From an uncultured SAR116 cluster alpha proteobacterium (lineage in GTDB: Bacteria; Pseudomonadota; Alphaproteobacteria; Puniceispirillales; Marisalimonadaceae), in NCBI GenBank assembly GCA_902539895.1, contig CACBMD010000007.1, forward strand, positions 1-59,245: a stretch of DNA of 59,245 nucleotides, written 5' to 3'. Within the stretch, counting starts at the first letter, position 1, and the number at the start of each line of letters is the position of its first letter. The notes beneath the pieces were generated by a model. It had not been told where the DNA came from, made no database searches, and worked only from the letters and a program-made list of their open reading frames with translations. Shown piece after piece: positions 1 to 59,245 of this stretch. The translations under genes were made by a program, and so were the position numbers.

Positions 1-1265
1 AAAAAAGTGCAATTAAAATTATTAGGGTTTCTGGAAGCGAAACAAAAAAAATACCTAAAATTTTCTCATTCAAACCAACGTATCCACGTGTGGCTTCTCT
101 CAGAAAAATTTATGATCAAAATCATAATATCATTGATAATTCTCTAATAATATTTTTTCCTGGTCCAAACACTGTAACTGGGGAAGATGTTTTGGAGTTT
201 CACATTCATGGAAGCACAGTTATTGAGAAAAAAATATATAACGTTCTTTCTAGAACAAAAAGATTTCGGATAGCTAATAGAGGTGAGTTTACAAAAAGAG
301 CATTTTTAAATGGAATTTTAGACCTTACTCAAGCTGAGGGTTTAAATGATTTAATAAACTCAGAAACAGAAAATCAATTCAAGATATCTATGTCTCAGTA
401 TGAAGGGGCTCTATCTAGCAAAATATATACATGGAGAGAAGAAGTTATTTGGTTGTTGTCAAAGCTAGAAGCCCTTATTGATTTTTCAGATGAAGAACTT
501 CCGACAGAGTTAGAGCAAATTTTTAATCTTAAAGTAATAAAAATAATGGAAGATATGAAAAATTCTTTGAAATATAGTAGTTACGGAGAAAGAATAAGAA
601 ATGGATTTGTTATTACTCTTTTAGGTCGCCCTAATGTAGGAAAAAGCTCTCTTATAAATTATTTATCAGATAAAACGGTTGCCATCGTATCTGAAGAAGC
701 TGGAACAACAAGGGATATTATAGAAGTTATTATGGATTTTGAAGGGTATCCTGTCATTTTAAATGATACTGCTGGTATAAGACGTACAAAATCTGAAGTA
801 GAAAAAATTGGAGTTAAAAGAGCCTTAGAAAAAGCGAAATTATCTGATATAATCCTTATTCTGTCTGACAACGAAGATTTTTCTTATCCGGAACTTAAAT
901 CAACATGTAAAAAGTTTTTAGTACACACAAAATCAGATTTGAAAACACTATCTAATAAAGGTATACATAATATTTCTGTTAAAGAAAATGTAGGGATTGA
1001 CAATCTAATTAACGCAATTGTTAGTCATTTAAAGTCCTTAGCTCCTAAACAAGATGCTTTGCTTACAAGAAAGAGGCATATAGAGGCAATAAAAAGATCC
1101 ATATATGTTTTAAACGACATGCAGAAATTTGACATAAACATCAATCCTGAAATAGCATCTGAGAGCTTAAGAATAGTTGCAAAAGAAATTGGAAGTATGA
1201 CAAATATCATTGACGTGGAAGAAATTTTAGATGATATATTCAGTAGTTTTTGTATTGGTAAATAA
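1..1265 (+). CDS. mnmE: tRNA modification GTPase MnmE (5' end outside window)
   Basis: MnmE, with MnmG, installs the (carboxymethyl)aminomethyl group at wobble U34 of certain tRNAs. The reading frame is open to the left edge: codons from position 3 read ...IKIIRVSGSE..., the conserved start region of MnmE, so the GTG at 90 is not the true start. The folate-binding N-domain is followed by the G1 loop GRPNVGKS (nt 624-647), the G-domain DTAG (nt 765-776) and the invariant C-terminal CIGK containing the catalytic Cys. The mnmE-mnmG-rsmG-parA-parB order is typical of origin-proximal alphaproteobacterial DNA, and mnmG starts 3 bases after the stop. Only the first few codons are missing. Confidence 0.97.
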   Translation, partial: KSAIKIIRVSGSETKKIPKIFSFKPTYPRVASLRKIYDQNHNIIDNSLIIFFPGPNTVTGEDVLEFHIHGSTVIEKKIYNVLSRTKRFRIANRGEFTKRAFLNGILDLTQAEGLNDLINSETENQFKISMSQYEGALSSKIYTWREEVIWLLSKLEALIDFSDEELPTELEQIFNLKVIKIMEDMKNSLKYSSYGERIRNGFVITLLGRPNVGKSSLINYLSDKTVAIVSEEAGTTRDIIEVIMDFEGYPVILNDTAGIRRTKSEVEKIGVKRALEKAKLSDIILILSDNEDFSYPELKSTCKKFLVHTKSDLKTLSNKGIHNISVKENVGIDNLINAIVSHLKSLAPKQDALLTRKRHIEAIKRSIYVLNDMQKFDININPEIASESLRIVAKEIGSMTNIIDVEEILDDIFSSFCIGK

Positions 1266-1268
1266 ATT

Positions 1269-3155
1269 TTGATAACAAACCTAAAAAATTTTGATGTAGT
1301 AGTAATTGGAGGAGGCCATGCTGGTGTTGAAGCTGCATCTGCCTCATCAAGAATGGGTGCCAAAACTGTTTTAATAACTATGAAAATTGACACTATTGGT
1401 GAAATGTCTTGTAATCCAGCTATAGGTGGTCTAGGTAAAGGACACCTTGTTAGAGAAATTGACGCACTTGATGGGTTAATGGCTAGAGCAATAGACGTTT
1501 CTGGAATTCAATTCAGAATGCTTAATCGCTCTAGAGGACCAGCGGTGCATGGACCAAGATCACAGGCAGATCGAAAGCTATACAAAAAAGCTATTTCAAA
1601 TTTGTTGGAATTACATGAAAACTTAACAATTGTAGAGGGAACTGTAAAAGATCTCACAATCGTCGATAATGTTATTAAAAATGTTGTTTTAGATAATGAT
1701 ATTTCTATAAAAAGCAAATCAGTAGTACTAACAACAGGAACTTTTTTAGGGGGAGTTATACATATTGGAAATGATAGAATACAAGCAGGCAGAATAGGAG
1801 ATGAACCATCAAATCATCTATCAGAAAAAATTAGAAAATTAAATTTACCAATTGGTAGGCTAAAAACTGGAACACCACCTAGATTGCTCAAATCTAGTAT
1901 TAATTGGAATAAAGTGGAAATGCAGTCAGCTGATAATTATCCAATACCTTTCTCTTATATGACTAAGAGAATATTAGTTCAACAAATTCAATGTGGCATA
2001 ACAAGAACTAATATAAATACTCATAATATAATATCTGATAACATAAATATGTCTCCAGTTTATTCAGGATCTATTCAAGGGTCCGGTCCAAGATATTGTC
2101 CGAGCATAGAAGATAAAGTTAGTAGATTTTTTGAAAAGGAATCTCATCAAATTTTTCTTGAGCCAGAAGGTTTAGATAGTCCTCTAGTTTATCCAAATGG
2201 CATCTCAACCAGTTTGCCGAAAAAAATTCAGAATGAATTTTTAAAAACAATTCCTGGGTTAGAAAATGCCTTAGTAAAACAGCATGGTTATGCAATAGAA
2301 TACGACTATATGGATCCAAGAGCCTTAAAGAACACTTTAGAGACAAAAAAGATTAAAGGGCTTTTTTTCGCTGGGCAGATAAACGGCACTACGGGATATG
2401 AAGAAGCAGCAGCTCAAGGACTCATTGCAGGAATAAATGCTTCAATTAACCTTAACATTAATCCTAAATGGTTTACTCTTGACAGATCAGAGGCTTATAT
2501 CGGAGTTATGATTGACGATTTGATAAATAGAGGAGCGCCGGAGCCTTACAGAATGTTTACATCTAGAGCAGAATTTAGGCTTCTTTTAAGATCTGACAAT
2601 GCTGACCAGAGGCTAACAGATAAAGGATTAAAATACAACATTATTGGCCCCAAAAGAGAAAAGTTTTGGAAGGCAAAGAAAAAGAATTTACAAATTTCAT
2701 ATAAAATCATAGACAACTTAAGTGCAAGGCCAAGCTTGTTAAAAAAGTATAATTTACCAAGTACAAGGACTGGAAATTTAAGGTCACCAAAGGATATTTT
2801 ATCGTCTGGCAAACATCACATAAAAGATCTTTTTGAAATCTGGCCTGATTTAAAAATGATCCCAAAAGAATTACATTCACAAATAGAAACAGACTGTATA
2901 TATAATGTCTATCTTAAAAGGCAAAAAGAAGACATAAAAATGTATAGGCAAGAGAATAAAATAAAAATTCCTATAGATTTTGATTTCAACCTTATCAAGG
3001 GGTTGTCAAATGAGATAAAAGAAATTCTCCAACAAAGCAAACCTGTGACTGTTGCTCAAGCATCAAAACTTCCAGGATTTACACCAACTGCCACCTTGCT
3101 GCTTCTTAGACATTTAAAAAGAGAGAAAAATTACAAAGTTGTTAACGAATATTGA
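1269..3155 (+). CDS. mnmG: tRNA uridine-5-carboxymethylaminomethyl modification enzyme MnmG (GidA)
   Basis: This is the FAD-dependent partner of MnmE in wobble-uridine modification. The 628-residue length is normal. The dinucleotide-binding loop GGGHAG is at residues 14-19. The conserved [12 protein letters not shown] segment (about 44-55) and the GTPPR segment near residue 203 are present, as is the C-terminal MnmE/tRNA-binding helical domain ending near ASKLPGFTP. The start is TTG at 1269, immediately after the mnmE stop, which implies cotranscription and probable translational coupling. The end overlaps the rsmG start by 17 bases. Confidence 0.97.
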
Positions 3156-3792
3156 TACATATGAAAAATTTATTTCGCATGTATTTGTTTCACGTGAAAC
3201 ATATGAAAAATTATTCTTATTTCAGAAAACTCTTATCAAATGGCAAAAGTCAATCAATCTAATAAGTAAAAATACTATTGAAAATACTTGGGAAAGACAT
3301 TTCTTAGATTCAGCACAATTATATAAGTTTATTAGAGATATAGAAGGTAACATAATAGATTTTGGTTCTGGGGCTGGGTTTCCGGGTATGGTGCTTGCAA
3401 TAATGAGTAAAAAAAATATCCATTTAGTTGAATCAGATAATAAGAAATGTGTTTTTTTAAAAGAAATTGCAATGTTAACAGAAACAGATATAACTATTCA
3501 TAACTGTAGAATTGAAGACTTGGACTTTATAAATGTTGATTTAATTACTTGTAGAGCATTAGCTTCATTGAAAAAGCTAATTCATTATGTAGATGTCTTC
3601 TTAAACAAATCACTGGGAGAAAAACAGCAATTTCCTAAGCTATTGTTTTTAAAGGGAAAATCTTATTATTCTGAAATTTTTGAGTTAAGTAAAATAAAAA
3701 AAATTAGTTTCGAAGAGTTTCCTTCGATAACAGACAAAGAAGGTAGAATTTTATATATAAGTAAAGTTGATAATATAAATTTTAAAAAATGA
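3139..3792 (+). CDS. rsmG: 16S rRNA (guanine-N7) methyltransferase RsmG (GidB)
   Basis: RsmG methylates G527 of 16S rRNA (E. coli numbering) using SAM. The 217-residue protein carries the SAM loop [10 protein letters not shown] at residues 74-83. The start is TTG at 3139, the only plausible initiator before conserved sequence, and it lies inside the end of mnmG. Residues VSRET near the N-terminus are encoded by a perfect parS palindrome (3186-3201), so this stretch has a double constraint. The 3' end overlaps parA by ATGA. Confidence 0.95.
3186..3201. promoter_or_regulatory. parS: parS centromere site inside rsmG
   Basis: The 16-mer TGTTTCACGTGAAACA is a perfect palindrome and matches the canonical bacterial parS consensus exactly. 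It lies about 600 bp upstream of parA and 1.4 kb upstream of parB, within the rsmG coding sequence (codons for VSRET). ParB is known to load at such sites and spread, organising the origin region for segregation. I saw no second exact copy in the window. Confidence 0.93.
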
Positions 3793-4574
3793 TTAATAAA
3801 ATTACACAGATAATTGCTATAGCAAATCAGAAAGGTGGTGTAGGCAAAACTACCACTGTAATAAATTTGGCAACAGCTATGGCTGCCTGTGATAAAAAAA
3901 CACTTATCATTGATTCGGATCCACAAGGGAATGCTAGTACAGGCTTTGGCATAAAATATGATCAAAGAGACAAAGATTTATATTCTATAATTTGTGGCAA
4001 GGTTAACATTAATGTTTCTATTAAAAAAACTATGATTCCAAAATTAGATATTATTCCCACTTCGCCGGATCTTTCAGTTCTTGAACAAGAATTAGTTGAT
4101 GTAAAAAATAGAGAATTTAAAATTCGTGATTCAATTAGAGAAATTGTTGAGTTTTACGATTACATATTTATCGACTGTCCACCTTCTCTAGGTTTGCTTA
4201 CAATGAATGCTTTATGTGCGGCAAAAAGTTTAATTGTACCTCTGCAAACGGAATTTTATGCATTAGAAGGTTTATCTCAACTCATGAAAACATTGGAGTC
4301 AGTCAAAAATAATTTTAATAATAAGATTACTCTCCAAGGTATACTCCTAACAATGTATGATAAAAGAAATAAAATATGTGAAATGGTATCAAATGACGTT
4401 AAAAATCATTTTAATGATAAAGTTTTTAAAACTATAATTCCTAGAAACGTTAGAATTTCTGAAGCACCCAGTTACGGTCAGCCAGTATTGATGTATGATA
4501 TTTCATGTCCGGGATCCCAAGCATATGCTTCATTAGCAGGTGAAATCATTAATCAAGAGAAAGATATAAAATGA
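3789..4574 (+). CDS. parA: chromosome-partitioning ATPase ParA (Soj family)
   Basis: This is a deviant-Walker ATPase that forms the nucleoid-bound gradient which moves ParB-parS complexes. The deviant Walker A KGGVGKTT is at residues 15-22, with the signature lysine K15. DSDPQGNAS (Walker A') and the Walker B segment IFIDCPPSLG follow. The length of 261 is that of chromosomal (Soj-type) ParA without an N-terminal HTH. It overlaps rsmG upstream and parB downstream by ATGA, so the three genes are translationally linked. Confidence 0.97.
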   Translation: MINKITQIIAIANQKGGVGKTTTVINLATAMAACDKKTLIIDSDPQGNASTGFGIKYDQRDKDLYSIICGKVNINVSIKKTMIPKLDIIPTSPDLSVLEQELVDVKNREFKIRDSIREIVEFYDYIFIDCPPSLGLLTMNALCAAKSLIVPLQTEFYALEGLSQLMKTLESVKNNFNNKITLQGILLTMYDKRNKICEMVSNDVKNHFNDKVFKTIIPRNVRISEAPSYGQPVLMYDISCPGSQAYASLAGEIINQEKDIK

Positions 4575-5428
4575 AACAAAAGAAAAGTTCAAGGCCTATA
4601 GGCCTTGGAAGTGGCCTCTCAAGTCTTTTAGGTGCAGAAGTAGAAAGAAATACTGATAACTATAAAATGGTACCAGTAGAGTTTATCAAACCTGGACCAT
4701 GGCAACCAAGAAAAATTTTTAATAAAGATGAACTTGAATCTTTATCAAATTCAATAAAAAAACAGGGCATAATACAACCAGTAATCCTAAAATCTAATAA
4801 TAAAGATAAAAATGAATATTTTTTAATTGCTGGCGAAAGAAGGTGGAGAGCATGTCAATTAGCAAAAATACATGAAATTCCAGCCATTATAAGAGATGAT
4901 ATAAATAATGAAAAAATTGCTGAACTATCTTTAGTTGAAAACATTCAAAGATCTGAATTAAATCCTATTGAAGAAGCAGAAGGATATCAGTCTCTTCTTG
5001 ACAAATATAATTATACTCAAGAAGATATTTCAAAAGCAGTTGGAAAATCACGATCTTATATTGGAAATATTATTAGATTATTATCATTGTCAGTTAAGGC
5101 TAAAGAATTACTTTTAGAAAAAAAACTTACTATTGGTCAAGTTCGACCACTTATAGGACATAAAGATGTTGATATTTATTTAGATATAATATTAAAGAAC
5201 AAACTTAATTCTAGAGATATTGAAAAACTCATAAAAAAGGGAAACATACATTCACCAAAAAATAAATTTAAAAGTATAGATATTATTAATTTAGAAAAAG
5301 AATTAACAGAAATAATAGGATTAGCTATAAACATTGATTTTGACAATGTAAAAAAAACTGGAACTATAAAGCTAGAATGTAAAAATCTAGAAGAGTTTAA
5401 CTTTATAATTGAAAAATTTAAGAATTAA
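4571..5428 (+). CDS. parB: chromosome-partitioning protein ParB
   Basis: ParB is the parS-binding CTPase clamp. The protein has the short N-terminal ParA-interaction segment (GLGSGLSSLL, residues 11-20) and the CTP-binding box GERRWRA at 88-94. The ENIQRSELNPIEEA segment is at about 123-136. A central HTH (SKAVGKSRSYIGNIIRLL) and a C-terminal dimerisation domain follow. Its target parS lies upstream in rsmG. The last 11 bases overlap the convergent holA. Confidence 0.97.
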   Translation: MKQKKSSRPIGLGSGLSSLLGAEVERNTDNYKMVPVEFIKPGPWQPRKIFNKDELESLSNSIKKQGIIQPVILKSNNKDKNEYFLIAGERRWRACQLAKIHEIPAIIRDDINNEKIAELSLVENIQRSELNPIEEAEGYQSLLDKYNYTQEDISKAVGKSRSYIGNIIRLLSLSVKAKELLLEKKLTIGQVRPLIGHKDVDIYLDIILKNKLNSRDIEKLIKKGNIHSPKNKFKSIDIINLEKELTEIIGLAINIDFDNVKKTGTIKLECKNLEEFNFIIEKFKN

Positions 5429-6458
5429 TTTTATTTCTTGCAAGAACAGAAGTTGATAAAATGAACTGCGATATAAGAGTTTTTTCTATTGTATGATTTA
5501 ATTTACATTTTAGTTCAAGTTCAATTAAGCGAGCCAATATAATATTAATTAATTTTAAATTCCACACTTTGCATTGAAAAATTACAAACTCTTTTTTTTT
5601 GAAAAAAATTGGCGGTTTAATATTTTCAATAATTTTGATCAAGTTTTTATCATTCTCAAAACGTAATAAAACTTTTTCAATTAATTTAAAGTGATTAAAG
5701 AACATCCTTATTAGAGTCATACTTGTTGTTTGGTTTTCATAAATATTTTCGAAGATTGTTATTGCTTCTCTGGAGTTACCATTTGAACAATTTTCAATAA
5801 TTTTAGTAAAATCAATATCATCATTTCTTGAGATAAGAGCTAAAATCATTTTTTCAGTAACGTTTTTGTTGTTGGTTAAAAAGATATCTAGTTTTTCAAG
5901 TTCCATTTCATTAGTTAGTGAATTTGCACTAAACTTAAGAGTTAAATTTTTTACAAATTCTACTTTAAAATTAATTTTATGCTTTAAAAGCAAATCAGAT
6001 AATTTAGAAAAAACAGTATTTATTTTTTCTTCATAACAAGGAACTAGAACAGCATTGTTTATATTTTGAAAGTATTTTATAAACGAATTTATTTTTAAAT
6101 TTGTGGCTTTTATTACAAGGAGATAATTATTATTTTCAGTTTTGACAGTTTCTAAAATGATACTTTCTAAACTTTTATTTATAGAAATATGCATCAGATC
6201 TAAAAGTATGAACCTTTTTTCCGAAAAAATACCCATAGTATTTATATTGTCATGAAGTACTGTGGGATTATCTTTAAATTCAATACCGTCTATTTTTGAG
6301 ACATTGAAGGGATCATTTGTATCTATTTTAAGAAGTTTTAAAGTTTTTTTATATAAAAGGTCAACTAAGCCAATGTTACTACCATACAAAAAAATTATGT
6401 TTATGTTTTCAAGGTTGTTTTTTAAATTATTTTCATAAAAAAAAGGATCTATTTTCAA
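5418..6458 (-). CDS. holA: DNA polymerase III subunit delta (HolA)
   Basis: Delta opens the beta sliding clamp as part of the clamp-loader complex. The 346-residue protein has the HolA layout: a divergent AAA+ core lacking a Walker A loop (IIFLYGSNIGLV near the start) and a C-terminal helical collar with the family-typical pattern around LKLINIILARLIELELKCK. Sequence identity to model proteins looks low. The order leuS-lptE-holA is conserved in proteobacteria and supports the call. The start is TTG, overlapping the lptE stop as TTGA. Confidence 0.85.
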   Translation of the reverse strand: MKIDPFFYENNLKNNLENINIIFLYGSNIGLVDLLYKKTLKLLKIDTNDPFNVSKIDGIEFKDNPTVLHDNINTMGIFSEKRFILLDLMHISINKSLESIILETVKTENNNYLLVIKATNLKINSFIKYFQNINNAVLVPCYEEKINTVFSKLSDLLLKHKINFKVEFVKNLTLKFSANSLTNEMELEKLDIFLTNNKNVTEKMILALISRNDDIDFTKIIENCSNGNSREAITIFENIYENQTTSMTLIRMFFNHFKLIEKVLLRFENDKNLIKIIENIKPPIFFKKKEFVIFQCKVWNLKLINIILARLIELELKCKLNHTIEKTLISQFILSTSVLARNKINS

Positions 6459-6931
6459 CTTAATCTTCTTATGATAATTTTAACAAGTTTATAAAGAGAT
6501 TTTGCTGAACTTTTTGTTAATCTTTCCTTAATGTGATTGATATTTTTTTCCTGTGTATAAAAAGAATTTGACGAAGAACTCAAAGCTGGAAAAGTATTTA
6601 TGGAACCAGATTTGAAGACATTTGTATTTTTATTTATTAAGCGATAATCAATTTTAGCTTTTGTTGATTTTAGAATATTTTGACCACCAACGGACAATGT
6701 ATTTGTAGTCTCAAATGTTATCTTTGTACTAAGTTTGTATTTTTTTTTATTATTACTAATCTGAAAATAACGTTTTAAACTTTCTTTAAAATACACGTTA
6801 TATTTATCATTGGGTGTTTCAATTTCAATTGAATAGTTATTAATATTTTGAGTATTTTCAACATTTTTTAAAGCACAGCTGCTAATTAATATGATTAAAG
6901 TAGAAAAAAACAATTTCTTAAAAACAAACAT
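6455..6931 (-). CDS. lptE: LPS-assembly lipoprotein LptE
   Basis: LptE is the outer-membrane lipoprotein that plugs the LptD barrel during LPS export. The 158-residue protein begins with a lipoprotein signal peptide and lipobox ISSC (Cys at about residue 19). The remainder is beta-rich and weakly conserved. The name rests mainly on the lipobox, the size and the position between leuS and holA, where LptE is found in many proteobacteria. The gap to leuS is 12 bases. Confidence 0.75.
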   Translation of the reverse strand: MFVFKKLFFSTLIILISSCALKNVENTQNINNYSIEIETPNDKYNVYFKESLKRYFQISNNKKKYKLSTKITFETTNTLSVGGQNILKSTKAKIDYRLINKNTNVFKSGSINTFPALSSSSNSFYTQEKNINHIKERLTKSSAKSLYKLVKIIIRRLS

Positions 6932-6943
6932 TTTATTCTCAAT

Positions 6944-9466
6944 TCAAATCACAAAATTAACAACACGATTAGGTATAATAATAACTTTTTTTGGTTTTTT
7001 ATTCAAAAATTTTAAGACATTTTCTTCCTTCAAAGCTATTTCTTCAATATCATTCTTATCTAAGTCTATAGGTACTTCAACAACTGCTCGTACTTTTCCA
7101 TTAACTTGAATAGGTATTTTTACATTACTCTTTTTAATGTAGTTTAAATCAACTTTTGGCCAACTTTCATTTGAAATTGAATTTTTATTACCTAAACTAT
7201 ACCATAATTCTTCAGAAATATGTGGGACCATTGGATTAATTAAAACAAGAAGTCTATTTATTACAAAAAGAACAACTTTAGCATCATCATCATTTTCAAT
7301 TTTATGAGCAAAAACAACGTTAAATAAATTTCTAATTTGAGCCACTGCAATGTTGAAGTGAAAGTCTTCAATTGCTTTTGTAACATCTTTAATTGTAGTG
7401 TGCATAACTGATAATAGTTTCTTGTTTTGTAAAGAAATATTTTTTGGCAGTTTATCTAGATTGTTTTTATTAGGTAAATTTTTTACAAATTTCCAAAGTT
7501 TATTTAAAAAACGCCAAGAACCTTCTACTCCTGAGTCAGACCACTCCATATCTCTATTAGGAGGTGAATCAGATAACATAAAAAAGCGCGCAGTGTCTGC
7601 ACCAAAGTCATCTATTATTTGCTGAGGGTCAACTACATTTTTTTTTGATTTGCTCATCTTCTCAACTCTTCCAGCAATAACAGACTCATTTGTGTTTAAA
7701 TGAAAGTATTCATTACCCTTTTTAGTTATATCTTTGGGAAACACCCATTTTTCTTCTTTCGTTTTAAAGGTTTGGTGACACACCATTCCTTGTGTTTGGA
7801 GAGAAGTAAAAGGCTCTTCAATATCTAGGACGTTTATATGTTTTAAAGCTCTCATAAAAAACCTTGAATACAGAAGATGCATAACTGCATGTTCAACTCC
7901 ACCAATATATTGATCAACAGGCATCCAATATTTAATTGCTTCTTTGGTAAAAGCACTTGAAGGATTTAAATCAGTAAATCTTGCAAAATACCAACTAGAT
8001 TCAAAAAATGTATCAAATGTATCTGTTTCTCGAGTTGCATTCTTGTTGCATTTGGGACATTGAGTGTGTTTCCAAGTTGGATGATTTTCTAATGGATTTC
8101 CTGTTATATCAAAATTAATATCTTCTGGTAGTGTTATTGGTAAATGATCTTCTGGTACTGGCACCTCACCACAATTGTTACAAAATATTATAGGTATGGG
8201 GCATCCCCAATATCTCTGTCGAGAAACACCCCAATCGCGTATTCTAAATGTTATTTTTTCTTCGCCTATTTCTAATTCATATAATTTTTCTATGCATGAT
8301 TTGATGGCATCATGGGTATTTAAACCATTCAAAAATTCTGAATTTATATGAACACCATCACCTACAAAAGGTAGACTTTCTTTCGTTTTTATTACAGGTA
8401 TAATATCTAAAGAATATTTTACTGCAAAATCATAATCTCTTTGATCATGTGCAGGACAGCCAAAAATTGCTCCAGTTCCATAATCCATCAAAATAAAGTT
8501 AGCAATAAAAATTTTTAACTTAACATCTTTTTTAAAAGGATGAGAGACAGTTAGATTTGTGTCGTATCCATATTTTTCAGCTTTTTCTAAATCAGCTTCT
8601 TTGGTTGAATTTTTTTCACAAAATGTAATGAAGTCAGTTGCTTTTGAATCTTTCTTTGAAATTTTTATTGAAAGCGGATGTTGAGGTGATATCGCAATAA
8701 AAGTTGCTCCAAAGATTGTGTCGGGTCTTGTTGTGAAAATGGATATATTTTCTGATGAATCGTCTAAGGAGAATTTAATTATAGCTCCATTGCTTTTTCC
8801 AATCCAATTTTTTTGCATTGTTTTTACTTTTTCAGGCCATCCATTTAAATTATCAATTTCATTGAGTAATTCATCTGCAAAATCTGAAATTTTAAGAAAC
8901 CATCCTTTCATTTTTTTCTTTTTAACTTCAGCTCCAGATCTCCAGCCTCGACCGTCAACAACTTGTTCATTTGCCAATACTGTATTTTCAACTGGATCCC
9001 AATTAACTAAGGTTTCCCTTTTATAAGCAATTCCGGATTTATAGAAATCTAAAAACATTTTTTGTTCAAATTTATAGTAATCTGGATCACATGTGCTTAA
9101 TTCTTTTTCCCAATCATATGATAAGCCCATTTGCTTTAATTGTATCTTCATATTTTCAATATTAGAATTTGTCCATTTAGAGGGATGAGTTTTATTTTCT
9201 ATAGCAGCGTTTTCTGCAGGTAACCCAAATGCATCCCAACCCATCGGATGAAGAACATTAAAACCTTGAGCTTTTTTGTATCGTGCAACTAGATCGCCTA
9301 AAGTATAATTTCTTACATGTCCCATATGGATCGCTCCAGAAGGATATGGAAACATTTCTAATACATAATATTTAGGTTTTTTATAATCAATTTCGGCTTT
9401 AAAAGTGTTTAGCTCAGACCACTTTTTTTGCCATTTTTTTTCAATTACAGACGGATTATATTTCAT
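6944..9466 (-). CDS. leuS: leucyl-tRNA synthetase
   Basis: This class I synthetase charges tRNA-Leu. At 840 residues it has the normal bacterial length. HMGH (the HIGH motif) is at residues 47-50 and KMSKS at 603-607. The CP1 editing domain with TTRPDTIFGATF lies near residue 250. A zinc-ribbon-like cysteine set (CNNCGE and CPKC) sits around residues 430-480. The 5' end lies 8 bases from the DUF3576 lipoprotein, so the whole reverse block is probably one operon read from that gene towards holA. Confidence 0.98.
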   Translation of the reverse strand: MKYNPSVIEKKWQKKWSELNTFKAEIDYKKPKYYVLEMFPYPSGAIHMGHVRNYTLGDLVARYKKAQGFNVLHPMGWDAFGLPAENAAIENKTHPSKWTNSNIENMKIQLKQMGLSYDWEKELSTCDPDYYKFEQKMFLDFYKSGIAYKRETLVNWDPVENTVLANEQVVDGRGWRSGAEVKKKKMKGWFLKISDFADELLNEIDNLNGWPEKVKTMQKNWIGKSNGAIIKFSLDDSSENISIFTTRPDTIFGATFIAISPQHPLSIKISKKDSKATDFITFCEKNSTKEADLEKAEKYGYDTNLTVSHPFKKDVKLKIFIANFILMDYGTGAIFGCPAHDQRDYDFAVKYSLDIIPVIKTKESLPFVGDGVHINSEFLNGLNTHDAIKSCIEKLYELEIGEEKITFRIRDWGVSRQRYWGCPIPIIFCNNCGEVPVPEDHLPITLPEDINFDITGNPLENHPTWKHTQCPKCNKNATRETDTFDTFFESSWYFARFTDLNPSSAFTKEAIKYWMPVDQYIGGVEHAVMHLLYSRFFMRALKHINVLDIEEPFTSLQTQGMVCHQTFKTKEEKWVFPKDITKKGNEYFHLNTNESVIAGRVEKMSKSKKNVVDPQQIIDDFGADTARFFMLSDSPPNRDMEWSDSGVEGSWRFLNKLWKFVKNLPNKNNLDKLPKNISLQNKKLLSVMHTTIKDVTKAIEDFHFNIAVAQIRNLFNVVFAHKIENDDDAKVVLFVINRLLVLINPMVPHISEELWYSLGNKNSISNESWPKVDLNYIKKSNVKIPIQVNGKVRAVVEVPIDLDKNDIEEIALKEENVLKFLNKKPKKVIIIPNRVVNFVI

Positions 9467-9474
9467 AATGATAT

Positions 9475-9975
9475 TTATTTATTTGCTCTAATTCGTAAAT
9501 TTCTTGCTTCGTTTAAAATAGTATTTTCGATTTTTAAAGCCAAATTATTATCTGTAATAGTGTCAGACCAAACATTATTTGTAAGTTTTTGAACATACAC
9601 TTTTACCTCTATACCATCTGATCTTAATTCACTTGTTTTTACATAAGCGGTAATTTTTATTCGTTTATCTTTAATATTTTCTTTAACATACCAATCAGTT
9701 ATGATTGTTCCACCAAAGGCATCTGTTGATATCAAAGGTGCAATAGATAATACATCTAAGGATGCTCTCCATAAATATCCATTAACATTGACATTATTCC
9801 CAGAGGAGGCTTTTTGATTAAGAATGTCTGATAATGAAATACCTTTTTCTGAGTCTTTAGAAAATAAACCAGCTTTCCCTTTTTCATTAGTCATAGGATT
9901 TTGAGATATTGAATTATTTGTTGAGCAAGCTGAAATCAAAATTAAAATAAATGCTAATAGAACATTCTTAGTCAT
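9475..9975 (-). CDS. DUF3576-like lipoprotein
   Basis: This 166-residue protein has an N-terminal lipoprotein signal and lipobox ISAC (Cys17). The motif NGYLWRASLDVLSIAPL, followed by DAFGGTIITDWY, matches the pattern I know as DUF3576, an alphaproteobacterial family usually next to leuS. The function is not known. The conserved block suggests a periplasmic domain tethered to a membrane. It is the first gene of the reverse operon ending at holA. ATG start. Confidence 0.82.
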   Translation of the reverse strand: MTKNVLLAFILILISACSTNNSISQNPMTNEKGKAGLFSKDSEKGISLSDILNQKASSGNNVNVNGYLWRASLDVLSIAPLISTDAFGGTIITDWYVKENIKDKRIKITAYVKTSELRSDGIEVKVYVQKLTNNVWSDTITDNNLALKIENTILNEARNLRIRANK

Positions 9976-10040
9976 AAATTATCCTTTTTGGTATTACGAT
10001 AATCTTTTATCAGTATTTCACAATACATCATATAATTAAT

Positions 10041-10075
10041 AAAAAAAATAAAAAAAGGCGACCGAAGCCGCCTTT
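10041..10075 (-). terminator. Intrinsic terminator of the porin gene
   Basis: On the minus strand the sequence reads AAAGGCG, a loop region GCTTCGGT, then CGCCTTT and a run of T. The stem is 7 bp and is extended by a G-U pair and a C-G pair closing a UUCG tetraloop. A U-rich tract follows. It lies 20 bases beyond the porin stop, so it ends that transcript and separates it from the lipoprotein-leuS operon. Confidence 0.9.
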
Positions 10076-10095
10076 AAATAGATTAAGTAAAGCAA

Positions 10096-11139
10096 TTAGA
10101 ATGTTGCTTTAATCGTAAGCTTTGACGCTGTTCCAGCATTATCTGCTCCAGCGCTACCGGTACCCTTTTTGTAGTCATAGTCTTCTACGTTTATGTAAGC
10201 AGTTAGACCAGATGCAATTGTATAAGCAATCTCGATACCTGAGTTTGAGTAGCTTTCAGTTTTTATACCATCGTCAGTTTCTGCAGTGTGTAAAGTCACA
10301 GTTGTAGCATCATTTACTTTAAATGATACAGCAGCACCTATGGACTCTTCGTCTGCTTGATCTATAGCTGCAGTAGTAACACTATACGCTTTTGAAACGT
10401 TATTGTTACCGGTTACAGATGCTACAGCAGCACGTTCGTATGTTGCCTGAGATACAGCTGCAGTTATGTTGCCAGAAGAGACCTTAACACCAATAACTGA
10501 TGTATCTGTGTCTTGTGATGCTGCTTCAGTTGTACCTGTTGCGTAACCTATAGTTACGGCAGCTCCACCAGCATCCATTGAATATTTAGCTCCAAATTCT
10601 GTTGAGTCAGTAGAACCTGCTGCACCAGAATTCATAAAAGACATACCAGCTGTTAAACCACCCATTGCAGGCAAGTGATATGAAACTTTGTTTGAATCAC
10701 CAGATAGTCCATTAATATCAGCATTTACTAGGACCATATCAGCATTTTTAGCAACACCTGTGTATATTTCTTCTGCAGGTAAGTCTGTACTTGCAACACC
10801 GTAGTTGTCACCAACTCCGTCATTTTGGCCAAGAACTATTTTACCAAAACCACCTGCAATTGAAAGTGATGCCTCATCTGTGTTATCAGCTTCGTCACCG
10901 TCTGAATACATTTCAACAGTTAAGCCAAGATCTAAACCTGAATCAGTTTTATTTGTAAATTTAAATGCAATCTCTGAATCACTACCAAATGTAGTTCCAT
11001 CTTGAGAAGTTACATCAGCGCTAGTTGACTGATATTTCCACTCGTAGTAACCAGAAATTGAAACATCTGCTAACGCAGCGTTTGCTGAAAGAGCAGCAGC
11101 AGCAGCTAAAGCAGTTGTACCTAAAAGTAATTTACGCAT
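10096..11139 (-). CDS. Outer-membrane porin (alphaproteobacterial type)
   Basis: This 347-residue protein has a clear Sec signal peptide with a typical ALA cleavage region at about residues 22-24. The mature part starts DVSISGYYEWKY and continues as a G/A/T/S-rich chain of alternating beta strands, ending in an aromatic terminal residue (KATF), the outer-membrane barrel signature. The base composition is visibly less A+T-rich than its neighbours, as expected for a highly expressed gene. The ribosome-binding site AAGGGG lies about 6 bases before ATG. It has its own leader hairpins and terminator. Substrate unknown. Confidence 0.9.
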   Translation of the reverse strand: MRKLLLGTTALAAAAALSANAALADVSISGYYEWKYQSTSADVTSQDGTTFGSDSEIAFKFTNKTDSGLDLGLTVEMYSDGDEADNTDEASLSIAGGFGKIVLGQNDGVGDNYGVASTDLPAEEIYTGVAKNADMVLVNADINGLSGDSNKVSYHLPAMGGLTAGMSFMNSGAAGSTDSTEFGAKYSMDAGGAAVTIGYATGTTEAASQDTDTSVIGVKVSSGNITAAVSQATYERAAVASVTGNNNVSKAYSVTTAAIDQADEESIGAAVSFKVNDATTVTLHTAETDDGIKTESYSNSGIEIAYTIASGLTAYINVEDYDYKKGTGSAGADNAGTASKLTIKATF

Positions 11140-11159
11140 TGCGTATCCCCTTATAATAT

Positions 11160-11205
11160 GTTTTCTTTAAGAAAACGGTTAAAGAACATTTCTACCTTAG
11201 AAATG
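11160..11205 (-). promoter_or_regulatory. Two stem-loops in the porin mRNA leader
   Basis: Between the porin start (11139) and yggS lie two strong inverted repeats. 11187-11205 (CATTTCTACCTTAGAAATG) has an 8-bp stem and 3-base loop. 11160-11176 (GTTTTCTTTAAGAAAAC) is an almost perfect 8-bp palindrome. They precede the AAGGGG ribosome site on the minus strand. By analogy with the ompA leader they may protect the mRNA; that is inference. A possible promoter further upstream (TTGTCA, 15 bases, TATAGT on the minus strand, near 11236-11262) is weak. Confidence 0.55.
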
Positions 11206-11357
11206 CTTTGAAATTAACTTTTATACTAAAGCAACTATAAAAACTAGTATGTAATGACAAATATATCACTTTTTTGTTTTAATGTGACATTTATACAACA
11301 TTATGTAATCTATAAAACTTAAATTTTAACAAAACTATAGTTTAGGGATTTATTATC

Positions 11358-12029
11358 TTGGATATTATAAAAAAAAACTATGAGTTAATATTAACTAAAA
11401 TAAACGATACACACAAAGCTAGCTTATTTTCAAAACAGAAAACACCTAAATTGGTAGCGGTTTCAAAAAAACAGGATAATTATAAGATTGACAAAGCACT
11501 TGCATGTGGCCAAAAAATTTTTGGTGAAAATAGAGTGCAAGAGGCAATTACTCGATGGCAAAAAAGACTAGACAATAATAAAGAGCTAGAATTAAGGCTA
11601 ATAGGACCACTTCAAACTAATAAGGTCAAACAATCTCTCAACTTCTTTGATGTTATTGAAACAATAGACAGAGAAAAATTAGCAATGGAAATAGCTAAAA
11701 ACTTTCATGATAAAGTTAAAACCAAAAGTTTTTATATTCAAATAAATACTGGTAATGAGCCACAAAAAAGTGGGATAGATCCCTTGCAAGCAGATACATT
11801 TATAAATTATTGTATTAAAGACTTAAATTTACCTATAGTCGGATTAATGTGTATACCACCGATAATTGAAGAACCATCAATGCATTTTCTTTTATTGCAA
11901 AAAATAGCATATAGGAATAACTTGTCAGAATTATCTATGGGTATGAGTAGTGATTATGAAGATGCAATTAAGTTTGGAGCAACCTCAGTTAGAATTGGCT
12001 CACTATTATTTGGCGAAAGACAAGTCTGA
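11358..12029 (+). CDS. yggS: YggS-family pyridoxal-phosphate homeostasis protein
   Basis: This is a single-domain PLP-binding TIM barrel that buffers PLP and affects amino/keto-acid pools; no catalytic activity is established for the family. The PLP lysine is in VAVSKK (K37 or K38). The family motif FGENRVQEA follows, then IQINTGNEPQKSG and the C-terminal SMGMSSDYEDAI phosphate-binding segment. Length 223. The start is TTG at 11358. Its 3' end abuts the convergent ribA gene by 1 base. Confidence 0.93.
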   Translation: MDIIKKNYELILTKINDTHKASLFSKQKTPKLVAVSKKQDNYKIDKALACGQKIFGENRVQEAITRWQKRLDNNKELELRLIGPLQTNKVKQSLNFFDVIETIDREKLAMEIAKNFHDKVKTKSFYIQINTGNEPQKSGIDPLQADTFINYCIKDLNLPIVGLMCIPPIIEEPSMHFLLLQKIAYRNNLSELSMGMSSDYEDAIKFGATSVRIGSLLFGERQV

Positions 12030-13142
12030 TTATAGTATATGACCAGATTTTTTCTTTTTAGTCTCAAGATATTTTTTATTATGTTTATTGGGATAAATCT
12101 TTATAGGTATTCGCTTAGTTACATTAATTCCTAAATTTTTTAAATGCTCAACTTTTTTTGGATTATTTGTAATCAGTTCAACATTCTTAATATTAAGTTG
12201 AGATAAAATTTCTTTGGCGGGATAATACAATCTTTCATCGTCGTTAAATCCTAAGTCTTCATTAGCTTCAACTGTATCCATTCCATTATCTTGTAAGGAG
12301 TAGGCTCGAAGTTTATTTAATAGTCCAATATCTCTTCCTTCTTGAGCTAAATAAATCAAAATACCTTCATCAGCTTCCGCCATAATTTTAATAGATTCTT
12401 TTAATTGTTGGCCACAATCACACTTAAGACTATCAAGTACATCACCTGTAATACATTGACTATGAATTCTTAGTAAAGCATTATTTTTTGTTAATGTCCT
12501 GTTTTTTCCAAAAACTAAACAAAAATGTTCGTTTCCACCATCTTTGGGTCTGAAAATAATAATTTCACAATTTTCAGTATATGAAATAGGTACTTTTACT
12601 TTGACAGCCATATTTAAATTATTAGCTTTTATTTTTTCATAAGATCTTATATCAGACACATCCACATTAATAAGATTTTTATCAAAAGCCCATTTATTAA
12701 CATTTTCTATCGAAACATTTGAGATTACTGTCATCAAGCCTGCTGGGAGAAGTCTTGATTGTCTTAATAATAGAATACAAGACGATACAATTCCTTCATT
12801 ACTTTCAGTTAATGCGCCTTCAATCTTTGGTATTAAATGACCAGTGAGTGGCATACAAAGCGATAAAATGTCATCTAAAGTCCAAGTATTATTTATTAAA
12901 ATTGAACAAGGACCACTTGCATTCTTAATTCCAATAGCATTACATCGATTTTTCGATACTATAATATTTGGTCTTGATAAAGCTAAGTTACTCAGTTGTT
13001 CAATTGTTTTATTATCAATTAATTCAGCAGCAAAAAGTAAAACAGAAATACCAGAATAATTATCAGAAATTACAAGCTTCCCACCTCTTCTAAGTTCAGA
13101 TATTGCTCTTTCTATTTTAACTGTTAAAGTTATATTATTCAT
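12030..13142 (-). CDS. ribA: GTP cyclohydrolase II with degenerate N-terminal DHBP-synthase-like domain
   Basis: The C-terminal half (about 190-360) is GTP cyclohydrolase II, the first step of riboflavin synthesis. Zinc ligands are C230, C241 and C243, and the motif QEGRDIGLLNKLRAY begins at residue 267. The N-terminal half aligns with 3,4-dihydroxy-2-butanone-4-phosphate synthase. However, the acidic active-site box normally reading DDEDRENEGD is replaced by a sequence around SDNYSGIS (residues 26-33), so RibB activity is unlikely. A separate ribB should then exist outside the window. Length 370, ATG start. Confidence 0.9.
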   Translation of the reverse strand: MNNITLTVKIERAISELRRGGKLVISDNYSGISVLLFAAELIDNKTIEQLSNLALSRPNIIVSKNRCNAIGIKNASGPCSILINNTWTLDDILSLCMPLTGHLIPKIEGALTESNEGIVSSCILLLRQSRLLPAGLMTVISNVSIENVNKWAFDKNLINVDVSDIRSYEKIKANNLNMAVKVKVPISYTENCEIIIFRPKDGGNEHFCLVFGKNRTLTKNNALLRIHSQCITGDVLDSLKCDCGQQLKESIKIMAEADEGILIYLAQEGRDIGLLNKLRAYSLQDNGMDTVEANEDLGFNDDERLYYPAKEILSQLNIKNVELITNNPKKVEHLKNLGINVTKRIPIKIYPNKHNKKYLETKKKKSGHIL

Positions 13143-13169
13143 GAAATATTTATTTCTATTTTTTAATTA

Positions 13170-13871
13170 GTGGTGACTTCATTGAAAAAAGAATATTCAA
13201 TATTAATATATGAAAAAGAAAAACTTTTAAACTCAATTCTTGATTATCAAATAACTAATCATAATAATTTTAAAGTTTCTGTTACTGATAATAATTCAGA
13301 AATGTTTGAAATTTTAAATAAAAAAAAATTTGACACCTGCATCATAAATTTAAATCTTATCAATGAAGATCAAAAAAAATTTTATGATATTTTTGAAATT
13401 AACAATAATCATAGTAATATCGTTGGCTATTACGAACATAATTTTGAAAATTCATTTTTTGCAAAAGATAAAATATTTTTATTAAAAAAACCTTTCAGAT
13501 TAATCTCTCTATTAAATCATTTAGATAATATTAGAACAAATGATAAGTTAGATAACACAAATAAATATTTAATGGATCATATGATTTTTTCGCCATCAAA
13601 AAAAATTATTTCAAACATAGAGACAGGTATTACAGAACATTTGACTGAAAAAGAAAATAATTTATTAATTTATTTCTTTAATAAAAAGAATATAGAGTTA
13701 TTAAAGAGAGATTTATTAACAAATATATGGGGAGTTTCGAACGAGATTAACACACACACACTCGAAACGCATATTTATAGATTAAAGCAAAAATTATTGA
13801 AATTAGACTCAAATTTATCGTTTTCACTTGTCAACAAAAATGGTCTATACTGTATGAGATATAAAGATTAA
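13170..13871 (+). CDS. OmpR-type response regulator with non-phosphorylatable receiver
   Basis: This 233-residue protein has a receiver-like N-domain and a C-terminal winged helix (about residues 140-232, with the recognition-helix pattern HTLETHIYRLKQKL). The phospho-acceptor Asp is replaced by Asn60 (CIINLNL), and the acidic pair after beta-1 is Tyr-Glu (ILIYEKE). The conserved lysine remains (K107, LLKKPF). It is probably a phosphorylation-independent DNA-binding regulator; the target is unknown. GTG at 13170 is the longest start. TTG at 13182, preceded by GGTG, is a good alternative. It lies 29 bases before the JmjC-type gene and is probably cotranscribed with it. Confidence 0.8.
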   Translation: MVTSLKKEYSILIYEKEKLLNSILDYQITNHNNFKVSVTDNNSEMFEILNKKKFDTCIINLNLINEDQKKFYDIFEINNNHSNIVGYYEHNFENSFFAKDKIFLLKKPFRLISLLNHLDNIRTNDKLDNTNKYLMDHMIFSPSKKIISNIETGITEHLTEKENNLLIYFFNKKNIELLKRDLLTNIWGVSNEINTHTLETHIYRLKQKLLKLDSNLSFSLVNKNGLYCMRYKD

Positions 13872-13900
13872 AATTAATTTTTAAAAGGTTGGAGTGTTAA

Positions 13901-15061
13901 TTGAGTAAAGAAATTTTCAAAGAACCATTGGGTGATAATTTTTTTTCAAATAACTTTGGAAAAAAATATATACATAAAAGAGAATTTGTTAATAACGCTA
14001 ACAGCGTTGTCAGTCTTGACATACTTGATGATATGCTCTCAAAATCTAATATTTGGAATAATAAAAATTTTAAAATGATGTTGGATCAAAAAACAATAAA
14101 TTTTAATGATTATTCATCTTTGAGTATTGATATAACAGGAAGTAATAATAGACCTGATGTAGATAAAGTACAAAGGTTAGTTTCAAAAGGAGCTTCTATA
14201 ATCTTAAATGATATTGAAAAATATAATACAAACCTTTTGAAAATATCAGATGAGCTTCAAACATTAACTCAAGGTAGATGTCAAGGAAACTTATACTTTT
14301 CTATGGCCAGCCATAAAGCATTTGGTCCACATTTTGATTTGCATGATGTTTTCGCATTTCACTTTGAAGGTGAAAAAGTGTGGAATATTTACGAAAACAT
14401 TGAAGATTCTCCTATTAATCATCCTATTTTTAGGATTAGTTCAGAAGAAAGAATAAAAAGAGCTGGAAAACTTGTTGATCAAGTTACATTAAAACCTGGC
14501 GATCTATTGTATATCCCGAGGGGCCAATATCATGACGCTTTAGCTTCAAAAAATGGTGCAATTCATGTAGCATTTGGTCTTACTTATTTTAAGCCAATAG
14601 ATTTGATGTCAAGTTTATGGGAGAAATTCATTTTAAACGATTTTATGAGACAAGATATCCAGCTAAACTCGAATAAAAATGATTTAAGAGTAACATTGGA
14701 TAAATTTTCAAAAGAAATAGTTGATATTATAACTTCTGAAGAGACACTTGAAATTTTGAATACAAATATTCACAACTGGCCTTATAAGATTAAAGAATAT
14801 TCTATCAAAAGTTTAGTTTTAGAAGGCATTAGATATGATGTTGACAAATCAGTCAGATTTGAGAGAAAGGATAATAAATCATTTTTAGTAAGTGGTAAAA
14901 ATTTTGTAGAAGTTCCAAAACAATATTGTGATTTGACACAATACATTCTTGATAGAGAATTTGTAACGGATAGACTAATTTTAACAGAATTTAAGAATAC
15001 GTCTAAATCAATTATTACAGAATGTATAGAAAATCTAACTAATATGAAGGTGTTAAAGTAA
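13901..15061 (+). CDS. JmjC/cupin-4 2-oxoglutarate-Fe(II) oxygenase-like protein
   Basis: The 386-residue protein has the iron-binding facial triad of the JmjC/cupin_4 superfamily: H144-x-D146 (GPHFDLHD) and H211 (GQYHDAL). A PGDLLYIPRG turn before the last His is typical of the ribosomal-oxygenase group (RoxA/YcfD and relatives). The substrate is unknown, and the C-terminal 150 residues are not recognisable. The start is TTG at 13901 with GGAG 6 bases upstream. The partner regulator upstream suggests a small two-gene unit. Confidence 0.78.
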   Translation: MSKEIFKEPLGDNFFSNNFGKKYIHKREFVNNANSVVSLDILDDMLSKSNIWNNKNFKMMLDQKTINFNDYSSLSIDITGSNNRPDVDKVQRLVSKGASIILNDIEKYNTNLLKISDELQTLTQGRCQGNLYFSMASHKAFGPHFDLHDVFAFHFEGEKVWNIYENIEDSPINHPIFRISSEERIKRAGKLVDQVTLKPGDLLYIPRGQYHDALASKNGAIHVAFGLTYFKPIDLMSSLWEKFILNDFMRQDIQLNSNKNDLRVTLDKFSKEIVDIITSEETLEILNTNIHNWPYKIKEYSIKSLVLEGIRYDVDKSVRFERKDNKSFLVSGKNFVEVPKQYCDLTQYILDREFVTDRLILTEFKNTSKSIITECIENLTNMKVLK

Positions 15062-15110
15062 GTATTGTTTCTCAAGCGAAACTTAAAAAAGTATTTATCT
15101 ATTTAGATTA

Positions 15111-15185
15111 TGGCTGGGGCGGTAGGATTCGAACCTACGGTACACGGGATCAAAACCCGATGCCTTACCACTTGGCTACGCCCCA
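15111..15185 (-). tRNA. tRNA-Gln (TTG anticodon)
   Basis: The minus strand folds into a 75-nt cloverleaf. The acceptor is TGGGGCG/CGCCCCA, the D-arm carries AGTGGTA, the anticodon loop is TTTTGAT (anticodon TTG), and the T-arm is GGTTCGAATCC. The terminal GCCA shows that CCA is encoded. It stands alone between the oxygenase gene and ispE. Confidence 0.97.
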
Positions 15186-15206
15186 TTGATAATTGGATTA
15201 CATTAT

Positions 15207-16100
15207 TTAAAATTTATTTTCAAGAACTTTAGAGAAACTGACCCTATTCAAGTTGAAATCAGCTTTTTGTCCAAACCAAATAAAATATTTTTTATTAAAG
15301 AACTTACCTAAATTAGGTATATCTTTTAAACTTTTTACTATACCAAAGCATGTAGACCCACTTCCTGTCATACCATAAGCGACAATATTAGGAGTTTTTC
15401 TTAAATAAACTAAAATATCTTTAATTTTTGGCGCCAGACTAGTTGCTGAAAGTAAAAGAGAATTATGAATTAGTATGTTTTCAAAAAGTATTTTTTTTGA
15501 TTTATGATTAAAATTTTTAAAATCAGAGTAATGTTGGAATACTGATTTTGTTGATAGTTCAATGTTTGGGTAAATTATTAGGAAATAATAATTACTTGGA
15601 AATTTTTTCCTTTTTATTTCTTTGCCATAACCACTTAACCTTAAATCTTTACTCATAATACATGACGGTATGTCAGATCCTAATTCACTACCAATTTGTA
15701 ATATTTTAGATATAGGTATTTTATTATGCTTCCTATCTTTGTTAAAAAGTGTTCGTAGAAGTACCAGGGTTGCTGCAGCATCTGCCGAACCTCCACCTAA
15801 ACCAGACCCAATTGGAATATTTTTATCTAGGTAAATTTCAAATTTTTTGTTCCAGTTTGTATGAAATCTGAATTGGTTGATTGCTTGCAAAATTAAATTT
15901 TTTTGGGGGTCGATAACAAATGAATTACCTTTATTTTGATGAAAAGTATCTTCTTGACTAAATTTTAAATAAATTTTATCAATCAACTCTAAAAAACAGA
16001 TATCACTCTCTAGAAAATGAAGCCCATCAGTAGATTTATCTTTAACAAATAAATTTAAATTAAGCTTTGCGGGTGCAGAAATATTATAATAAACGGTCAT
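15207..16100 (-). CDS. ispE: 4-diphosphocytidyl-2-C-methyl-D-erythritol kinase
   Basis: IspE phosphorylates CDP-methylerythritol in the MEP pathway of isoprenoid synthesis. This GHMP kinase has the AKLNL start (Lys12), the ATP loop PIGSGLGGGSADAA at residues 96-109 and the C-terminal GMTGSGSTCFG motif. Length 297. It overlaps the upstream TPR lipoprotein gene by 17 bases, a pairing that recurs in Alphaproteobacteria. Confidence 0.95.
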   Translation of the reverse strand: MTVYYNISAPAKLNLNLFVKDKSTDGLHFLESDICFLELIDKIYLKFSQEDTFHQNKGNSFVIDPQKNLILQAINQFRFHTNWNKKFEIYLDKNIPIGSGLGGGSADAAATLVLLRTLFNKDRKHNKIPISKILQIGSELGSDIPSCIMSKDLRLSGYGKEIKRKKFPSNYYFLIIYPNIELSTKSVFQHYSDFKNFNHKSKKILFENILIHNSLLLSATSLAPKIKDILVYLRKTPNIVAYGMTGSGSTCFGIVKSLKDIPNLGKFFNKKYFIWFGQKADFNLNRVSFSKVLENKF

Positions 16101-17718
16101 GTTGTCTTATTTTATCTTTGATTTTTTTGATTGTATTCGTGTTAGTTTCATATTTAAGAGCTTTATTCCACTCAAAAATAGCTTCTTTTTTTCTATTTAA
16201 CATAAAATAACAATCACCAAGGTGGTCTATAACTTCAGCACTTCTTGGAAGGATAGAAACAGATTTTTCTAAAAAATAAACTGCTGAATTAAAATTATTT
16301 CTCTTATATTCTATCCAACCAAGAGTGTCCAAAAAATAGCCATTGTTAGGATCTATTTCTAAAGCTTTTTTAATTAAATCTAAAGCAAGTTCTAATTCTT
16401 GATTTTTTAAAGCTAATTTATAAGAAATATAATTTAATGTGAAAGTATCATTTGGATTTTTTTTCAAAAGTTCTAAAAATAAGACTCTTGCCTCTTTCCA
16501 TTTACCTATTTTATCTAAATTAGAAGCATATAAAAATAAATCTCGGTCATTAGAATCATAATGATCTAAAATCTTTTTATAAATTTTTAAAGACTTTTGA
16601 TATGATGATTTTGATTTATAATAATTTGCAAGCCTATATAATACGAGTTTATTATCAGGCCATATATCAGTTATTTCGAAGAGTAATTTTTTATATTCTA
16701 TATCCATTCCAAAGGATTTAATTATAGATAATTTTTTAAGATTCGATGCTAAATAAAAAAATGAATTTTTAGGTATGGTATCTAAAATTTTAAGTGATGT
16801 TTCATATGTTTTTTCAAAGGTATAGATTTCTGCTAAAGCATATCTAGAAATATCCATTTTTGGGTCAAGAAAAAGACTGAATTCTAAAAAAATTTTTTGA
16901 TAAGAGTAAGAATTATTTATCAAGTTATCTTCGTTTATCAAATTATAAATCTTTGAGGCTAGAATAACATTTAGTTTTTGGATTTGAATATACATGTTAC
17001 TTTGTTTAGAAAAATTGTTTATAATACTGCTTTTATCAAATTGGTTTGGTAGTCTAGTTTTTATAATATCTTTTAATTTTTTTATATCATCTACTCTGAA
17101 GTAGAACCCTGCTAACAATAATAATTCATGACTATTTAAATTATTTTGTTTAGAAATTAAGTCAGCAATTTTAATTAGTTCATTAGAATCATAAAAATTT
17201 TCTAAAATAAGCAACTTATGTATTGATGAATTAGCAAAGTATTTTTTTGACAAATATTTTTTTGTGTTCTCTTTTTCTTTAATCCAAAATTTTATTAAAT
17301 CATTCAAATCATCTAATTTAAAAAATAATTTTTCATTTTTAAAAATATCTAAACTACCTCTTATGTCATTGTTTTTAATTTTTAACATATAGTCTGGCAA
17401 ATCATAAAAAATGTTGTTTTTTCCATTAATTTTTAATTTTCTGGAAACTTTATCTGCTATATCAAATTTTCCACTAACAAGGTTTGATAAAAACTTTATT
17501 TCTAGAAGTTCAGGGCTAGTAAAATTTCCATCTAGTATTCGACTGGCGGTATAAGCATCCCCTTTTATTATAGAATAATTGGCAGTAAGATAATTGCTAG
17601 CATATGATGCATTACTTACTTTATAATTGAGGCTTTGGGATGTATTTAAGACTTTAGTTTTAGTATTACAACTTATCAAATTTAGTATGACAAAGAAAAT
17701 TAATGTAAGTTTAAACAT
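16084..17718 (-). CDS. TPR-repeat lipoprotein
   Basis: With the ATG at 17718 the protein is 544 residues. An alternative TTG at 17730 adds four residues but lacks a ribosome site. It begins with a signal peptide and lipobox ISC. The C-terminal part holds several tetratricopeptide repeats, for example around PNNGYFLDTLGWIEYKRNN and PRSAEVIDHLGDCYF, which are protein-interaction modules. Such proteins act as periplasmic or outer-membrane scaffolds; the partner here is unknown. The gene is translationally coupled to ispE. Confidence 0.82.
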   Translation of the reverse strand: MFKLTLIFFVILNLISCNTKTKVLNTSQSLNYKVSNASYASNYLTANYSIIKGDAYTASRILDGNFTSPELLEIKFLSNLVSGKFDIADKVSRKLKINGKNNIFYDLPDYMLKIKNNDIRGSLDIFKNEKLFFKLDDLNDLIKFWIKEKENTKKYLSKKYFANSSIHKLLILENFYDSNELIKIADLISKQNNLNSHELLLLAGFYFRVDDIKKLKDIIKTRLPNQFDKSSIINNFSKQSNMYIQIQKLNVILASKIYNLINEDNLINNSYSYQKIFLEFSLFLDPKMDISRYALAEIYTFEKTYETSLKILDTIPKNSFFYLASNLKKLSIIKSFGMDIEYKKLLFEITDIWPDNKLVLYRLANYYKSKSSYQKSLKIYKKILDHYDSNDRDLFLYASNLDKIGKWKEARVLFLELLKKNPNDTFTLNYISYKLALKNQELELALDLIKKALEIDPNNGYFLDTLGWIEYKRNNFNSAVYFLEKSVSILPRSAEVIDHLGDCYFMLNRKKEAIFEWNKALKYETNTNTIKKIKDKIRQHDRLL

Positions 17719-17806
17719 AAAATTTACCAAAAGTTATTATTTTTTTAATATAAAATGAATACAAACTACTTTATATAATTAAACAAAATTTAATAGGAAA
17801 TTTTAA

Positions 17807-18553
17807 TTGAATCAGACTGAAACTAAAAACCAAAAATTAATTACGAATTTTTTAAATCTATATAGAGAAATTGGAATCGATATTACAGTTTCCAACAAAC
17901 TTTTTTATAAAGAGTATATTTCATCTAAAGACAACAAAAAAACTATAAAACTTAATAAAAATTATAACACACAAAAAAATAAAGATATTAAAATCAGAGA
18001 ATTGGAATATTCATTCGAGAACTTTGAAGGTTGCAAATTAAAAAAAACATCTACAAATTTTGTTAAATTCTATGGAAAAACAGATTCAAAAATATTAATT
18101 GTTGACGGACCACCAGATGAAGAAGAAGATAAAAAGGGGTTATCTTTTGTTTCAAGTAAAGGATTATTGTTTGAAAAAATGCTTAATGCTATAGAATTGA
18201 AGATAGATGAAACTTTTATTGTAAAAGGTATACCTTGGAGACCACCTGGTAACAGATACCCAAGTAATGAAGAAATAAAAATTTGTAGACCCTTTATTCT
18301 TAATTTGATAAATATATTAAATCCAAAAATTATATTATGTTTAGGCGAGGTTCCCACCTACCAAATTTTAGAATTAAACGAGAGTATCTTAAAAATAAGG
18401 GGAAAATGGCAAACATTAAAATCCAATCAATCTAATTGTAATATTTCTGTTCTTCCAACTTTTAGCATTTCACATTTGATAAATAGACCAGATTTAAAGA
18501 AATATGCTTGGGAAGATATGAAATTACTAAGAGAAAGTATTAAAAAAATTTAG
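17807..18553 (+). CDS. Uracil-DNA glycosylase family 4-like protein with altered active-site motifs
   Basis: The protein (248 aa) aligns with alphaproteobacterial family-4 UDGs through FEGCKLK (residues 73-79), PWRPPGNR (143-150), ICRPF and the tail KKYAWEDM. Motif I, normally GEAPGxxED, reads DGPPDEEED (100-108), and the usual FVG after it is FVS. Motif III, normally PTFHPAYLLR, reads PTFSISHLI with Ser220 in place of His. The glycosylase activity is therefore doubtful, or the substrate has shifted. The start is TTG at 17807 with AGGAA upstream. It is followed within 8 bases by the transglycosylase gene. Confidence 0.8.
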   Translation: MNQTETKNQKLITNFLNLYREIGIDITVSNKLFYKEYISSKDNKKTIKLNKNYNTQKNKDIKIRELEYSFENFEGCKLKKTSTNFVKFYGKTDSKILIVDGPPDEEEDKKGLSFVSSKGLLFEKMLNAIELKIDETFIVKGIPWRPPGNRYPSNEEIKICRPFILNLINILNPKIILCLGEVPTYQILELNESILKIRGKWQTLKSNQSNCNISVLPTFSISHLINRPDLKKYAWEDMKLLRESIKKI

Positions 18554-18560
18554 TTGTGTT

Positions 18561-20336
18561 ATGATAATTCTAATAAATATGAAAATACTTTTCCCACTCG
18601 TTTTTTTAAGTTCCTTAATTCTTTCTAATATTTCGTTTGCAAGTAATGATAATATTAAAAAAATATTATCATTAGATGATATAAAAATTTATAAAAAAAT
18701 TTTTGAAATTCAAAAACTTCCAATTAAAAGTAAAAAATCTAAGGAGTGGAAAAAAGTTGATGATTTAATCAAGGGTTTAAATAATAGAATATTATTAGGC
18801 AATGTATATGCTGAAAGATTTTTACATCCTACTGGATGGAGAAGCTCATATGCTGATTTAAAAAAATGGCTTGATAAATATAATGACCATCCAGATGCTA
18901 CTAGAATAACTAGGATAGCTCTAAAGAGAAAACCAAATAATTTTAAGAGTCCAAAAAAACCAACACCTGGTTTTTTAAATGGGTATGGTACATTCAAAGA
19001 GAATGTATTAAAGCCAAGATTTCCTGTTGATAATCACAAATATAAAAGCTTTTCTTATTCTACTTCAATCAAATTTAGAAGAGCAATTAACAAAAGAAAG
19101 ACTTTATATGCTGAAAATTTATTAAATAGTAAAAAAGTAAAGAAGTATCTTACTAAAAATGAATTATCACAACTTAGGTCAGAATTATCACATGCACTAT
19201 TTATTTTTGAAGAGGATTACAAATCTATCAGACAAGCTAGACTTTCACTGAGTTTATCAGAAAAACCAAACCCTCTAGCTTTATGGGCTGGTGGATTAGC
19301 GTCATGGAGAACAAAAGATATTAAATTATCAAAATATTTCTTTAATAAATTATCAGAAATTCAGGGGCCTGAAGGAATAATTGCTGGAGGTGGTTACTGG
19401 TCATCGAGAATTTCATTTATGTTGGGAAATGCTAAGGAGGCAAATTATTTTTTGAAAAAAGCAGCTAAAAAAGAGCGTACTTTTTATGGGTCATTGGCAA
19501 TGGCTTCTTTAGGGTATAAATATAAGCCAAACTTCGATTTGCCCAACTATGATCATGATTTTATAAACAAAATCTTAAAACATAAGGGTGGTGTTAGGGC
19601 TTTAGCATTAATTGAAGTAAATGAATTCCACAAAGCAGCAAGAGAATTTAGAAAAATTATTCCTAAATTTGACGTAAAAGACTATCCAAAATTATTATCA
19701 TTCACATCAAAAAACAATATGCCAGGATTAACTTTTAGATTAGCTGCTATTTTAAGAAACGATCATAATAAAATATTATTAGGGGGTTTATATCCTGTAC
19801 CATCTTGGAACATAGATACATCAGACTTGAAAGATAAAGCACTTTTATATGCTATAGCACGACAAGAATCAGGTTTCAATCCAAGAGCTAAAAGCTCATC
19901 AAAGGCTATGGGTGTTCTTCAAATAATTCCTTCTACAGCAGCATTTATAATGAAAAATAGAGAATATAGACTTAGAAGAAGTAAAAATCACTTGCTTTAT
20001 AATCCCCCTCACAACATTTCAATTGGTTCTAAATATATAAAATTTCTCTTTAATTTGCCTATCGTAAATAATGATTTAATGTGGATGTTAGCAAGCTATA
20101 ATGCCGGTCCAGGAAATTTTGAAAAATGGACAAAACATAGAAATTACAAAAATAAAGACACTCTACTAATGTTGGAAAGTTTGCCTGCTAGAGAAACTAG
20201 AAATTATATAAAGTTGGTGCTTACAAATTTATGGGTATACAAGACCAGATTTAATCAAGATAACACAGTACTGCTGTCACTTGCTTCTGGAAAATCTATA
20301 GATTCAAAAGTTTTTTTCAAAAATATAGGAAGTTAA
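18561..20336 (+). CDS. Soluble lytic murein transglycosylase (Slt family)
   Basis: The enzyme cleaves the MurNAc-GlcNAc bond of peptidoglycan in the periplasm with formation of 1,6-anhydroMurNAc. The 591-residue protein has a signal peptide (from either ATG 18561 or ATG 18579; the second gives a cleaner n-region), then a long alpha-superhelical domain. A C-terminal SLT domain follows with catalytic Glu436 in ARQESGFNP, then SSKAMGVLQIIPSTA and ASYNAGPGN. All family motifs are intact. It probably shares a transcript with moaB, 8 bases downstream. Confidence 0.93.
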   Translation: MIILINMKILFPLVFLSSLILSNISFASNDNIKKILSLDDIKIYKKIFEIQKLPIKSKKSKEWKKVDDLIKGLNNRILLGNVYAERFLHPTGWRSSYADLKKWLDKYNDHPDATRITRIALKRKPNNFKSPKKPTPGFLNGYGTFKENVLKPRFPVDNHKYKSFSYSTSIKFRRAINKRKTLYAENLLNSKKVKKYLTKNELSQLRSELSHALFIFEEDYKSIRQARLSLSLSEKPNPLALWAGGLASWRTKDIKLSKYFFNKLSEIQGPEGIIAGGGYWSSRISFMLGNAKEANYFLKKAAKKERTFYGSLAMASLGYKYKPNFDLPNYDHDFINKILKHKGGVRALALIEVNEFHKAAREFRKIIPKFDVKDYPKLLSFTSKNNMPGLTFRLAAILRNDHNKILLGGLYPVPSWNIDTSDLKDKALLYAIARQESGFNPRAKSSSKAMGVLQIIPSTAAFIMKNREYRLRRSKNHLLYNPPHNISIGSKYIKFLFNLPIVNNDLMWMLASYNAGPGNFEKWTKHRNYKNKDTLLMLESLPARETRNYIKLVLTNLWVYKTRFNQDNTVLLSLASGKSIDSKVFFKNIGS

Positions 20337-20344
20337 AATTAATA

Positions 20345-20884
20345 ATGGTAGAAAATGAATTTATTCCTATAAATATTGCAGTTGTGACTATTTCGGACAC
20401 AAGGAAATTAAAAAACGACAAGTCAGGTGAGACTTTACAAAATAGAATTACTCAATTTGGGCACAAAGTAACAGTAAGAGAAATAGTAAAAGACGATTTT
20501 AATGAAATTTCTGATTTATTTAAAAAGTTACTAAAAAATAAAGATATAGATGTTATAATTTCTACAGGTGGTACTGGACTTACAGGAAGAGATATTACAC
20601 CGGAAGTAATGGAAACACTTTTTGAAAAAACTATAGATGGTTTTGGAGAGATGTTTCGTTGGTTATCATTTAAAAAAATTAACACATCAGCATTACAATC
20701 ACGAGCACTTGCTGGAGTTGCATATGGAAAATATATTTTCTGTTTACCTGGCTCTCCTTCTGCGTGTAAAGATGGATGGGACGAAATATTGAAATATCAA
20801 TTGGACATAAGACATAAACCATGTAACTTTGTAGAAATTATGCCTAGACTCCAAGAGCATAAATTTTTTCGTTCTAAAAATTAA
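20345..20884 (+). CDS. moaB: Molybdenum cofactor biosynthesis protein MoaB/MogA family
   Basis: MoaB/MogA-type proteins adenylylate molybdopterin before molybdate insertion. The 179-residue protein contains the signature STGGTGLTGRD (residues 73-83), the catalytic-site Asp of GRDITPE and CLPGSPSA near the end. The single-domain length fits MoaB. The stop codon shares one base with the rnhB ATG. No other Mo-cofactor gene lies in the window. Confidence 0.92.
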   Translation: MVENEFIPINIAVVTISDTRKLKNDKSGETLQNRITQFGHKVTVREIVKDDFNEISDLFKKLLKNKDIDVIISTGGTGLTGRDITPEVMETLFEKTIDGFGEMFRWLSFKKINTSALQSRALAGVAYGKYIFCLPGSPSACKDGWDEILKYQLDIRHKPCNFVEIMPRLQEHKFFRSKN

Positions 20885-21579
20885 TGATAAGTTTTGATAT
20901 AGAAAGAGATTTATATAACAAAAATATAATTATGATAGGAGTTGATGAAGCTGGAAGGGGTTCATGGGCTGGTCCATTAGTGTCAACTGCATGTTGGTTT
21001 GATTTTACCAAATTTAAATCTTTGCATTCAGAAATTAACGATAGCAAGAAATTAAAATCGTCTAAACGAAAAGAGATAATATTATCATTAGATAATTTTG
21101 TTAAATATTGTTCTTCTATTTCTAGTGTAATGGAAATTGACAAGTATGGTCTTTCATATGCAAATGCAATTGCTATGAAGAGGTCTATTTTTTCACTAAC
21201 TCATGAATTAAAAAAACATTCACAAATATATAGAAATAAAGATATTTGTATTTATGTTGATGGTAAATTTAAACCAGATTTTGAAAATTTGGATAATTTT
21301 TTACAACTAAACAAATTACATTTAGATAAATATTCAATTGAAGCTCTTGTTAAGGGTGACAGTCTTTGCAAAACTATTGCTTTAGCAAGTATTATTTCAA
21401 AAGAAACAAGAGATACTGTAATGAGGCAATGGTCAAAAAAACATCCATCTTACTTGTTTGACAGTAATTTTGGATATGGAACAAAAAATCATATAAATGC
21501 AATTTTAAAAAATGGTATTTTAGATTTACATAGAAAATCATTCAAACCTATTGCTACTATATATGGTAAAATAAATTAA
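20884..21579 (+). CDS. rnhB: Ribonuclease HII
   Basis: RNase HII removes ribonucleotides embedded in DNA and RNA primers. The 231-residue protein has the active-site box GVDEAGRGSWAGPLV with D21 and E22, the second motif YVDG, and KGDSLCKTIALASIISKE bearing the remaining catalytic Asp. It overlaps the moaB stop by one base. In Alphaproteobacteria rnhB commonly precedes ccrM, as here. Confidence 0.96.
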   Translation: MISFDIERDLYNKNIIMIGVDEAGRGSWAGPLVSTACWFDFTKFKSLHSEINDSKKLKSSKRKEIILSLDNFVKYCSSISSVMEIDKYGLSYANAIAMKRSIFSLTHELKKHSQIYRNKDICIYVDGKFKPDFENLDNFLQLNKLHLDKYSIEALVKGDSLCKTIALASIISKETRDTVMRQWSKKHPSYLFDSNFGYGTKNHINAILKNGILDLHRKSFKPIATIYGKIN

Positions 21580-21601
21580 TAAACATACACATATTGTATA
21601 A

Positions 21602-24931
<3,330 letters not shown>

Positions 24932-24976
24932 TTTTATCCCCAATGTGAGTATTATTCAAAAAATTAATATCATTTT

Positions 24977-26386
24977 TTAGAAATTATCTAAAGTTAATCC
25001 TTCATTTTTGAGAAAATTTTTAACTTCAAAATACAATTCTTTTTTATCTTTTTCAGATTTACCTTCAAACCTAACTACCAATGCTTCTTCAGTGTTACTT
25101 GCGCGTATTAACCACCAACCATGGTTATTTTTAACTCTTAAGCCGTCTAATGTAATTACATCATTGGAATTATATTTTTCAAACACTTTTTTAGATATAT
25201 TATCTATAGTTAAAAATTTAATTTCATCAGAACAAAAAACTTTAATTTCAGGTGAAATAAATGTTTCAGGCAAAGTTGATATAAATTTATCTAATTCAAA
25301 ATTATTTCCCGTTAAGGTAAGTAATCTTATAGCTGCATAAAGTGCATCATCATAACCAAAATAGGTGTCACCAAAAAAAATGTGACCAGACATTTCACCT
25401 GCTAATGGGGATTTTATTTCTTTAATCCTTTTTTTGATGTTTGAATGTCCTGTTTTTCCAATTTCTACTTTAAAACCTAGAGATATAATATTTTCATATG
25501 CAACATAACTTGACTTAATATCTAAAATTATTGTTTGAATAATTTTATCATTTGAAGCTATTGAATTTGCAAGAAATGCAGTTAATAAATCACCAGGAAT
25601 TGGCCTTCCTTGCCTGTCAACAACACCAATTCTATCACCATCTCCATCAAATGCTATTCCAAGTTCAGCATCAACTTCTTTCATTTTATTTCTCAAAATT
25701 TTTAGAGTAGACTCATCAGTAGGATCAGGATGATGATTTGGAAAATTGCCGTCAACTTTAGAATATAAGATAACGTGTTTTCCAGGAATTTTTTTGGTTA
25801 TCATCTCAAGAGAAGGACCGGATGCGCCATTGCCACAATCCCAAACAATAGTTTTATTATCAAGTTGTCGTTTAATATTTTGGAGAGGTTTAATAATTTC
25901 ATCAACATAATGAGTATTTATTGCGACAGATCTAGAAAAACCATTATAAGTTTTTGAATAACCTTTGCTTGCAAAATGTCCTAGTTTTTGAATATCTTCT
26001 CCAAAGAAAGAGTTTTGATTTAAAACTATTTTAAAACCATTATAATCCTTTGGATTATGACTTCCAGTGACTTGTATTGCTCCATCTGCCTTATAATAAT
26101 TACTTGCAAAATATAGCATTGGCGTTGGACCTAGTCCGATTCTATAAACTTCGCAACCAGAATTTTCAAGTCCTTCAGTCAGTTTTTCTTCTAATAATGG
26201 GCTAGATAACCTTCCATCCATTCCAACTACAATTAATGGATGTTTTTTTTCTGGATTTTTTTCTCTGACTATAATGCCAAAGAAAAAACCGAGCATAAAG
26301 GCATCTTTTTCTGTTAAGGTTTTTTCATAAATACCCCTGATGTCGTATGATCGAAGAATTGTGTTGTTAAAAGTATGCTTAAACAT
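24977..26386 (-). CDS. Phosphomannomutase/phosphoglucomutase
   Basis: An alpha-D-phosphohexomutase interconverting hexose 1- and 6-phosphates for sugar-nucleotide synthesis. The catalytic phosphoserine loop TGSHNP has Ser109. The metal loop DGDGDR and a sugar-binding EMSGH motif follow, and the phosphate-binding C-terminal domain has RASNTEEALVVRFE. The 469-residue length fits the AlgC/ManB group, which use both mannose and glucose phosphates. It starts 5 bases after galU, so the two form an operon supplying UDP-glucose. Confidence 0.93.
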   Translation of the reverse strand: MFKHTFNNTILRSYDIRGIYEKTLTEKDAFMLGFFFGIIVREKNPEKKHPLIVVGMDGRLSSPLLEEKLTEGLENSGCEVYRIGLGPTPMLYFASNYYKADGAIQVTGSHNPKDYNGFKIVLNQNSFFGEDIQKLGHFASKGYSKTYNGFSRSVAINTHYVDEIIKPLQNIKRQLDNKTIVWDCGNGASGPSLEMITKKIPGKHVILYSKVDGNFPNHHPDPTDESTLKILRNKMKEVDAELGIAFDGDGDRIGVVDRQGRPIPGDLLTAFLANSIASNDKIIQTIILDIKSSYVAYENIISLGFKVEIGKTGHSNIKKRIKEIKSPLAGEMSGHIFFGDTYFGYDDALYAAIRLLTLTGNNFELDKFISTLPETFISPEIKVFCSDEIKFLTIDNISKKVFEKYNSNDVITLDGLRVKNNHGWWLIRASNTEEALVVRFEGKSEKDKKELYFEVKNFLKNEGLTLDNF

Positions 26387-26391
26387 CAGTT

Positions 26392-27255
26392 TTAATTAAC
26401 TACTTCACGTTTTAGCCAATTTTTAAGGTTCTGTTTCATCTCTGGCCTTTCAATAGAAAAACGAATGTTTGCTTGTATAAATCCTAATTTAGAACCACAA
26501 TCAAATCGTTCCTCTGAAAATTTATATCCCATACAATTTGACGCACCTATTCTACTTGCTATAGCGTCAGTAAGTTGAATTTCATTGCTAGCACCTCTAT
26601 TTTGTTGTTCTAAGACTTCAAAAACGGCTGGTTCTATAATATATCTCCCGACAACAGCCATATTGCTAGGTGCATTTTCTGTCGATGGTTTTTCTATAAG
26701 GCCTAAAATTTCAGTAACATTTTTGTCTATTGATTTTCCAGGAGATATCACTCCATATGAGGATACGTCTTTTCTATCTACATCCATTACAGCAAGCATG
26801 TTACCAGAATTATATTTAGCAATCATTTCTTTAATTGTATTTCCACCATAAATTAAGTCATCTGCAAGAATTATCGCAACTGGTTCATCTCCAATTAAAT
26901 GTCTAGCACACCAAACAGCATGGCCGAGACCAGCCGGTTCTTGTTGTCTTACATAAGCAAATGATCCAGGGATTTTGAGCATTTCTTGAGCAGTTTTAAG
27001 AGTTTGTCTTTTTCCTTTTGAAAGTAAGTTATTTTCTAGTTCAAAAGAATGATCAAAATGATTTTCTATGGCAGATTTTCCTCGACTAGTAACAAAAATA
27101 AATTGTTCAATACCTGCGTTAGCCGCTTCTTCAACTGCATATTGTATAAGGGGTTTGTCAACAATTGGAAGCATTTCTTTAGGCATTGATTTGGTAGCAG
27201 GAAGAAATCTTGTACCTAATCCACCCACTGGAAATATTGCTTTCTTAATTTTCAT
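26392..27255 (-). CDS. galU: UTP-glucose-1-phosphate uridylyltransferase
   Basis: Makes UDP-glucose from UTP and glucose-1-phosphate. The nucleotidyltransferase motif VGGLGTRFLPATKSMPKEM begins at about residue 9, with VDKPLIQYAVEEA after it. EPAGLGHAVWCA and the C-terminal ERFDCGSKLGF are typical of GalU. Length 287. AGGA lies about 8 bases before ATG. It faces divergently from ugd across about 100 bases that should hold both promoters. Confidence 0.96.
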   Translation of the reverse strand: MKIKKAIFPVGGLGTRFLPATKSMPKEMLPIVDKPLIQYAVEEAANAGIEQFIFVTSRGKSAIENHFDHSFELENNLLSKGKRQTLKTAQEMLKIPGSFAYVRQQEPAGLGHAVWCARHLIGDEPVAIILADDLIYGGNTIKEMIAKYNSGNMLAVMDVDRKDVSSYGVISPGKSIDKNVTEILGLIEKPSTENAPSNMAVVGRYIIEPAVFEVLEQQNRGASNEIQLTDAIASRIGASNCMGYKFSEERFDCGSKLGFIQANIRFSIERPEMKQNLKNWLKREVVN

Positions 27256-27356
27256 TCACAAATCCTATAAACTGGTATAAAAGTTGATATAGTTATTATT
27301 TTTTTATTTTCAATCAGTTAAAAACTTTATGTTTCTCAAATATAAGAGGATATGTC

Positions 27357-28673
27357 ATGAAAATAACAATGTTAGGAACTGGCTATGTTGGATTAGTATC
27401 TGGAACTTGTTTTTCAGAGTTTGGTTTTGATGTAAGTTGTGTAGACAAAGATAAAGACAAAATCACTAACTTAAAAAAAAACATTATACCTATCTATGAA
27501 CCTGGTCTTGAGAATTTAGTTAAAAAGAACAAAGATGCTAACCGGCTCACTTTTAGTAATGATATAAAAAAAAATATAACAAACGCAGACATTGTTTTTA
27601 TTGCAGTGGGAACACCTGCAAGACGTGGTGATGGTCATGCTGATTTATCATATGTTTATGAAGCTGCAAAAGAAATAGCAAAGAATTTAGTTGGCTATAC
27701 AGTTGTTGTCACTAAGTCCACGGTACCAGTTGGAACAGGAAATGAAATTAAAAAAATTATTTGTAAAACAAATCCCAAAGCTAAATTTGATGTGGTTTCA
27801 AATCCAGAATTTTTAAGAGAAGGTAATGCTATTGAGGATTTTATGAGACCAGATAGAGTGGTTGTTGGTTGCGAAACTGAAAAAGCTAAAGATGTAATTT
27901 CAAAAATATATAAACCTTTGTATCTAATTGAAACTCCAATTTTATTTACTGACTTAAAAACAGCCGAGTTGATTAAGTATGCTAGTAATGCATTCTTAGC
28001 TGTTAAAATTTCTTATATTAATCAGATGGCAGATTTATGTGAAAAAGTTGGGGCGGATGTTCATGATGTTTCACGAGGAATCGGTCTTGACAAAAGAATT
28101 GGTAGCAAATTCTTGCATCCTGGACCAGGTTATGGTGGATCTTGTTTTCCAAAAGACACTCAAGCTCTTGTAGAAACTGCTAATTATTATAACTCTAATA
28201 TTTCTATTGTAGAAAATGTGATCAATTACAATTCTCAAAGAAAAATAGATATGGCAGAAAAAATAATCTCTGCCTTAGGAAAAAATTATGAAAATAAGAA
28301 AATATCTATTCTAGGGCTAGCATTCAAACCAGAAACTGATGATATGAGAGAAAGTCCGTGTCTTGACATTATTCCCAAACTTCAAGAAAAAAATTTACAA
28401 ATCTTTGCATATGATCCAGTTGCCATTTATGAAGCAAAAAAATTATTACAAAATGTCCAATTTACAGAAAGTATTGAAGATTGCATTAACAATAGTGATG
28501 CACTTGTAATTTTAACTGAGTGGAATGAATTCAGAAGTTTGTCACCTGAAAGACTAAAAAAACATATGAAAGGAAATATTATAATGGATTTAAGAAACGC
28601 CCTTAACCCAGAAAGTTTTCGTGAGAGTGGATTCAATCTTATTCAAATAGGTAGACCAATTCCTAGCCAGTAA
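27357..28673 (+). CDS. ugd: UDP-glucose 6-dehydrogenase
   Basis: Oxidises UDP-glucose twice to UDP-glucuronate with NAD. The 438-residue protein has the Rossmann loop GTGYVGLVSG (residues 7-16), the STVPVGTG segment, SNPEFLREG, and the catalytic cysteine C263 in GYGGSCFPKD. LGLAFKPETDDMRESP marks the UDP-binding domain. The ribosome site AAGAGGA precedes ATG. Together with galU and the mutase it forms a UDP-sugar supply group for surface polysaccharide or LPS. The 3' end overlaps the convergent ABC ATPase gene by 11 bases. Confidence 0.96.
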   Translation: MKITMLGTGYVGLVSGTCFSEFGFDVSCVDKDKDKITNLKKNIIPIYEPGLENLVKKNKDANRLTFSNDIKKNITNADIVFIAVGTPARRGDGHADLSYVYEAAKEIAKNLVGYTVVVTKSTVPVGTGNEIKKIICKTNPKAKFDVVSNPEFLREGNAIEDFMRPDRVVVGCETEKAKDVISKIYKPLYLIETPILFTDLKTAELIKYASNAFLAVKISYINQMADLCEKVGADVHDVSRGIGLDKRIGSKFLHPGPGYGGSCFPKDTQALVETANYYNSNISIVENVINYNSQRKIDMAEKIISALGKNYENKKISILGLAFKPETDDMRESPCLDIIPKLQEKNLQIFAYDPVAIYEAKKLLQNVQFTESIEDCINNSDALVILTEWNEFRSLSPERLKKHMKGNIIMDLRNALNPESFRESGFNLIQIGRPIPSQ

Positions 28674-29715
28674 TATTTGTCCCAAGTGACTTGGGTCTTT
28701 TCATGCCCTCAATTAAATTAACCATTTCAATCTTTCCAGTAACTTTACCTTTTGAGTTTTCAATTGTAACTGGCTTAGAGGGTGAATCTGACATTATTTG
28801 AAGTATATCTTCTAAAACCATATCTTCTTTGACAGTGGCACCAGAGCTTTTTGTATTTGTTGGTGTCATAATTGATTTTGCTTGAATGACCCTTGCTCTA
28901 TTAATATCTTTTATAAAATCAGATACGTATTCATCTGCAGGGTTCATTATTATTTCTTGAGGATCGCTGTCTTGAACCATGCTTCCATCGCGAAGAATTG
29001 CTATTCTATCTCCAATTTTAAGAGCTTCATCAAGATCATGTGTAATAAATATTATAGTTTTATGTAATTCACTCTGAAGATCTAAAAGTATATTTTGCAT
29101 TTCTGAACGAATTAATGGATCTAAAGCAGAAAAAGCTTCATCCATTAGGAGGATTTCTGCATCTGTTGCCAGTGCTCTTGCAAGTCCTACTCTTTGTTGC
29201 ATGCCACCTGACAGCTGTCCTGGATAATATGTTTCGTAACCATCTAAGCCAACTCTTTTAATCCATTTTTGAGCTTTTTCTGACCATTCATCTTTAGAAA
29301 TATTTTGAATTGCAAGCCCGTAGCCAACATTTTGTAAAACTGTTTTGTGTGGAAATAAAGCAAACTTTTGAAAAACCATAGACATATTATTTTGTCTGAA
29401 CTGAATGAGTTCTTTGGAACTTAAATTTAGGATATTTGTATCGTTAAACAATATTTCACCACTTGTTGGTTCTATCAATCTATTTAGATGTCTTATCAGA
29501 GTTGATTTGCCTGATCCCGAAAGACCCATAACAACTTGTATCTTCCCTCTATTAATATTTAGATTTATATTATTTAATCCAAGAACACAGTTTGACTTCT
29601 CAAGGAGTTCGTCTTTACCCATTCCATTTTTCACCAGATCAAGTGCACTTTTATCACCATCACCAAAAATCTTATAAAGTTGATTTACTTTGATTAATAT
29701 ATTTTTTGAATTCAT
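28663..29715 (-). CDS. proV: Glycine betaine/proline-type ABC transporter ATP-binding protein (ProV family)
   Basis: From the ATG at 29715 (AAGGA upstream, 4 bases after the permease stop) the protein has 350 residues; the longer frame to 29784 would run into the permease. The Walker A GLSGSGKST, signature LSGGMQQRVGLARAL and Walker B LLMDEAFSALDPL are intact. The C-terminus carries a shortened CBS-like regulatory region (EDILQIMSDSPSKPVTIENSKG), as in ProV/OpuAA, where it senses ionic strength. It energises uptake of betaine-type osmolytes, possibly also DMSP. Confidence 0.92.
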   Translation of the reverse strand: MNSKNILIKVNQLYKIFGDGDKSALDLVKNGMGKDELLEKSNCVLGLNNINLNINRGKIQVVMGLSGSGKSTLIRHLNRLIEPTSGEILFNDTNILNLSSKELIQFRQNNMSMVFQKFALFPHKTVLQNVGYGLAIQNISKDEWSEKAQKWIKRVGLDGYETYYPGQLSGGMQQRVGLARALATDAEILLMDEAFSALDPLIRSEMQNILLDLQSELHKTIIFITHDLDEALKIGDRIAILRDGSMVQDSDPQEIIMNPADEYVSDFIKDINRARVIQAKSIMTPTNTKSSGATVKEDMVLEDILQIMSDSPSKPVTIENSKGKVTGKIEMVNLIEGMKRPKSLGTNITG

Positions 29716-29719
29716 TATA

Positions 29720-30607
29720 TTAATCCTTACCTTCGTTCCTATATTTTTGCATTCTAAGTCCGAATTTTTGTGTAACTCTATCAAAAATAATTGCTAGTAT
29801 AACTATAGCAAGACCATTCATTAATCCCAGAGCTAAATACTGATTTGAAATTGCTCTTAAAACTGGAAGGCCAAGACCTTTAACTCCAATCATAGATGCT
29901 ATAACCACCATTGCTAAGGCCATCATTATTGTTTGATTTACACCAGCAAATATAGTTGGTAAGGCCAATGGCATTTGAACTCCAAATAATTTCTGCCAAT
30001 AATTTGCTCCAAATGAGTCTGCTGCCTCTAACACGTCTTTATCTACTAACCTTATGCCTAAATTCGTTAAACGAACAATTGGTGGAATAGCATAAATACA
30101 TACTGCAATTAATCCAGGAACCTTTCCAATACCCAAAAGCATCACAACGGGTATTAAATACACAAAACTAGGAATTGTTTGCATGACGTCTAAAATAGGA
30201 ACTATTGCTGCTTGGACTTTATTGCTTCTTGCCATAGCAATACCGAGTGGTATACCAATTGATATGCATAGAAATGTGGCTACAAGTATAATGGCTAATG
30301 TTGACATTGTGTCTTCCCACATACCGAAATACCCAATCAACATAAAACTCAAAAAAGTTCCGACAACTATTAATATGGATCTTGAGCCTATCCAAGCAAG
30401 TAAAAGAATACTGAATATTATAACAGGCCAAGGGGTATTAATAAAAAGCTTCTCAAACCATACTAAGAACATTAGTAATGGTTCAAAGAATTCTTCAATA
30501 CCTTGGCCATAACTTCTTGAAAAATCAGTGAATGCAAAATCTACAGTTTTCTTAAATTCTCTTAAATCAGATCTGCTCATGTCTGGGAAATTAAAAAACC
30601 AATCCAT
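29720..30607 (-). CDS. proW: Glycine betaine/proline-type ABC transporter permease (ProW family)
   Basis: This inner-membrane permease has 295 residues and several hydrophobic segments. The core resembles ProW: PLGIAMARSNK, DVMQTIPSFVYLIPVVMLLGIGKVPG, and the EAA loop LEAADSFGANYWQKLFGVQMPLALP that contacts the ATPase. It lies between proX and proV. An intrinsic terminator upstream (30621-30669) probably lowers its level relative to the binding protein. Confidence 0.94.
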   Translation of the reverse strand: MDWFFNFPDMSRSDLREFKKTVDFAFTDFSRSYGQGIEEFFEPLLMFLVWFEKLFINTPWPVIIFSILLLAWIGSRSILIVVGTFLSFMLIGYFGMWEDTMSTLAIILVATFLCISIGIPLGIAMARSNKVQAAIVPILDVMQTIPSFVYLIPVVMLLGIGKVPGLIAVCIYAIPPIVRLTNLGIRLVDKDVLEAADSFGANYWQKLFGVQMPLALPTIFAGVNQTIMMALAMVVIASMIGVKGLGLPVLRAISNQYLALGLMNGLAIVILAIIFDRVTQKFGLRMQKYRNEGKD

Positions 30608-30620
30608 TTTTACATTCCTT

Positions 30621-30669
30621 TTAAAAAAAAATAATCACCACCCTAAATTTACTTAAGATGGTGATTATT
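30621..30669 (-). terminator. Intra-operon terminator between proX and proW
   Basis: On the minus strand AATAATCACCA (from 30669) pairs with TGGTGATTATT (to 30630), an 11-bp stem with an 18-base loop, followed by an uninterrupted run of T. It lies 15 bases beyond the proX stop. Only part of the transcripts would pass into proW-proV, giving the usual excess of binding protein. Confidence 0.8.
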
Positions 30670-30683
30670 AAATTTGGTATTAC

Positions 30684-31700
30684 TTATAGACCAGCTTTAA
30701 CTTTTTTAGCTACGTCTGCAGAAACCCATTTTTCCCAAACGCTTCCGTGCTTCTCTAAAAACTCGAAAGCAGCATCTTTTCCAGATGCTTTTTGTTCAGT
30801 CATAAAAACAAGCATTCCATTCATTATTTCACCTGGATAAACTCTGTTTGTAATGTAATTCATAGCGACACTAGCATTCTTTTTAAAGTTTGCTGACACT
30901 ACACTATTTACTTCAGACTTAACCCAAGAAGATTTTTGTGGATTTGCACATTCTTTCTCTGGCTTCACAATGCAGTTATCCCAGTTATCTTTGCCACCAA
31001 AAGGTACACCAAAGTCTAACTTGTGCATTTTATATTTTCCAATCATAGATGTTGGTGACCAGTAATAACCAAACCAATTTTCGCCTCTCTCAACAGCTTT
31101 CGCCATTGAACCATCTAAACCAGCAGCACTTCCCGGATCAACAAGAACCCATCCTTTTTTCTCCATTTCAAAAGCTCTAAAAAGGTTAGCATTAGCTAAT
31201 TGGCAACCCCAACCTGCAGGGCACCCAACGAAAGCTCCCTTAGATTTATCTTCAGAATATGGAAAAAGATCAGGTCTATTTAAAACATCTAAAGCTGTTT
31301 TTAGTTCTGGGTGTTTTTTAATAGTGTGAGGAGGAAGCCACCAACCTTCACCTAAACCAGTAATTGGACCTTTGTTAGCAACAATTAATCTGTTTTCACC
31401 AACAGCTTTGTTTAATGGAACAGCAACTGCATTAGCCCACAATTCTGGAGCAACATCAGGTGATCCTTTTTCATTCATTGAAGTAAATGTTGGCATTGTA
31501 GCACCTGAAACCAGCTCAACTTCACATCCATAACCTTTTTCTAATATTATCTTATCAACATTGGCCATTAATTCAGCAGATGCCCAATTCATCTCTGCAA
31601 TAGTTACTTTACCACATGCAGCGTTACCAATTGTAGCCCAACTAAGGCCTACGGCTACGGTTGCCGCCATAGTAAATGCAGCTCCGAATACCCTTTTCAT
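30684..31700 (-). CDS. proX: Glycine betaine/proline-type ABC transporter substrate-binding protein (ProX family)
   Basis: A periplasmic binding protein of 338 residues with a Sec signal peptide cleaved after GNA. The mature part has the OpuAC/ProX fold pattern: AEMNWASAELMANV, SPDVAPELWAN, WWLPPHT and YYWSPTSMI, rich in the Trp/Tyr residues that build the cation-pi cage for quaternary ammonium or sulfonium groups. Glycine betaine, proline betaine or DMSP are all possible ligands. AGGAG lies before ATG. It is the first gene of the operon, with a 270-base upstream region containing no other gene. Confidence 0.92.
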   Translation of the reverse strand: MKRVFGAAFTMAATVAVGLSWATIGNAACGKVTIAEMNWASAELMANVDKIILEKGYGCEVELVSGATMPTFTSMNEKGSPDVAPELWANAVAVPLNKAVGENRLIVANKGPITGLGEGWWLPPHTIKKHPELKTALDVLNRPDLFPYSEDKSKGAFVGCPAGWGCQLANANLFRAFEMEKKGWVLVDPGSAAGLDGSMAKAVERGENWFGYYWSPTSMIGKYKMHKLDFGVPFGGKDNWDNCIVKPEKECANPQKSSWVKSEVNSVVSANFKKNASVAMNYITNRVYPGEIMNGMLVFMTEQKASGKDAAFEFLEKHGSVWEKWVSADVAKKVKAGL

Positions 31701-31970
31701 TTTATTCTCCTGTTTCCGCTTGTAATAATTACAAACCTTGATTAATTAAATTAAAGTAGATTGAATTAAAAATTCAAGAATCATAATAACAAGAAAACTG
31801 TACTAATTGCAAATCACTATAATTGAAAATAAAAGTTAATACACTGTAAGTATATGATATATATAGATAATATTTTTTTTAAAACTTTGAGATTATATCT
31901 ATAAATTTTTATTTAAATTTATTACTTAGTCACTTATATTTCGTTATTCTTATTATTATATATAAATAAA

Positions 31971-32528
31971 ATGTTCGAAGATTTTACACCATTTATAATA
32001 GCCTTAGTTGTAACATTCAGCTTTATGATATGTATTGCTATATGGAATAGCATAAATGCTCCTCAAGCTCCAGAAAAAGCACCTCCAATAGAACCAGGAC
32101 CATCTAGAACTAGAGAAATCCTTGCACGATTTAGTGAGTTTTATATGAATTTAAATCCTGAAGGAGAAATGATTTTTGATATTGACCTTTTACCAGATCC
32201 AAAACAACATATAATACATGCGCTTTACGTTGGTTTTGATGAAAGTGAAAATGAAGATGAGAAATCAGCTATTGAGAGAGGTCTTAGAGCAATTGTTACA
32301 TTTCAGGAAAGAGTTGGAGAGTTACCTATTAAAAAGGAAATGTCAGAAATAGAAAAAAATCTAACTATACCTAATTCTGAAGCAAACCTAACAAACTCAA
32401 TTGATACATCTAATATCAATATTTTAAGTGAAGAAGAATTTCAAAGATTTTCTGTTTTAAGAGACCAGGAATTAGAAACACATTTTCAACATTTAAAAAT
32501 ACAAACTGCAGAAGAACAGGATTTATGA
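31971..32528 (+). CDS. Membrane-anchored hypothetical protein
   Basis: I do not recognise this 185-residue protein. It has one N-terminal transmembrane helix (about residues 7-28), a proline-rich linker (APQAPEKAPPIEPGPS), then a soluble acidic helical region. The layout suggests a cytoplasmic or periplasmic domain anchored in the inner membrane. It overlaps the following hydrolase gene by ATGA and is therefore probably translated together with it. Confidence 0.75.
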   Translation: MFEDFTPFIIALVVTFSFMICIAIWNSINAPQAPEKAPPIEPGPSRTREILARFSEFYMNLNPEGEMIFDIDLLPDPKQHIIHALYVGFDESENEDEKSAIERGLRAIVTFQERVGELPIKKEMSEIEKNLTIPNSEANLTNSIDTSNINILSEEEFQRFSVLRDQELETHFQHLKIQTAEEQDL

Positions 32529-33337
32529 TGTCTATTTTAAAAATTAATGATCAAAATGAAATTTATTATGAGTTAACTGAACCAAAAGATAACCGACACA
32601 CATTTGTATTTGTTAATGCTTTAACAGGTAATACAAATGCGTGGAACGGAATCATTGGAGATAAAATTACTGAAGATGGGAATGGTTTTCTTACCTATAA
32701 TTTTAGAGGACAGGATAACAGTAAATTTAGTGAAGAACTTAATTTAGACACAGATTTAATAGTCTCTGATTTGTGTCTTTTAATAGAAAATCTAAAACTA
32801 AAAAATATAATTCTAGTAGGTTTATCTATTGGCGGATTGTATGCATCACTTGCTCTTGAAAAGGGAGTTAAGTCTAATGGTTTAGTTTTAATAAACACAC
32901 TTAGGAAAAATAACTCTAGGTTAAAATGGATTAATGAGACTATGGTTAATGTTGCAAGATATGGAGGTACATCATTGTTAATGGATATGAATATGCCTGT
33001 AATTGCTTCACCATCATTTTTAGATAAAATGAAACCAAATGCACTCAATCCCAATAATTATAAAGGATTAGAAGAAAATTCTGGTGTTTTCAAACTTATG
33101 AAGGGATCTTTAACAGCTAATTGGGATATTGACTGGTCTAAAATTGAAGTACCAGTTTTAATTATGACGGGTCATCATGACAAAGTTTTTAGAATTTCTG
33201 ATGATATTGATCAGATCGCTAATTCTATGAATAATGTCCAAAGGTTAGAATTTCTTGATAGTGGACATTTAATACCTCTAGAAAATCCAAATGAGTTTGC
33301 AACGCATCTAAATCAATTTGCGAAAAAGTTAACCTGA
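32525..33337 (+). CDS. Alpha/beta hydrolase
   Basis: A 270-residue alpha/beta-hydrolase-fold protein resembling 3-oxoadipate enol-lactonases and related small-molecule esterases. The nucleophile elbow is GLSIGG with the Ser in place. The acid is likely in MTGHHDKVF and the catalytic His in DSGHLIPLENP. The substrate cannot be read from sequence. ATG at 32525 or 32528 could both serve. The 3' end overlaps the convergent methyltransferase gene by 9 bases. Confidence 0.88.
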   Translation: MMSILKINDQNEIYYELTEPKDNRHTFVFVNALTGNTNAWNGIIGDKITEDGNGFLTYNFRGQDNSKFSEELNLDTDLIVSDLCLLIENLKLKNIILVGLSIGGLYASLALEKGVKSNGLVLINTLRKNNSRLKWINETMVNVARYGGTSLLMDMNMPVIASPSFLDKMKPNALNPNNYKGLEENSGVFKLMKGSLTANWDIDWSKIEVPVLIMTGHHDKVFRISDDIDQIANSMNNVQRLEFLDSGHLIPLENPNEFATHLNQFAKKLT

Positions 33338-33982
33338 TTTTTTTATAACAATTGTAATATCATTTTTTAAAAGTTTATTTTTGAAAATTTTTATCTTTCC
33401 AAAGTTATTCTCACAAACCCTTTTTATCCAAGATAACTCTGTATAATATAATGCTTTATTTATTTCCTTTTTTTCTTTTATTAAGCAGTTAAAAATCATA
33501 GCTTCTTTTACTAATTTCCAATTACTTGTAAGATTTTTAATTATATAATCTTCCCACAAAGGTATATTGTTTGTTGGTGTAAGATTATACGTACCTGACA
33601 TAACTACATAATCAGTGTTTTTAAAAGGAAATGCACTTATTGCAAATTCAACATTTTCGAAATCTTTATTATTTTTGCAAAAATTAATTAAATTCTGATT
33701 TATATCAAACCCGTAATATTGAAATTTATTATCTAAGTTTCTCTCTTTGATAATTTCGTATAATCTACCATATCCACAACCAATATCTGCAATTGAACAT
33801 TTTTCATTTTTTGTGTTTTGTAATATTTTATCTAAAATAATGTTTAATCTAAGGTCCTGTGATAATTTACTATTCCAAAATACTCCTTTAGGGGTATTAT
33901 TATAATTATCAAAACGTTTACTATAAATTTTAGATATTTGTTTGTTTAGTAACTTATTAATAAGTGTTTTTATAAACATCAT
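33329..33982 (-). CDS. SAM-dependent methyltransferase
   Basis: A class I methyltransferase of 217 residues. The SAM loop ADIGCGYGRLYEII is followed by YYGFDINQNL with the acidic residue that binds the ribose. The N-terminal helical stretch and the lack of recognisable substrate-binding motifs leave the acceptor unknown. It is a single gene on this strand, convergent with the hydrolase and divergent from purT. Confidence 0.8.
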   Translation of the reverse strand: MMFIKTLINKLLNKQISKIYSKRFDNYNNTPKGVFWNSKLSQDLRLNIILDKILQNTKNEKCSIADIGCGYGRLYEIIKERNLDNKFQYYGFDINQNLINFCKNNKDFENVEFAISAFPFKNTDYVVMSGTYNLTPTNNIPLWEDYIIKNLTSNWKLVKEAMIFNCLIKEKKEINKALYYTELSWIKRVCENNFGKIKIFKNKLLKNDITIVIKKSG

Positions 33983-34034
33983 CTAATCACGATAAGCTAG
34001 AATTAAGTCAAATTAAACTTAAAAGGGTTATTAC

Positions 34035-35174
34035 ATGAAAAAAATTTTACTGTTAGGTAGTGGTGAGTTAGGTAAAGAATTAACTATCAGCCTCAAAAGA
34101 GTTGGATGTAATGTTATAGCATGTGATGCTTATGAAAATGCTCCTGCTATGCAAGTTAGTGATAAAAATGAAGTATTTAATATGCTTGATGAAGAAAAGC
34201 TGAAAGCAGTAATTGATAAACATAAACCAGATTTCATCGTACCAGAAGTTGAGGCTATTGAAACAAAAGTTCTAATTGATGCTGAGCAAAGTGGTTATAA
34301 TGTAATACCGTCAGCAAAAGCTGTAAATTTAACTATGAATAGAGATAGAATTAGAGATAGAGCGAAACATTTAGGATTAAAAACCGCTAATTTTGCTTAT
34401 GCAGAAGCAGAAGAAGAATTAATTTTAGAAGCAAAGAAAATTGGTACAAAAGTGGCGGTTAAACCAGTTATGAGCTCTTCTGGAAAGGGCCAGAGTTATG
34501 CAAGTTCAGAGGATGAGTTAAAAGCATCTTGGAAATTTGCACTCGAAAATATGAGAGGAAACAGGAAACGTGTAATAGTAGAAGAGTTCATAGATTTTGA
34601 CTATGAAATTACCCTTTTAACAATTTTAGAAAAATCTGGGAAAGTTACGTTTTGTGAACCTATTGGACATTTTCAAAAAAGAGGTGATTATCAGTATAGC
34701 TGGCAGCCAGCCGAATGCTCACAGGACGTAATTAGAAAGGCACAAGAGGCTGCAAAAAAAATGGTCATAGACTTAGGTGGGTCAGGTATATTCGGGGTAG
34801 AATTTTTTATTGATAAAAAAGAAGAGGTAATTTTTAGTGAACTAAGTCCTCGTCCACATGATACAGGAATGGTCACAATGTTTACTCAAAATTTTAGTCA
34901 GTTTGATATTCACGCCAGAGTTTTGTTGAGAATTCCATTACCAGAAATTAAAATTAATCAATCCGGTGCTAGCCATGTGATCCTAGCCGAAGAAAATGCT
35001 TCGGGTAACTATACCATTGATGGTGTTGAAGATGCACTTGAGGATAAAAATGTAGATTACAGAATCTTTGGAAAACCATTTTTAAAATCATATCGTCGAA
35101 TGGGTGTTGTTTTAGCTCCAACTTTAGAAAAGGCGAAAAAGGCAGCTAATAAAATTCTTGTTAAAGAAATTTAG
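34035..35174 (+). CDS. purT: Formate-dependent phosphoribosylglycinamide formyltransferase (PurT)
   Basis: PurT is an ATP-grasp enzyme that uses formate and ATP to formylate GAR in purine synthesis. The 379-residue protein has the N-terminal LLGSGELGKE loop, EVEAIET, the ATP-grasp lysine segment VKPVMSSSGKGQS, EEFIDFDYEITLL and the metal site FSELSPRPHDTGMVT. Use of formate instead of 10-formyl-THF fits the one-carbon theme of the neighbouring metF/dmdA pair. AAGGG precedes ATG. Confidence 0.94.
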   Translation: MKKILLLGSGELGKELTISLKRVGCNVIACDAYENAPAMQVSDKNEVFNMLDEEKLKAVIDKHKPDFIVPEVEAIETKVLIDAEQSGYNVIPSAKAVNLTMNRDRIRDRAKHLGLKTANFAYAEAEEELILEAKKIGTKVAVKPVMSSSGKGQSYASSEDELKASWKFALENMRGNRKRVIVEEFIDFDYEITLLTILEKSGKVTFCEPIGHFQKRGDYQYSWQPAECSQDVIRKAQEAAKKMVIDLGGSGIFGVEFFIDKKEEVIFSELSPRPHDTGMVTMFTQNFSQFDIHARVLLRIPLPEIKINQSGASHVILAEENASGNYTIDGVEDALEDKNVDYRIFGKPFLKSYRRMGVVLAPTLEKAKKAANKILVKEI

Positions 35175-35196
35175 TTATATAAGTTATGATTATTGT

Positions 35197-36087
35197 TTAT
35201 TTAAAATTTGAAATAACAGAGGCTATTTCTTTTTCTTGTTTGTATCCCATTAAATGAATTCCACTAACGCCTTCAATTGATTTATATTTTTCTATTAATT
35301 CTATACAAATTTTAATACCTTCATGGCTTTCGTCATTAGATTGTTCAATTCTATTGATTATTTCCTCAGGAATATTGATACCAAAGAGATTTTTGTTCAT
35401 CCATCTAGCACTTTTTGCAGATTTAATTACTCCTAATCCAATTATGAAATAAGCTTTGTCAGTAATATTTAATTCATTTAACCTTAGCATATAATTTTTT
35501 AGAATATCTTCCTCGAAAACGTATTGTGTTTGAAAAAATTCGACACCAGCTTCAATTTTTTTTACTAAGTTTAAGCCATCAAAATCATTGTTAATTTTAA
35601 ATGGAGTATCTGCTCCACCAATGAAAAATTCTGGTGCATCACTAATTTTCCTTCCAGAAGGAAACATTTTTTTTGTTTTAATTTCGTGAGCAGTTCTCAA
35701 TATACCAATTGTATCTAGATCTCTAACTTCTTTGGTATCTGGTTGATCTCCGCCTTTAACCTCATCACCATACAAACAAAGAATGTTTGGAATATCCAAT
35801 GCCCACCCCCCAAGAAGATCACCTTGTATTGCAATCCTATTTCTGTCTCTGGTGGTGAATTGTAAAATTGGTTCAATACCATTTTGAGCAAGAATTGCTG
35901 CTGTCGCAAGAGCTGACATATGAGATTTTGCTCCAGCTCCATCAGTAACGTTAATCGCATCAGCCAAACCGTTTAAACATTTTACTTCATCTATAACAAC
36001 ATCTTTATTGCCAGAATCTGGTGGAGAAGTTTCGGCCGTAAAAACAAATTTATTTTCAATAAGTAATTTTCTTAATTTACTTTTCAT
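35197..36087 (-). CDS. metF: Methylenetetrahydrofolate reductase-family protein
   Basis: This FAD-dependent TIM barrel interconverts 5,10-methylene-THF and 5-methyl-THF. From the ATG at 36087 the protein has 296 residues; the longer TTG-started frame would overlap the divergent gene. Typical parts are FTAETSPP at the start, INVTDGAGAKSHMS, a Q-FTTRDRNR segment and the Q-Q motif FFQTQYVF. It is divergent from the DmdA-like gene with about 50 bases between starts, so it may oxidise the 5-methyl-THF made by DmdA rather than serve methionine synthesis. Confidence 0.88.
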   Translation of the reverse strand: MKSKLRKLLIENKFVFTAETSPPDSGNKDVVIDEVKCLNGLADAINVTDGAGAKSHMSALATAAILAQNGIEPILQFTTRDRNRIAIQGDLLGGWALDIPNILCLYGDEVKGGDQPDTKEVRDLDTIGILRTAHEIKTKKMFPSGRKISDAPEFFIGGADTPFKINNDFDGLNLVKKIEAGVEFFQTQYVFEEDILKNYMLRLNELNITDKAYFIIGLGVIKSAKSARWMNKNLFGINIPEEIINRIEQSNDESHEGIKICIELIEKYKSIEGVSGIHLMGYKQEKEIASVISNFK

Positions 36088-36138
36088 AAAATGTGTCCAA
36101 AGTAATATATGGATATTGTTTAATTGGGGTACAAACAA

Positions 36139-37242
36139 ATGTCTAATAGTTTTTTAATTAACACATCTAATAGAATTAGAAGCACACCATTTACTTCTAG
36201 AAATGAGTTAGCAGGTGTTAAAAATTATACTGTCTATAATAACACTTTATTACCCACAATATTTAAATCATTGAAAGAAGATTATTATCATCTAATAAAA
36301 AATGTTCAGTTATGGGATGTTTGTGCCCAAAGAGTTATTGAAGTTAAGGGCAGAAAATCTTTGTCATTAATGCAATATCTTTTTTGTAGAGACTTCTCTA
36401 ATATTTCTTCTGGTAAAGCATATTATGCACCAATAGTTAACTTTGAAGGTGGATTATTAAATGACCCAGTTGTTTTTTGCATCGCTGATAATCATTTTTT
36501 GATTTCTTTATCTGATTCAGATTTGTTTAATTGGGTCTCTGCAATTAATAATTCAAAAGAATTTTATTCTGAAGTAAGAGAAACCGATATATTTACAATT
36601 GCTATTCAAGGACCTAAGTCTGAAAAATTAGCTCAAAAAATCTTTGGTGTAGAAATACAAAACTTGAAATATTTTAATTTCATAAAACTTCCATTCAATG
36701 GAGAAGAAATTATGATTTCGAAAACAGGTTACAGCAAACAATCTGGTTACGAAATTTTACTAATTAATCCAAATAAAGCAATTATGTTGTGGGATCTATT
36801 AATGGAAAAAGGCAAGGAATTTAAAATTCGGGTTGGGTGTCCAAATATGATTGAGAGAGTAGAGAATAATCTTCTTAGTTATGGAAATGAGATGACACTT
36901 AAAGACACACCCTATGATTGTGGGTTAGGAAAATTTTGTAATCTTGACTCAGATTATGAATTTATTGGAAAAGCTGCTTTAGTGAAACAAAAAAAAGTTG
37001 GGTTTGCAAAAGATATATATAAAATTCAATTTGATTGTAAAAGCGAAAATAAACAAGTTTTTTTTAATAATCTTTCAGTATTTAAAGAAGATGTAGAAAT
37101 CGGAAAAGCAACTTCAATTGTTTGGTCACCTAAATATGGGAAATATTTAGGTTTTTTAATTGCATCAAAAAATATAATGAACAACCTCAATGATTATTAT
37201 ATCTTAGATAAAGTAAAATTTGATTTATTAAGTGTTTCCTGA
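36139..37242 (+). CDS. dmdA: DmdA-like DMSP demethylase (GcvT family)
   Basis: The GcvT-fold aminomethyltransferase family includes DmdA, which moves a methyl group from DMSP to tetrahydrofolate. Features that I associate with DmdA rather than GcvT are RIRSTPF near the start, KNYTVYNNTLLPT, EDYYHLIKNVQLWDV, AYYAPIVNFEGGLLNDPV, GYSKQSGYEI and GCPNMIERVENNLLSYGN. From the ATG at 36139 (GGGG upstream) the length is 367, as in DmdA. The adjacent metF supports a one-carbon role. A close non-DMSP paralogue is the main alternative. Confidence 0.75.
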   Translation: MSNSFLINTSNRIRSTPFTSRNELAGVKNYTVYNNTLLPTIFKSLKEDYYHLIKNVQLWDVCAQRVIEVKGRKSLSLMQYLFCRDFSNISSGKAYYAPIVNFEGGLLNDPVVFCIADNHFLISLSDSDLFNWVSAINNSKEFYSEVRETDIFTIAIQGPKSEKLAQKIFGVEIQNLKYFNFIKLPFNGEEIMISKTGYSKQSGYEILLINPNKAIMLWDLLMEKGKEFKIRVGCPNMIERVENNLLSYGNEMTLKDTPYDCGLGKFCNLDSDYEFIGKAALVKQKKVGFAKDIYKIQFDCKSENKQVFFNNLSVFKEDVEIGKATSIVWSPKYGKYLGFLIASKNIMNNLNDYYILDKVKFDLLSVS

Positions 37243-37349
37243 GCGTTTTCATTGAAGTTTAGAGGTAGTCAAAGTACTTAATATAAGCTTATTCCGTGTT
37301 TCAATCACACATAACTACAAAAATATACCAAAATAGAATAATAATTTAA

Positions 37350-37898
37350 TTAGACTAAAAACTTGCTCTTTTTATAGTTTACCATCCATTTTTCAAAAAC
37401 TAATATTGCTTCATCCATATCAGCAGTTTTGCTTGGATGTTTTTTTGCTCTACCTAGCATGGTGGATACAACATTAACCTGATATTTTTTGTCTCTGTCT
37501 TTTATTGCATCTATTGTATAGATTGCTTTTTCTTTATTTTTAAATCCGAGTCCTTTTAGAGTTGTCTCAGGTTTGTAATCTGAATATAGAGATAGATTAA
37601 GAGGCTTTAACTTTTCCTGATTGTCTTGCTTACTCATTGGCATAGAGTCTATAAGATTAAAGATAATATTAGGCTCTAAAGTTGAGTATTCCTTTTTTGA
37701 AGTACCATCGTAACCTATTAGTTTGACAGAAAACTTAAGACCCTTTTTTCTGAAAGACATTAATTTGACATGCCTTTTATGAAATTCTTTTATATGCTTT
37801 TGATAAAGTTCTTTAGATTTTTTGTAGTTATTATCTCTGTAGCAAGTTGTACATAACAAAAGTATTCTACATTTCCATTTGTATTTCGTTAAATCCAT
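37350..37898 (-). CDS. DUF4174-like two-domain hypothetical protein
   Basis: A 182-residue soluble protein. The first half, with MDLTKYKWKCRILLL, then FSVKLIGYDGTSKKEYS and FNLIDSMPMSK, follows the pattern of DUF4174 proteins (thioredoxin-fold-like, function unknown). The second half, with AKKHPSKTADMDEAILVFEKW at the end, is a separate basic helical domain I cannot name. An unusual CTTC pair is present near residues 16-19. It is the first gene after the core genome. Confidence 0.6.
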   Translation of the reverse strand: MDLTKYKWKCRILLLCTTCYRDNNYKKSKELYQKHIKEFHKRHVKLMSFRKKGLKFSVKLIGYDGTSKKEYSTLEPNIIFNLIDSMPMSKQDNQEKLKPLNLSLYSDYKPETTLKGLGFKNKEKAIYTIDAIKDRDKKYQVNVVSTMLGRAKKHPSKTADMDEAILVFEKWMVNYKKSKFLV

Positions 37899-37914
37899 TA
37901 TTCATAAATTTGTA

Positions 37915-38067
37915 TTAACTATTTTCTGGATCAACAATATCACTTTCAGTTTTACTAATTTGATCTTTCTTTTTTTTCATTTTGCAAACTTCTTTTAGAG
38001 CTAGACCAGCCATTACTCCTACGCCCATACCTATAATAGTGCCTTTAATTATTCCTAATCCAAACAT
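37915..38067 (-). CDS. Small glycine-rich membrane protein (50 aa)
   Basis: A 50-codon frame starts at ATG 38067 with an excellent ribosome site (TTAGGAG, 6 bases away). The translation begins MFGLGIIKGTIIGMGVGVMA: a single transmembrane helix with GxxxG-like spacing, followed by a Lys-rich stretch (KMKKKK) and an acidic tail. The function is unknown. The upstream micro-ORF ends within this gene's ribosome site, which favours real, coupled translation. Confidence 0.55.
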   Translation of the reverse strand: MFGLGIIKGTIIGMGVGVMAGLALKEVCKMKKKKDQISKTESDIVDPENS

Positions 38068-38076
38068 TCTAAACTC

Positions 38077-38193
38077 CTAATTTTCCATCCAAGAAATAAA
38101 TTGATAAAAACCTAAAAGAATACCAAAAAAAACATAAAGTCTAACTTGAGATCTAATTATTGGTATAACTATGATTTTTTGTATTATTAACAT
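38077..38193 (-). CDS. Micro-ORF, hydrophobic 38-aa protein
   Basis: ATG at 38193 opens a 38-codon frame whose product is mostly hydrophobic (IQKIIVIPII, then LYVFFGILLGFYQFISW), compatible with one or two membrane segments. No clear ribosome site precedes it. Its stop codon TAG lies inside the TTAGGAG ribosome site of the next small gene. It may be a genuine partner of the 50-aa protein or a leader peptide. Confidence 0.35.
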   Translation of the reverse strand: MLIIQKIIVIPIIRSQVRLYVFFGILLGFYQFISWMEN

Positions 38194-38344
38194 AATAATT
38201 ATTTAATCTTTTTTAAATAATTTTCAATATCACTAAATATTATAAAAAGTTAGGTTTGTTGCGTTGAGAATTTTTGAAGTTATTTAAAATTTGGTAGACT
38301 GACAATTCCTGTATATTTTCAAAAATAGATTTAGAACTTATAAT

Positions 38345-38689
38345 TCAACTTCTATAATCATGAAGAACAATTCCTCTATTATTCCTATATTTTGTGTTAT
38401 AATTTTTTCCTACTTTTGGAACTACTTTCTCTTCAATTATTTTTTGACAGTCTTTATATGCTTTCTCAGACTCATATTCAAAAACCCTCGTAAGCCTGTG
38501 ATTTTCTTTGTTCCAAACTTGGGAGACTGTTACTCTAATCAACCCAGCTTTAGAAAGCTCTGCCATTAAATCATCAGTCCATATTCTATCTTGAAAGGTT
38601 TCAAGCCAATGCTCTAATTCAATCTTTGAAGGAAAATCCAACTCCATAACATTCATAAATAGAGTTTCTTTAGTTATAGGTTTTACCAT
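38345..38689 (-). CDS. Small hypothetical protein, tandem paralogue 1
   Basis: This 114-residue protein is a clear paralogue of the gene at 38781-39134. They share KPITKETLFMN, MELDF, VWNKxNHRLT, FEY, CQKIIEEKV and RNNRG...DYRS. The alternating beta/alpha pattern and the size suggest a small ferredoxin-like or dimeric alpha/beta-barrel fold. The ribosome site AGGTGAG is near the ATG. A more distant relative is at 58002-58274. No function is known to me. Confidence 0.8.
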   Translation of the reverse strand: MVKPITKETLFMNVMELDFPSKIELEHWLETFQDRIWTDDLMAELSKAGLIRVTVSQVWNKENHRLTRVFEYESEKAYKDCQKIIEEKVVPKVGKNYNTKYRNNRGIVLHDYRS

Positions 38690-38780
38690 TTATCTCACCT
38701 TTTGAGGTTCTGTTTAAAAAAACTAACTGGGTAGCTATATCAAGAACAATCATCATTAAGAATTAGATGTAAGGACCAAA

Positions 38781-39134
38781 TCAACTTCTATAATCATAAA
38801 AAATTACCCCCCTATTATTCCTAGACTTTATGGTATAACTTGCTAGTGCTTTAGGCATAACTTTTTCTTCAATTATCTTTTGACAAGCCTTGTAAGCATT
38901 CTCATCTTCATATTCAAATGTACTTGTTAATCTATGATTTTGTTTGTTCCAGACTTGGGCAACAGTTCTTCTTACTAATCCTGCTTTAGATAGCTCTTTC
39001 ATTATATCTTCTGTCCATACTTTTTCTTCAAAAGTTGCCATCCAGTGCTCTAATTCAACCTTTGTTGCAAAATCTAGCTCCATACAATTCATGAACAAAG
39101 TCTCTTTAGTTATTGGTTTTACCATGTATGTCAC
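38781..39134 (-). CDS. Small hypothetical protein, tandem paralogue 2
   Basis: This 117-residue paralogue of the previous gene reads MTYMVKPITKETLFMN at its start; M4 gives exact alignment with paralogue 1. The two differ at many positions spread along the chain, so the duplication is not recent, yet both frames are intact, suggesting selection. There is no signal peptide or membrane segment. It is separated from paralogue 1 by 91 bases. Confidence 0.8.
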   Translation of the reverse strand: MTYMVKPITKETLFMNCMELDFATKVELEHWMATFEEKVWTEDIMKELSKAGLVRRTVAQVWNKQNHRLTSTFEYEDENAYKACQKIIEEKVMPKALASYTIKSRNNRGVIFYDYRS

Positions 39135-39264
39135 CTGTTACTATGCAAATTAAATATGCAAAAACATTAGTATGAATGCAAACAAACGATCTTATTTCTT
39201 TCAATTTTAACTCAATTTATTATATACATTCAATACTCAATTAATGATTGGAAATACAGAAACA

Positions 39265-39909
39265 ATGAAAATCTTATTTAAAATATTTATACTTATACTT
39301 TCTACATTACTCATCCAAAACAAAGCATTTTCTTACAGCAAAAATTCTGGAAAAGTAAGTGTCAATGTTTCTTTAAGTAAAGCAGATAAATCAGATGACA
39401 CAATTGCAGGAGTTAAAACAGAGGCTTCAGCAAGTAAAAGTATAGAAAATATTACTAACTCAAGCAAATATAATGCACCTACTGGTAAAACTGCAGAAAC
39501 ACTATCTGTTCAAGACAACTCTAGTGAACAATCATATTCATATGACAATAACAACAATTCGTCAGACGATAATTATGATGGAAATAATAAATATGGAAAT
39601 AAAATAAATGGCTATAAATTTAGTAAAAATTATGAAATATTTAAAGAAGAGAGATTATTTGATGCTATTAAAAATTTTAAAAATGAAGAGAGTTTAAATA
39701 AGAGTGATCTAAAAAGAATAGATAGTTTAGTCAATAGAAGAATTAAAGAAATTGCTAAAAAAATTAAATTTAAATTTGATAAAGAAGATGAAAAACAATT
39801 TTTTGAATTTACAGAAAAAACAAATTATGACATTGAAATAATTGAGAAGAAAGCTGAATTAGTTGACTATGTTCAAAAGACATTTGAGGTAATGGGATTA
39901 ATTAATTAG
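39265..39909 (+). CDS. Secreted low-complexity hypothetical protein
   Basis: From the ATG at 39265 (M8 of a slightly longer frame starting at 39244) the protein has 214 residues. It begins with a signal peptide (KILFKIFILILSTLLIQ). The next 100 residues are rich in Ser, Asn, Asp and Lys, with runs such as DNNNNSSDDNYDGNNKYGN. A charged helical C-terminal domain follows (about 130-214). It is probably exported to the periplasm or surface; function unknown. It ends about 30 bases before the left TTGTCTACC repeats. Confidence 0.65.
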   Translation: MKILFKIFILILSTLLIQNKAFSYSKNSGKVSVNVSLSKADKSDDTIAGVKTEASASKSIENITNSSKYNAPTGKTAETLSVQDNSSEQSYSYDNNNNSSDDNYDGNNKYGNKINGYKFSKNYEIFKEERLFDAIKNFKNEESLNKSDLKRIDSLVNRRIKEIAKKIKFKFDKEDEKQFFEFTEKTNYDIEIIEKKAELVDYVQKTFEVMGLIN

Positions 39910-39938
39910 ACTGATCTGCAATAAATAACTTTCATCTT

Positions 39939-39959
39939 TTGTCTACCATTTTGTCTACC
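39939..39959 (+). repeat. Left doublet of TTGTCTACC (candidate integrase arm-type sites)
   Basis: Two copies of TTGTCTACC (39939-39947 and 39951-39959) are repeated with a 12-base period. The doublet lies 69 bases from the 3' end of the decayed tRNA-Gly. A near-identical doublet (TGGTCTACC twice, same period) lies 66 bases from the 3' end of the intact tRNA at the other end of the island. Paired short direct repeats beside an att core are typical of tyrosine-integrase arm sites. Confidence 0.6.
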
Positions 39960-40025
39960 CATCAAAAGTTTACACTTCTAAAAGATTGAATATTTAAGGA
40001 AAAACTGGGTATCCCGGCGAAGGCG

Positions 40026-40067
40026 ATTGGAGCGGGCGAAGAGATTTGAACTCTCGACATTCTCGTT
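40026..40067. repeat. Left att-like direct repeat
   Basis: A 42-bp segment beginning ATTGGAGCGGGCGAAGAG is repeated at 58324-58365 with a single mismatch (T here, C in the intact tRNA). It corresponds to the 3' half of tRNA-Gly, the usual core site of tRNA-targeting integrases. It forms the left boundary of the island. Confidence 0.8.
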
Positions 40068-40099
40068 TGTAACGAAATGTACCACTGAGCTACGAACGC
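40028..40099 (-). pseudogene. Decayed tRNA-Gly copy
   Basis: On the minus strand this is a 72-nt relic of the tRNA-Gly at 58326-58400. Three bases (GAG) are missing from the 3' side of the D-stem. The acceptor 5' strand reads GCGTTCG against CGCCCGC, giving mismatches, and the anticodon loop is TTACAAA instead of TTGCCAA. The T-arm and 3' end with CCA are intact apart from one base. It cannot act as tRNA-Gly and marks an old integration junction. Confidence 0.88.
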
Positions 40100-40550
40100 T
40101 TATCTCACCTTTTATTTAACGTTACCGTATAAAATATGTGTTATCATGCCCAATTTATCTAACATTTTTTCTATCCCTAATCAAATGAACGCTCTGATAT
40201 TAGCTTCATTGATGAACCTATATATGCAGAGTAAATTAAATGTTAACTATACCAGCAGCGGTTTCCATTAGCAGACATAAAATACAGTCAATGTTGTTGA
40301 GATAGGCACATCCTAATTTAGATATAGTTAAGCAAAAGTTTAATACCTTATTCTGGAATTTGATTTCCTCTGGAGTGGAGAAAAAAATTATTTCAAAAAA
40401 ATGGTTAAAGATTTGCTGTTATTGTTGTTAATTTATTTTATTATTTACCAAATACATGAATAGTTGTTGCTTATAAATAAAAAAATTGTTTCTATGTTAC
40501 TTCAATTCAATTGTTAGTTGTTAATTGACTACAAAAAACAATAAGGATGA
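40100..40550. other. Gene-free stretch with a possible sulfotransferase relic
   Basis: No intact frame lies here. In one frame 40184-40231 reads NERSDISFIDEPIYAE, and in another 40306-40345 reads AHPNLDIVKQKFN. Together they recall the QRSDTxVFDEPxYAxYL ... HPNFD pattern of a sulfotransferase family, broken by stops and frameshifts. This is a weak match made from memory. The end of the stretch holds the ribosome site AAGGATGA of the next gene. Confidence 0.25.
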
Positions 40551-42185
40551 ATGTTTATTAAAAAAAATCACAATACTTCACTTTATTATTTAAAACTGAC
40601 TAGTTTTTGGCCTGTATACATATTATTGGTTATAAGTGTTATTGCTTCATTCCCACATTATCTTGTTGAGCGAGACATTTGGGATGGCACTATATTTATT
40701 TATGCATTTGAAACTAAAAATTATGATCTTATTAAGGATACATTCCAAAAAGTAAATAACATACATCTTTCTTATTTTTTTATATTATTAGATAAAATAA
40801 GAATTTTTTTTGGTTTGGAAATATCTTTGGCACTAGATATAACTAAAACTATTTTTATGTTTTTTTCTTCCGCAAGCTTCTATCTTTTCTTAAGGAATGG
40901 TCTAAGGGTTGAAAAAAATATTTCCGTTTTATTTTCGAGTCTCTATTGTTTTTTACCAATATTTACTCTTCTTACTTCTGCTATTTTTTTTACAGTGTTG
41001 TTATATCCAACTTTAATCTTTGCCGGATTGGGCTTATTTCATACAGAGGGTAAAATAAAAAAATATATAGGTATTTTTTTGTTATTCTTAGTAACAATAT
41101 TCCCTGTGCATGTGCCTTTCATAATGATTCTAATTGCTATCATATACTTGCGCCAAATAAATTATGTATCTACGAAAAAGAACTTATTAAATATTGCGAC
41201 TCCTTTAGTTACATCTATCCTAGGACTTTTGTTTTATATTGTCGGTTTTGAAGATATATCAGCAGGCTACAAGTATTATGGTTCTTGGAATAATTTTACT
41301 TATGGCTTGGATATGTTTTTACAGTACTCCGAATTTTTATTTATATCGTTAACAATACCCATATCATTAGTTGTCTATAAGATAACAAAAGACCCAAAAC
41401 TAACTTTCTTACTTGTTCTCTTTGTTTTTGTTTTGGTGGTGGTATCTGTTATTCCATATGCGTTATACAACAAACAACCAATTTGTGTAATCGATACCAA
41501 TTGTAAAGAAAATATTTATGACTGGAGAGAAAGGCATGCAATGATGTTGCTTTTTTCATTCTTTATAATGTCTGCAATAGCTATGAATTTTTCTAATTCT
41601 TTCTCTCGCATTAACAAATGTTTATTAATATGTTTGACATCATTGATTTTTCTATATTCTTTGCTTCCCGTATACATTTTAAACCATAAAAGAAATGTCA
41701 TTAGAGAAGCATGGATGACACAAATTAGTGAACAGATAGCTATATTACCTAAAAAATATAATTTTGTACAAGTAATAATGCCAAGTACAGGCATATTATA
41801 TCGTTTACGATCATATGATTTCGATTACTTGGCATATAAGCAGGGTAGAGATAATGTTGTGTTTTCTCTTACTATGGTTGATGCTAGGCATGCTACTTCA
41901 CATAAAGATTATTTTATTGTTCCAGACGAGCCTGATTTTAAAAAGGTTGTTCGAGATATGGCTTCGAGAGTTAAGACTTCTGAATATATCAAAAGTAAAC
42001 GAATGCTTCACAATTGGAAAGCCCCTTTATGTGGGGCTCGATATATTATTTCTTCGGTAGATCCAAAATTATATGATCTGTTTGATATGGAAAAAAATGA
42101 CATAACTAAATGGGATATTAGTTATTTTCCAAAAGTACCAAAAATCACCTTTAATTTGTTAGCTATACAAGGGAATGGTTGCTAA
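40551..42185 (+). CDS. Multi-pass membrane protein, possible GT-C-type glycosyltransferase
   Basis: A 544-residue protein with about ten hydrophobic helices from residue 16 to about 380 and a soluble C-terminal domain of about 160 residues. The first periplasmic loop contains VERDIWDG, whose acidic residues sit where GT-C transferases keep their catalytic Asp. The layout fits a lipid-linked-sugar transferase or polymerase-like protein of a surface-glycan locus, but I cannot name a family. ATG with AAGGATGA directly before it. First gene of the island's forward cluster. Confidence 0.65.
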   Translation: MFIKKNHNTSLYYLKLTSFWPVYILLVISVIASFPHYLVERDIWDGTIFIYAFETKNYDLIKDTFQKVNNIHLSYFFILLDKIRIFFGLEISLALDITKTIFMFFSSASFYLFLRNGLRVEKNISVLFSSLYCFLPIFTLLTSAIFFTVLLYPTLIFAGLGLFHTEGKIKKYIGIFLLFLVTIFPVHVPFIMILIAIIYLRQINYVSTKKNLLNIATPLVTSILGLLFYIVGFEDISAGYKYYGSWNNFTYGLDMFLQYSEFLFISLTIPISLVVYKITKDPKLTFLLVLFVFVLVVVSVIPYALYNKQPICVIDTNCKENIYDWRERHAMMLLFSFFIMSAIAMNFSNSFSRINKCLLICLTSLIFLYSLLPVYILNHKRNVIREAWMTQISEQIAILPKKYNFVQVIMPSTGILYRLRSYDFDYLAYKQGRDNVVFSLTMVDARHATSHKDYFIVPDEPDFKKVVRDMASRVKTSEYIKSKRMLHNWKAPLCGARYIISSVDPKLYDLFDMEKNDITKWDISYFPKVPKITFNLLAIQGNGC

Positions 42186-42234
42186 ACTTACAGAAATATG
42201 CTTGTAAAATATATACTATTATTGGTTTTTAGAG

Positions 42235-42939
42235 ATGATACCCATTAAAAGAGTTGCCATACAACAGTCTAACTATATTCCTTGGAAAGGATATTTTGAT
42301 ATGATCGCAGCTGTCGATGAGTTTATTTTATTTGATGATATGCAATATACACGTCGAGATTGGCGTAATCGTAATCTAATTAAAACACCTAATGGTGTGC
42401 AATGGTTGTCTGTGCCAGTGCAGGTCAAAGGAAAGTATCACCAAAAAATCAAAGAAACTGAAATTGATGGCACTGATTGGCAAACATCTCACTGGAATCT
42501 ACTGAGACAGAACTATCGTCATGCACCTCACTTTGATGATATTGCGGAGTGGTTGGAGCCACTTTATAGAGAAAGGGATTTTATCAATCTCTCTAAGATG
42601 AATAGCTGTTTTATTGAAGCAATTTGTAATTATCTTTCTATTGATACTGTGATTACAAATTCATGGGACTATGAATTGGTTGATGGAAAAACAGAACGCT
42701 TATGTGACCTTTGCAGGAAGGCGGGAGGTACTGAGTATATCTCAGGTCCCGCAGCAAAGGATTATATTGATGAAGTTATCATTAAAGATATGGGCATAAA
42801 GCTAATATGGTTTGATTATTCCAATTATCCTGAATACCCTCAGTTATGGGGTGAATTTACTCATAGGGTAACTATTCTAGATTTGTTATTTAATTGTGGA
42901 AAAAAATCTACTCAATATATGAGGTATATCAAAAAATGA
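42235..42939 (+). CDS. WbqC-family protein
   Basis: The 234-residue protein has the WbqC family signature: RVAIQQSNYIPWKGYFDMI at the start, FILFDDMQYTRRDWRNRN, and VPVQVKG. WbqC proteins occur in O-antigen and capsule loci, and their biochemical role is not settled; an acyl- or aminoacyl-transfer role on amino sugars has been suggested by context. It overlaps the next glycosyltransferase by ATGA. Confidence 0.88.
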   Translation: MIPIKRVAIQQSNYIPWKGYFDMIAAVDEFILFDDMQYTRRDWRNRNLIKTPNGVQWLSVPVQVKGKYHQKIKETEIDGTDWQTSHWNLLRQNYRHAPHFDDIAEWLEPLYRERDFINLSKMNSCFIEAICNYLSIDTVITNSWDYELVDGKTERLCDLCRKAGGTEYISGPAAKDYIDEVIIKDMGIKLIWFDYSNYPEYPQLWGEFTHRVTILDLLFNCGKKSTQYMRYIKK

Positions 42940-43862
42940 AGCTCTCGATTGTAACTACACTGTATGACTCTGCGCCATATGTAAAAGAGTTTTATAGAAG
43001 AATGAGCACTGAGGCGAAAAAAATATCAAATGAATATGAAATTATTCTTGTAGATGATGGATCTCCTGATGACAGTTTATTGCAGAGTGTGTCTTTACAT
43101 AAAAAAGACAGTAAGTTAAGAATAATTCAGCTATCGCGAAACTTTGGTCAGCATAAGGCAATTATGACTGGTCTTTCTTATGCTAAAGGCGATTATGTAT
43201 TTTTAATTGATTCTGATTTAGAAGAAGAGCCGGAACTATTGGGAAATTTTTGGGAAACAATTCAAAAAAATCATGATTTAGATGTTGTTTATGGGGTCCA
43301 AGAAAGTAGGAAGGGTGGTTGGTTTGAACGGTGGAGTGGTAACTTGTTTTACAAAATATTTAACTTCCTTTCTGATTCAAAAATTCCACATAATCCATTG
43401 AATTTAAGGCTGATGTCTAAAAAATATGTCAAAGAATTGATTGCAAATAAAGATAAATCAATATTCATTGGAGGTCTATTTATTTATACAGGTTTTAATC
43501 AGGTTGCATTATTTTGTAACAAGAAACACAAAGGTAGTACAACTTATAGTTTATTTAAAAAGCTTAGTCAAAGTGCGATTGGTATAGTCTCGTTTAGTTC
43601 TAAGCCATTATATTACGTTTTTTATGTAGGTATATTTTTATCAATAATATCCTTTGTTAGTATTATTTATCTTGTTATTAATAGAGTGTTTTTTTCATTA
43701 ACGGTTGATGGGTGGACAAGTCTAATTGTTTCTGTTTATCTTTTAGGTGGTATAGCAATTGCCGGAATCGGAGTAGTTGGTATTTATGTGGCGAAGGTCT
43801 ATGAAGAAGTTAAAGATAGACCGCTAACTATTATTAAAAACACCTGGGGTTTAAATACGTGA
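42936..43862 (+). CDS. Family 2 glycosyltransferase (GtrB/ArnC type)
   Basis: From the ATG at 42936, which overlaps the wbqC stop as ATGA, the protein has 308 residues. The GT-A domain starts KLSIVTTLYDSAPYV, with LVDDGSPDDS, and the DxD-type motif is LIDSDLEEEPE. Two C-terminal transmembrane helices (about residues 225-290) are as in undecaprenyl-phosphate glycosyltransferases such as GtrB, ArnC and Dpm1 relatives. It probably loads a sugar onto undecaprenyl phosphate for membrane-side transfer. Confidence 0.88.
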   Translation: MKLSIVTTLYDSAPYVKEFYRRMSTEAKKISNEYEIILVDDGSPDDSLLQSVSLHKKDSKLRIIQLSRNFGQHKAIMTGLSYAKGDYVFLIDSDLEEEPELLGNFWETIQKNHDLDVVYGVQESRKGGWFERWSGNLFYKIFNFLSDSKIPHNPLNLRLMSKKYVKELIANKDKSIFIGGLFIYTGFNQVALFCNKKHKGSTTYSLFKKLSQSAIGIVSFSSKPLYYVFYVGIFLSIISFVSIIYLVINRVFFSLTVDGWTSLIVSVYLLGGIAIAGIGVVGIYVAKVYEEVKDRPLTIIKNTWGLNT

Positions 43863-44790
43863 AGTGGAAAAAATTACACACTTATTTTCTTTGAAATCGA
43901 ATAAAAGTATATTGTGTTCGCATGCAATGGTGCCATTGGCTAAACATTTAGAAAATTATTTATACAAAATTTACCTCACATCAAGAGATCAATTAGGGCG
44001 AGGTCGCATTTTTAACATTGTTGAAAATCTTATGGACATGGTTGTTGAAAACAAATCTCCCACGTTGGCACTAGATATAGGTTCAGTTGGTATGTTTGAC
44101 GATATGGGTGTGACTTCTGGTTGTATTGTAGATGTTAACGGCGAGGAATGCTTTTATTACAGTGGAATTAATGTTAGAAATATTATTCCTTTCTCAAGTA
44201 ATACTGGCAGTGCTCAAAAAAATACAGACGGTAGCTAGAAGCGCAAGTATGATGGCCCTATTTTAGATCGGAATCATTTCGAACCACATTTTTCAACAAT
44301 GCTGTACATACTACATTTTAATAATATTTTTCATGTATGGTATCTTTCTGGTGTTCGTTGGGAAGAAGATTTACTCAACAAAAGTGGAGTTAAGCACTAC
44401 TATAATATTAAATATGCAAGTTCTAATGATGGTGTTAATTGGAATCAGACTGGACAAGTTGCTATTGACTTTAAAGATAAGTATGAATATGCAATTGCTC
44501 GTCAATGTGTTATTAAAGACGTATTAAATGATTTTAAGATGTGGTATTCATATCGTGCACAAAAAGTAATTAATACTTATCGCATCGGTTATGCCGAATC
44601 AGAAGATGGAATAAATTGGGTAAGGAAGGATGATGATGCGGGTATGGACGTAAGTAATTCAGGCTGGGACAGTGGAATGATATGTTATCCTCACGTTTTT
44701 GATCATAAAGAGAAAAGGTATATGTTATATAATGGTAATGACTATGGGAAAACAGGGTTTGGATTGGCTGTGTTGGAGTATGGCTATTGA
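43859..44790 (+). pseudogene. Broken beta-propeller glycosidase-like gene (paralogue of 48041-48964)
   Basis: The intact paralogue begins with GTG overlapping the preceding TGA, and so does this one (GTG 43859, reading MKWKKLHTYF then a stop). The homologous sequence continues in another frame from 43864, so there is a frameshift within the first dozen codons. In that frame a single in-frame TAG at 44236-44238 interrupts the gene. Sequence on both sides matches the paralogue (ALDIGSVGMFDDMGVTSG before it, KYDGPILDRN and WYLSGVRW after). The total length equals the intact copy. Confidence 0.85.
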
Positions 44791-45452
44791 AAAAGGTTTT
44801 GCTAGCCGGTAATTCAATTACTGCAGATATATTATATTCATATTTAAAAGATGATACCAGATATGAAGTGATCGGTACTACAGTCGATGATGACTATATA
44901 AACTTTAATTGTATAAATGGCATTAATTCTTTTGGGATATCTCAGTTGACGAGTCTCTTCTCACCCAATGATTTAACAATCATTATGGCCATGGGTTATG
45001 ACAACTTGAATCGAGAACGAGAATCTATGTTTTTTAGATTGAAAGAACTTGGATATACTATAGAAACTTATATTCATCCAGATGCACGTATATATAGTAA
45101 AAAACAATTAGGCGAGGGTTGCGTTATTCTATCCAATACTGTCATTGAGCCGCACGTTTTACTCGGAGAGAATTCAATGATTTGGTGTAACGTTACACTT
45201 GCACATCACTGTCAGGTAGCAGAACACTGTTGGATTGCATCAGGTGCTGTCATTTCTGGGCAGGCAAATATTTTGCGTAATAGTTTTGTTGGTGTAAATG
45301 CTACTATTGTGAATAAGATAACTGTAGGTGAACTAAATATCATCGGCGCAGCAGCAATGATTTCTAAGGATACAAAACCAAACACTGTACATTTGTCGCG
45401 GTCTGCAGAAGAATTTCGATATTCATCTGATAATTATGTAAAGTTTTTCTGA
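44787..45452 (+). CDS. NeuD/PglD-family sugar O/N-acyltransferase
   Basis: A 221-residue left-handed beta-helix acyltransferase. The N-terminal Rossmann-like segment MKKVLLAGNSITADIL is typical of the NeuD/PglD group, followed by hexapeptide repeats (about 95-200) with the catalytic-type His pair in LAHHCQVAEHCW. It should transfer an acetyl or other acyl group to a sugar hydroxyl or amine. The TTG start overlaps the end of the preceding pseudogene as TTGA. A truncated paralogue is at 48952. Confidence 0.85.
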   Translation: MKKVLLAGNSITADILYSYLKDDTRYEVIGTTVDDDYINFNCINGINSFGISQLTSLFSPNDLTIIMAMGYDNLNRERESMFFRLKELGYTIETYIHPDARIYSKKQLGEGCVILSNTVIEPHVLLGENSMIWCNVTLAHHCQVAEHCWIASGAVISGQANILRNSFVGVNATIVNKITVGELNIIGAAAMISKDTKPNTVHLSRSAEEFRYSSDNYVKFF

Positions 45453-45459
45453 GTTTAAT

Positions 45460-45699
45460 ATGAATGAGCGTTTAAAAAATGTTTTAGCTGATGTATTTGA
45501 TTTGAAAGAAAGTGATATACATTTGCAACTAACAAAAAATGATGTTGCTAAATGGGACTCCTTAAAACAGATGGACTTAGTTATGACACTTGAAAGGGAG
45601 TACTCAATTACACTCGAAATCCTTGATATTATAAAAATGCAATCGGTTGAAAGCATTATTGAAGTGCTTTTTGACAAAGGAGTTGAACTTGGAAATTGA
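45460..45699 (+). CDS. Stand-alone acyl carrier protein
   Basis: A 79-residue acidic helical protein with the phosphopantetheine site WDSLKQMDLV (Ser34). It does not lie in a fatty-acid cluster, but between a NeuD-like transferase and an SDR, with a free adenylation domain 4 kb downstream. It is therefore best seen as a dedicated carrier for an activated acyl or aminoacyl group that is attached to the glycan. Its end overlaps the SDR start. Confidence 0.9.
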   Translation: MNERLKNVLADVFDLKESDIHLQLTKNDVAKWDSLKQMDLVMTLEREYSITLEILDIIKMQSVESIIEVLFDKGVELGN

Positions 45700-46429
45700 G
45701 GGTACGATAGTACTTGTTACTGGTGGAGCTAATGGGTTGGGACTTGCGATTTCTGAATATCTTTCTGCTAAAGGTGCAAAGGTGGTAGTTGCCGATCTGG
45801 ACATGGATGCATTAAAAATACTTCCAGATAAAATAGAAAGATATCAAATGGATGTAACAAAACCTGCAGATGTTAAATCGGTCGTTGAAAAAATTATAAA
45901 GCAACATGACCGTATCGATGTGTTGATAAATAATGCGGGAGTTATTTTCAGTGAGTCATTTGTCGATATCACCAATCCTGATGGAATCATGCATGATTAT
46001 GGGCGGTTTAAAGATTCTCTTACTGTTAATCTTGACTCTGTATTTATCGTCACCTCAGCTGTAGTTGAGGAGATGGTACAACGTAGAATAAAGGGTAATA
46101 TTATAAATATTAGTTCTATTAGTGCCCGTGGAAATGAAGGGCAGACAGCTTATTCTGCAGCAAAGGCGGGTGTGAATGCGATGACTATAACTTGGTCAAA
46201 GGAACTTGCACGTATTGGGATACGATGCAATGCGATCGCACCAGGGTTTATAGGTACCGATTCCACACATGCAGCTCTTAGTGTCTCTACTGTTAAACAT
46301 ATTTTAAGCCATACACCATTAAAGCGTTTAGGTGTTCCAAAAGAAGTTGCAAAAGCGATTGTCTCTATAATCGAAAATGAATTCATCAATGGAGTTATCT
46401 TGGATGTTAATGGTGGATTAACTATATAA
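45689..46429 (+). CDS. Short-chain dehydrogenase/reductase (FabG-like)
   Basis: From the TTG at 45689, overlapping the ACP end, the protein has 246 residues. The NAD(P) loop is [12 protein letters not shown] is conserved, and the catalytic triad Ser (NISSISARG), Tyr and Lys (YSAAK) is complete. The C-terminal GGLTI is typical of FabG-type reductases. Coupling to the ACP suggests that it reduces a carrier-bound 3-keto or related group; a sugar substrate is the alternative. Confidence 0.9.
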
Positions 46430-46433
46430 TCAT

Positions 46434-46607
46434 ATATGTGCATTGAGGGCTGTTTCATCACTAGATGGTATGACTGAAGATTACTATCCGTTTACACATG
46501 AATTTTTGAGTGAAACCGCAACAGCTATAATTAATAACGTAAAGGGTATCAATAGAGTTACCTACGATATAACTTCAAAACCTCCAGGAACTATTGAGTG
46601 GGAATAA
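46434..46607 (+). pseudogene. guaA: 3' fragment of GMP synthase gene (guaA)
   Basis: The frame from 46434 to TAA 46605-46607 reads a C-terminal GuaA segment: [19 protein letters not shown], then [18 protein letters not shown] and the invariant end [10 protein letters not shown]. Only about 57 codons remain and there is no start or synthetase domain, so it is a relic. The guaA 3' end is a known integrase target, so it may be an att remnant carried by an element. Confidence 0.85.
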
Positions 46608-46739
46608 CACATATAAAATAAATGCAATAATATTAGATACTTACAGCTATATACTTGTTGCTAAGTTGTTTCTAAGTTATAATGCTCTAAATGGTTTGCA
46701 GATGTTAGTTAATAAGTTTGTTACTAACTTCCTGAACGA

Positions 46740-47018
46740 TTGGATGCAATGAAATATAAATTACAAAACTACATTAAATCAATATACAGTTATACTGTAA
46801 CTGTTACTAAATGGTTGGTAACTGTAGTATCTATTCCTCGTGGGAAGGGTGTAATCTACACAACTCCTCAGCCTGGTAGTAATTACTACTTGATAAAATG
46901 GATTGCTGAAGAAAAGAAGTTTGTAAGGAAATCATTAATAACTGATAGTTTAGATGATTCCATCAATATGGGTGAGAACGAGATGCTTAGTATCCTCACC
47001 AAAATAAATAAAAGTTAA
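46740..47018 (+). CDS. Small hypothetical protein
   Basis: A 92-codon frame starts at ATG 46740. The product has a moderately hydrophobic stretch (YTVTVTKWLVTVVSIP) and a charged C-terminus. I do not recognise it and see no clear ribosome site. It lies between the guaA relic and a methyltransferase gene, in the most rearranged part of the island, and may be a remnant or chance frame. Confidence 0.35.
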   Translation: MDAMKYKLQNYIKSIYSYTVTVTKWLVTVVSIPRGKGVIYTTPQPGSNYYLIKWIAEEKKFVRKSLITDSLDDSINMGENEMLSILTKINKS

Positions 47019-47039
47019 AAAAATATTGCTAACGATAAG

Positions 47040-48044
47040 ATGGACAAACTGATGACTGAAATTTATGTAGCACCACAAAATCTCTCAACTTTATGCCTTA
47101 AAGATGACGGATCTGACTATGTATCTGAGAACTCTGAACGTTTTATCATCTCTGAAGGAATTCCAATCTTCCTTGACAAAGAGTCATTATCGAATGCTGA
47201 GAAGTGGTCAATAGATGAGTATGAGAACACAAAGTTATACTATGACAACGCAATAGACTGGCTTTTTGCAAGTTTTAAGGAAGACGAGGCTACAGTCAGA
47301 AATCGTATGATTGACGGATTAGAGTGCACTCCGAATTCAAAAATTCTCGAGGTTGGGTGTGGAACGGGTCGAGATACTGAATATTTAGCGAAGCGTCTCA
47401 GCGCAGATGGTCAAATATATTTCCAAGATATTGCTTTTGGCATGGTTAAGATTGCTAGAGATAGGATTAAAAAATTAGATTTGAAATGTAAGCATGAGTG
47501 TTTCGTTTCGAGCGCCACTAAATTGCCCTTTAAAGATGGCGAGTTTGATGGGCTATACAGTTTTGGGGGGCTTAATGAGTTTCCTGATCTAAAGAAAACG
47601 ATCAAAGAACTTTGTAGAGTTGTGAAACCCGGTGGTTATTTGATATTGGGCGATGAAAACATTGCTCCCTGGTTAACAGGTACTGAATATGCAAATATTA
47701 TAGTAAAAAATAATCCTATATTCGAACGGTCCAAAGTACCTCTAGAATACCTACCACAAACTGCTAGAAACGTTTCGGTGACCTGGGAAATTGGAAACTG
47801 TTTCTATGTGATAAAGTTTAAAGAAGGTAACCCACCTAGTCTTAACTTGGACTTACCACACAAAGGTTGGAGAGGGGGCACTCTTCGTTCCCGCTATTTC
47901 GGACAACTTGATGGGGTTAGTCCAGATACCAAAGAAATGGTTATTCGAGCAGCAAAGCAAAGTGGAACGAGTCTGCACCAATGGCTTGATGAAACACTTA
48001 GCAGTGCTGCTAAAAATGAAGTTTACAAAAACATTAAGGAGTGA
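47040..48044 (+). CDS. Class I methyltransferase with unusual C-terminal tail
   Basis: A 334-residue protein. The N-terminal 50 residues resemble the small domain before many UbiE-type methyltransferases (FIISEGIPIFLD) but lack zinc cysteines. The SAM loop ILEVGCGTGRDTEYL lies near residues 102-116, followed by the SATKLPFKDGEFDGLY and VVKPGGYLILGDE motifs. The last 40 residues (VSPDTKEMVIRAAKQSGTSL and on) look like a ribbon-helix-helix or similar helix pair. It overlaps the beta-propeller gene by GTGA. The acceptor is unknown, probably a sugar or glycan. Confidence 0.82.
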   Translation: MDKLMTEIYVAPQNLSTLCLKDDGSDYVSENSERFIISEGIPIFLDKESLSNAEKWSIDEYENTKLYYDNAIDWLFASFKEDEATVRNRMIDGLECTPNSKILEVGCGTGRDTEYLAKRLSADGQIYFQDIAFGMVKIARDRIKKLDLKCKHECFVSSATKLPFKDGEFDGLYSFGGLNEFPDLKKTIKELCRVVKPGGYLILGDENIAPWLTGTEYANIIVKNNPIFERSKVPLEYLPQTARNVSVTWEIGNCFYVIKFKEGNPPSLNLDLPHKGWRGGTLRSRYFGQLDGVSPDTKEMVIRAAKQSGTSLHQWLDETLSSAAKNEVYKNIKE

Positions 48045-48964
48045 AGAGATTGGTTTGGAAAAAACAGGGACTCTTTTTTAACGTGACATCAAATAGTGAT
48101 TGGATGCATTCTCATGCCGCTGTTCCTTTTGTTGATAAAAATCCAGATGGAAACAATTATCTCTACTTCACCACACGGTCTGTCTCAAATATCTCGTATG
48201 TCACAAGGCTTGAATTTAATGACGATCTCGAAATCATTTCAGAACCATCAGAGATAGTTGTTGGGCCCGGTGGGTTAGGATCATTCGAAGAACATGGCGT
48301 AACTGCTTCTTACTTGATCGATTTTTATGGCAAAAAGTTGCTTTATTATGTGGGTTGGAATAGAGGTGTTACTGTTCCGTTTCGCAATGCGATAGGCGTC
48401 GCAATCAGTGATGATGGCGGCAAGTCTTTTCAAAAATATTCTAATGGACCTATCGTTGATCGAAGCCCCGTCGACCCATATTTCGTGGCTGGTACTTGCG
48501 TCAAACCATTCGACAAAAATAAGCTTCAAATGTGGTACATTTCCTGTGTTAATTGGAAAATGGTTAACGATAAACCTCGACATTTTTATCATCTGAAACA
48601 CGCAACATCGAGCGATGGCTTCAACTGGGAACGAATTGGTCAAATTGCGATCGATTTCAAGGACGAGTTTGAATATGCGATATCCCAACCATGGGTGGTA
48701 ATAGAAGACGAAGTTTACAAGATGTGGTTTTCTCATCGAGCTCAAAAAGAAATAGACACCTACAGAATAGGTTATGCCGAATCAAAGGATGGTGTGAGCT
48801 GGAACAGACACTTGAACAGCGGTATCGACGTTAGCGACAGCGGTTGGGACTCAGAAATGGTTTGTTATCCGTATGTTTTTGAGCTTAAAGGAAATAAATA
48901 CATGTTTTATAATGGTAATGCATACGGTGGCTCGGGGATTGGTCTCGCAAAATGGGAAACGTAA
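48041..48964 (+). CDS. Beta-propeller glycosidase-like protein
   Basis: A 307-residue cytosolic protein made of repeated blades, with motifs such as SHAAVPF, LYFTTR, EEHGVTASYL, MWYISCVNW, KHATSSDGFNWE, MWFSHR, YRIGYAES and KYMFYNGN. This is the pattern of five-bladed propellers related to GH43/GH32/GH130 enzymes. No export signal is present, so it may act on sugar-nucleotides or lipid-linked glycans inside the cell; a catalytic role is unproven. GTG start overlapping the methyltransferase stop. The broken paralogue at 43859 shows the same coupling. Confidence 0.8.
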   Translation: MKRLVWKKQGLFFNVTSNSDWMHSHAAVPFVDKNPDGNNYLYFTTRSVSNISYVTRLEFNDDLEIISEPSEIVVGPGGLGSFEEHGVTASYLIDFYGKKLLYYVGWNRGVTVPFRNAIGVAISDDGGKSFQKYSNGPIVDRSPVDPYFVAGTCVKPFDKNKLQMWYISCVNWKMVNDKPRHFYHLKHATSSDGFNWERIGQIAIDFKDEFEYAISQPWVVIEDEVYKMWFSHRAQKEIDTYRIGYAESKDGVSWNRHLNSGIDVSDSGWDSEMVCYPYVFELKGNKYMFYNGNAYGGSGIGLAKWET

Positions 48965-49107
48965 TAACCAACACTTTGATTATTGGCATTAGGATAGGAG
49001 CCAAAGTGCTAGCCTTTTATCTGCAGGATAACCCAAGGTATAAAGTTGAAGGTTTTGTCGTCTACAGTTGCAGTCACTCTGAAACCCTCAAGGATTTACC
49101 TGCCTGA
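48952..49107 (+). pseudogene. Truncated NeuD-like acyltransferase fragment
   Basis: A 51-codon frame overlaps the end of the beta-propeller gene and reads NTLIIGIRIGAKVLAFYLQDNPRYKVEGF. This matches the N-terminus of the NeuD-like protein at 44787 (LLAGNSITADILYSYLKDDTRYEVIG). The beta-helix domain is lost. Together with the propeller gene it is the remains of a second propeller-acyltransferase pair. (The motif is quoted in part; conserved points are the I-G/A-G-x-x-x-A-x-x-L pattern and RY-x-V-x-G.). Confidence 0.7.
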
Positions 49108-49163
49108 GATTATATAGATATACCATCTAAGTTGTCACAATTAGTAATTTTTAATTAAGTAGG

Positions 49164-49532
49164 TTGTTCCAATTTGTGTCGTGGAAGAGCTGTGGTGTTC
49201 GACAAATTATTGAAAGATGGCAAAAAGATTGGCATATTACTTTTCATGAATCAAATGACTTCATAATCCAGAAAATTAAGGCGTTTAACAATATTAAACA
49301 AGGATGCCGGTTTATTGTAAATGGGGACGAATACAAAGTTTTTGGAATACAGAGAATGACAAACTCCTTTTTAGAAGTTATTGTTTGTGAGAAACAAGAA
49401 GGAGAGATAGTTTTTAGTTATGAAGGTTGTGTTGTGTTTCATAAGGATAGTGAAGTTTTGCGATTAATTGATGTTAAATCTGTTAAGGATGGATCACCAC
49501 TTAAGGTTGAAGCTAACCTATTACGCGGATAG
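49164..49532 (+). CDS. Hypothetical protein, possibly the C-terminal remnant of a formyltransferase-like protein
   Basis: A 122-codon frame with the segment FIIQKIKAFNNIKQGCRF followed by a beta-rich half. This weakly recalls the oligomer-binding C-domain of Fmt/ArnA-type formyltransferases (IRA...PGA pattern). The catalytic N-terminal domain (HxSLLP, N-x-H-x-D) is absent, so if the similarity is right this is a relic. It could also be an unrelated small protein. It ends 3 bases before the adenylation-domain gene. Confidence 0.4.
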   Translation: MFQFVSWKSCGVRQIIERWQKDWHITFHESNDFIIQKIKAFNNIKQGCRFIVNGDEYKVFGIQRMTNSFLEVIVCEKQEGEIVFSYEGCVVFHKDSEVLRLIDVKSVKDGSPLKVEANLLRG

Positions 49533-49535
49533 CTT

Positions 49536-51080
49536 ATGTACACTTATAATCTTGGAATTCTATTCTCAAATGTGCTTACTAACAAGTCGCATCGTCCTGC
49601 ATTAATCTATATTGAAAGGAATATCTGCTATGCAGAACTTTCTCATTTGGTTAGTGGTCTGACCTCTCTTTTGATAAGCAATGGATGTAAACGTGGAGAT
49701 GTTATAGCTATTGGACACAACAAACGTCCACTTTCTTTTGCATTAATGCTTGCCTGCCTTCGTCTTGGTGTCGCCTACGTAAATATTGATGTTGCTTCAC
49801 CGGTGGTTCGTTTATGTAGTATGTTACAGATTAGTGGTGCATCTTTACTCTTTTATGACGAATTGAAGTATAAAGAGAATATGGAGGAGTTGGCTTCTAA
49901 GAGTTTTTGTAAGTTGTTGCTATTGGATGAAGAACGATTACCTACCCTTTCTAAGGGTGATCGAGAACAGCATCAAAAACTGATGAGATTGGTTGATGGG
50001 TCTACGATTGCTTACATTATGTTTACATCGGGTTCTACTGGAGTGCCTAAGGGAGTGGCCATTACTCACCAGAATGTGTTGCACTTTATAAGATGGGGAC
50101 AAATTCGCTTCGGTGTTACTGAACAAGATAACTTTGCTAATCTGAGTCCAATGTATTTTGACAACTCTGTATTTGACTTTTATATCAGTCTGTTTTCAGG
50201 AGCATCATTTACTCCTATAAATCGTGAGTTGTTGGGATGCCCTTACGAACTTGTTCCCTTCTTATGTAAGATGAAATGCACTATATGGTTTTCAGTCCCA
50301 TCTCTCCTCATTTACTTAATGACGATGAAGGTGATGAGGGCTGAAGCATTGCCCACTATACGTTTAATAGTTTTTGGTGGCGAAGGTTACCCCAAGATAG
50401 AATTGAAAAAATTGTATGATCACTTTGCAAATCAGGCAGAACTTGTGAATGTTTATGGACCGACGGAATGTACATGTATTTGTAGTGCTTATACCTTAAT
50501 GGATATAGACTTTGACGATTTATCTGATCTGCCATCCCTGGGACAATTGAATCCTAATTTTGACTACCGTATTCTTGATGACGAGGATTGTGATGCATCA
50601 TATGGCGAACTTTGTCTTATCGGACCTAATGTTGCCTCTGGATATTTTAATGATCTAGAACGGACATCAGCCGTTTTCCAGACATTGATTGACTCAAGCC
50701 ACTTTATGAAGCGCATGTATCGTACAGGTGATCTAGTAAGGGAAGAAGACGGTAAACTTTATTTTGTAGGTCGCCGTGATAATCAGATTAAACACATGGG
50801 TTACCGCATTGAGTTAGAAGAGATTGAGCTTGCATTGGTAAAATCATCTAAAGTTACTCAGGCAGCAGTATTTTACCATAGAGAAAATTCAGCATTTGGT
50901 AAGTTAGTTGCTTTTGTAGCCTGTCTTGAGGTAGTAGATGAAAACTATTTACTAGAAGAACTGGCTGGTTTTTTACCTGACTATATGATTCCACAAAAAA
51001 TGGTTGTTATGAGTGAGTTACCAAAGACCTCAAATGGTAAGGTTGACCGACAGCGGCTTTTTAACTCACTTAGTGTATAA
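49536..51080 (+). CDS. Free-standing NRPS-type adenylation enzyme
   Basis: The 514-residue protein is an ANL-superfamily acyl/aminoacyl adenylase. Core motifs are complete: A3 IMFTSGSTGVPKG, A4/A5 with SPMYFDNSVFD and NVYGPTECTC, A7 YRTGDLV, A8 GRRDNQIKHMGYRIELEEIE and the A10 lysine loop TSNGKVDR. YFDNSVFD is typical of amino-acid activation (the Asp binds the alpha-amino group), so a DltA- or NRPS-like role is more likely than fatty-acid activation. There is no fused carrier domain; the separate ACP at 45460 is the likely acceptor. Confidence 0.9.
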   Translation: MYTYNLGILFSNVLTNKSHRPALIYIERNICYAELSHLVSGLTSLLISNGCKRGDVIAIGHNKRPLSFALMLACLRLGVAYVNIDVASPVVRLCSMLQISGASLLFYDELKYKENMEELASKSFCKLLLLDEERLPTLSKGDREQHQKLMRLVDGSTIAYIMFTSGSTGVPKGVAITHQNVLHFIRWGQIRFGVTEQDNFANLSPMYFDNSVFDFYISLFSGASFTPINRELLGCPYELVPFLCKMKCTIWFSVPSLLIYLMTMKVMRAEALPTIRLIVFGGEGYPKIELKKLYDHFANQAELVNVYGPTECTCICSAYTLMDIDFDDLSDLPSLGQLNPNFDYRILDDEDCDASYGELCLIGPNVASGYFNDLERTSAVFQTLIDSSHFMKRMYRTGDLVREEDGKLYFVGRRDNQIKHMGYRIELEEIELALVKSSKVTQAAVFYHRENSAFGKLVAFVACLEVVDENYLLEELAGFLPDYMIPQKMVVMSELPKTSNGKVDRQRLFNSLSV

Positions 51081-51185
51081 TAGATATGAATGAACTGTAT
51101 GATTTGAATATAATGTATGCAATAAACATAGATGTTGATAGATTTGAATACCAGTTTTTTGAATATAGTTGGATATAAATATTAT

Positions 51186-51554
51186 ATGAAATCATATTTG
51201 CTTATATTACCAGTTGCACTTTTAGTTACTTACAGTCAAATTATTGTAAAGTGGAGATCAAGTAGATTAGAAAATTTTGAAACGGATAGTTTTTTACAAA
51301 AATTAGTAAAACTCTTATCAGATCCTGCAATTTTATCTGGTTATATAATAGCTTTAATCGCATCTTTTTTATGGCTATTTGTCATTACAAAACTTACATT
51401 GACAACCGCCTTCCCTATTTATATTGGTATTACTTTTATATTGGTTTTATTAGGTGGGTGGGTTTTCTTATCGGAAAATATGTCTATTATAAAAGTTATC
51501 TCGATGTTTTTGATTTTTTCTGGGATCGTTTTGGCTCTGTTGATAAATGAGTAA
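51186..51554 (+). CDS. Small multidrug/DMT-type four-helix membrane protein
   Basis: From the ATG at 51186 the protein has 122 residues and four hydrophobic helices. The pattern AFPIYIGITFILVLLGGWVFLSENMS is that of EmrE/ArnE-like half-size DMT proteins. ArnE/ArnF flip undecaprenyl-phosphate-aminoarabinose, so a flippase role for a lipid-linked amino sugar is plausible here. A longer frame from 51132 lacks support. It overlaps the next gene by 8 bases. Confidence 0.75.
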   Translation: MKSYLLILPVALLVTYSQIIVKWRSSRLENFETDSFLQKLVKLLSDPAILSGYIIALIASFLWLFVITKLTLTTAFPIYIGITFILVLLGGWVFLSENMSIIKVISMFLIFSGIVLALLINE

Positions 51555-52440
51555 AAATTACCAACTACACTCTATAGAATATTGGTTAGCTGATCTTCGT
51601 GCATACTTTATTAGTGATGCACCTGAACTTATATCTTTGTTTGACACATACTCGGAAGAAGCCACTTTTGGTAGGCGTTATATAGAATCAGATTTGAAAT
51701 CTCTCAAGCATGGCTCAAGAATTCTTGAGGTTGGAGCTGGCTCATTGTTATTAAGTTGTCAGTTAGTCAGAGAAGGCTTTCACGTGACTAGTCTTGAACC
51801 AATAGGAATTGGTTTTTCTCATTTTAAAAAAATGCGTCAAATTGTAATAGATAGAGCAACTTCATTAGGATGTGTTCCTGAAATGCTTAATATTGATGTG
51901 GAAACCCTTGATCAGCATAACTGTTATGATTACGTATTTTCAGTAAATGTAATGGAACATGTTCATAATGTTGATCTTGTACTCGATAATGTCGTAAAGA
52001 GTCTCGTTGAAGGAGCTAGTTACCGGTTTACATGTCCGAATTATTATTTTCCCTATGAGCCTCATTTTGATATAATAACCTTGTTTTCTAAATCACTTAC
52101 TGAAAAGTTATATGGTTCTAAAATATTAGATCATGAGAAGATAAATAATACATTTGGAATGTGGGAGTCATTGAATTGGATAAATGTATCTAAGATTGCA
52201 AAGATCGCAAATAGAAGTTCGTCTGTTAAGGTTAGCTTTTATAGTAAATTAATTGTATCGACTTTTGAAAGGATATCATTAGATCCTATGTTTGCAAAAC
52301 GTCGCTCCCTTATTTTACGTAAAATAATTTTATTTTTTGTTGTAGTTAAGTTACATAAAATATTTCAATTTATACCTACTATGTTTCAACCTTTAATTGA
52401 CTGTAGACTTCAAAAGAAAATCAGCATGGAGACAGATTGA
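51547..52440 (+). CDS. SAM-dependent methyltransferase
   Basis: A 297-residue class I methyltransferase with SAM loop ILEVGAGSLLLSCQL, the acidic residue in VTSLEP, and DYVFSVNVMEHVHNVDLVL in the motif IV region. The C-terminal third contains a hydrophobic stretch (LRKIILFFVVVKL) that may touch the membrane, fitting action on a lipid-linked glycan. It overlaps the next methyltransferase gene by ATGA. Confidence 0.85.
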   Translation: MSKNYQLHSIEYWLADLRAYFISDAPELISLFDTYSEEATFGRRYIESDLKSLKHGSRILEVGAGSLLLSCQLVREGFHVTSLEPIGIGFSHFKKMRQIVIDRATSLGCVPEMLNIDVETLDQHNCYDYVFSVNVMEHVHNVDLVLDNVVKSLVEGASYRFTCPNYYFPYEPHFDIITLFSKSLTEKLYGSKILDHEKINNTFGMWESLNWINVSKIAKIANRSSSVKVSFYSKLIVSTFERISLDPMFAKRRSLILRKIILFFVVVKLHKIFQFIPTMFQPLIDCRLQKKISMETD

Positions 52441-53057
52441 TGGCTCAAATAACTCATGGGGTATGGTCTATTTTGTCTTATCCTTTATTTTATTCCATGC
52501 TGCAATCAATCATGGGGGCGCATAGGTCTCGAAAAAAGTTTGTTGTTGAACAGGTCAAACCTTTTCAAGGAATGAATGTGTTAGATGTTGGTTGCGGTCC
52601 AGCTGAAATATTAAACTATTTACCAGATGTTAATTATTGGGGGTTCGATGTTAGTGAAAATTATATAGCACATGCGGGTGCCAAATTTACAGCGCGTGGT
52701 AACTTTCAGTGTAAAGAGTTGCAGGAGACTGATATTGAGAACTTACCTAAATTTGATGTTGTTTTAGCACTTGGGTTATTACATCACCTTGATGATAACG
52801 AAGCACAAAATATTATGCAACTTGCGTCTAAAGCACTTAAATTAGGTGGGAGGTTGTTAACAATTGATCCATGTTTTGATCCTTCACAAAACCCTATTGC
52901 TAAATTTTTAATTGAAAAAGATAGAGGTCAAAATGTGAGAGACAAAAATGGTTATAAAAAAATTGCACTAGCGGCTTTTAATGATGTTCTTGTTGAGGTG
53001 CGCCATCAAGACTGGATCCCTTATACAAATTGTTTTATGGAATGTAAGAAATCCTAG
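52437..53057 (+). CDS. SAM-dependent methyltransferase
   Basis: A 206-residue class I methyltransferase with SAM loop VLDVGCGPAEILNYL, YWGFDVSENYI, and the motif LALGLLHHLDDNEA. The last third (TIDPCFDPSQNPIAKFLIE, then GQNVRD) recurs in a broken copy 200 bases downstream. The double ATGG start is at the stop of the preceding gene, so the two methylases are coupled. The acceptor is unknown, probably a sugar hydroxyl. Confidence 0.85.
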   Translation: MMAQITHGVWSILSYPLFYSMLQSIMGAHRSRKKFVVEQVKPFQGMNVLDVGCGPAEILNYLPDVNYWGFDVSENYIAHAGAKFTARGNFQCKELQETDIENLPKFDVVLALGLLHHLDDNEAQNIMQLASKALKLGGRLLTIDPCFDPSQNPIAKFLIEKDRGQNVRDKNGYKKIALAAFNDVLVEVRHQDWIPYTNCFMECKKS

Positions 53058-53242
53058 AAATTACACATTCTTTTGATTTGTGTGATAAAGAATTTTTTCC
53101 TCTATAATTCCGTATATTTATATTTGGTAAATGAATGGATAGAAACTCATACAGACTCCAACAGGTTATTATTTGGATTCAGTTCATACTCTTGAATATA
53201 TAAATTTATAACGGCCCATATTATCGTGAATACTCTTTTTCT

Positions 53243-53578
53243 GCAGAACAGACAAGTCCACTATCCATCAAAACATCTTTAAATTTAGTATTTAAAGCAT
53301 TAAAGTTAAATGGTCGGTTGATTACTAGAGATCGCTGTATAGTTGAAGGACAGAAACCAATTACTAGATTTTTAATCAAACAAGACTTGGGGCAGAATAT
53401 TAAAACTGAAGATTGGTGTTTACACATAGCAAAAAATGTTTTCAAAATGTTGAGAGCTAAATACATCATTCCGTATGGATCCTCTACACACTTTGTTAAA
53501 TGGTATGTACTAGACAATCATATTGAAAAAATTTACATGCATATTAGTATATTCACAAAAGAGATGAGTAATTAATAT
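53243..53578 (+). pseudogene. C-terminal remnant of a second copy of the small methyltransferase
   Basis: In one frame the sequence reads LVFKALKLNGRLITRDRC, then QKPITRFLIKQDLGQNIKTED and WYVLD. This parallels SKALKLGGRLLTIDPC, NPIAKFLIEKDRGQNVRD and the end of the intact gene at 52437-53057. The SAM-binding half is missing. The divergence indicates that the duplication is old or came from a related locus. Confidence 0.7.
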
Positions 53579-54231
53579 TCGACGGATTTAAATAGAAAGC
53601 TTTGGGCATAAAGCTTCATTGTGAAAAAATAACTTTTGGTTTAAAGCAAGAAATCGAATAATTATTTGGGCAATAAAAAAATATCATTTAAATTTTTACT
53701 CGTTCTAAGAGATTGGCTGTGTAACAGGATTTGTTACGATAGTAATTAGAGAAGAATTTCTGGTTAACAGACTTTTAGGATTAAATATTTTGATCAGGGT
53801 CTAAATTTTGCTCGATAGAGAATACTCAATGCTAGCTTCATTCAGCTTAACATCAAAGAAATGACATACAAGGCGGATTTATATAATTGGTACCTTTGAT
53901 ATTTTAGAGAATATTTAAGAAGATAATTTGGTACTTAAAACAATAAATAAGGCACTTATTAAAGATAGAATACTTTTTTAACAGTACAACAAAATAAATG
54001 GCTCTGGAAGCAAAGTCTATGATTATGCTTATCATGAAAAGAGATGTTCATCCTCAGACCTACATGAAAAATTAAAAATTCCAATTGTGATCCAACACAT
54101 GAACTTAGCGTAAGTCCTTTCATAATAAAGTAATGGAAAACTTTATGATTTTCGATTTATATTAATAAAATTAGAATTTAATTTCCTAATTGTTGGTTCT
54201 CACTTAATACTAGTTAAAAAGGAAAGTAATT
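53579..54231. other. Gene-free decayed stretch
   Basis: About 650 bases without a frame that I can support on either strand. Stops are dense in all frames. It probably consists of eroded cluster genes between the methyltransferase relic and wecE. The only clear element is the ribosome site AAAGGAAAG just before the TTG of wecE. Confidence 0.5.
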
Positions 54232-55374
54232 TTGAAGATATCATTTAACCAACCATATATGACAGGTAAAGAACTGGATTATATCAGTAAAGCGCATTCT
54301 AATCGAATATTATCTGGTGATGGACCGTTTACAAAACTTTGTCATCAATGGTTAGAGAAGCGTACAGGATGTAATAAGGCATTGTTAACTCATTCTTGTA
54401 CGGCTGCATTAGAAATAGCTGCAATTCTAGTTGATATCCAGCTGGGAGACGAAGTCATTATGCCTTCGTATACCTTTGTTTCAACTGCAAATGCATTTGT
54501 CTTGCGTGGTGGTGTGCCGGTATTTGTGGATATCCGTGAAGATACTTTAAATATTGATGAACAAAAAATTGAATCTGCTATCACCCCTAGAACGAAAGCT
54601 ATTGTTCCTGTTCACTATGCTGGTGTGTCATGCGAAATGGACATAATTATGGATATTGCTCAACGTTATAATCTATATGTCATAGAAGATGCTGCACAGG
54701 GAATTATGTCAACTTATAAAGGAAGAGCCCTTGGCTCTATAGGACATTTTGGCTGTTTTAGTTTTCATGAAACCAAAAATATCAGTTCTGGTGAAGGCGG
54801 AGCTTTGTTGATTAATAATCCTAAGTTTGAAGAACGTGCGGAGGTCATTCGTGAAAAAGGGACTAATCGTAGCCAATTTTTTCGTGAACAAGTTGATAAG
54901 TATACATGGGTAGATATAGGCTCTTCATACTTGCCTAGTGAAATTATTGCGGCTTTTCTTTGGGCGCAAATTGAAGAGGCAGAATCAATCACAACACGAC
55001 GAATAGCTATTTGGGAACAATATCACGAATCCCTATATTCACTTGAAGTAGATGATAAATTAAGACGACCAATTATTCCTTTGAACTGCCAACACAATGC
55101 GCATATGTATTATCTTATTTTGGATTCTTCAGAAAAAAGAACGAGAGTAATTAAAGAGATGGAGCAACTGGGTATAAATACTGTATTTCATTATGTGCCT
55201 TTGCATAGTTCTCCCGCTGGTAAGAAGTATGGCCGTGTACAAGGAGAATTGAAAAATACAGATCATTTCTCAGAACGATTGCTTAGGTTGCCTTTATGGA
55301 TAGGGCTGGAAAAGCAGCAGCAAAAAGTTATCACAGCTATAAATCAGTTAAAATCACTAAAGAATGAAATATAG
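54232..55374 (+). CDS. wecE: dTDP-4-amino-4,6-dideoxygalactose transaminase (WecE/RffA-like)
   Basis: This DegT-family PLP aminotransferase converts dTDP-4-keto-6-deoxyglucose to dTDP-Fuc4N. The 380-residue protein matches enterobacterial WecE throughout: LSGDGPFTKLCHQWLE, GDEVIMPSYTFVSTANAFV, EDAAQGIMSTYKGRALG, the Schiff-base lysine in SFHETKN and EKGTNRSQFFR. Start is TTG 54232. With rmlB and rmlA downstream it forms a complete route from glucose-1-phosphate to dTDP-Fuc4N. The strong resemblance to enterobacterial proteins suggests horizontal origin. Confidence 0.93.
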   Translation: MKISFNQPYMTGKELDYISKAHSNRILSGDGPFTKLCHQWLEKRTGCNKALLTHSCTAALEIAAILVDIQLGDEVIMPSYTFVSTANAFVLRGGVPVFVDIREDTLNIDEQKIESAITPRTKAIVPVHYAGVSCEMDIIMDIAQRYNLYVIEDAAQGIMSTYKGRALGSIGHFGCFSFHETKNISSGEGGALLINNPKFEERAEVIREKGTNRSQFFREQVDKYTWVDIGSSYLPSEIIAAFLWAQIEEAESITTRRIAIWEQYHESLYSLEVDDKLRRPIIPLNCQHNAHMYYLILDSSEKRTRVIKEMEQLGINTVFHYVPLHSSPAGKKYGRVQGELKNTDHFSERLLRLPLWIGLEKQQQKVITAINQLKSLKNEI

Positions 55375-55785
55375 CTTTAAAGAAGTATGTTTATTCATGA
55401 AATTATCAACAGTGATAATTGATAGAAAAAATTAGTTTATTTTTCTTGGTCATTATTATCAATGTATACGAGCATTCCATTGACATTTTACCTTTTTTAT
55501 TGAGTTGATTGGTCGTCATTCTTTAATTAATTAATATTTTAGATATCCCAAATGATTGTAACTCGTAGCTATTGAAGGTGCGGCAAATAGTAGAATATAT
55601 CTAAAATAAAACTTTTGTAATTTTACACTCTTATAATTTTTTATAAGTCAGATAAATAAAAAGTTAGTTATGTATAATTTAACTGTACTAATGTACTAAT
55701 GTAAGAAAATACGATATGTTCATTATTATTTATTGAATATATTTGGATGTTAAATCCTGAATCTTGGCAGAGAAGTTAACTTAAT
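55375..55785. other. Gene-free stretch between wecE and rmlB
   Basis: About 410 very A+T-rich bases with no supportable frame. A perfect inverted repeat CTTATAA-TTTT-TTATAAG lies at 55630-55647, but its stem has only A/T pairs except one and it is not a convincing terminator. The region probably holds the promoter of rmlB-rmlA. Confidence 0.4.
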
Positions 55786-56871
55786 ATGAAAAAGAAAAAT
55801 ATAGATCAACAGAGTTTTGTTATTACTGGTGGAGCCGGATTTATAGGCTCAGCTGTAATAAGATATTTAATAAAAAACACAAAACATAATGTTATTAATA
55901 TTGATAGCTTGACATACGCAGGAAATCTTGAATCTCTTACCGATGTTTCATCCAACGAGAGATATAAATTTTTAAAAATAGATATTTGTGATAAACAAGC
56001 TATAGATCAAGTTTTTAGTAACTTTTGTCCAGATGTCGTAATGCATTTGGCTGCTGAATCTCACGTTGATCGTTCAATTGATGGTCCATTAAAGTTTATA
56101 AAAACAAATGTTGTTGGCACATCTTATTTACTGGAATCAACAAGAAAGTATTGGCTAACATTAGATGGTTTAAAAAAATTAAATTTTCGTTTTCACCATG
56201 TATCAACAGATGAAGTTTATGGTAGTTTGGATAAACAAGGTATGTTTGTTGAATCGACTGCATATGACCCAAGTTCGCCATATTCTGCAAGTAAAGCTTC
56301 GTCAGATCATTTAGTACGTGCATGGAATAGAACTTATGGTTTGCCTGTTGTTATTAGTAATTGTTCTAATAACTATGGCCCATATCAATTTCCAGAAAAA
56401 CTCATTCCATTAGTTACGCTTAACGCTTTAGAAGCTATACCTCTTCCCGTCTATGGTAAAGGAAATCAAATTCGTGACTGGTTATATGTGGATGACCATG
56501 CCTATGCTTTATATAAGGTTGCAACAGAAGGGAAGTCAGGTGAAACCTACAATATAGGAGGGTATAATGAAAAAACAAATTTAGAAATTGTATATATGAT
56601 ATGTTCTATTTTAGATGAGTTAGTGCCGAATCATCCTATCGGCATTTCAAAATATGAAGAGCTCATTACTCATGTTGATGATAGACCTGGCCATGATGTG
56701 CGTTATGCGATTGACGCATCTAAAATACAAAAAGAATTAGGTTGGGTGCCAGCAGAAACTATTGAAAGTGGAATTCGTAAAACAATACAATGGTATTTAG
56801 ATAATAGTAAATGGTGCAGTAATGTTCAGGATGGTTCGTATTATAGAGAGCGCCTAGGAGTATCAAAATGA
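55786..56871 (+). CDS. rmlB: dTDP-glucose 4,6-dehydratase
   Basis: RmlB makes dTDP-4-keto-6-deoxyglucose from dTDP-glucose. The extended SDR of 361 residues has the NAD loop [30 protein letters not shown], the catalytic Thr/Tyr/Lys with STDEVYGS and [12 protein letters not shown], and [18 protein letters not shown]. It ends with ATGA overlap onto rmlA. rmlC and rmlD do not follow, so its product is used by the transaminase wecE and not for rhamnose. Confidence 0.96.
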
Positions 56872-57749
56872 AAGGTATTATTCTTGCTGGTGGTTTAGGT
56901 ACCAGACTTTACCCAATAACCAAGATTATCAGTAAACAATTAACCCCTGTTTATGATAAGCCGATGATTTATTATCCATTATCAATACTAATGCTAGCAG
57001 GTATTAAAGAAATATTAATAATAACGACTTCTCGTGATTTACCTCAATTTAAAATAGTACTAGGTGATGGTAGTCATTTAGGCGTTAATTTTACATATGC
57101 TGAACAACAATCTCCTGATGGTTTGGCTCAGGCTTTTATTATAGGTGAAGAGTTTATTGGAACTAATGATGTCTGTTTGATATTGGGAGATAATATATTT
57201 TACGGGCATGGCCTTACTGATTTATTGTCGAAATCTATTTCTAATGTTGAAAATAATAAAAAAGCTACAGTTTTTGGATATTATGTTAAAGATCCTGAGA
57301 GATATGGAGTTGTTGAATTCGATAATCTAGGTAATGTAGTAAGCTTGGAAGAGAAGCCAAAAACACCAAAAAGTAATTATGCTGTCGTAGGTTTATATTT
57401 TTATCCTAATAGCGTGATAGATATTGCAAAGAATGTAAAGCCATCAGAAAGAGGGGAGTATGAAATCACATCTATTAACCAAGTTTATTTAGATCAAAAA
57501 TCTTTGGTAGTAGAATTAATGAGACGTGGTTATGCATGGCTAGATACAGGTACTCATGAGTCTCTTCTGGAAGCTTCTAATTTTATTCAAATAATTGAAC
57601 GTCGTCAGGGATTAAAGGTTTCTTGTATTGAAGAAATTGCTTATACAATGGGATATATAACTAAGAGTCAACTCATAGACTTGGCTCAACCCTTAAAGAA
57701 AAATAAGTATGGTCAATATCTGATTGCTCGAGCAAATGAAAGCAATTAA
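56868..57749 (+). CDS. rmlA: Glucose-1-phosphate thymidylyltransferase
   Basis: RmlA makes dTDP-glucose. The 293-residue protein has [20 protein letters not shown] from residue 7, the sugar-binding [36 protein letters not shown], and [14 protein letters not shown]. The order rmlB-rmlA with ATGA coupling gives the substrate for the WecE-like enzyme upstream. Last intact gene of the forward cluster. Confidence 0.97.
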
Positions 57750-58001
57750 GCTTCCTCTGTTTACTCTATACTAAGAATAGAAAGGGTCACAGGAACATAT
57801 AAAGCAACTACTTCGCCATTTGTTGATGACGGTGTAATGGATTTTGAACAAAATGGAACATGTAAAGGTTATAATAATAAACCAAGCTTTTAGACTAAAA
57901 ACTATTTAACAACTATCCATAGTAATCTGTTACCCAGCCCCCCTATACGTTATAGTATACTCAAGCTCTTACACAGATTATTTTTAATATGAAGAATATA
58001 C
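57750..58001. other. Gene-poor end of the island
   Basis: No intact frame. A short stretch near 57787-57851 reads TGTYKATTSPFVDDGVMDFE, which weakly recalls the start of a dihydrodipicolinate-synthase-family protein, but it is too short to name. A run of C (57938-57943) and small A/T palindromes follow. Confidence 0.3.
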
Positions 58002-58274
58002 TTAAACCTCAAAAACTGAAATGCCTCGGCTTCCTTCTATTTTTGCCATAGTAATCAATTCTTTTGTTTTAGGAAGGGTATTGAAATGTTTATCCAAATA
58101 CTCAACGTTTGCTTCAAATGCTTCTTTAGTATCATATTCAAATAATATCCCTAATTTAAATGTATCACCTTTATTCCATATGCGTGTACAAACAAAACGT
58201 TTTACACCACGCTTTTTATATAAGTAGGAAACATTTAAATGGTCTACCATTTGGTCTACCCTCCAAGCACACAT
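58002..58274 (-). CDS. Small hypothetical protein related to the 38345/38781 family
   Basis: A 90-residue frame, probably starting at M9 (about 82 residues) since the first codons overlap the TGGTCTACC repeats. The core VCTRIWNKGDTFKLGILFEY and IEGSRGISVFEV parallels VAQVWNKQNHRL...FEY and SRNNRGVIFYDY of the left-end paralogues. The position next to the 3' end of tRNA-Gly is where an integrase gene is normally found. Function unknown. Confidence 0.6.
   Translation of the reverse strand: MCAWRVDQMVDHLNVSYLYKKRGVKRFVCTRIWNKGDTFKLGILFEYDTKEAFEANVEYLDKHFNTLPKTKELITMAKIEGSRGISVFEV
58240..58260 (+). repeat. Right doublet of TGGTCTACC (candidate integrase arm-type sites)
   Basis: Two copies of TGGTCTACC (58240-58248 and 58252-58260) with a 12-base period, 66 bases from the 3' end of intact tRNA-Gly. 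19 of 21 positions equal the left doublet at 39939-39959. Same order, orientation and distance relative to the tRNA end. Confidence 0.6.
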
Positions 58275-58323
58275 TAAAAAATATGCTTACATATCAACTA
58301 CTTATGGAAGGTGAAACACATGA

Positions 58324-58365
58324 ATTGGAGCGGGCGAAGAGATTCGAACTCTCGACATTCTCGTT
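58324..58365. repeat. Right att-like direct repeat within tRNA-Gly
   Basis: The 3' half of tRNA-Gly(GCC). It is identical to 40026-40067 except for one base and forms the right boundary of the island. Integration at this end left the tRNA intact. Confidence 0.8.
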
Positions 58366-58400
58366 GGCAACGAGATGCTCTACCACTGAGCTACGCCCGC
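58326..58400 (-). tRNA. tRNA-Gly (GCC anticodon)
   Basis: A 75-nt cloverleaf on the minus strand. The acceptor is GCGGGCG/CGCCCGC, the D-arm is GCTCAGTGGTAGAGC, the anticodon stem TCTCG/CGAGA encloses TTGCCAA (anticodon GCC), the T-arm is GAGTTCGAATCTC, and the CCA end is encoded. It is the intact copy at the integration site; the relic at 40028-40099 derives from the same sequence. Confidence 0.98.
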
Positions 58401-58455
58401 TTGATCGTGTGAAATATAACATCCTAATCAATAGTATCAAGGAAAAACAAAAAAA

Positions 58456-59245
58456 TTATTTATCCCAGTGTTTTTTTATAAAATTATTTATGTTCTCAGA
58501 TATATATATGATCTCGTCTTCTTTTAAATACGGGTGCATAGGTAATGATAAAACATTTTTAGATAAATAATATGTAACGTCTAGGCCACTTTTAGATACT
58601 GGAAATTTACTGTAAGGTTTGTGTTCGTTTAGAGGTATTGGATAATAAACTGCAGAAGGAATGTTTTTTAATTTTAAATATTCTTGTAGTTTATCTCTAT
58701 TGATGTTTTCTGGCAGTATAATTGTATATTGGGCCCAACTACTTTTGAAATTTTTTTGAATTTCCGGCAATTCAATATTGAGGTTTAGAGAGCTTAAGTT
58801 TTTATTATAGTTATTTGCTACTTCTTGCCTTTTTTGCAACTCATCTGGAAATATTTCAAGTTTTTCTAATAATATGGCGGCTTGAATTGTAGACATACGA
58901 GCATTCATTCCTATTCTATCATATTCATACCTTTTTTTCCCCATACCATGTATATGAGAAGAATTTGCTATTTCATAAATTTCTTTATCATTTGTAAAAA
59001 CTGCACCTCCATCTCCATAACAACCAAGGGGCTTTGCAGGAAAGAAAGATGTTGCAGCTACTTCAGATAGATTGCCAACAATTTTATCTTTATATATTCC
59101 TCCAAATGATTGTGCAGCATCATCAAGAACCCATAAATCATTATTTTTTGCAAAATCATTTATTGAATCCATTTCTGCTGGTTGTCCGAACAAACCTACA
59201 GGCATTATACCTTTAACACTAATACCTATGTCTTTGGCAGTCTTT
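58456..59245 (-). CDS. DegT/DnrJ/EryC1 sugar aminotransferase, WbpE-like (5' end outside window)
   Basis: The frame is open to the right edge: codons upstream of the ATG at 59205 continue as ...KDIGISVKGIMPVGLFGQ, so the N-terminal part is missing. The remaining 263 residues match WbpE-type enzymes, which aminate UDP-2-acetamido-3-keto-glucuronate: DDAAQSFGG, the PLP lysine in SFFPAKPLGCYGDGGAVF, AQYT, VYYPIPLNEH and LSLPMHPYL. UDP-glucuronate-type precursors would come from galU and ugd in the core. It starts a reverse-strand glycan locus beyond the island. PglE-like specificity is an alternative. Confidence 0.88.
   Translation of the reverse strand, partial: KTAKDIGISVKGIMPVGLFGQPAEMDSINDFAKNNDLWVLDDAAQSFGGIYKDKIVGNLSEVAATSFFPAKPLGCYGDGGAVFTNDKEIYEIANSSHIHGMGKKRYEYDRIGMNARMSTIQAAILLEKLEIFPDELQKRQEVANNYNKNLSSLNLNIELPEIQKNFKSSWAQYTIILPENINRDKLQEYLKLKNIPSAVYYPIPLNEHKPYSKFPVSKSGLDVTYYLSKNVLSLPMHPYLKEDEIIYISENINNFIKKHWDK

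Follow-up and report, generated by a model that had tools for sequence, protein, structure and literature searches.

Glycan chemistry has shown that 4-amino-4,6-dideoxysugars can bear groups derived from amino acids, although for the most part little has been established about how such an amino acid is activated and joined to the sugar. The tetronate genes rfbKLMN(O) of Vibrio cholerae O1 reportedly encode a ligase, a carrier protein and a dehydrogenase that would assemble the acyl substituent of perosamine, and are said to differ from the locus considered here in using a hydroxy acid and other enzyme families. Related systems have been described in two other genera. The viosamine island of Pseudomonas syringae pv. 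tabaci 6605 includes vioA, vioB, vioR, vioS, vioM, vioT and acp and has a counterpart in P. aeruginosa PAK; a vioR mutant is described as lacking modified viosamine (PMC3927599). In Flavobacterium psychrophilum, wfpC-wfpG are the R-group genes of the O-polysaccharide; the authors predicted that a PglD/NeuD homologue takes the acyl group from a dedicated ACP and attaches it at the 4-amino group (PMC6519341).

Gene Content of the Island

The window, the whole stretch of DNA that was analysed, comprises positions 1-59,245 (59,245 nucleotides) of the forward strand of contig CACBMD010000007.1 from an uncultured SAR116 cluster alpha proteobacterium (assembly GCA_902539895.1). The features of the island are collected in Table 1. 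All lie on the + strand, with the carrier-protein set first and WecE-RmlB-RmlA downstream. The genes named in the first-pass annotation are indeed present, each on this strand at or near the position assigned to it. That list was right but short, as it had missed the propeller genes and the decayed genes (NeuD, formyltransferase, guaA and methyltransferases). The genes for Fuc4N (54232-57749) and for the membrane protein (40551-42185) fall outside the interval it had covered (42235-51554). Judged by sequence, the known enzymes for dTDP-Fuc4N (RmlA, RmlB and WecE) are encoded in the island, as had been proposed.

Table 1. Features of the island, with positions in the 59,245-nucleotide window
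Feature	Position	Strand	Remarks
Membrane protein, 544 aa	40551..42185	+	9 spans (simple hydropathy count); no Pfam family
WbqC	42235..42939	+	PF08889, 272 bits
GT2, ArnC/PgfS-like polyprenyl-phosphate sugar transferase	~42894..43862 (start uncertain)	+	PF00535; PgfS 185.9 bits, ArnC 125.8 bits (both below cut-off)
Propeller gene copy a (GINT1/GH130-like)	43864..44790	+	One in-frame TAG at 44236-44238
NeuD/VioB/PglD-like hexapeptide transferase	44787..45452	+	TIGR03570, 149.1 bits (slightly below cut-off 160.8)
Dedicated ACP	45460..45699	+	PF00550, 28.0 bits (cut-off 20.8)
SDR, FabG-like	45689..46429 (listed ORF from 45647)	+	Proposed TTG start overlaps ACP stop
guaA 3'-end fragment	46422..46604	+	TIGR00884, 65.9 bits, model positions 250-310 of 310
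MT1, SAM methyltransferase, extra N-terminal part	47040..48044	+	PF08241, 77.7 bits
Propeller gene copy b (GINT1/GH130-like), intact	48041..48964	+	
NeuD N-terminal remnant	48976..49062	+	29 residues, 41-45% identity; weak, E 1e-4 to 3e-3
Formyltransferase remnant, C-terminal domain	49164..49532	+	PF02911, 21.8 bits (cut-off 21.1)
Free-standing amino-acid-type adenylase	49536..51080	+	PF00501 (235 bits), PF13193
ArnF/SMR-like flippase subunit	51132..51554	+	28.8 bits (cut-off 99); 4 spans
MT2, methyltransferase-like	51547..52440	+	PF13489, 26.2 bits (just below cut-off); PF08241, 21.5 (just above)
MT3, methyltransferase	52437..53057	+	PF08242, 53.3 bits
Remnant related to MT3	53279..53511	+	
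Remnant of another methyltransferase	53595..54077	+	
WecE, dTDP-Fuc4N aminotransferase	54232..55374	+	TIGR02379, 637.9 bits (cut-off 434.85); NF008687, 630.7 bits (also above cut-off)
RmlB	55786..56871	+	PF16363, PF01370
RmlA	56868..57749	+	PF00483

Recurrence in Other Bacteria

A locus scan was seeded by the adenylase only, and the best 80 of 200 loci were considered; the core counts use the 77 of these that are not cut off at the adenylase. Genes for an ACP, an SDR and a NeuD-like protein stand beside the adenylase in 75/77 of these loci, together with a propeller gene in 71/77 and with a sugar aminotransferase in 63/77; in the other 14/77 no aminotransferase lies within reach. The grouping therefore exceeds chance association, and the view that the four core genes belong together is borne out. 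The module spans 13 phylum-level groups, and open sets are carried, for example, by Thiocapsa roseopersicina (L048) and Pleomorphomonas oryzae (L044). Separate occurrence of the genes in other genomes, named at the outset as a refuting outcome, is the exception; adenylase relatives lacking the module are found in L078, L100 (identical to L118 and G457) and L119. Carriage by phages or plasmids was rejected, as no relative appears among 41 pattern matches in viral_contigs and nothing was found at 1e-90 in plasmids. No DNA match was found in the E. coli genomes.

Adenylase, Carrier Protein and Reductase

The adenylase is matched best by the models for DltA and for the amino-acid adenylation domain. 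Its scores of 297.5 bits against NF003417 (cut-off 476) and 277.6 bits against TIGR01734 (cut-off 559.85) both fall under the thresholds, and so the cut-off for a D-Ala (Dlt) enzyme is not reached. The pocket code of the island adenylase is DNFFVGVCIK, and the pattern DNFF-x-GVCIK is retained in 79 of 82 adenylase rows at a median identity of 45%. The Asp of A domains binds the amino group of the substrate. This residue, Asp235 in GrsA numbering, is present in 81/81 rows with a letter at that position, and Lys517 in 82/82. Retention of both points to an amino acid as the substrate and makes a hydroxy acid, which had been allowed for at the outset, less likely. Reading the specificity from the pocket, as had been suggested, gave a code and a probable substrate class. 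In most letters the code resembles one for Ile, an assignment that was considered and not adopted.

The attachment Ser of the ACP is invariant in 59/59 aligned rows. Its gene lies no more than 160 bp from an SDR match in 75/75 core loci (among the best 80 of 200), and the Ser, Tyr and Lys of the SDR and the Asp after strand 2 are kept in 68/68 rows with a letter there. The SDR is closest to FabG-type reductases, and it is 3-hydroxyacyl groups that are attached to 4-amino sugars in the ACP routes published so far. Both observations would suit an ACP that, like that of the viosamine system, carries a 3-hydroxyacyl or other fatty-acid-like group, with the adenylase acting as an acyl-ACP ligase for an amino-free carboxylic acid. 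This is judged quite improbable given the models that the adenylase matches best and the conservation of its amino-binding Asp and of Lys517. An ACP-bound aminoacyl group is the preferred reading.

NeuD-like Transferase, WbqC and Propeller Proteins

The NeuD-like protein has PerB as its nearest solved structure, with PglB and VioB also among the nearest. Ordinary NeuD proteins have a GxPA motif near the C-terminus, which is related to CoA binding. This motif occurs in the last 45 residues of 0/76 module NeuD rows. The catalytic His is replaced by Asp in 6/76 rows (L103, L104, L105, L107, L108 and L111).

WbqC is found in 58 of the best 80 of 200 loci, and its subtype tracks the aminotransferase (22/23 versus 0/40 among these loci). 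It also adjoins WecE in L009 and L010, stretches of about 20 kb that contain no adenylase match. The correlation with the aminotransferase suggests that WbqC probably works on the sugar side. The structure model of WbqC is confident (pLDDT 94.5); the fold search gave no match at E<=0.001, with nucleotidyltransferase-like rows among the best but insignificant.

Since the nearest solved relatives of the NeuD-like enzyme, such as PerB, use acetyl-CoA and WbqC is frequent, the NeuD-like enzyme could N-acetylate the amino sugar from acetyl-CoA, the adenylase-ACP-SDR group going elsewhere on the glycan via WbqC, a GNAT or another enzyme. This arrangement is considered unlikely: NeuD is present in all 75 loci that have the ACP and SDR (among the best 80 of 200), GxPA is missing throughout, and WbqC follows the type of sugar. 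The transferase had earlier been left as either the NeuD-like protein or WbqC; the latter is now disfavoured on the indirect evidence of its aminotransferase-linked subtype and its pairing with WecE, and transfer from the ACP by the NeuD-like enzyme is preferred.

The propeller family is present in 71 of the best 80 of 200 loci and MT1 in 53. In the predicted structure of propeller copy b (pLDDT 94.6), the folds matched are those of glycoside hydrolases and a mannoside phosphorylase.

Damage to the Island Copy

Of the two propeller genes, copy a is stopped and copy b is open. Full-length formyltransferases are carried by relatives; the island keeps the C-terminal part only, which aligns with the same region of proteins some 290 aa long in L041, L045, L048, L053 and L054. 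Further decayed pieces are the NeuD remnant from 48976 and those of methyltransferases at 53279-54077. The guaA fragment, which begins where the SDR gene ends, represents the last 61 guaA residues and has no part in the pathway. A ligase remnant at 46430-47040 was dropped as a candidate, the first part of this stretch being the guaA 3' end.

The stopped propeller copy, the formyltransferase and second NeuD remnants, and the guaA and dead methyltransferase pieces inside the island would be expected of a dying remnant that makes no product in this organism, whatever the module does elsewhere. There is a small but real chance that this is so. Against it, one open copy each is left of the adenylase, ACP, SDR, NeuD, propeller, MT1, WbqC, WecE, RmlB and RmlA genes, and in the five proteins inspected the expected residues are intact: the motifs of the adenylase, the attachment Ser of the ACP, the Tyr-Lys pair of the SDR, the His of the NeuD-like protein and the PLP Lys of WecE. 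The best explanation is that the island arrived by horizontal transfer and is a version, now partly damaged, of a surface-glycan module that occurs across phyla.

Proposed Pathway

In the proposed pathway, the adenylase would activate one specific alpha-amino acid and load it on the dedicated ACP, where the FabG-like SDR would oxidise or reduce the bound group. Capping of the amino-acid nitrogen may follow in many relatives, by a GNAT or a formyltransferase, a function of which this island holds only a remnant. The NeuD-like enzyme would take the group off the ACP and attach it at the 4-amino position of dTDP-Fuc4N, the acceptor in other lineages probably being dTDP-Qui4N. WbqC and the propeller protein are predicted to participate as well, and MT1 would methylate the product. 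The ArnC-like GT2 may place the product on polyprenyl phosphate, the ArnF-like protein may flip the lipid-linked product, and the 544-aa membrane protein is proposed, solely from its position, as the final transferase to the surface glycan. These last steps of lipid loading, flipping and final transfer are the least supported; the GT2 and the ArnF-like protein score well short of the curated cut-offs, and the membrane protein belongs to no Pfam family.

On the strength of its conservation and of what is known about the protein families, the pathway as a whole, from amino acid through ACP and SDR to NeuD-like transfer to the 4-amino group, is proposed with moderate confidence for this damaged copy. 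Chances appear evenly divided on the broader proposal that one aminoacyl-carrier-protein pathway of fixed specificity puts the same SDR-processed, often N-formylated or N-acylated group on Fuc4N or Qui4N across the 13 phylum-level groups, its NeuD-family enzyme having switched from acetyl-CoA to aminoacyl-ACP and its glycosidase-fold partner being near-constant. If this is true, a surface-glycan modification would be predictable from sequence, and the near-invariant pocket would offer a way into the question of amino acid activation. The module further sets WbqC and the GINT1/GH130-like propeller, two families about which little is understood, in a wider context.

Comparison with Known Systems

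At the outset no described pathway with exactly this gene set was known; the idea itself has precedents in vio, wfp and lincosamide synthetase. Like the island, the viosamine system groups a 4-amino-4,6-dideoxysugar aminotransferase, the NeuD-family VioB, the SDR VioR, an ACP and a methyltransferase, whereas its acyl entry is by the ketoacyl synthase III VioS and its sugar is Qui4N; the available text names no adenylase, WbqC or propeller gene (PMC3927599). The wfp system likewise has a NeuD-family enzyme and a dedicated ACP with an adjoining ketoacyl reductase, but its ketoacyl synthases make 3,5-dihydroxyhexanoate, its sugar is UDP-Qui2NAc4N, and no adenylase is named in the accessible part of the paper (PMC6519341). 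In Dlt (DltA/DltC) and Alm (AlmE/AlmF/AlmG), as proposed here, a free-standing amino-acid adenylase loads a carrier for a surface polymer (PMC3783018, PMC12930378). Those systems differ in the transfer step, in which membrane or lysophospholipid-type acyltransferases modify teichoic acid or lipid A. Neither is known to involve an SDR, a NeuD or a sugar nucleotide. Lincosamide synthetase (LmbC and the LmbN carrier domain) likewise relies on an adenylase and a carrier protein, through which an amide bond is formed between amino acid and amino sugar, but belongs to an antibiotic pathway with the condensing proteins LmbD, E, F and V, and neither NeuD nor SDR is named in its abstract (PMC4351081).

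Among the open-licence papers searched, no paper was found that joins amino-acid adenylation and a carrier protein to O-antigen Fuc4N or Qui4N, although one may exist in print elsewhere. The NeuD/VioB/PglD-family enzyme, ACP-SDR pair and 4-amino-4,6-dideoxysugar aminotransferase of the vio and wfp kind are all found in the island. No ketoacyl synthase is present among the island window proteins scanned with Pfam, and the adenylase stands in its place; the island is therefore a variant, not a plain member, of vio/wfp-type ACP-dependent N-acylation. By its gene content, it would represent a new variant in which the known ACP routes of Pseudomonas vio and Flavobacterium wfp are combined with a loader of the Dlt/Alm/lincosamide type.

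Conservation of the Gene Set

In the first-pass annotation, the free adenylation enzyme, a dedicated ACP, an SDR, and a NeuD-like transferase were proposed to act in one pathway, and a search for the same gene set in other genomes was called for. An alignment of the adenylases from the window and from G012, a genome of the same genus that carries the module, was used as the seed for a single scan of genome_contigs, in which 200 relatives were confirmed. The best 80 of the 200 loci (L034–L113) were examined. These loci were selected by the adenylase only; neighboring genes were not used. Window proteins were matched by tblastn (E ≤ 1e-3) within 10 kb on each side, less at contig ends. Matches among the best 80 of 200 were obtained for the SDR (75), the NeuD-like protein (75), the propeller protein (71), a DegT-type aminotransferase (65), the ACP (58), WbqC (58), the methyltransferase MT1 (53), the GT2 (34), RmlB (18), RmlA (16), the formyltransferase C-terminus (6), MT2 (2), the ArnF-like protein (1), and MT3 (1). 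An HMM built from the 58 ACPs and the window ACP detects an ACP in 75 of these 80 loci, each within 160 bp of an SDR match.

L051, L102, and L109, in which a contig end truncates the locus at the adenylase, were excluded from further counts. ACP, SDR, and NeuD accompany the adenylase in 75 of the remaining 77 loci (from the best 80 of 200), together with the propeller in 71 and with an aminotransferase in 63. The full set of ACP, SDR, NeuD, propeller, MT1, WbqC, and aminotransferase is present in 36/77. The proposal was right in outline, and the module is real and conserved.

The core is missing from L078 and L100. The ORF that adjoins the adenylase of L100 resembles, by eye, proteins of the aminoglycoside N3-acetyltransferase type, and this pair may represent another use of the adenylase. 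In the relatives draw (61 genomes, including G000, the genome of the window), a close adenylase is found in G000 and G012 only; beyond these two, the best match has 29% identity. Eighteen loci with weaker adenylases (L016–L033, 1.5-kb flanks) gave no match to any window protein besides the adenylase when ORFs of ≥80 residues were compared, a length at which a short ACP would be missed. At E ≤ 1e-70 the adenylase is detected in 2 of 385 genomes of the class draw and in 3 of 398 of the phylum draw, with G000 counted in both. The match in G397 (L117, the same as L046) has the module; those in G457 (L118, the same as L100) and G535 (L119, 39% identity) do not. Therefore, the adenylase subfamily is wider than the module.

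Specificity Pocket of the Adenylase

We take the pocket positions to be those of GrsA numbering as placed by motif, and the LgrA alignment agrees with them by eye. The code DNFF, then V, I, T, S, or A, then GVCIK is found in 78 of 82 rows, which contain the duplicates L011/L091 and L096/L097. The deviating rows are L077 (G at the variable place), L078 (DNFFVGVCMK), and L101 (DNFYVACCLK); L109 is a cut sequence that matches where readable. The module-less adenylase of L119, its translation read by eye, keeps the code except for M at 299 and C at 322. Conservation of ≥97.5% is observed for 9 of the 10 code columns vs 93 of the 514 columns in total (p 1.3e-6, hypergeometric; related rows are not independent, and the D and K of the code are generic to A domains). 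The median pairwise adenylase identity is 0.446. The scan patterns are adenylase peptides and bias the sample toward similar adenylases; by eye no code position lies inside either pattern, and one pattern ends beside position 278.

Identity of the Sugar

The window WecE passes its model cut-offs. Ten aminotransferases sampled from the loci were tested against models. Those of L047 and L103 are WecE, over the cut-off. For L091, L060, L064, L080, and L098 the best model is the dTDP-4-dehydro-6-deoxyglucose aminotransferase DesI, under the cut-off, which makes Qui4N the likely sugar of such loci. The LegC-type model is best for L093 and L106, also under the cut-off, and L095 matches no model at 1e-60.

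A WbqC ≥45% identical to that of the window is paired with a WecE ≥50% identical in 22 of 23 loci and is found in 0 of 40 loci with a more distant aminotransferase. Where the adenylase is <55% identical, L058, L069, L103, and L108 have both the window-type WbqC and WecE; L105, on a short contig, has WecE and no WbqC match; and L056, L057, L104, and L111 have the window-type WbqC with no aminotransferase in reach. This tracking of the aminotransferase by the WbqC subtype suggests that WbqC is a sugar-side protein. It thus differs between sugar types, whereas the amino-acid pocket stays constant. The WbqC model is confident (pLDDT 94.5), and its fold search gave no match at E ≤ 0.001.

Proposed Tailoring and Capping Enzymes

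The SDR is closest in sequence to 3-oxoacyl-ACP reductases. Its Ser, Tyr, and Lys and the Asp after the second strand, which in SDRs usually means NAD(H), are conserved in 68 of the 68 rows readable at these positions; a further 8 rows are gapped. The NeuD-like enzyme retains the histidine aligned to the mutated catalytic histidine of PerB. This residue is kept in 70 of 76 rows and is Asp in 6 (L103, L104, L105, L107, L108, and L111). The last 16 to 25 residues of the enzyme are unaligned in the five alignments to structural relatives that were examined. Ordinary NeuD proteins end in a GxPA motif, which occurs in the last 45 residues in 0 of the 76 rows. The propeller protein model, which is confident (pLDDT 94.6), matches glycoside hydrolases and mannoside phosphorylases in fold, with a best TM-score of 0.79.

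Candidate capping enzymes were sought up to 7 kb from the adenylase in the 77 loci (from the best 80 of 200). A GNAT belonging to a single family (the example tested is PF12746) is present in 35/77 and a formyltransferase in at least 10/77, a low count because the full frame of L088 was missed. One or both occur in 43 loci, another GNAT type only in 15, and none of the three in 19. A position between the SDR and the adenylase is seen for 19 of these 35 GNATs and for 8 of the 10 formyltransferases. The L041 formyltransferase is distant from each of the Met-tRNA, sugar, and LgrA formyltransferases. By analogy with LgrA, in which the formyltransferase modifies a carrier-bound amino acid, the enzyme here would cap the amino acid.

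Structure and Origin of the Window Copy

The gene order of the island is membrane protein, WbqC, GT2, propeller gene a, NeuD-like, ACP, SDR, MT1, propeller gene b, formyltransferase remnant, adenylase, ArnF-like, MT2, MT3, WecE, RmlB, and RmlA. The genes mostly overlap or lie ≤60 bases apart. The G+C content of the island core is 0.345 to 0.366 vs 0.296 for bases 1–40500.

Coordinates of features in the window and in compared loci
Feature	Sequence	Position	Strand	Observation
Minus-strand ORFs	window	38345–39134	−	two neighbors (114 and 117 aa) resembling copies of each other, just left of island
Island gene span	window	40551–57749	+	all genes on one strand
Propeller gene a	window	43864–44790	+	single in-frame TAG
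guaA 3′ end	window	46422–46604		61 residues (TIGR00884 positions 250–310)
Wider spacings	window	46430–47039, 48965–49163, 53058–54231, 55375–55785		exceptions to close packing
Orphan ORF	window	46740–47018		92 aa, after guaA fragment; without Pfam family
Propeller gene b	window	48041–48964	+	intact
Methyltransferase remains	window	53279–54077
tRNA-Gly	window	58326–58400	−	~600 bases beyond rmlA
Large ORFs beside module-less adenylase	L078	22–9743		resemble, by eye, polyketide or peptide synthase genes
ORF adjoining adenylase	L100	9180–9998		273 aa
Dihydroorotase gene	L010	17002–18042		adjoins surface-sugar island
Dihydroorotase gene	L011	2621–3664		adjoins surface-sugar island

Alignments of relatives run across the stop codon of propeller gene a. 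On the 3′ side of propeller gene b, a NeuD N-terminal remnant (weak match) is followed by the C-terminal part alone of a formyltransferase; the full enzyme is encoded between the SDR and the adenylase in L041, L045, L048, L053, and L054. The simplest reading is a fusion of two module copies with loss of the stretch from NeuD to formyltransferase, which would leave one open copy per core gene.

The guaA fragment, inside the island, starts where the SDR gene ends, and no guaA above the cut-off was found in genome G000 (1.44 Mb, 68.8% complete). guaA is a known integration site, and the fragment may have been left by integration of the island there. The tRNA-Gly is a possible island boundary. The apparent dihydroorotase gene, which by eye seems the same in two genomes of this genus, may be a hot spot for surface-sugar islands.

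The adenylase tree was built from 80 sequences, those of the window, of G012, and of 78 loci, with L102 and L109 omitted because they were too short. It spans 13 phylum-level groups, and 3 rows belong to none of them. The window adenylase pairs with that of Cupriavidus basilensis (support 99/85), apart from the other SAR116 copy in G012, to which it is 47% identical. The module has therefore likely moved between lineages, and the window carries a probably transferred, partly damaged copy of it.

Comparison with Known Systems

Acylation of a 4-amino sugar by way of a carrier protein has been described for the viosamine island of Pseudomonas syringae (PMC3927599) and, as a prediction, for Flavobacterium psychrophilum (PMC6519341). 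In the Dlt and Alm systems, an amino acid destined for a surface polymer is loaded on a carrier (PMC3783018, PMC12930378; the names AlmE and AlmF are swapped between the two papers), and in lincosamide synthetase a carrier is used to join an amino acid and an amino sugar (PMC4351081). No paper on the combination of features was found in the open-licence literature searched. A ketoacyl synthase operates in the vio/wfp systems, whereas the module has a loader of the Dlt/Alm/Lmb type. The module unites the carrier-dependent acylation of a 4-amino sugar known from vio/wfp with the amino-acid loader of Dlt, Alm, and Lmb.
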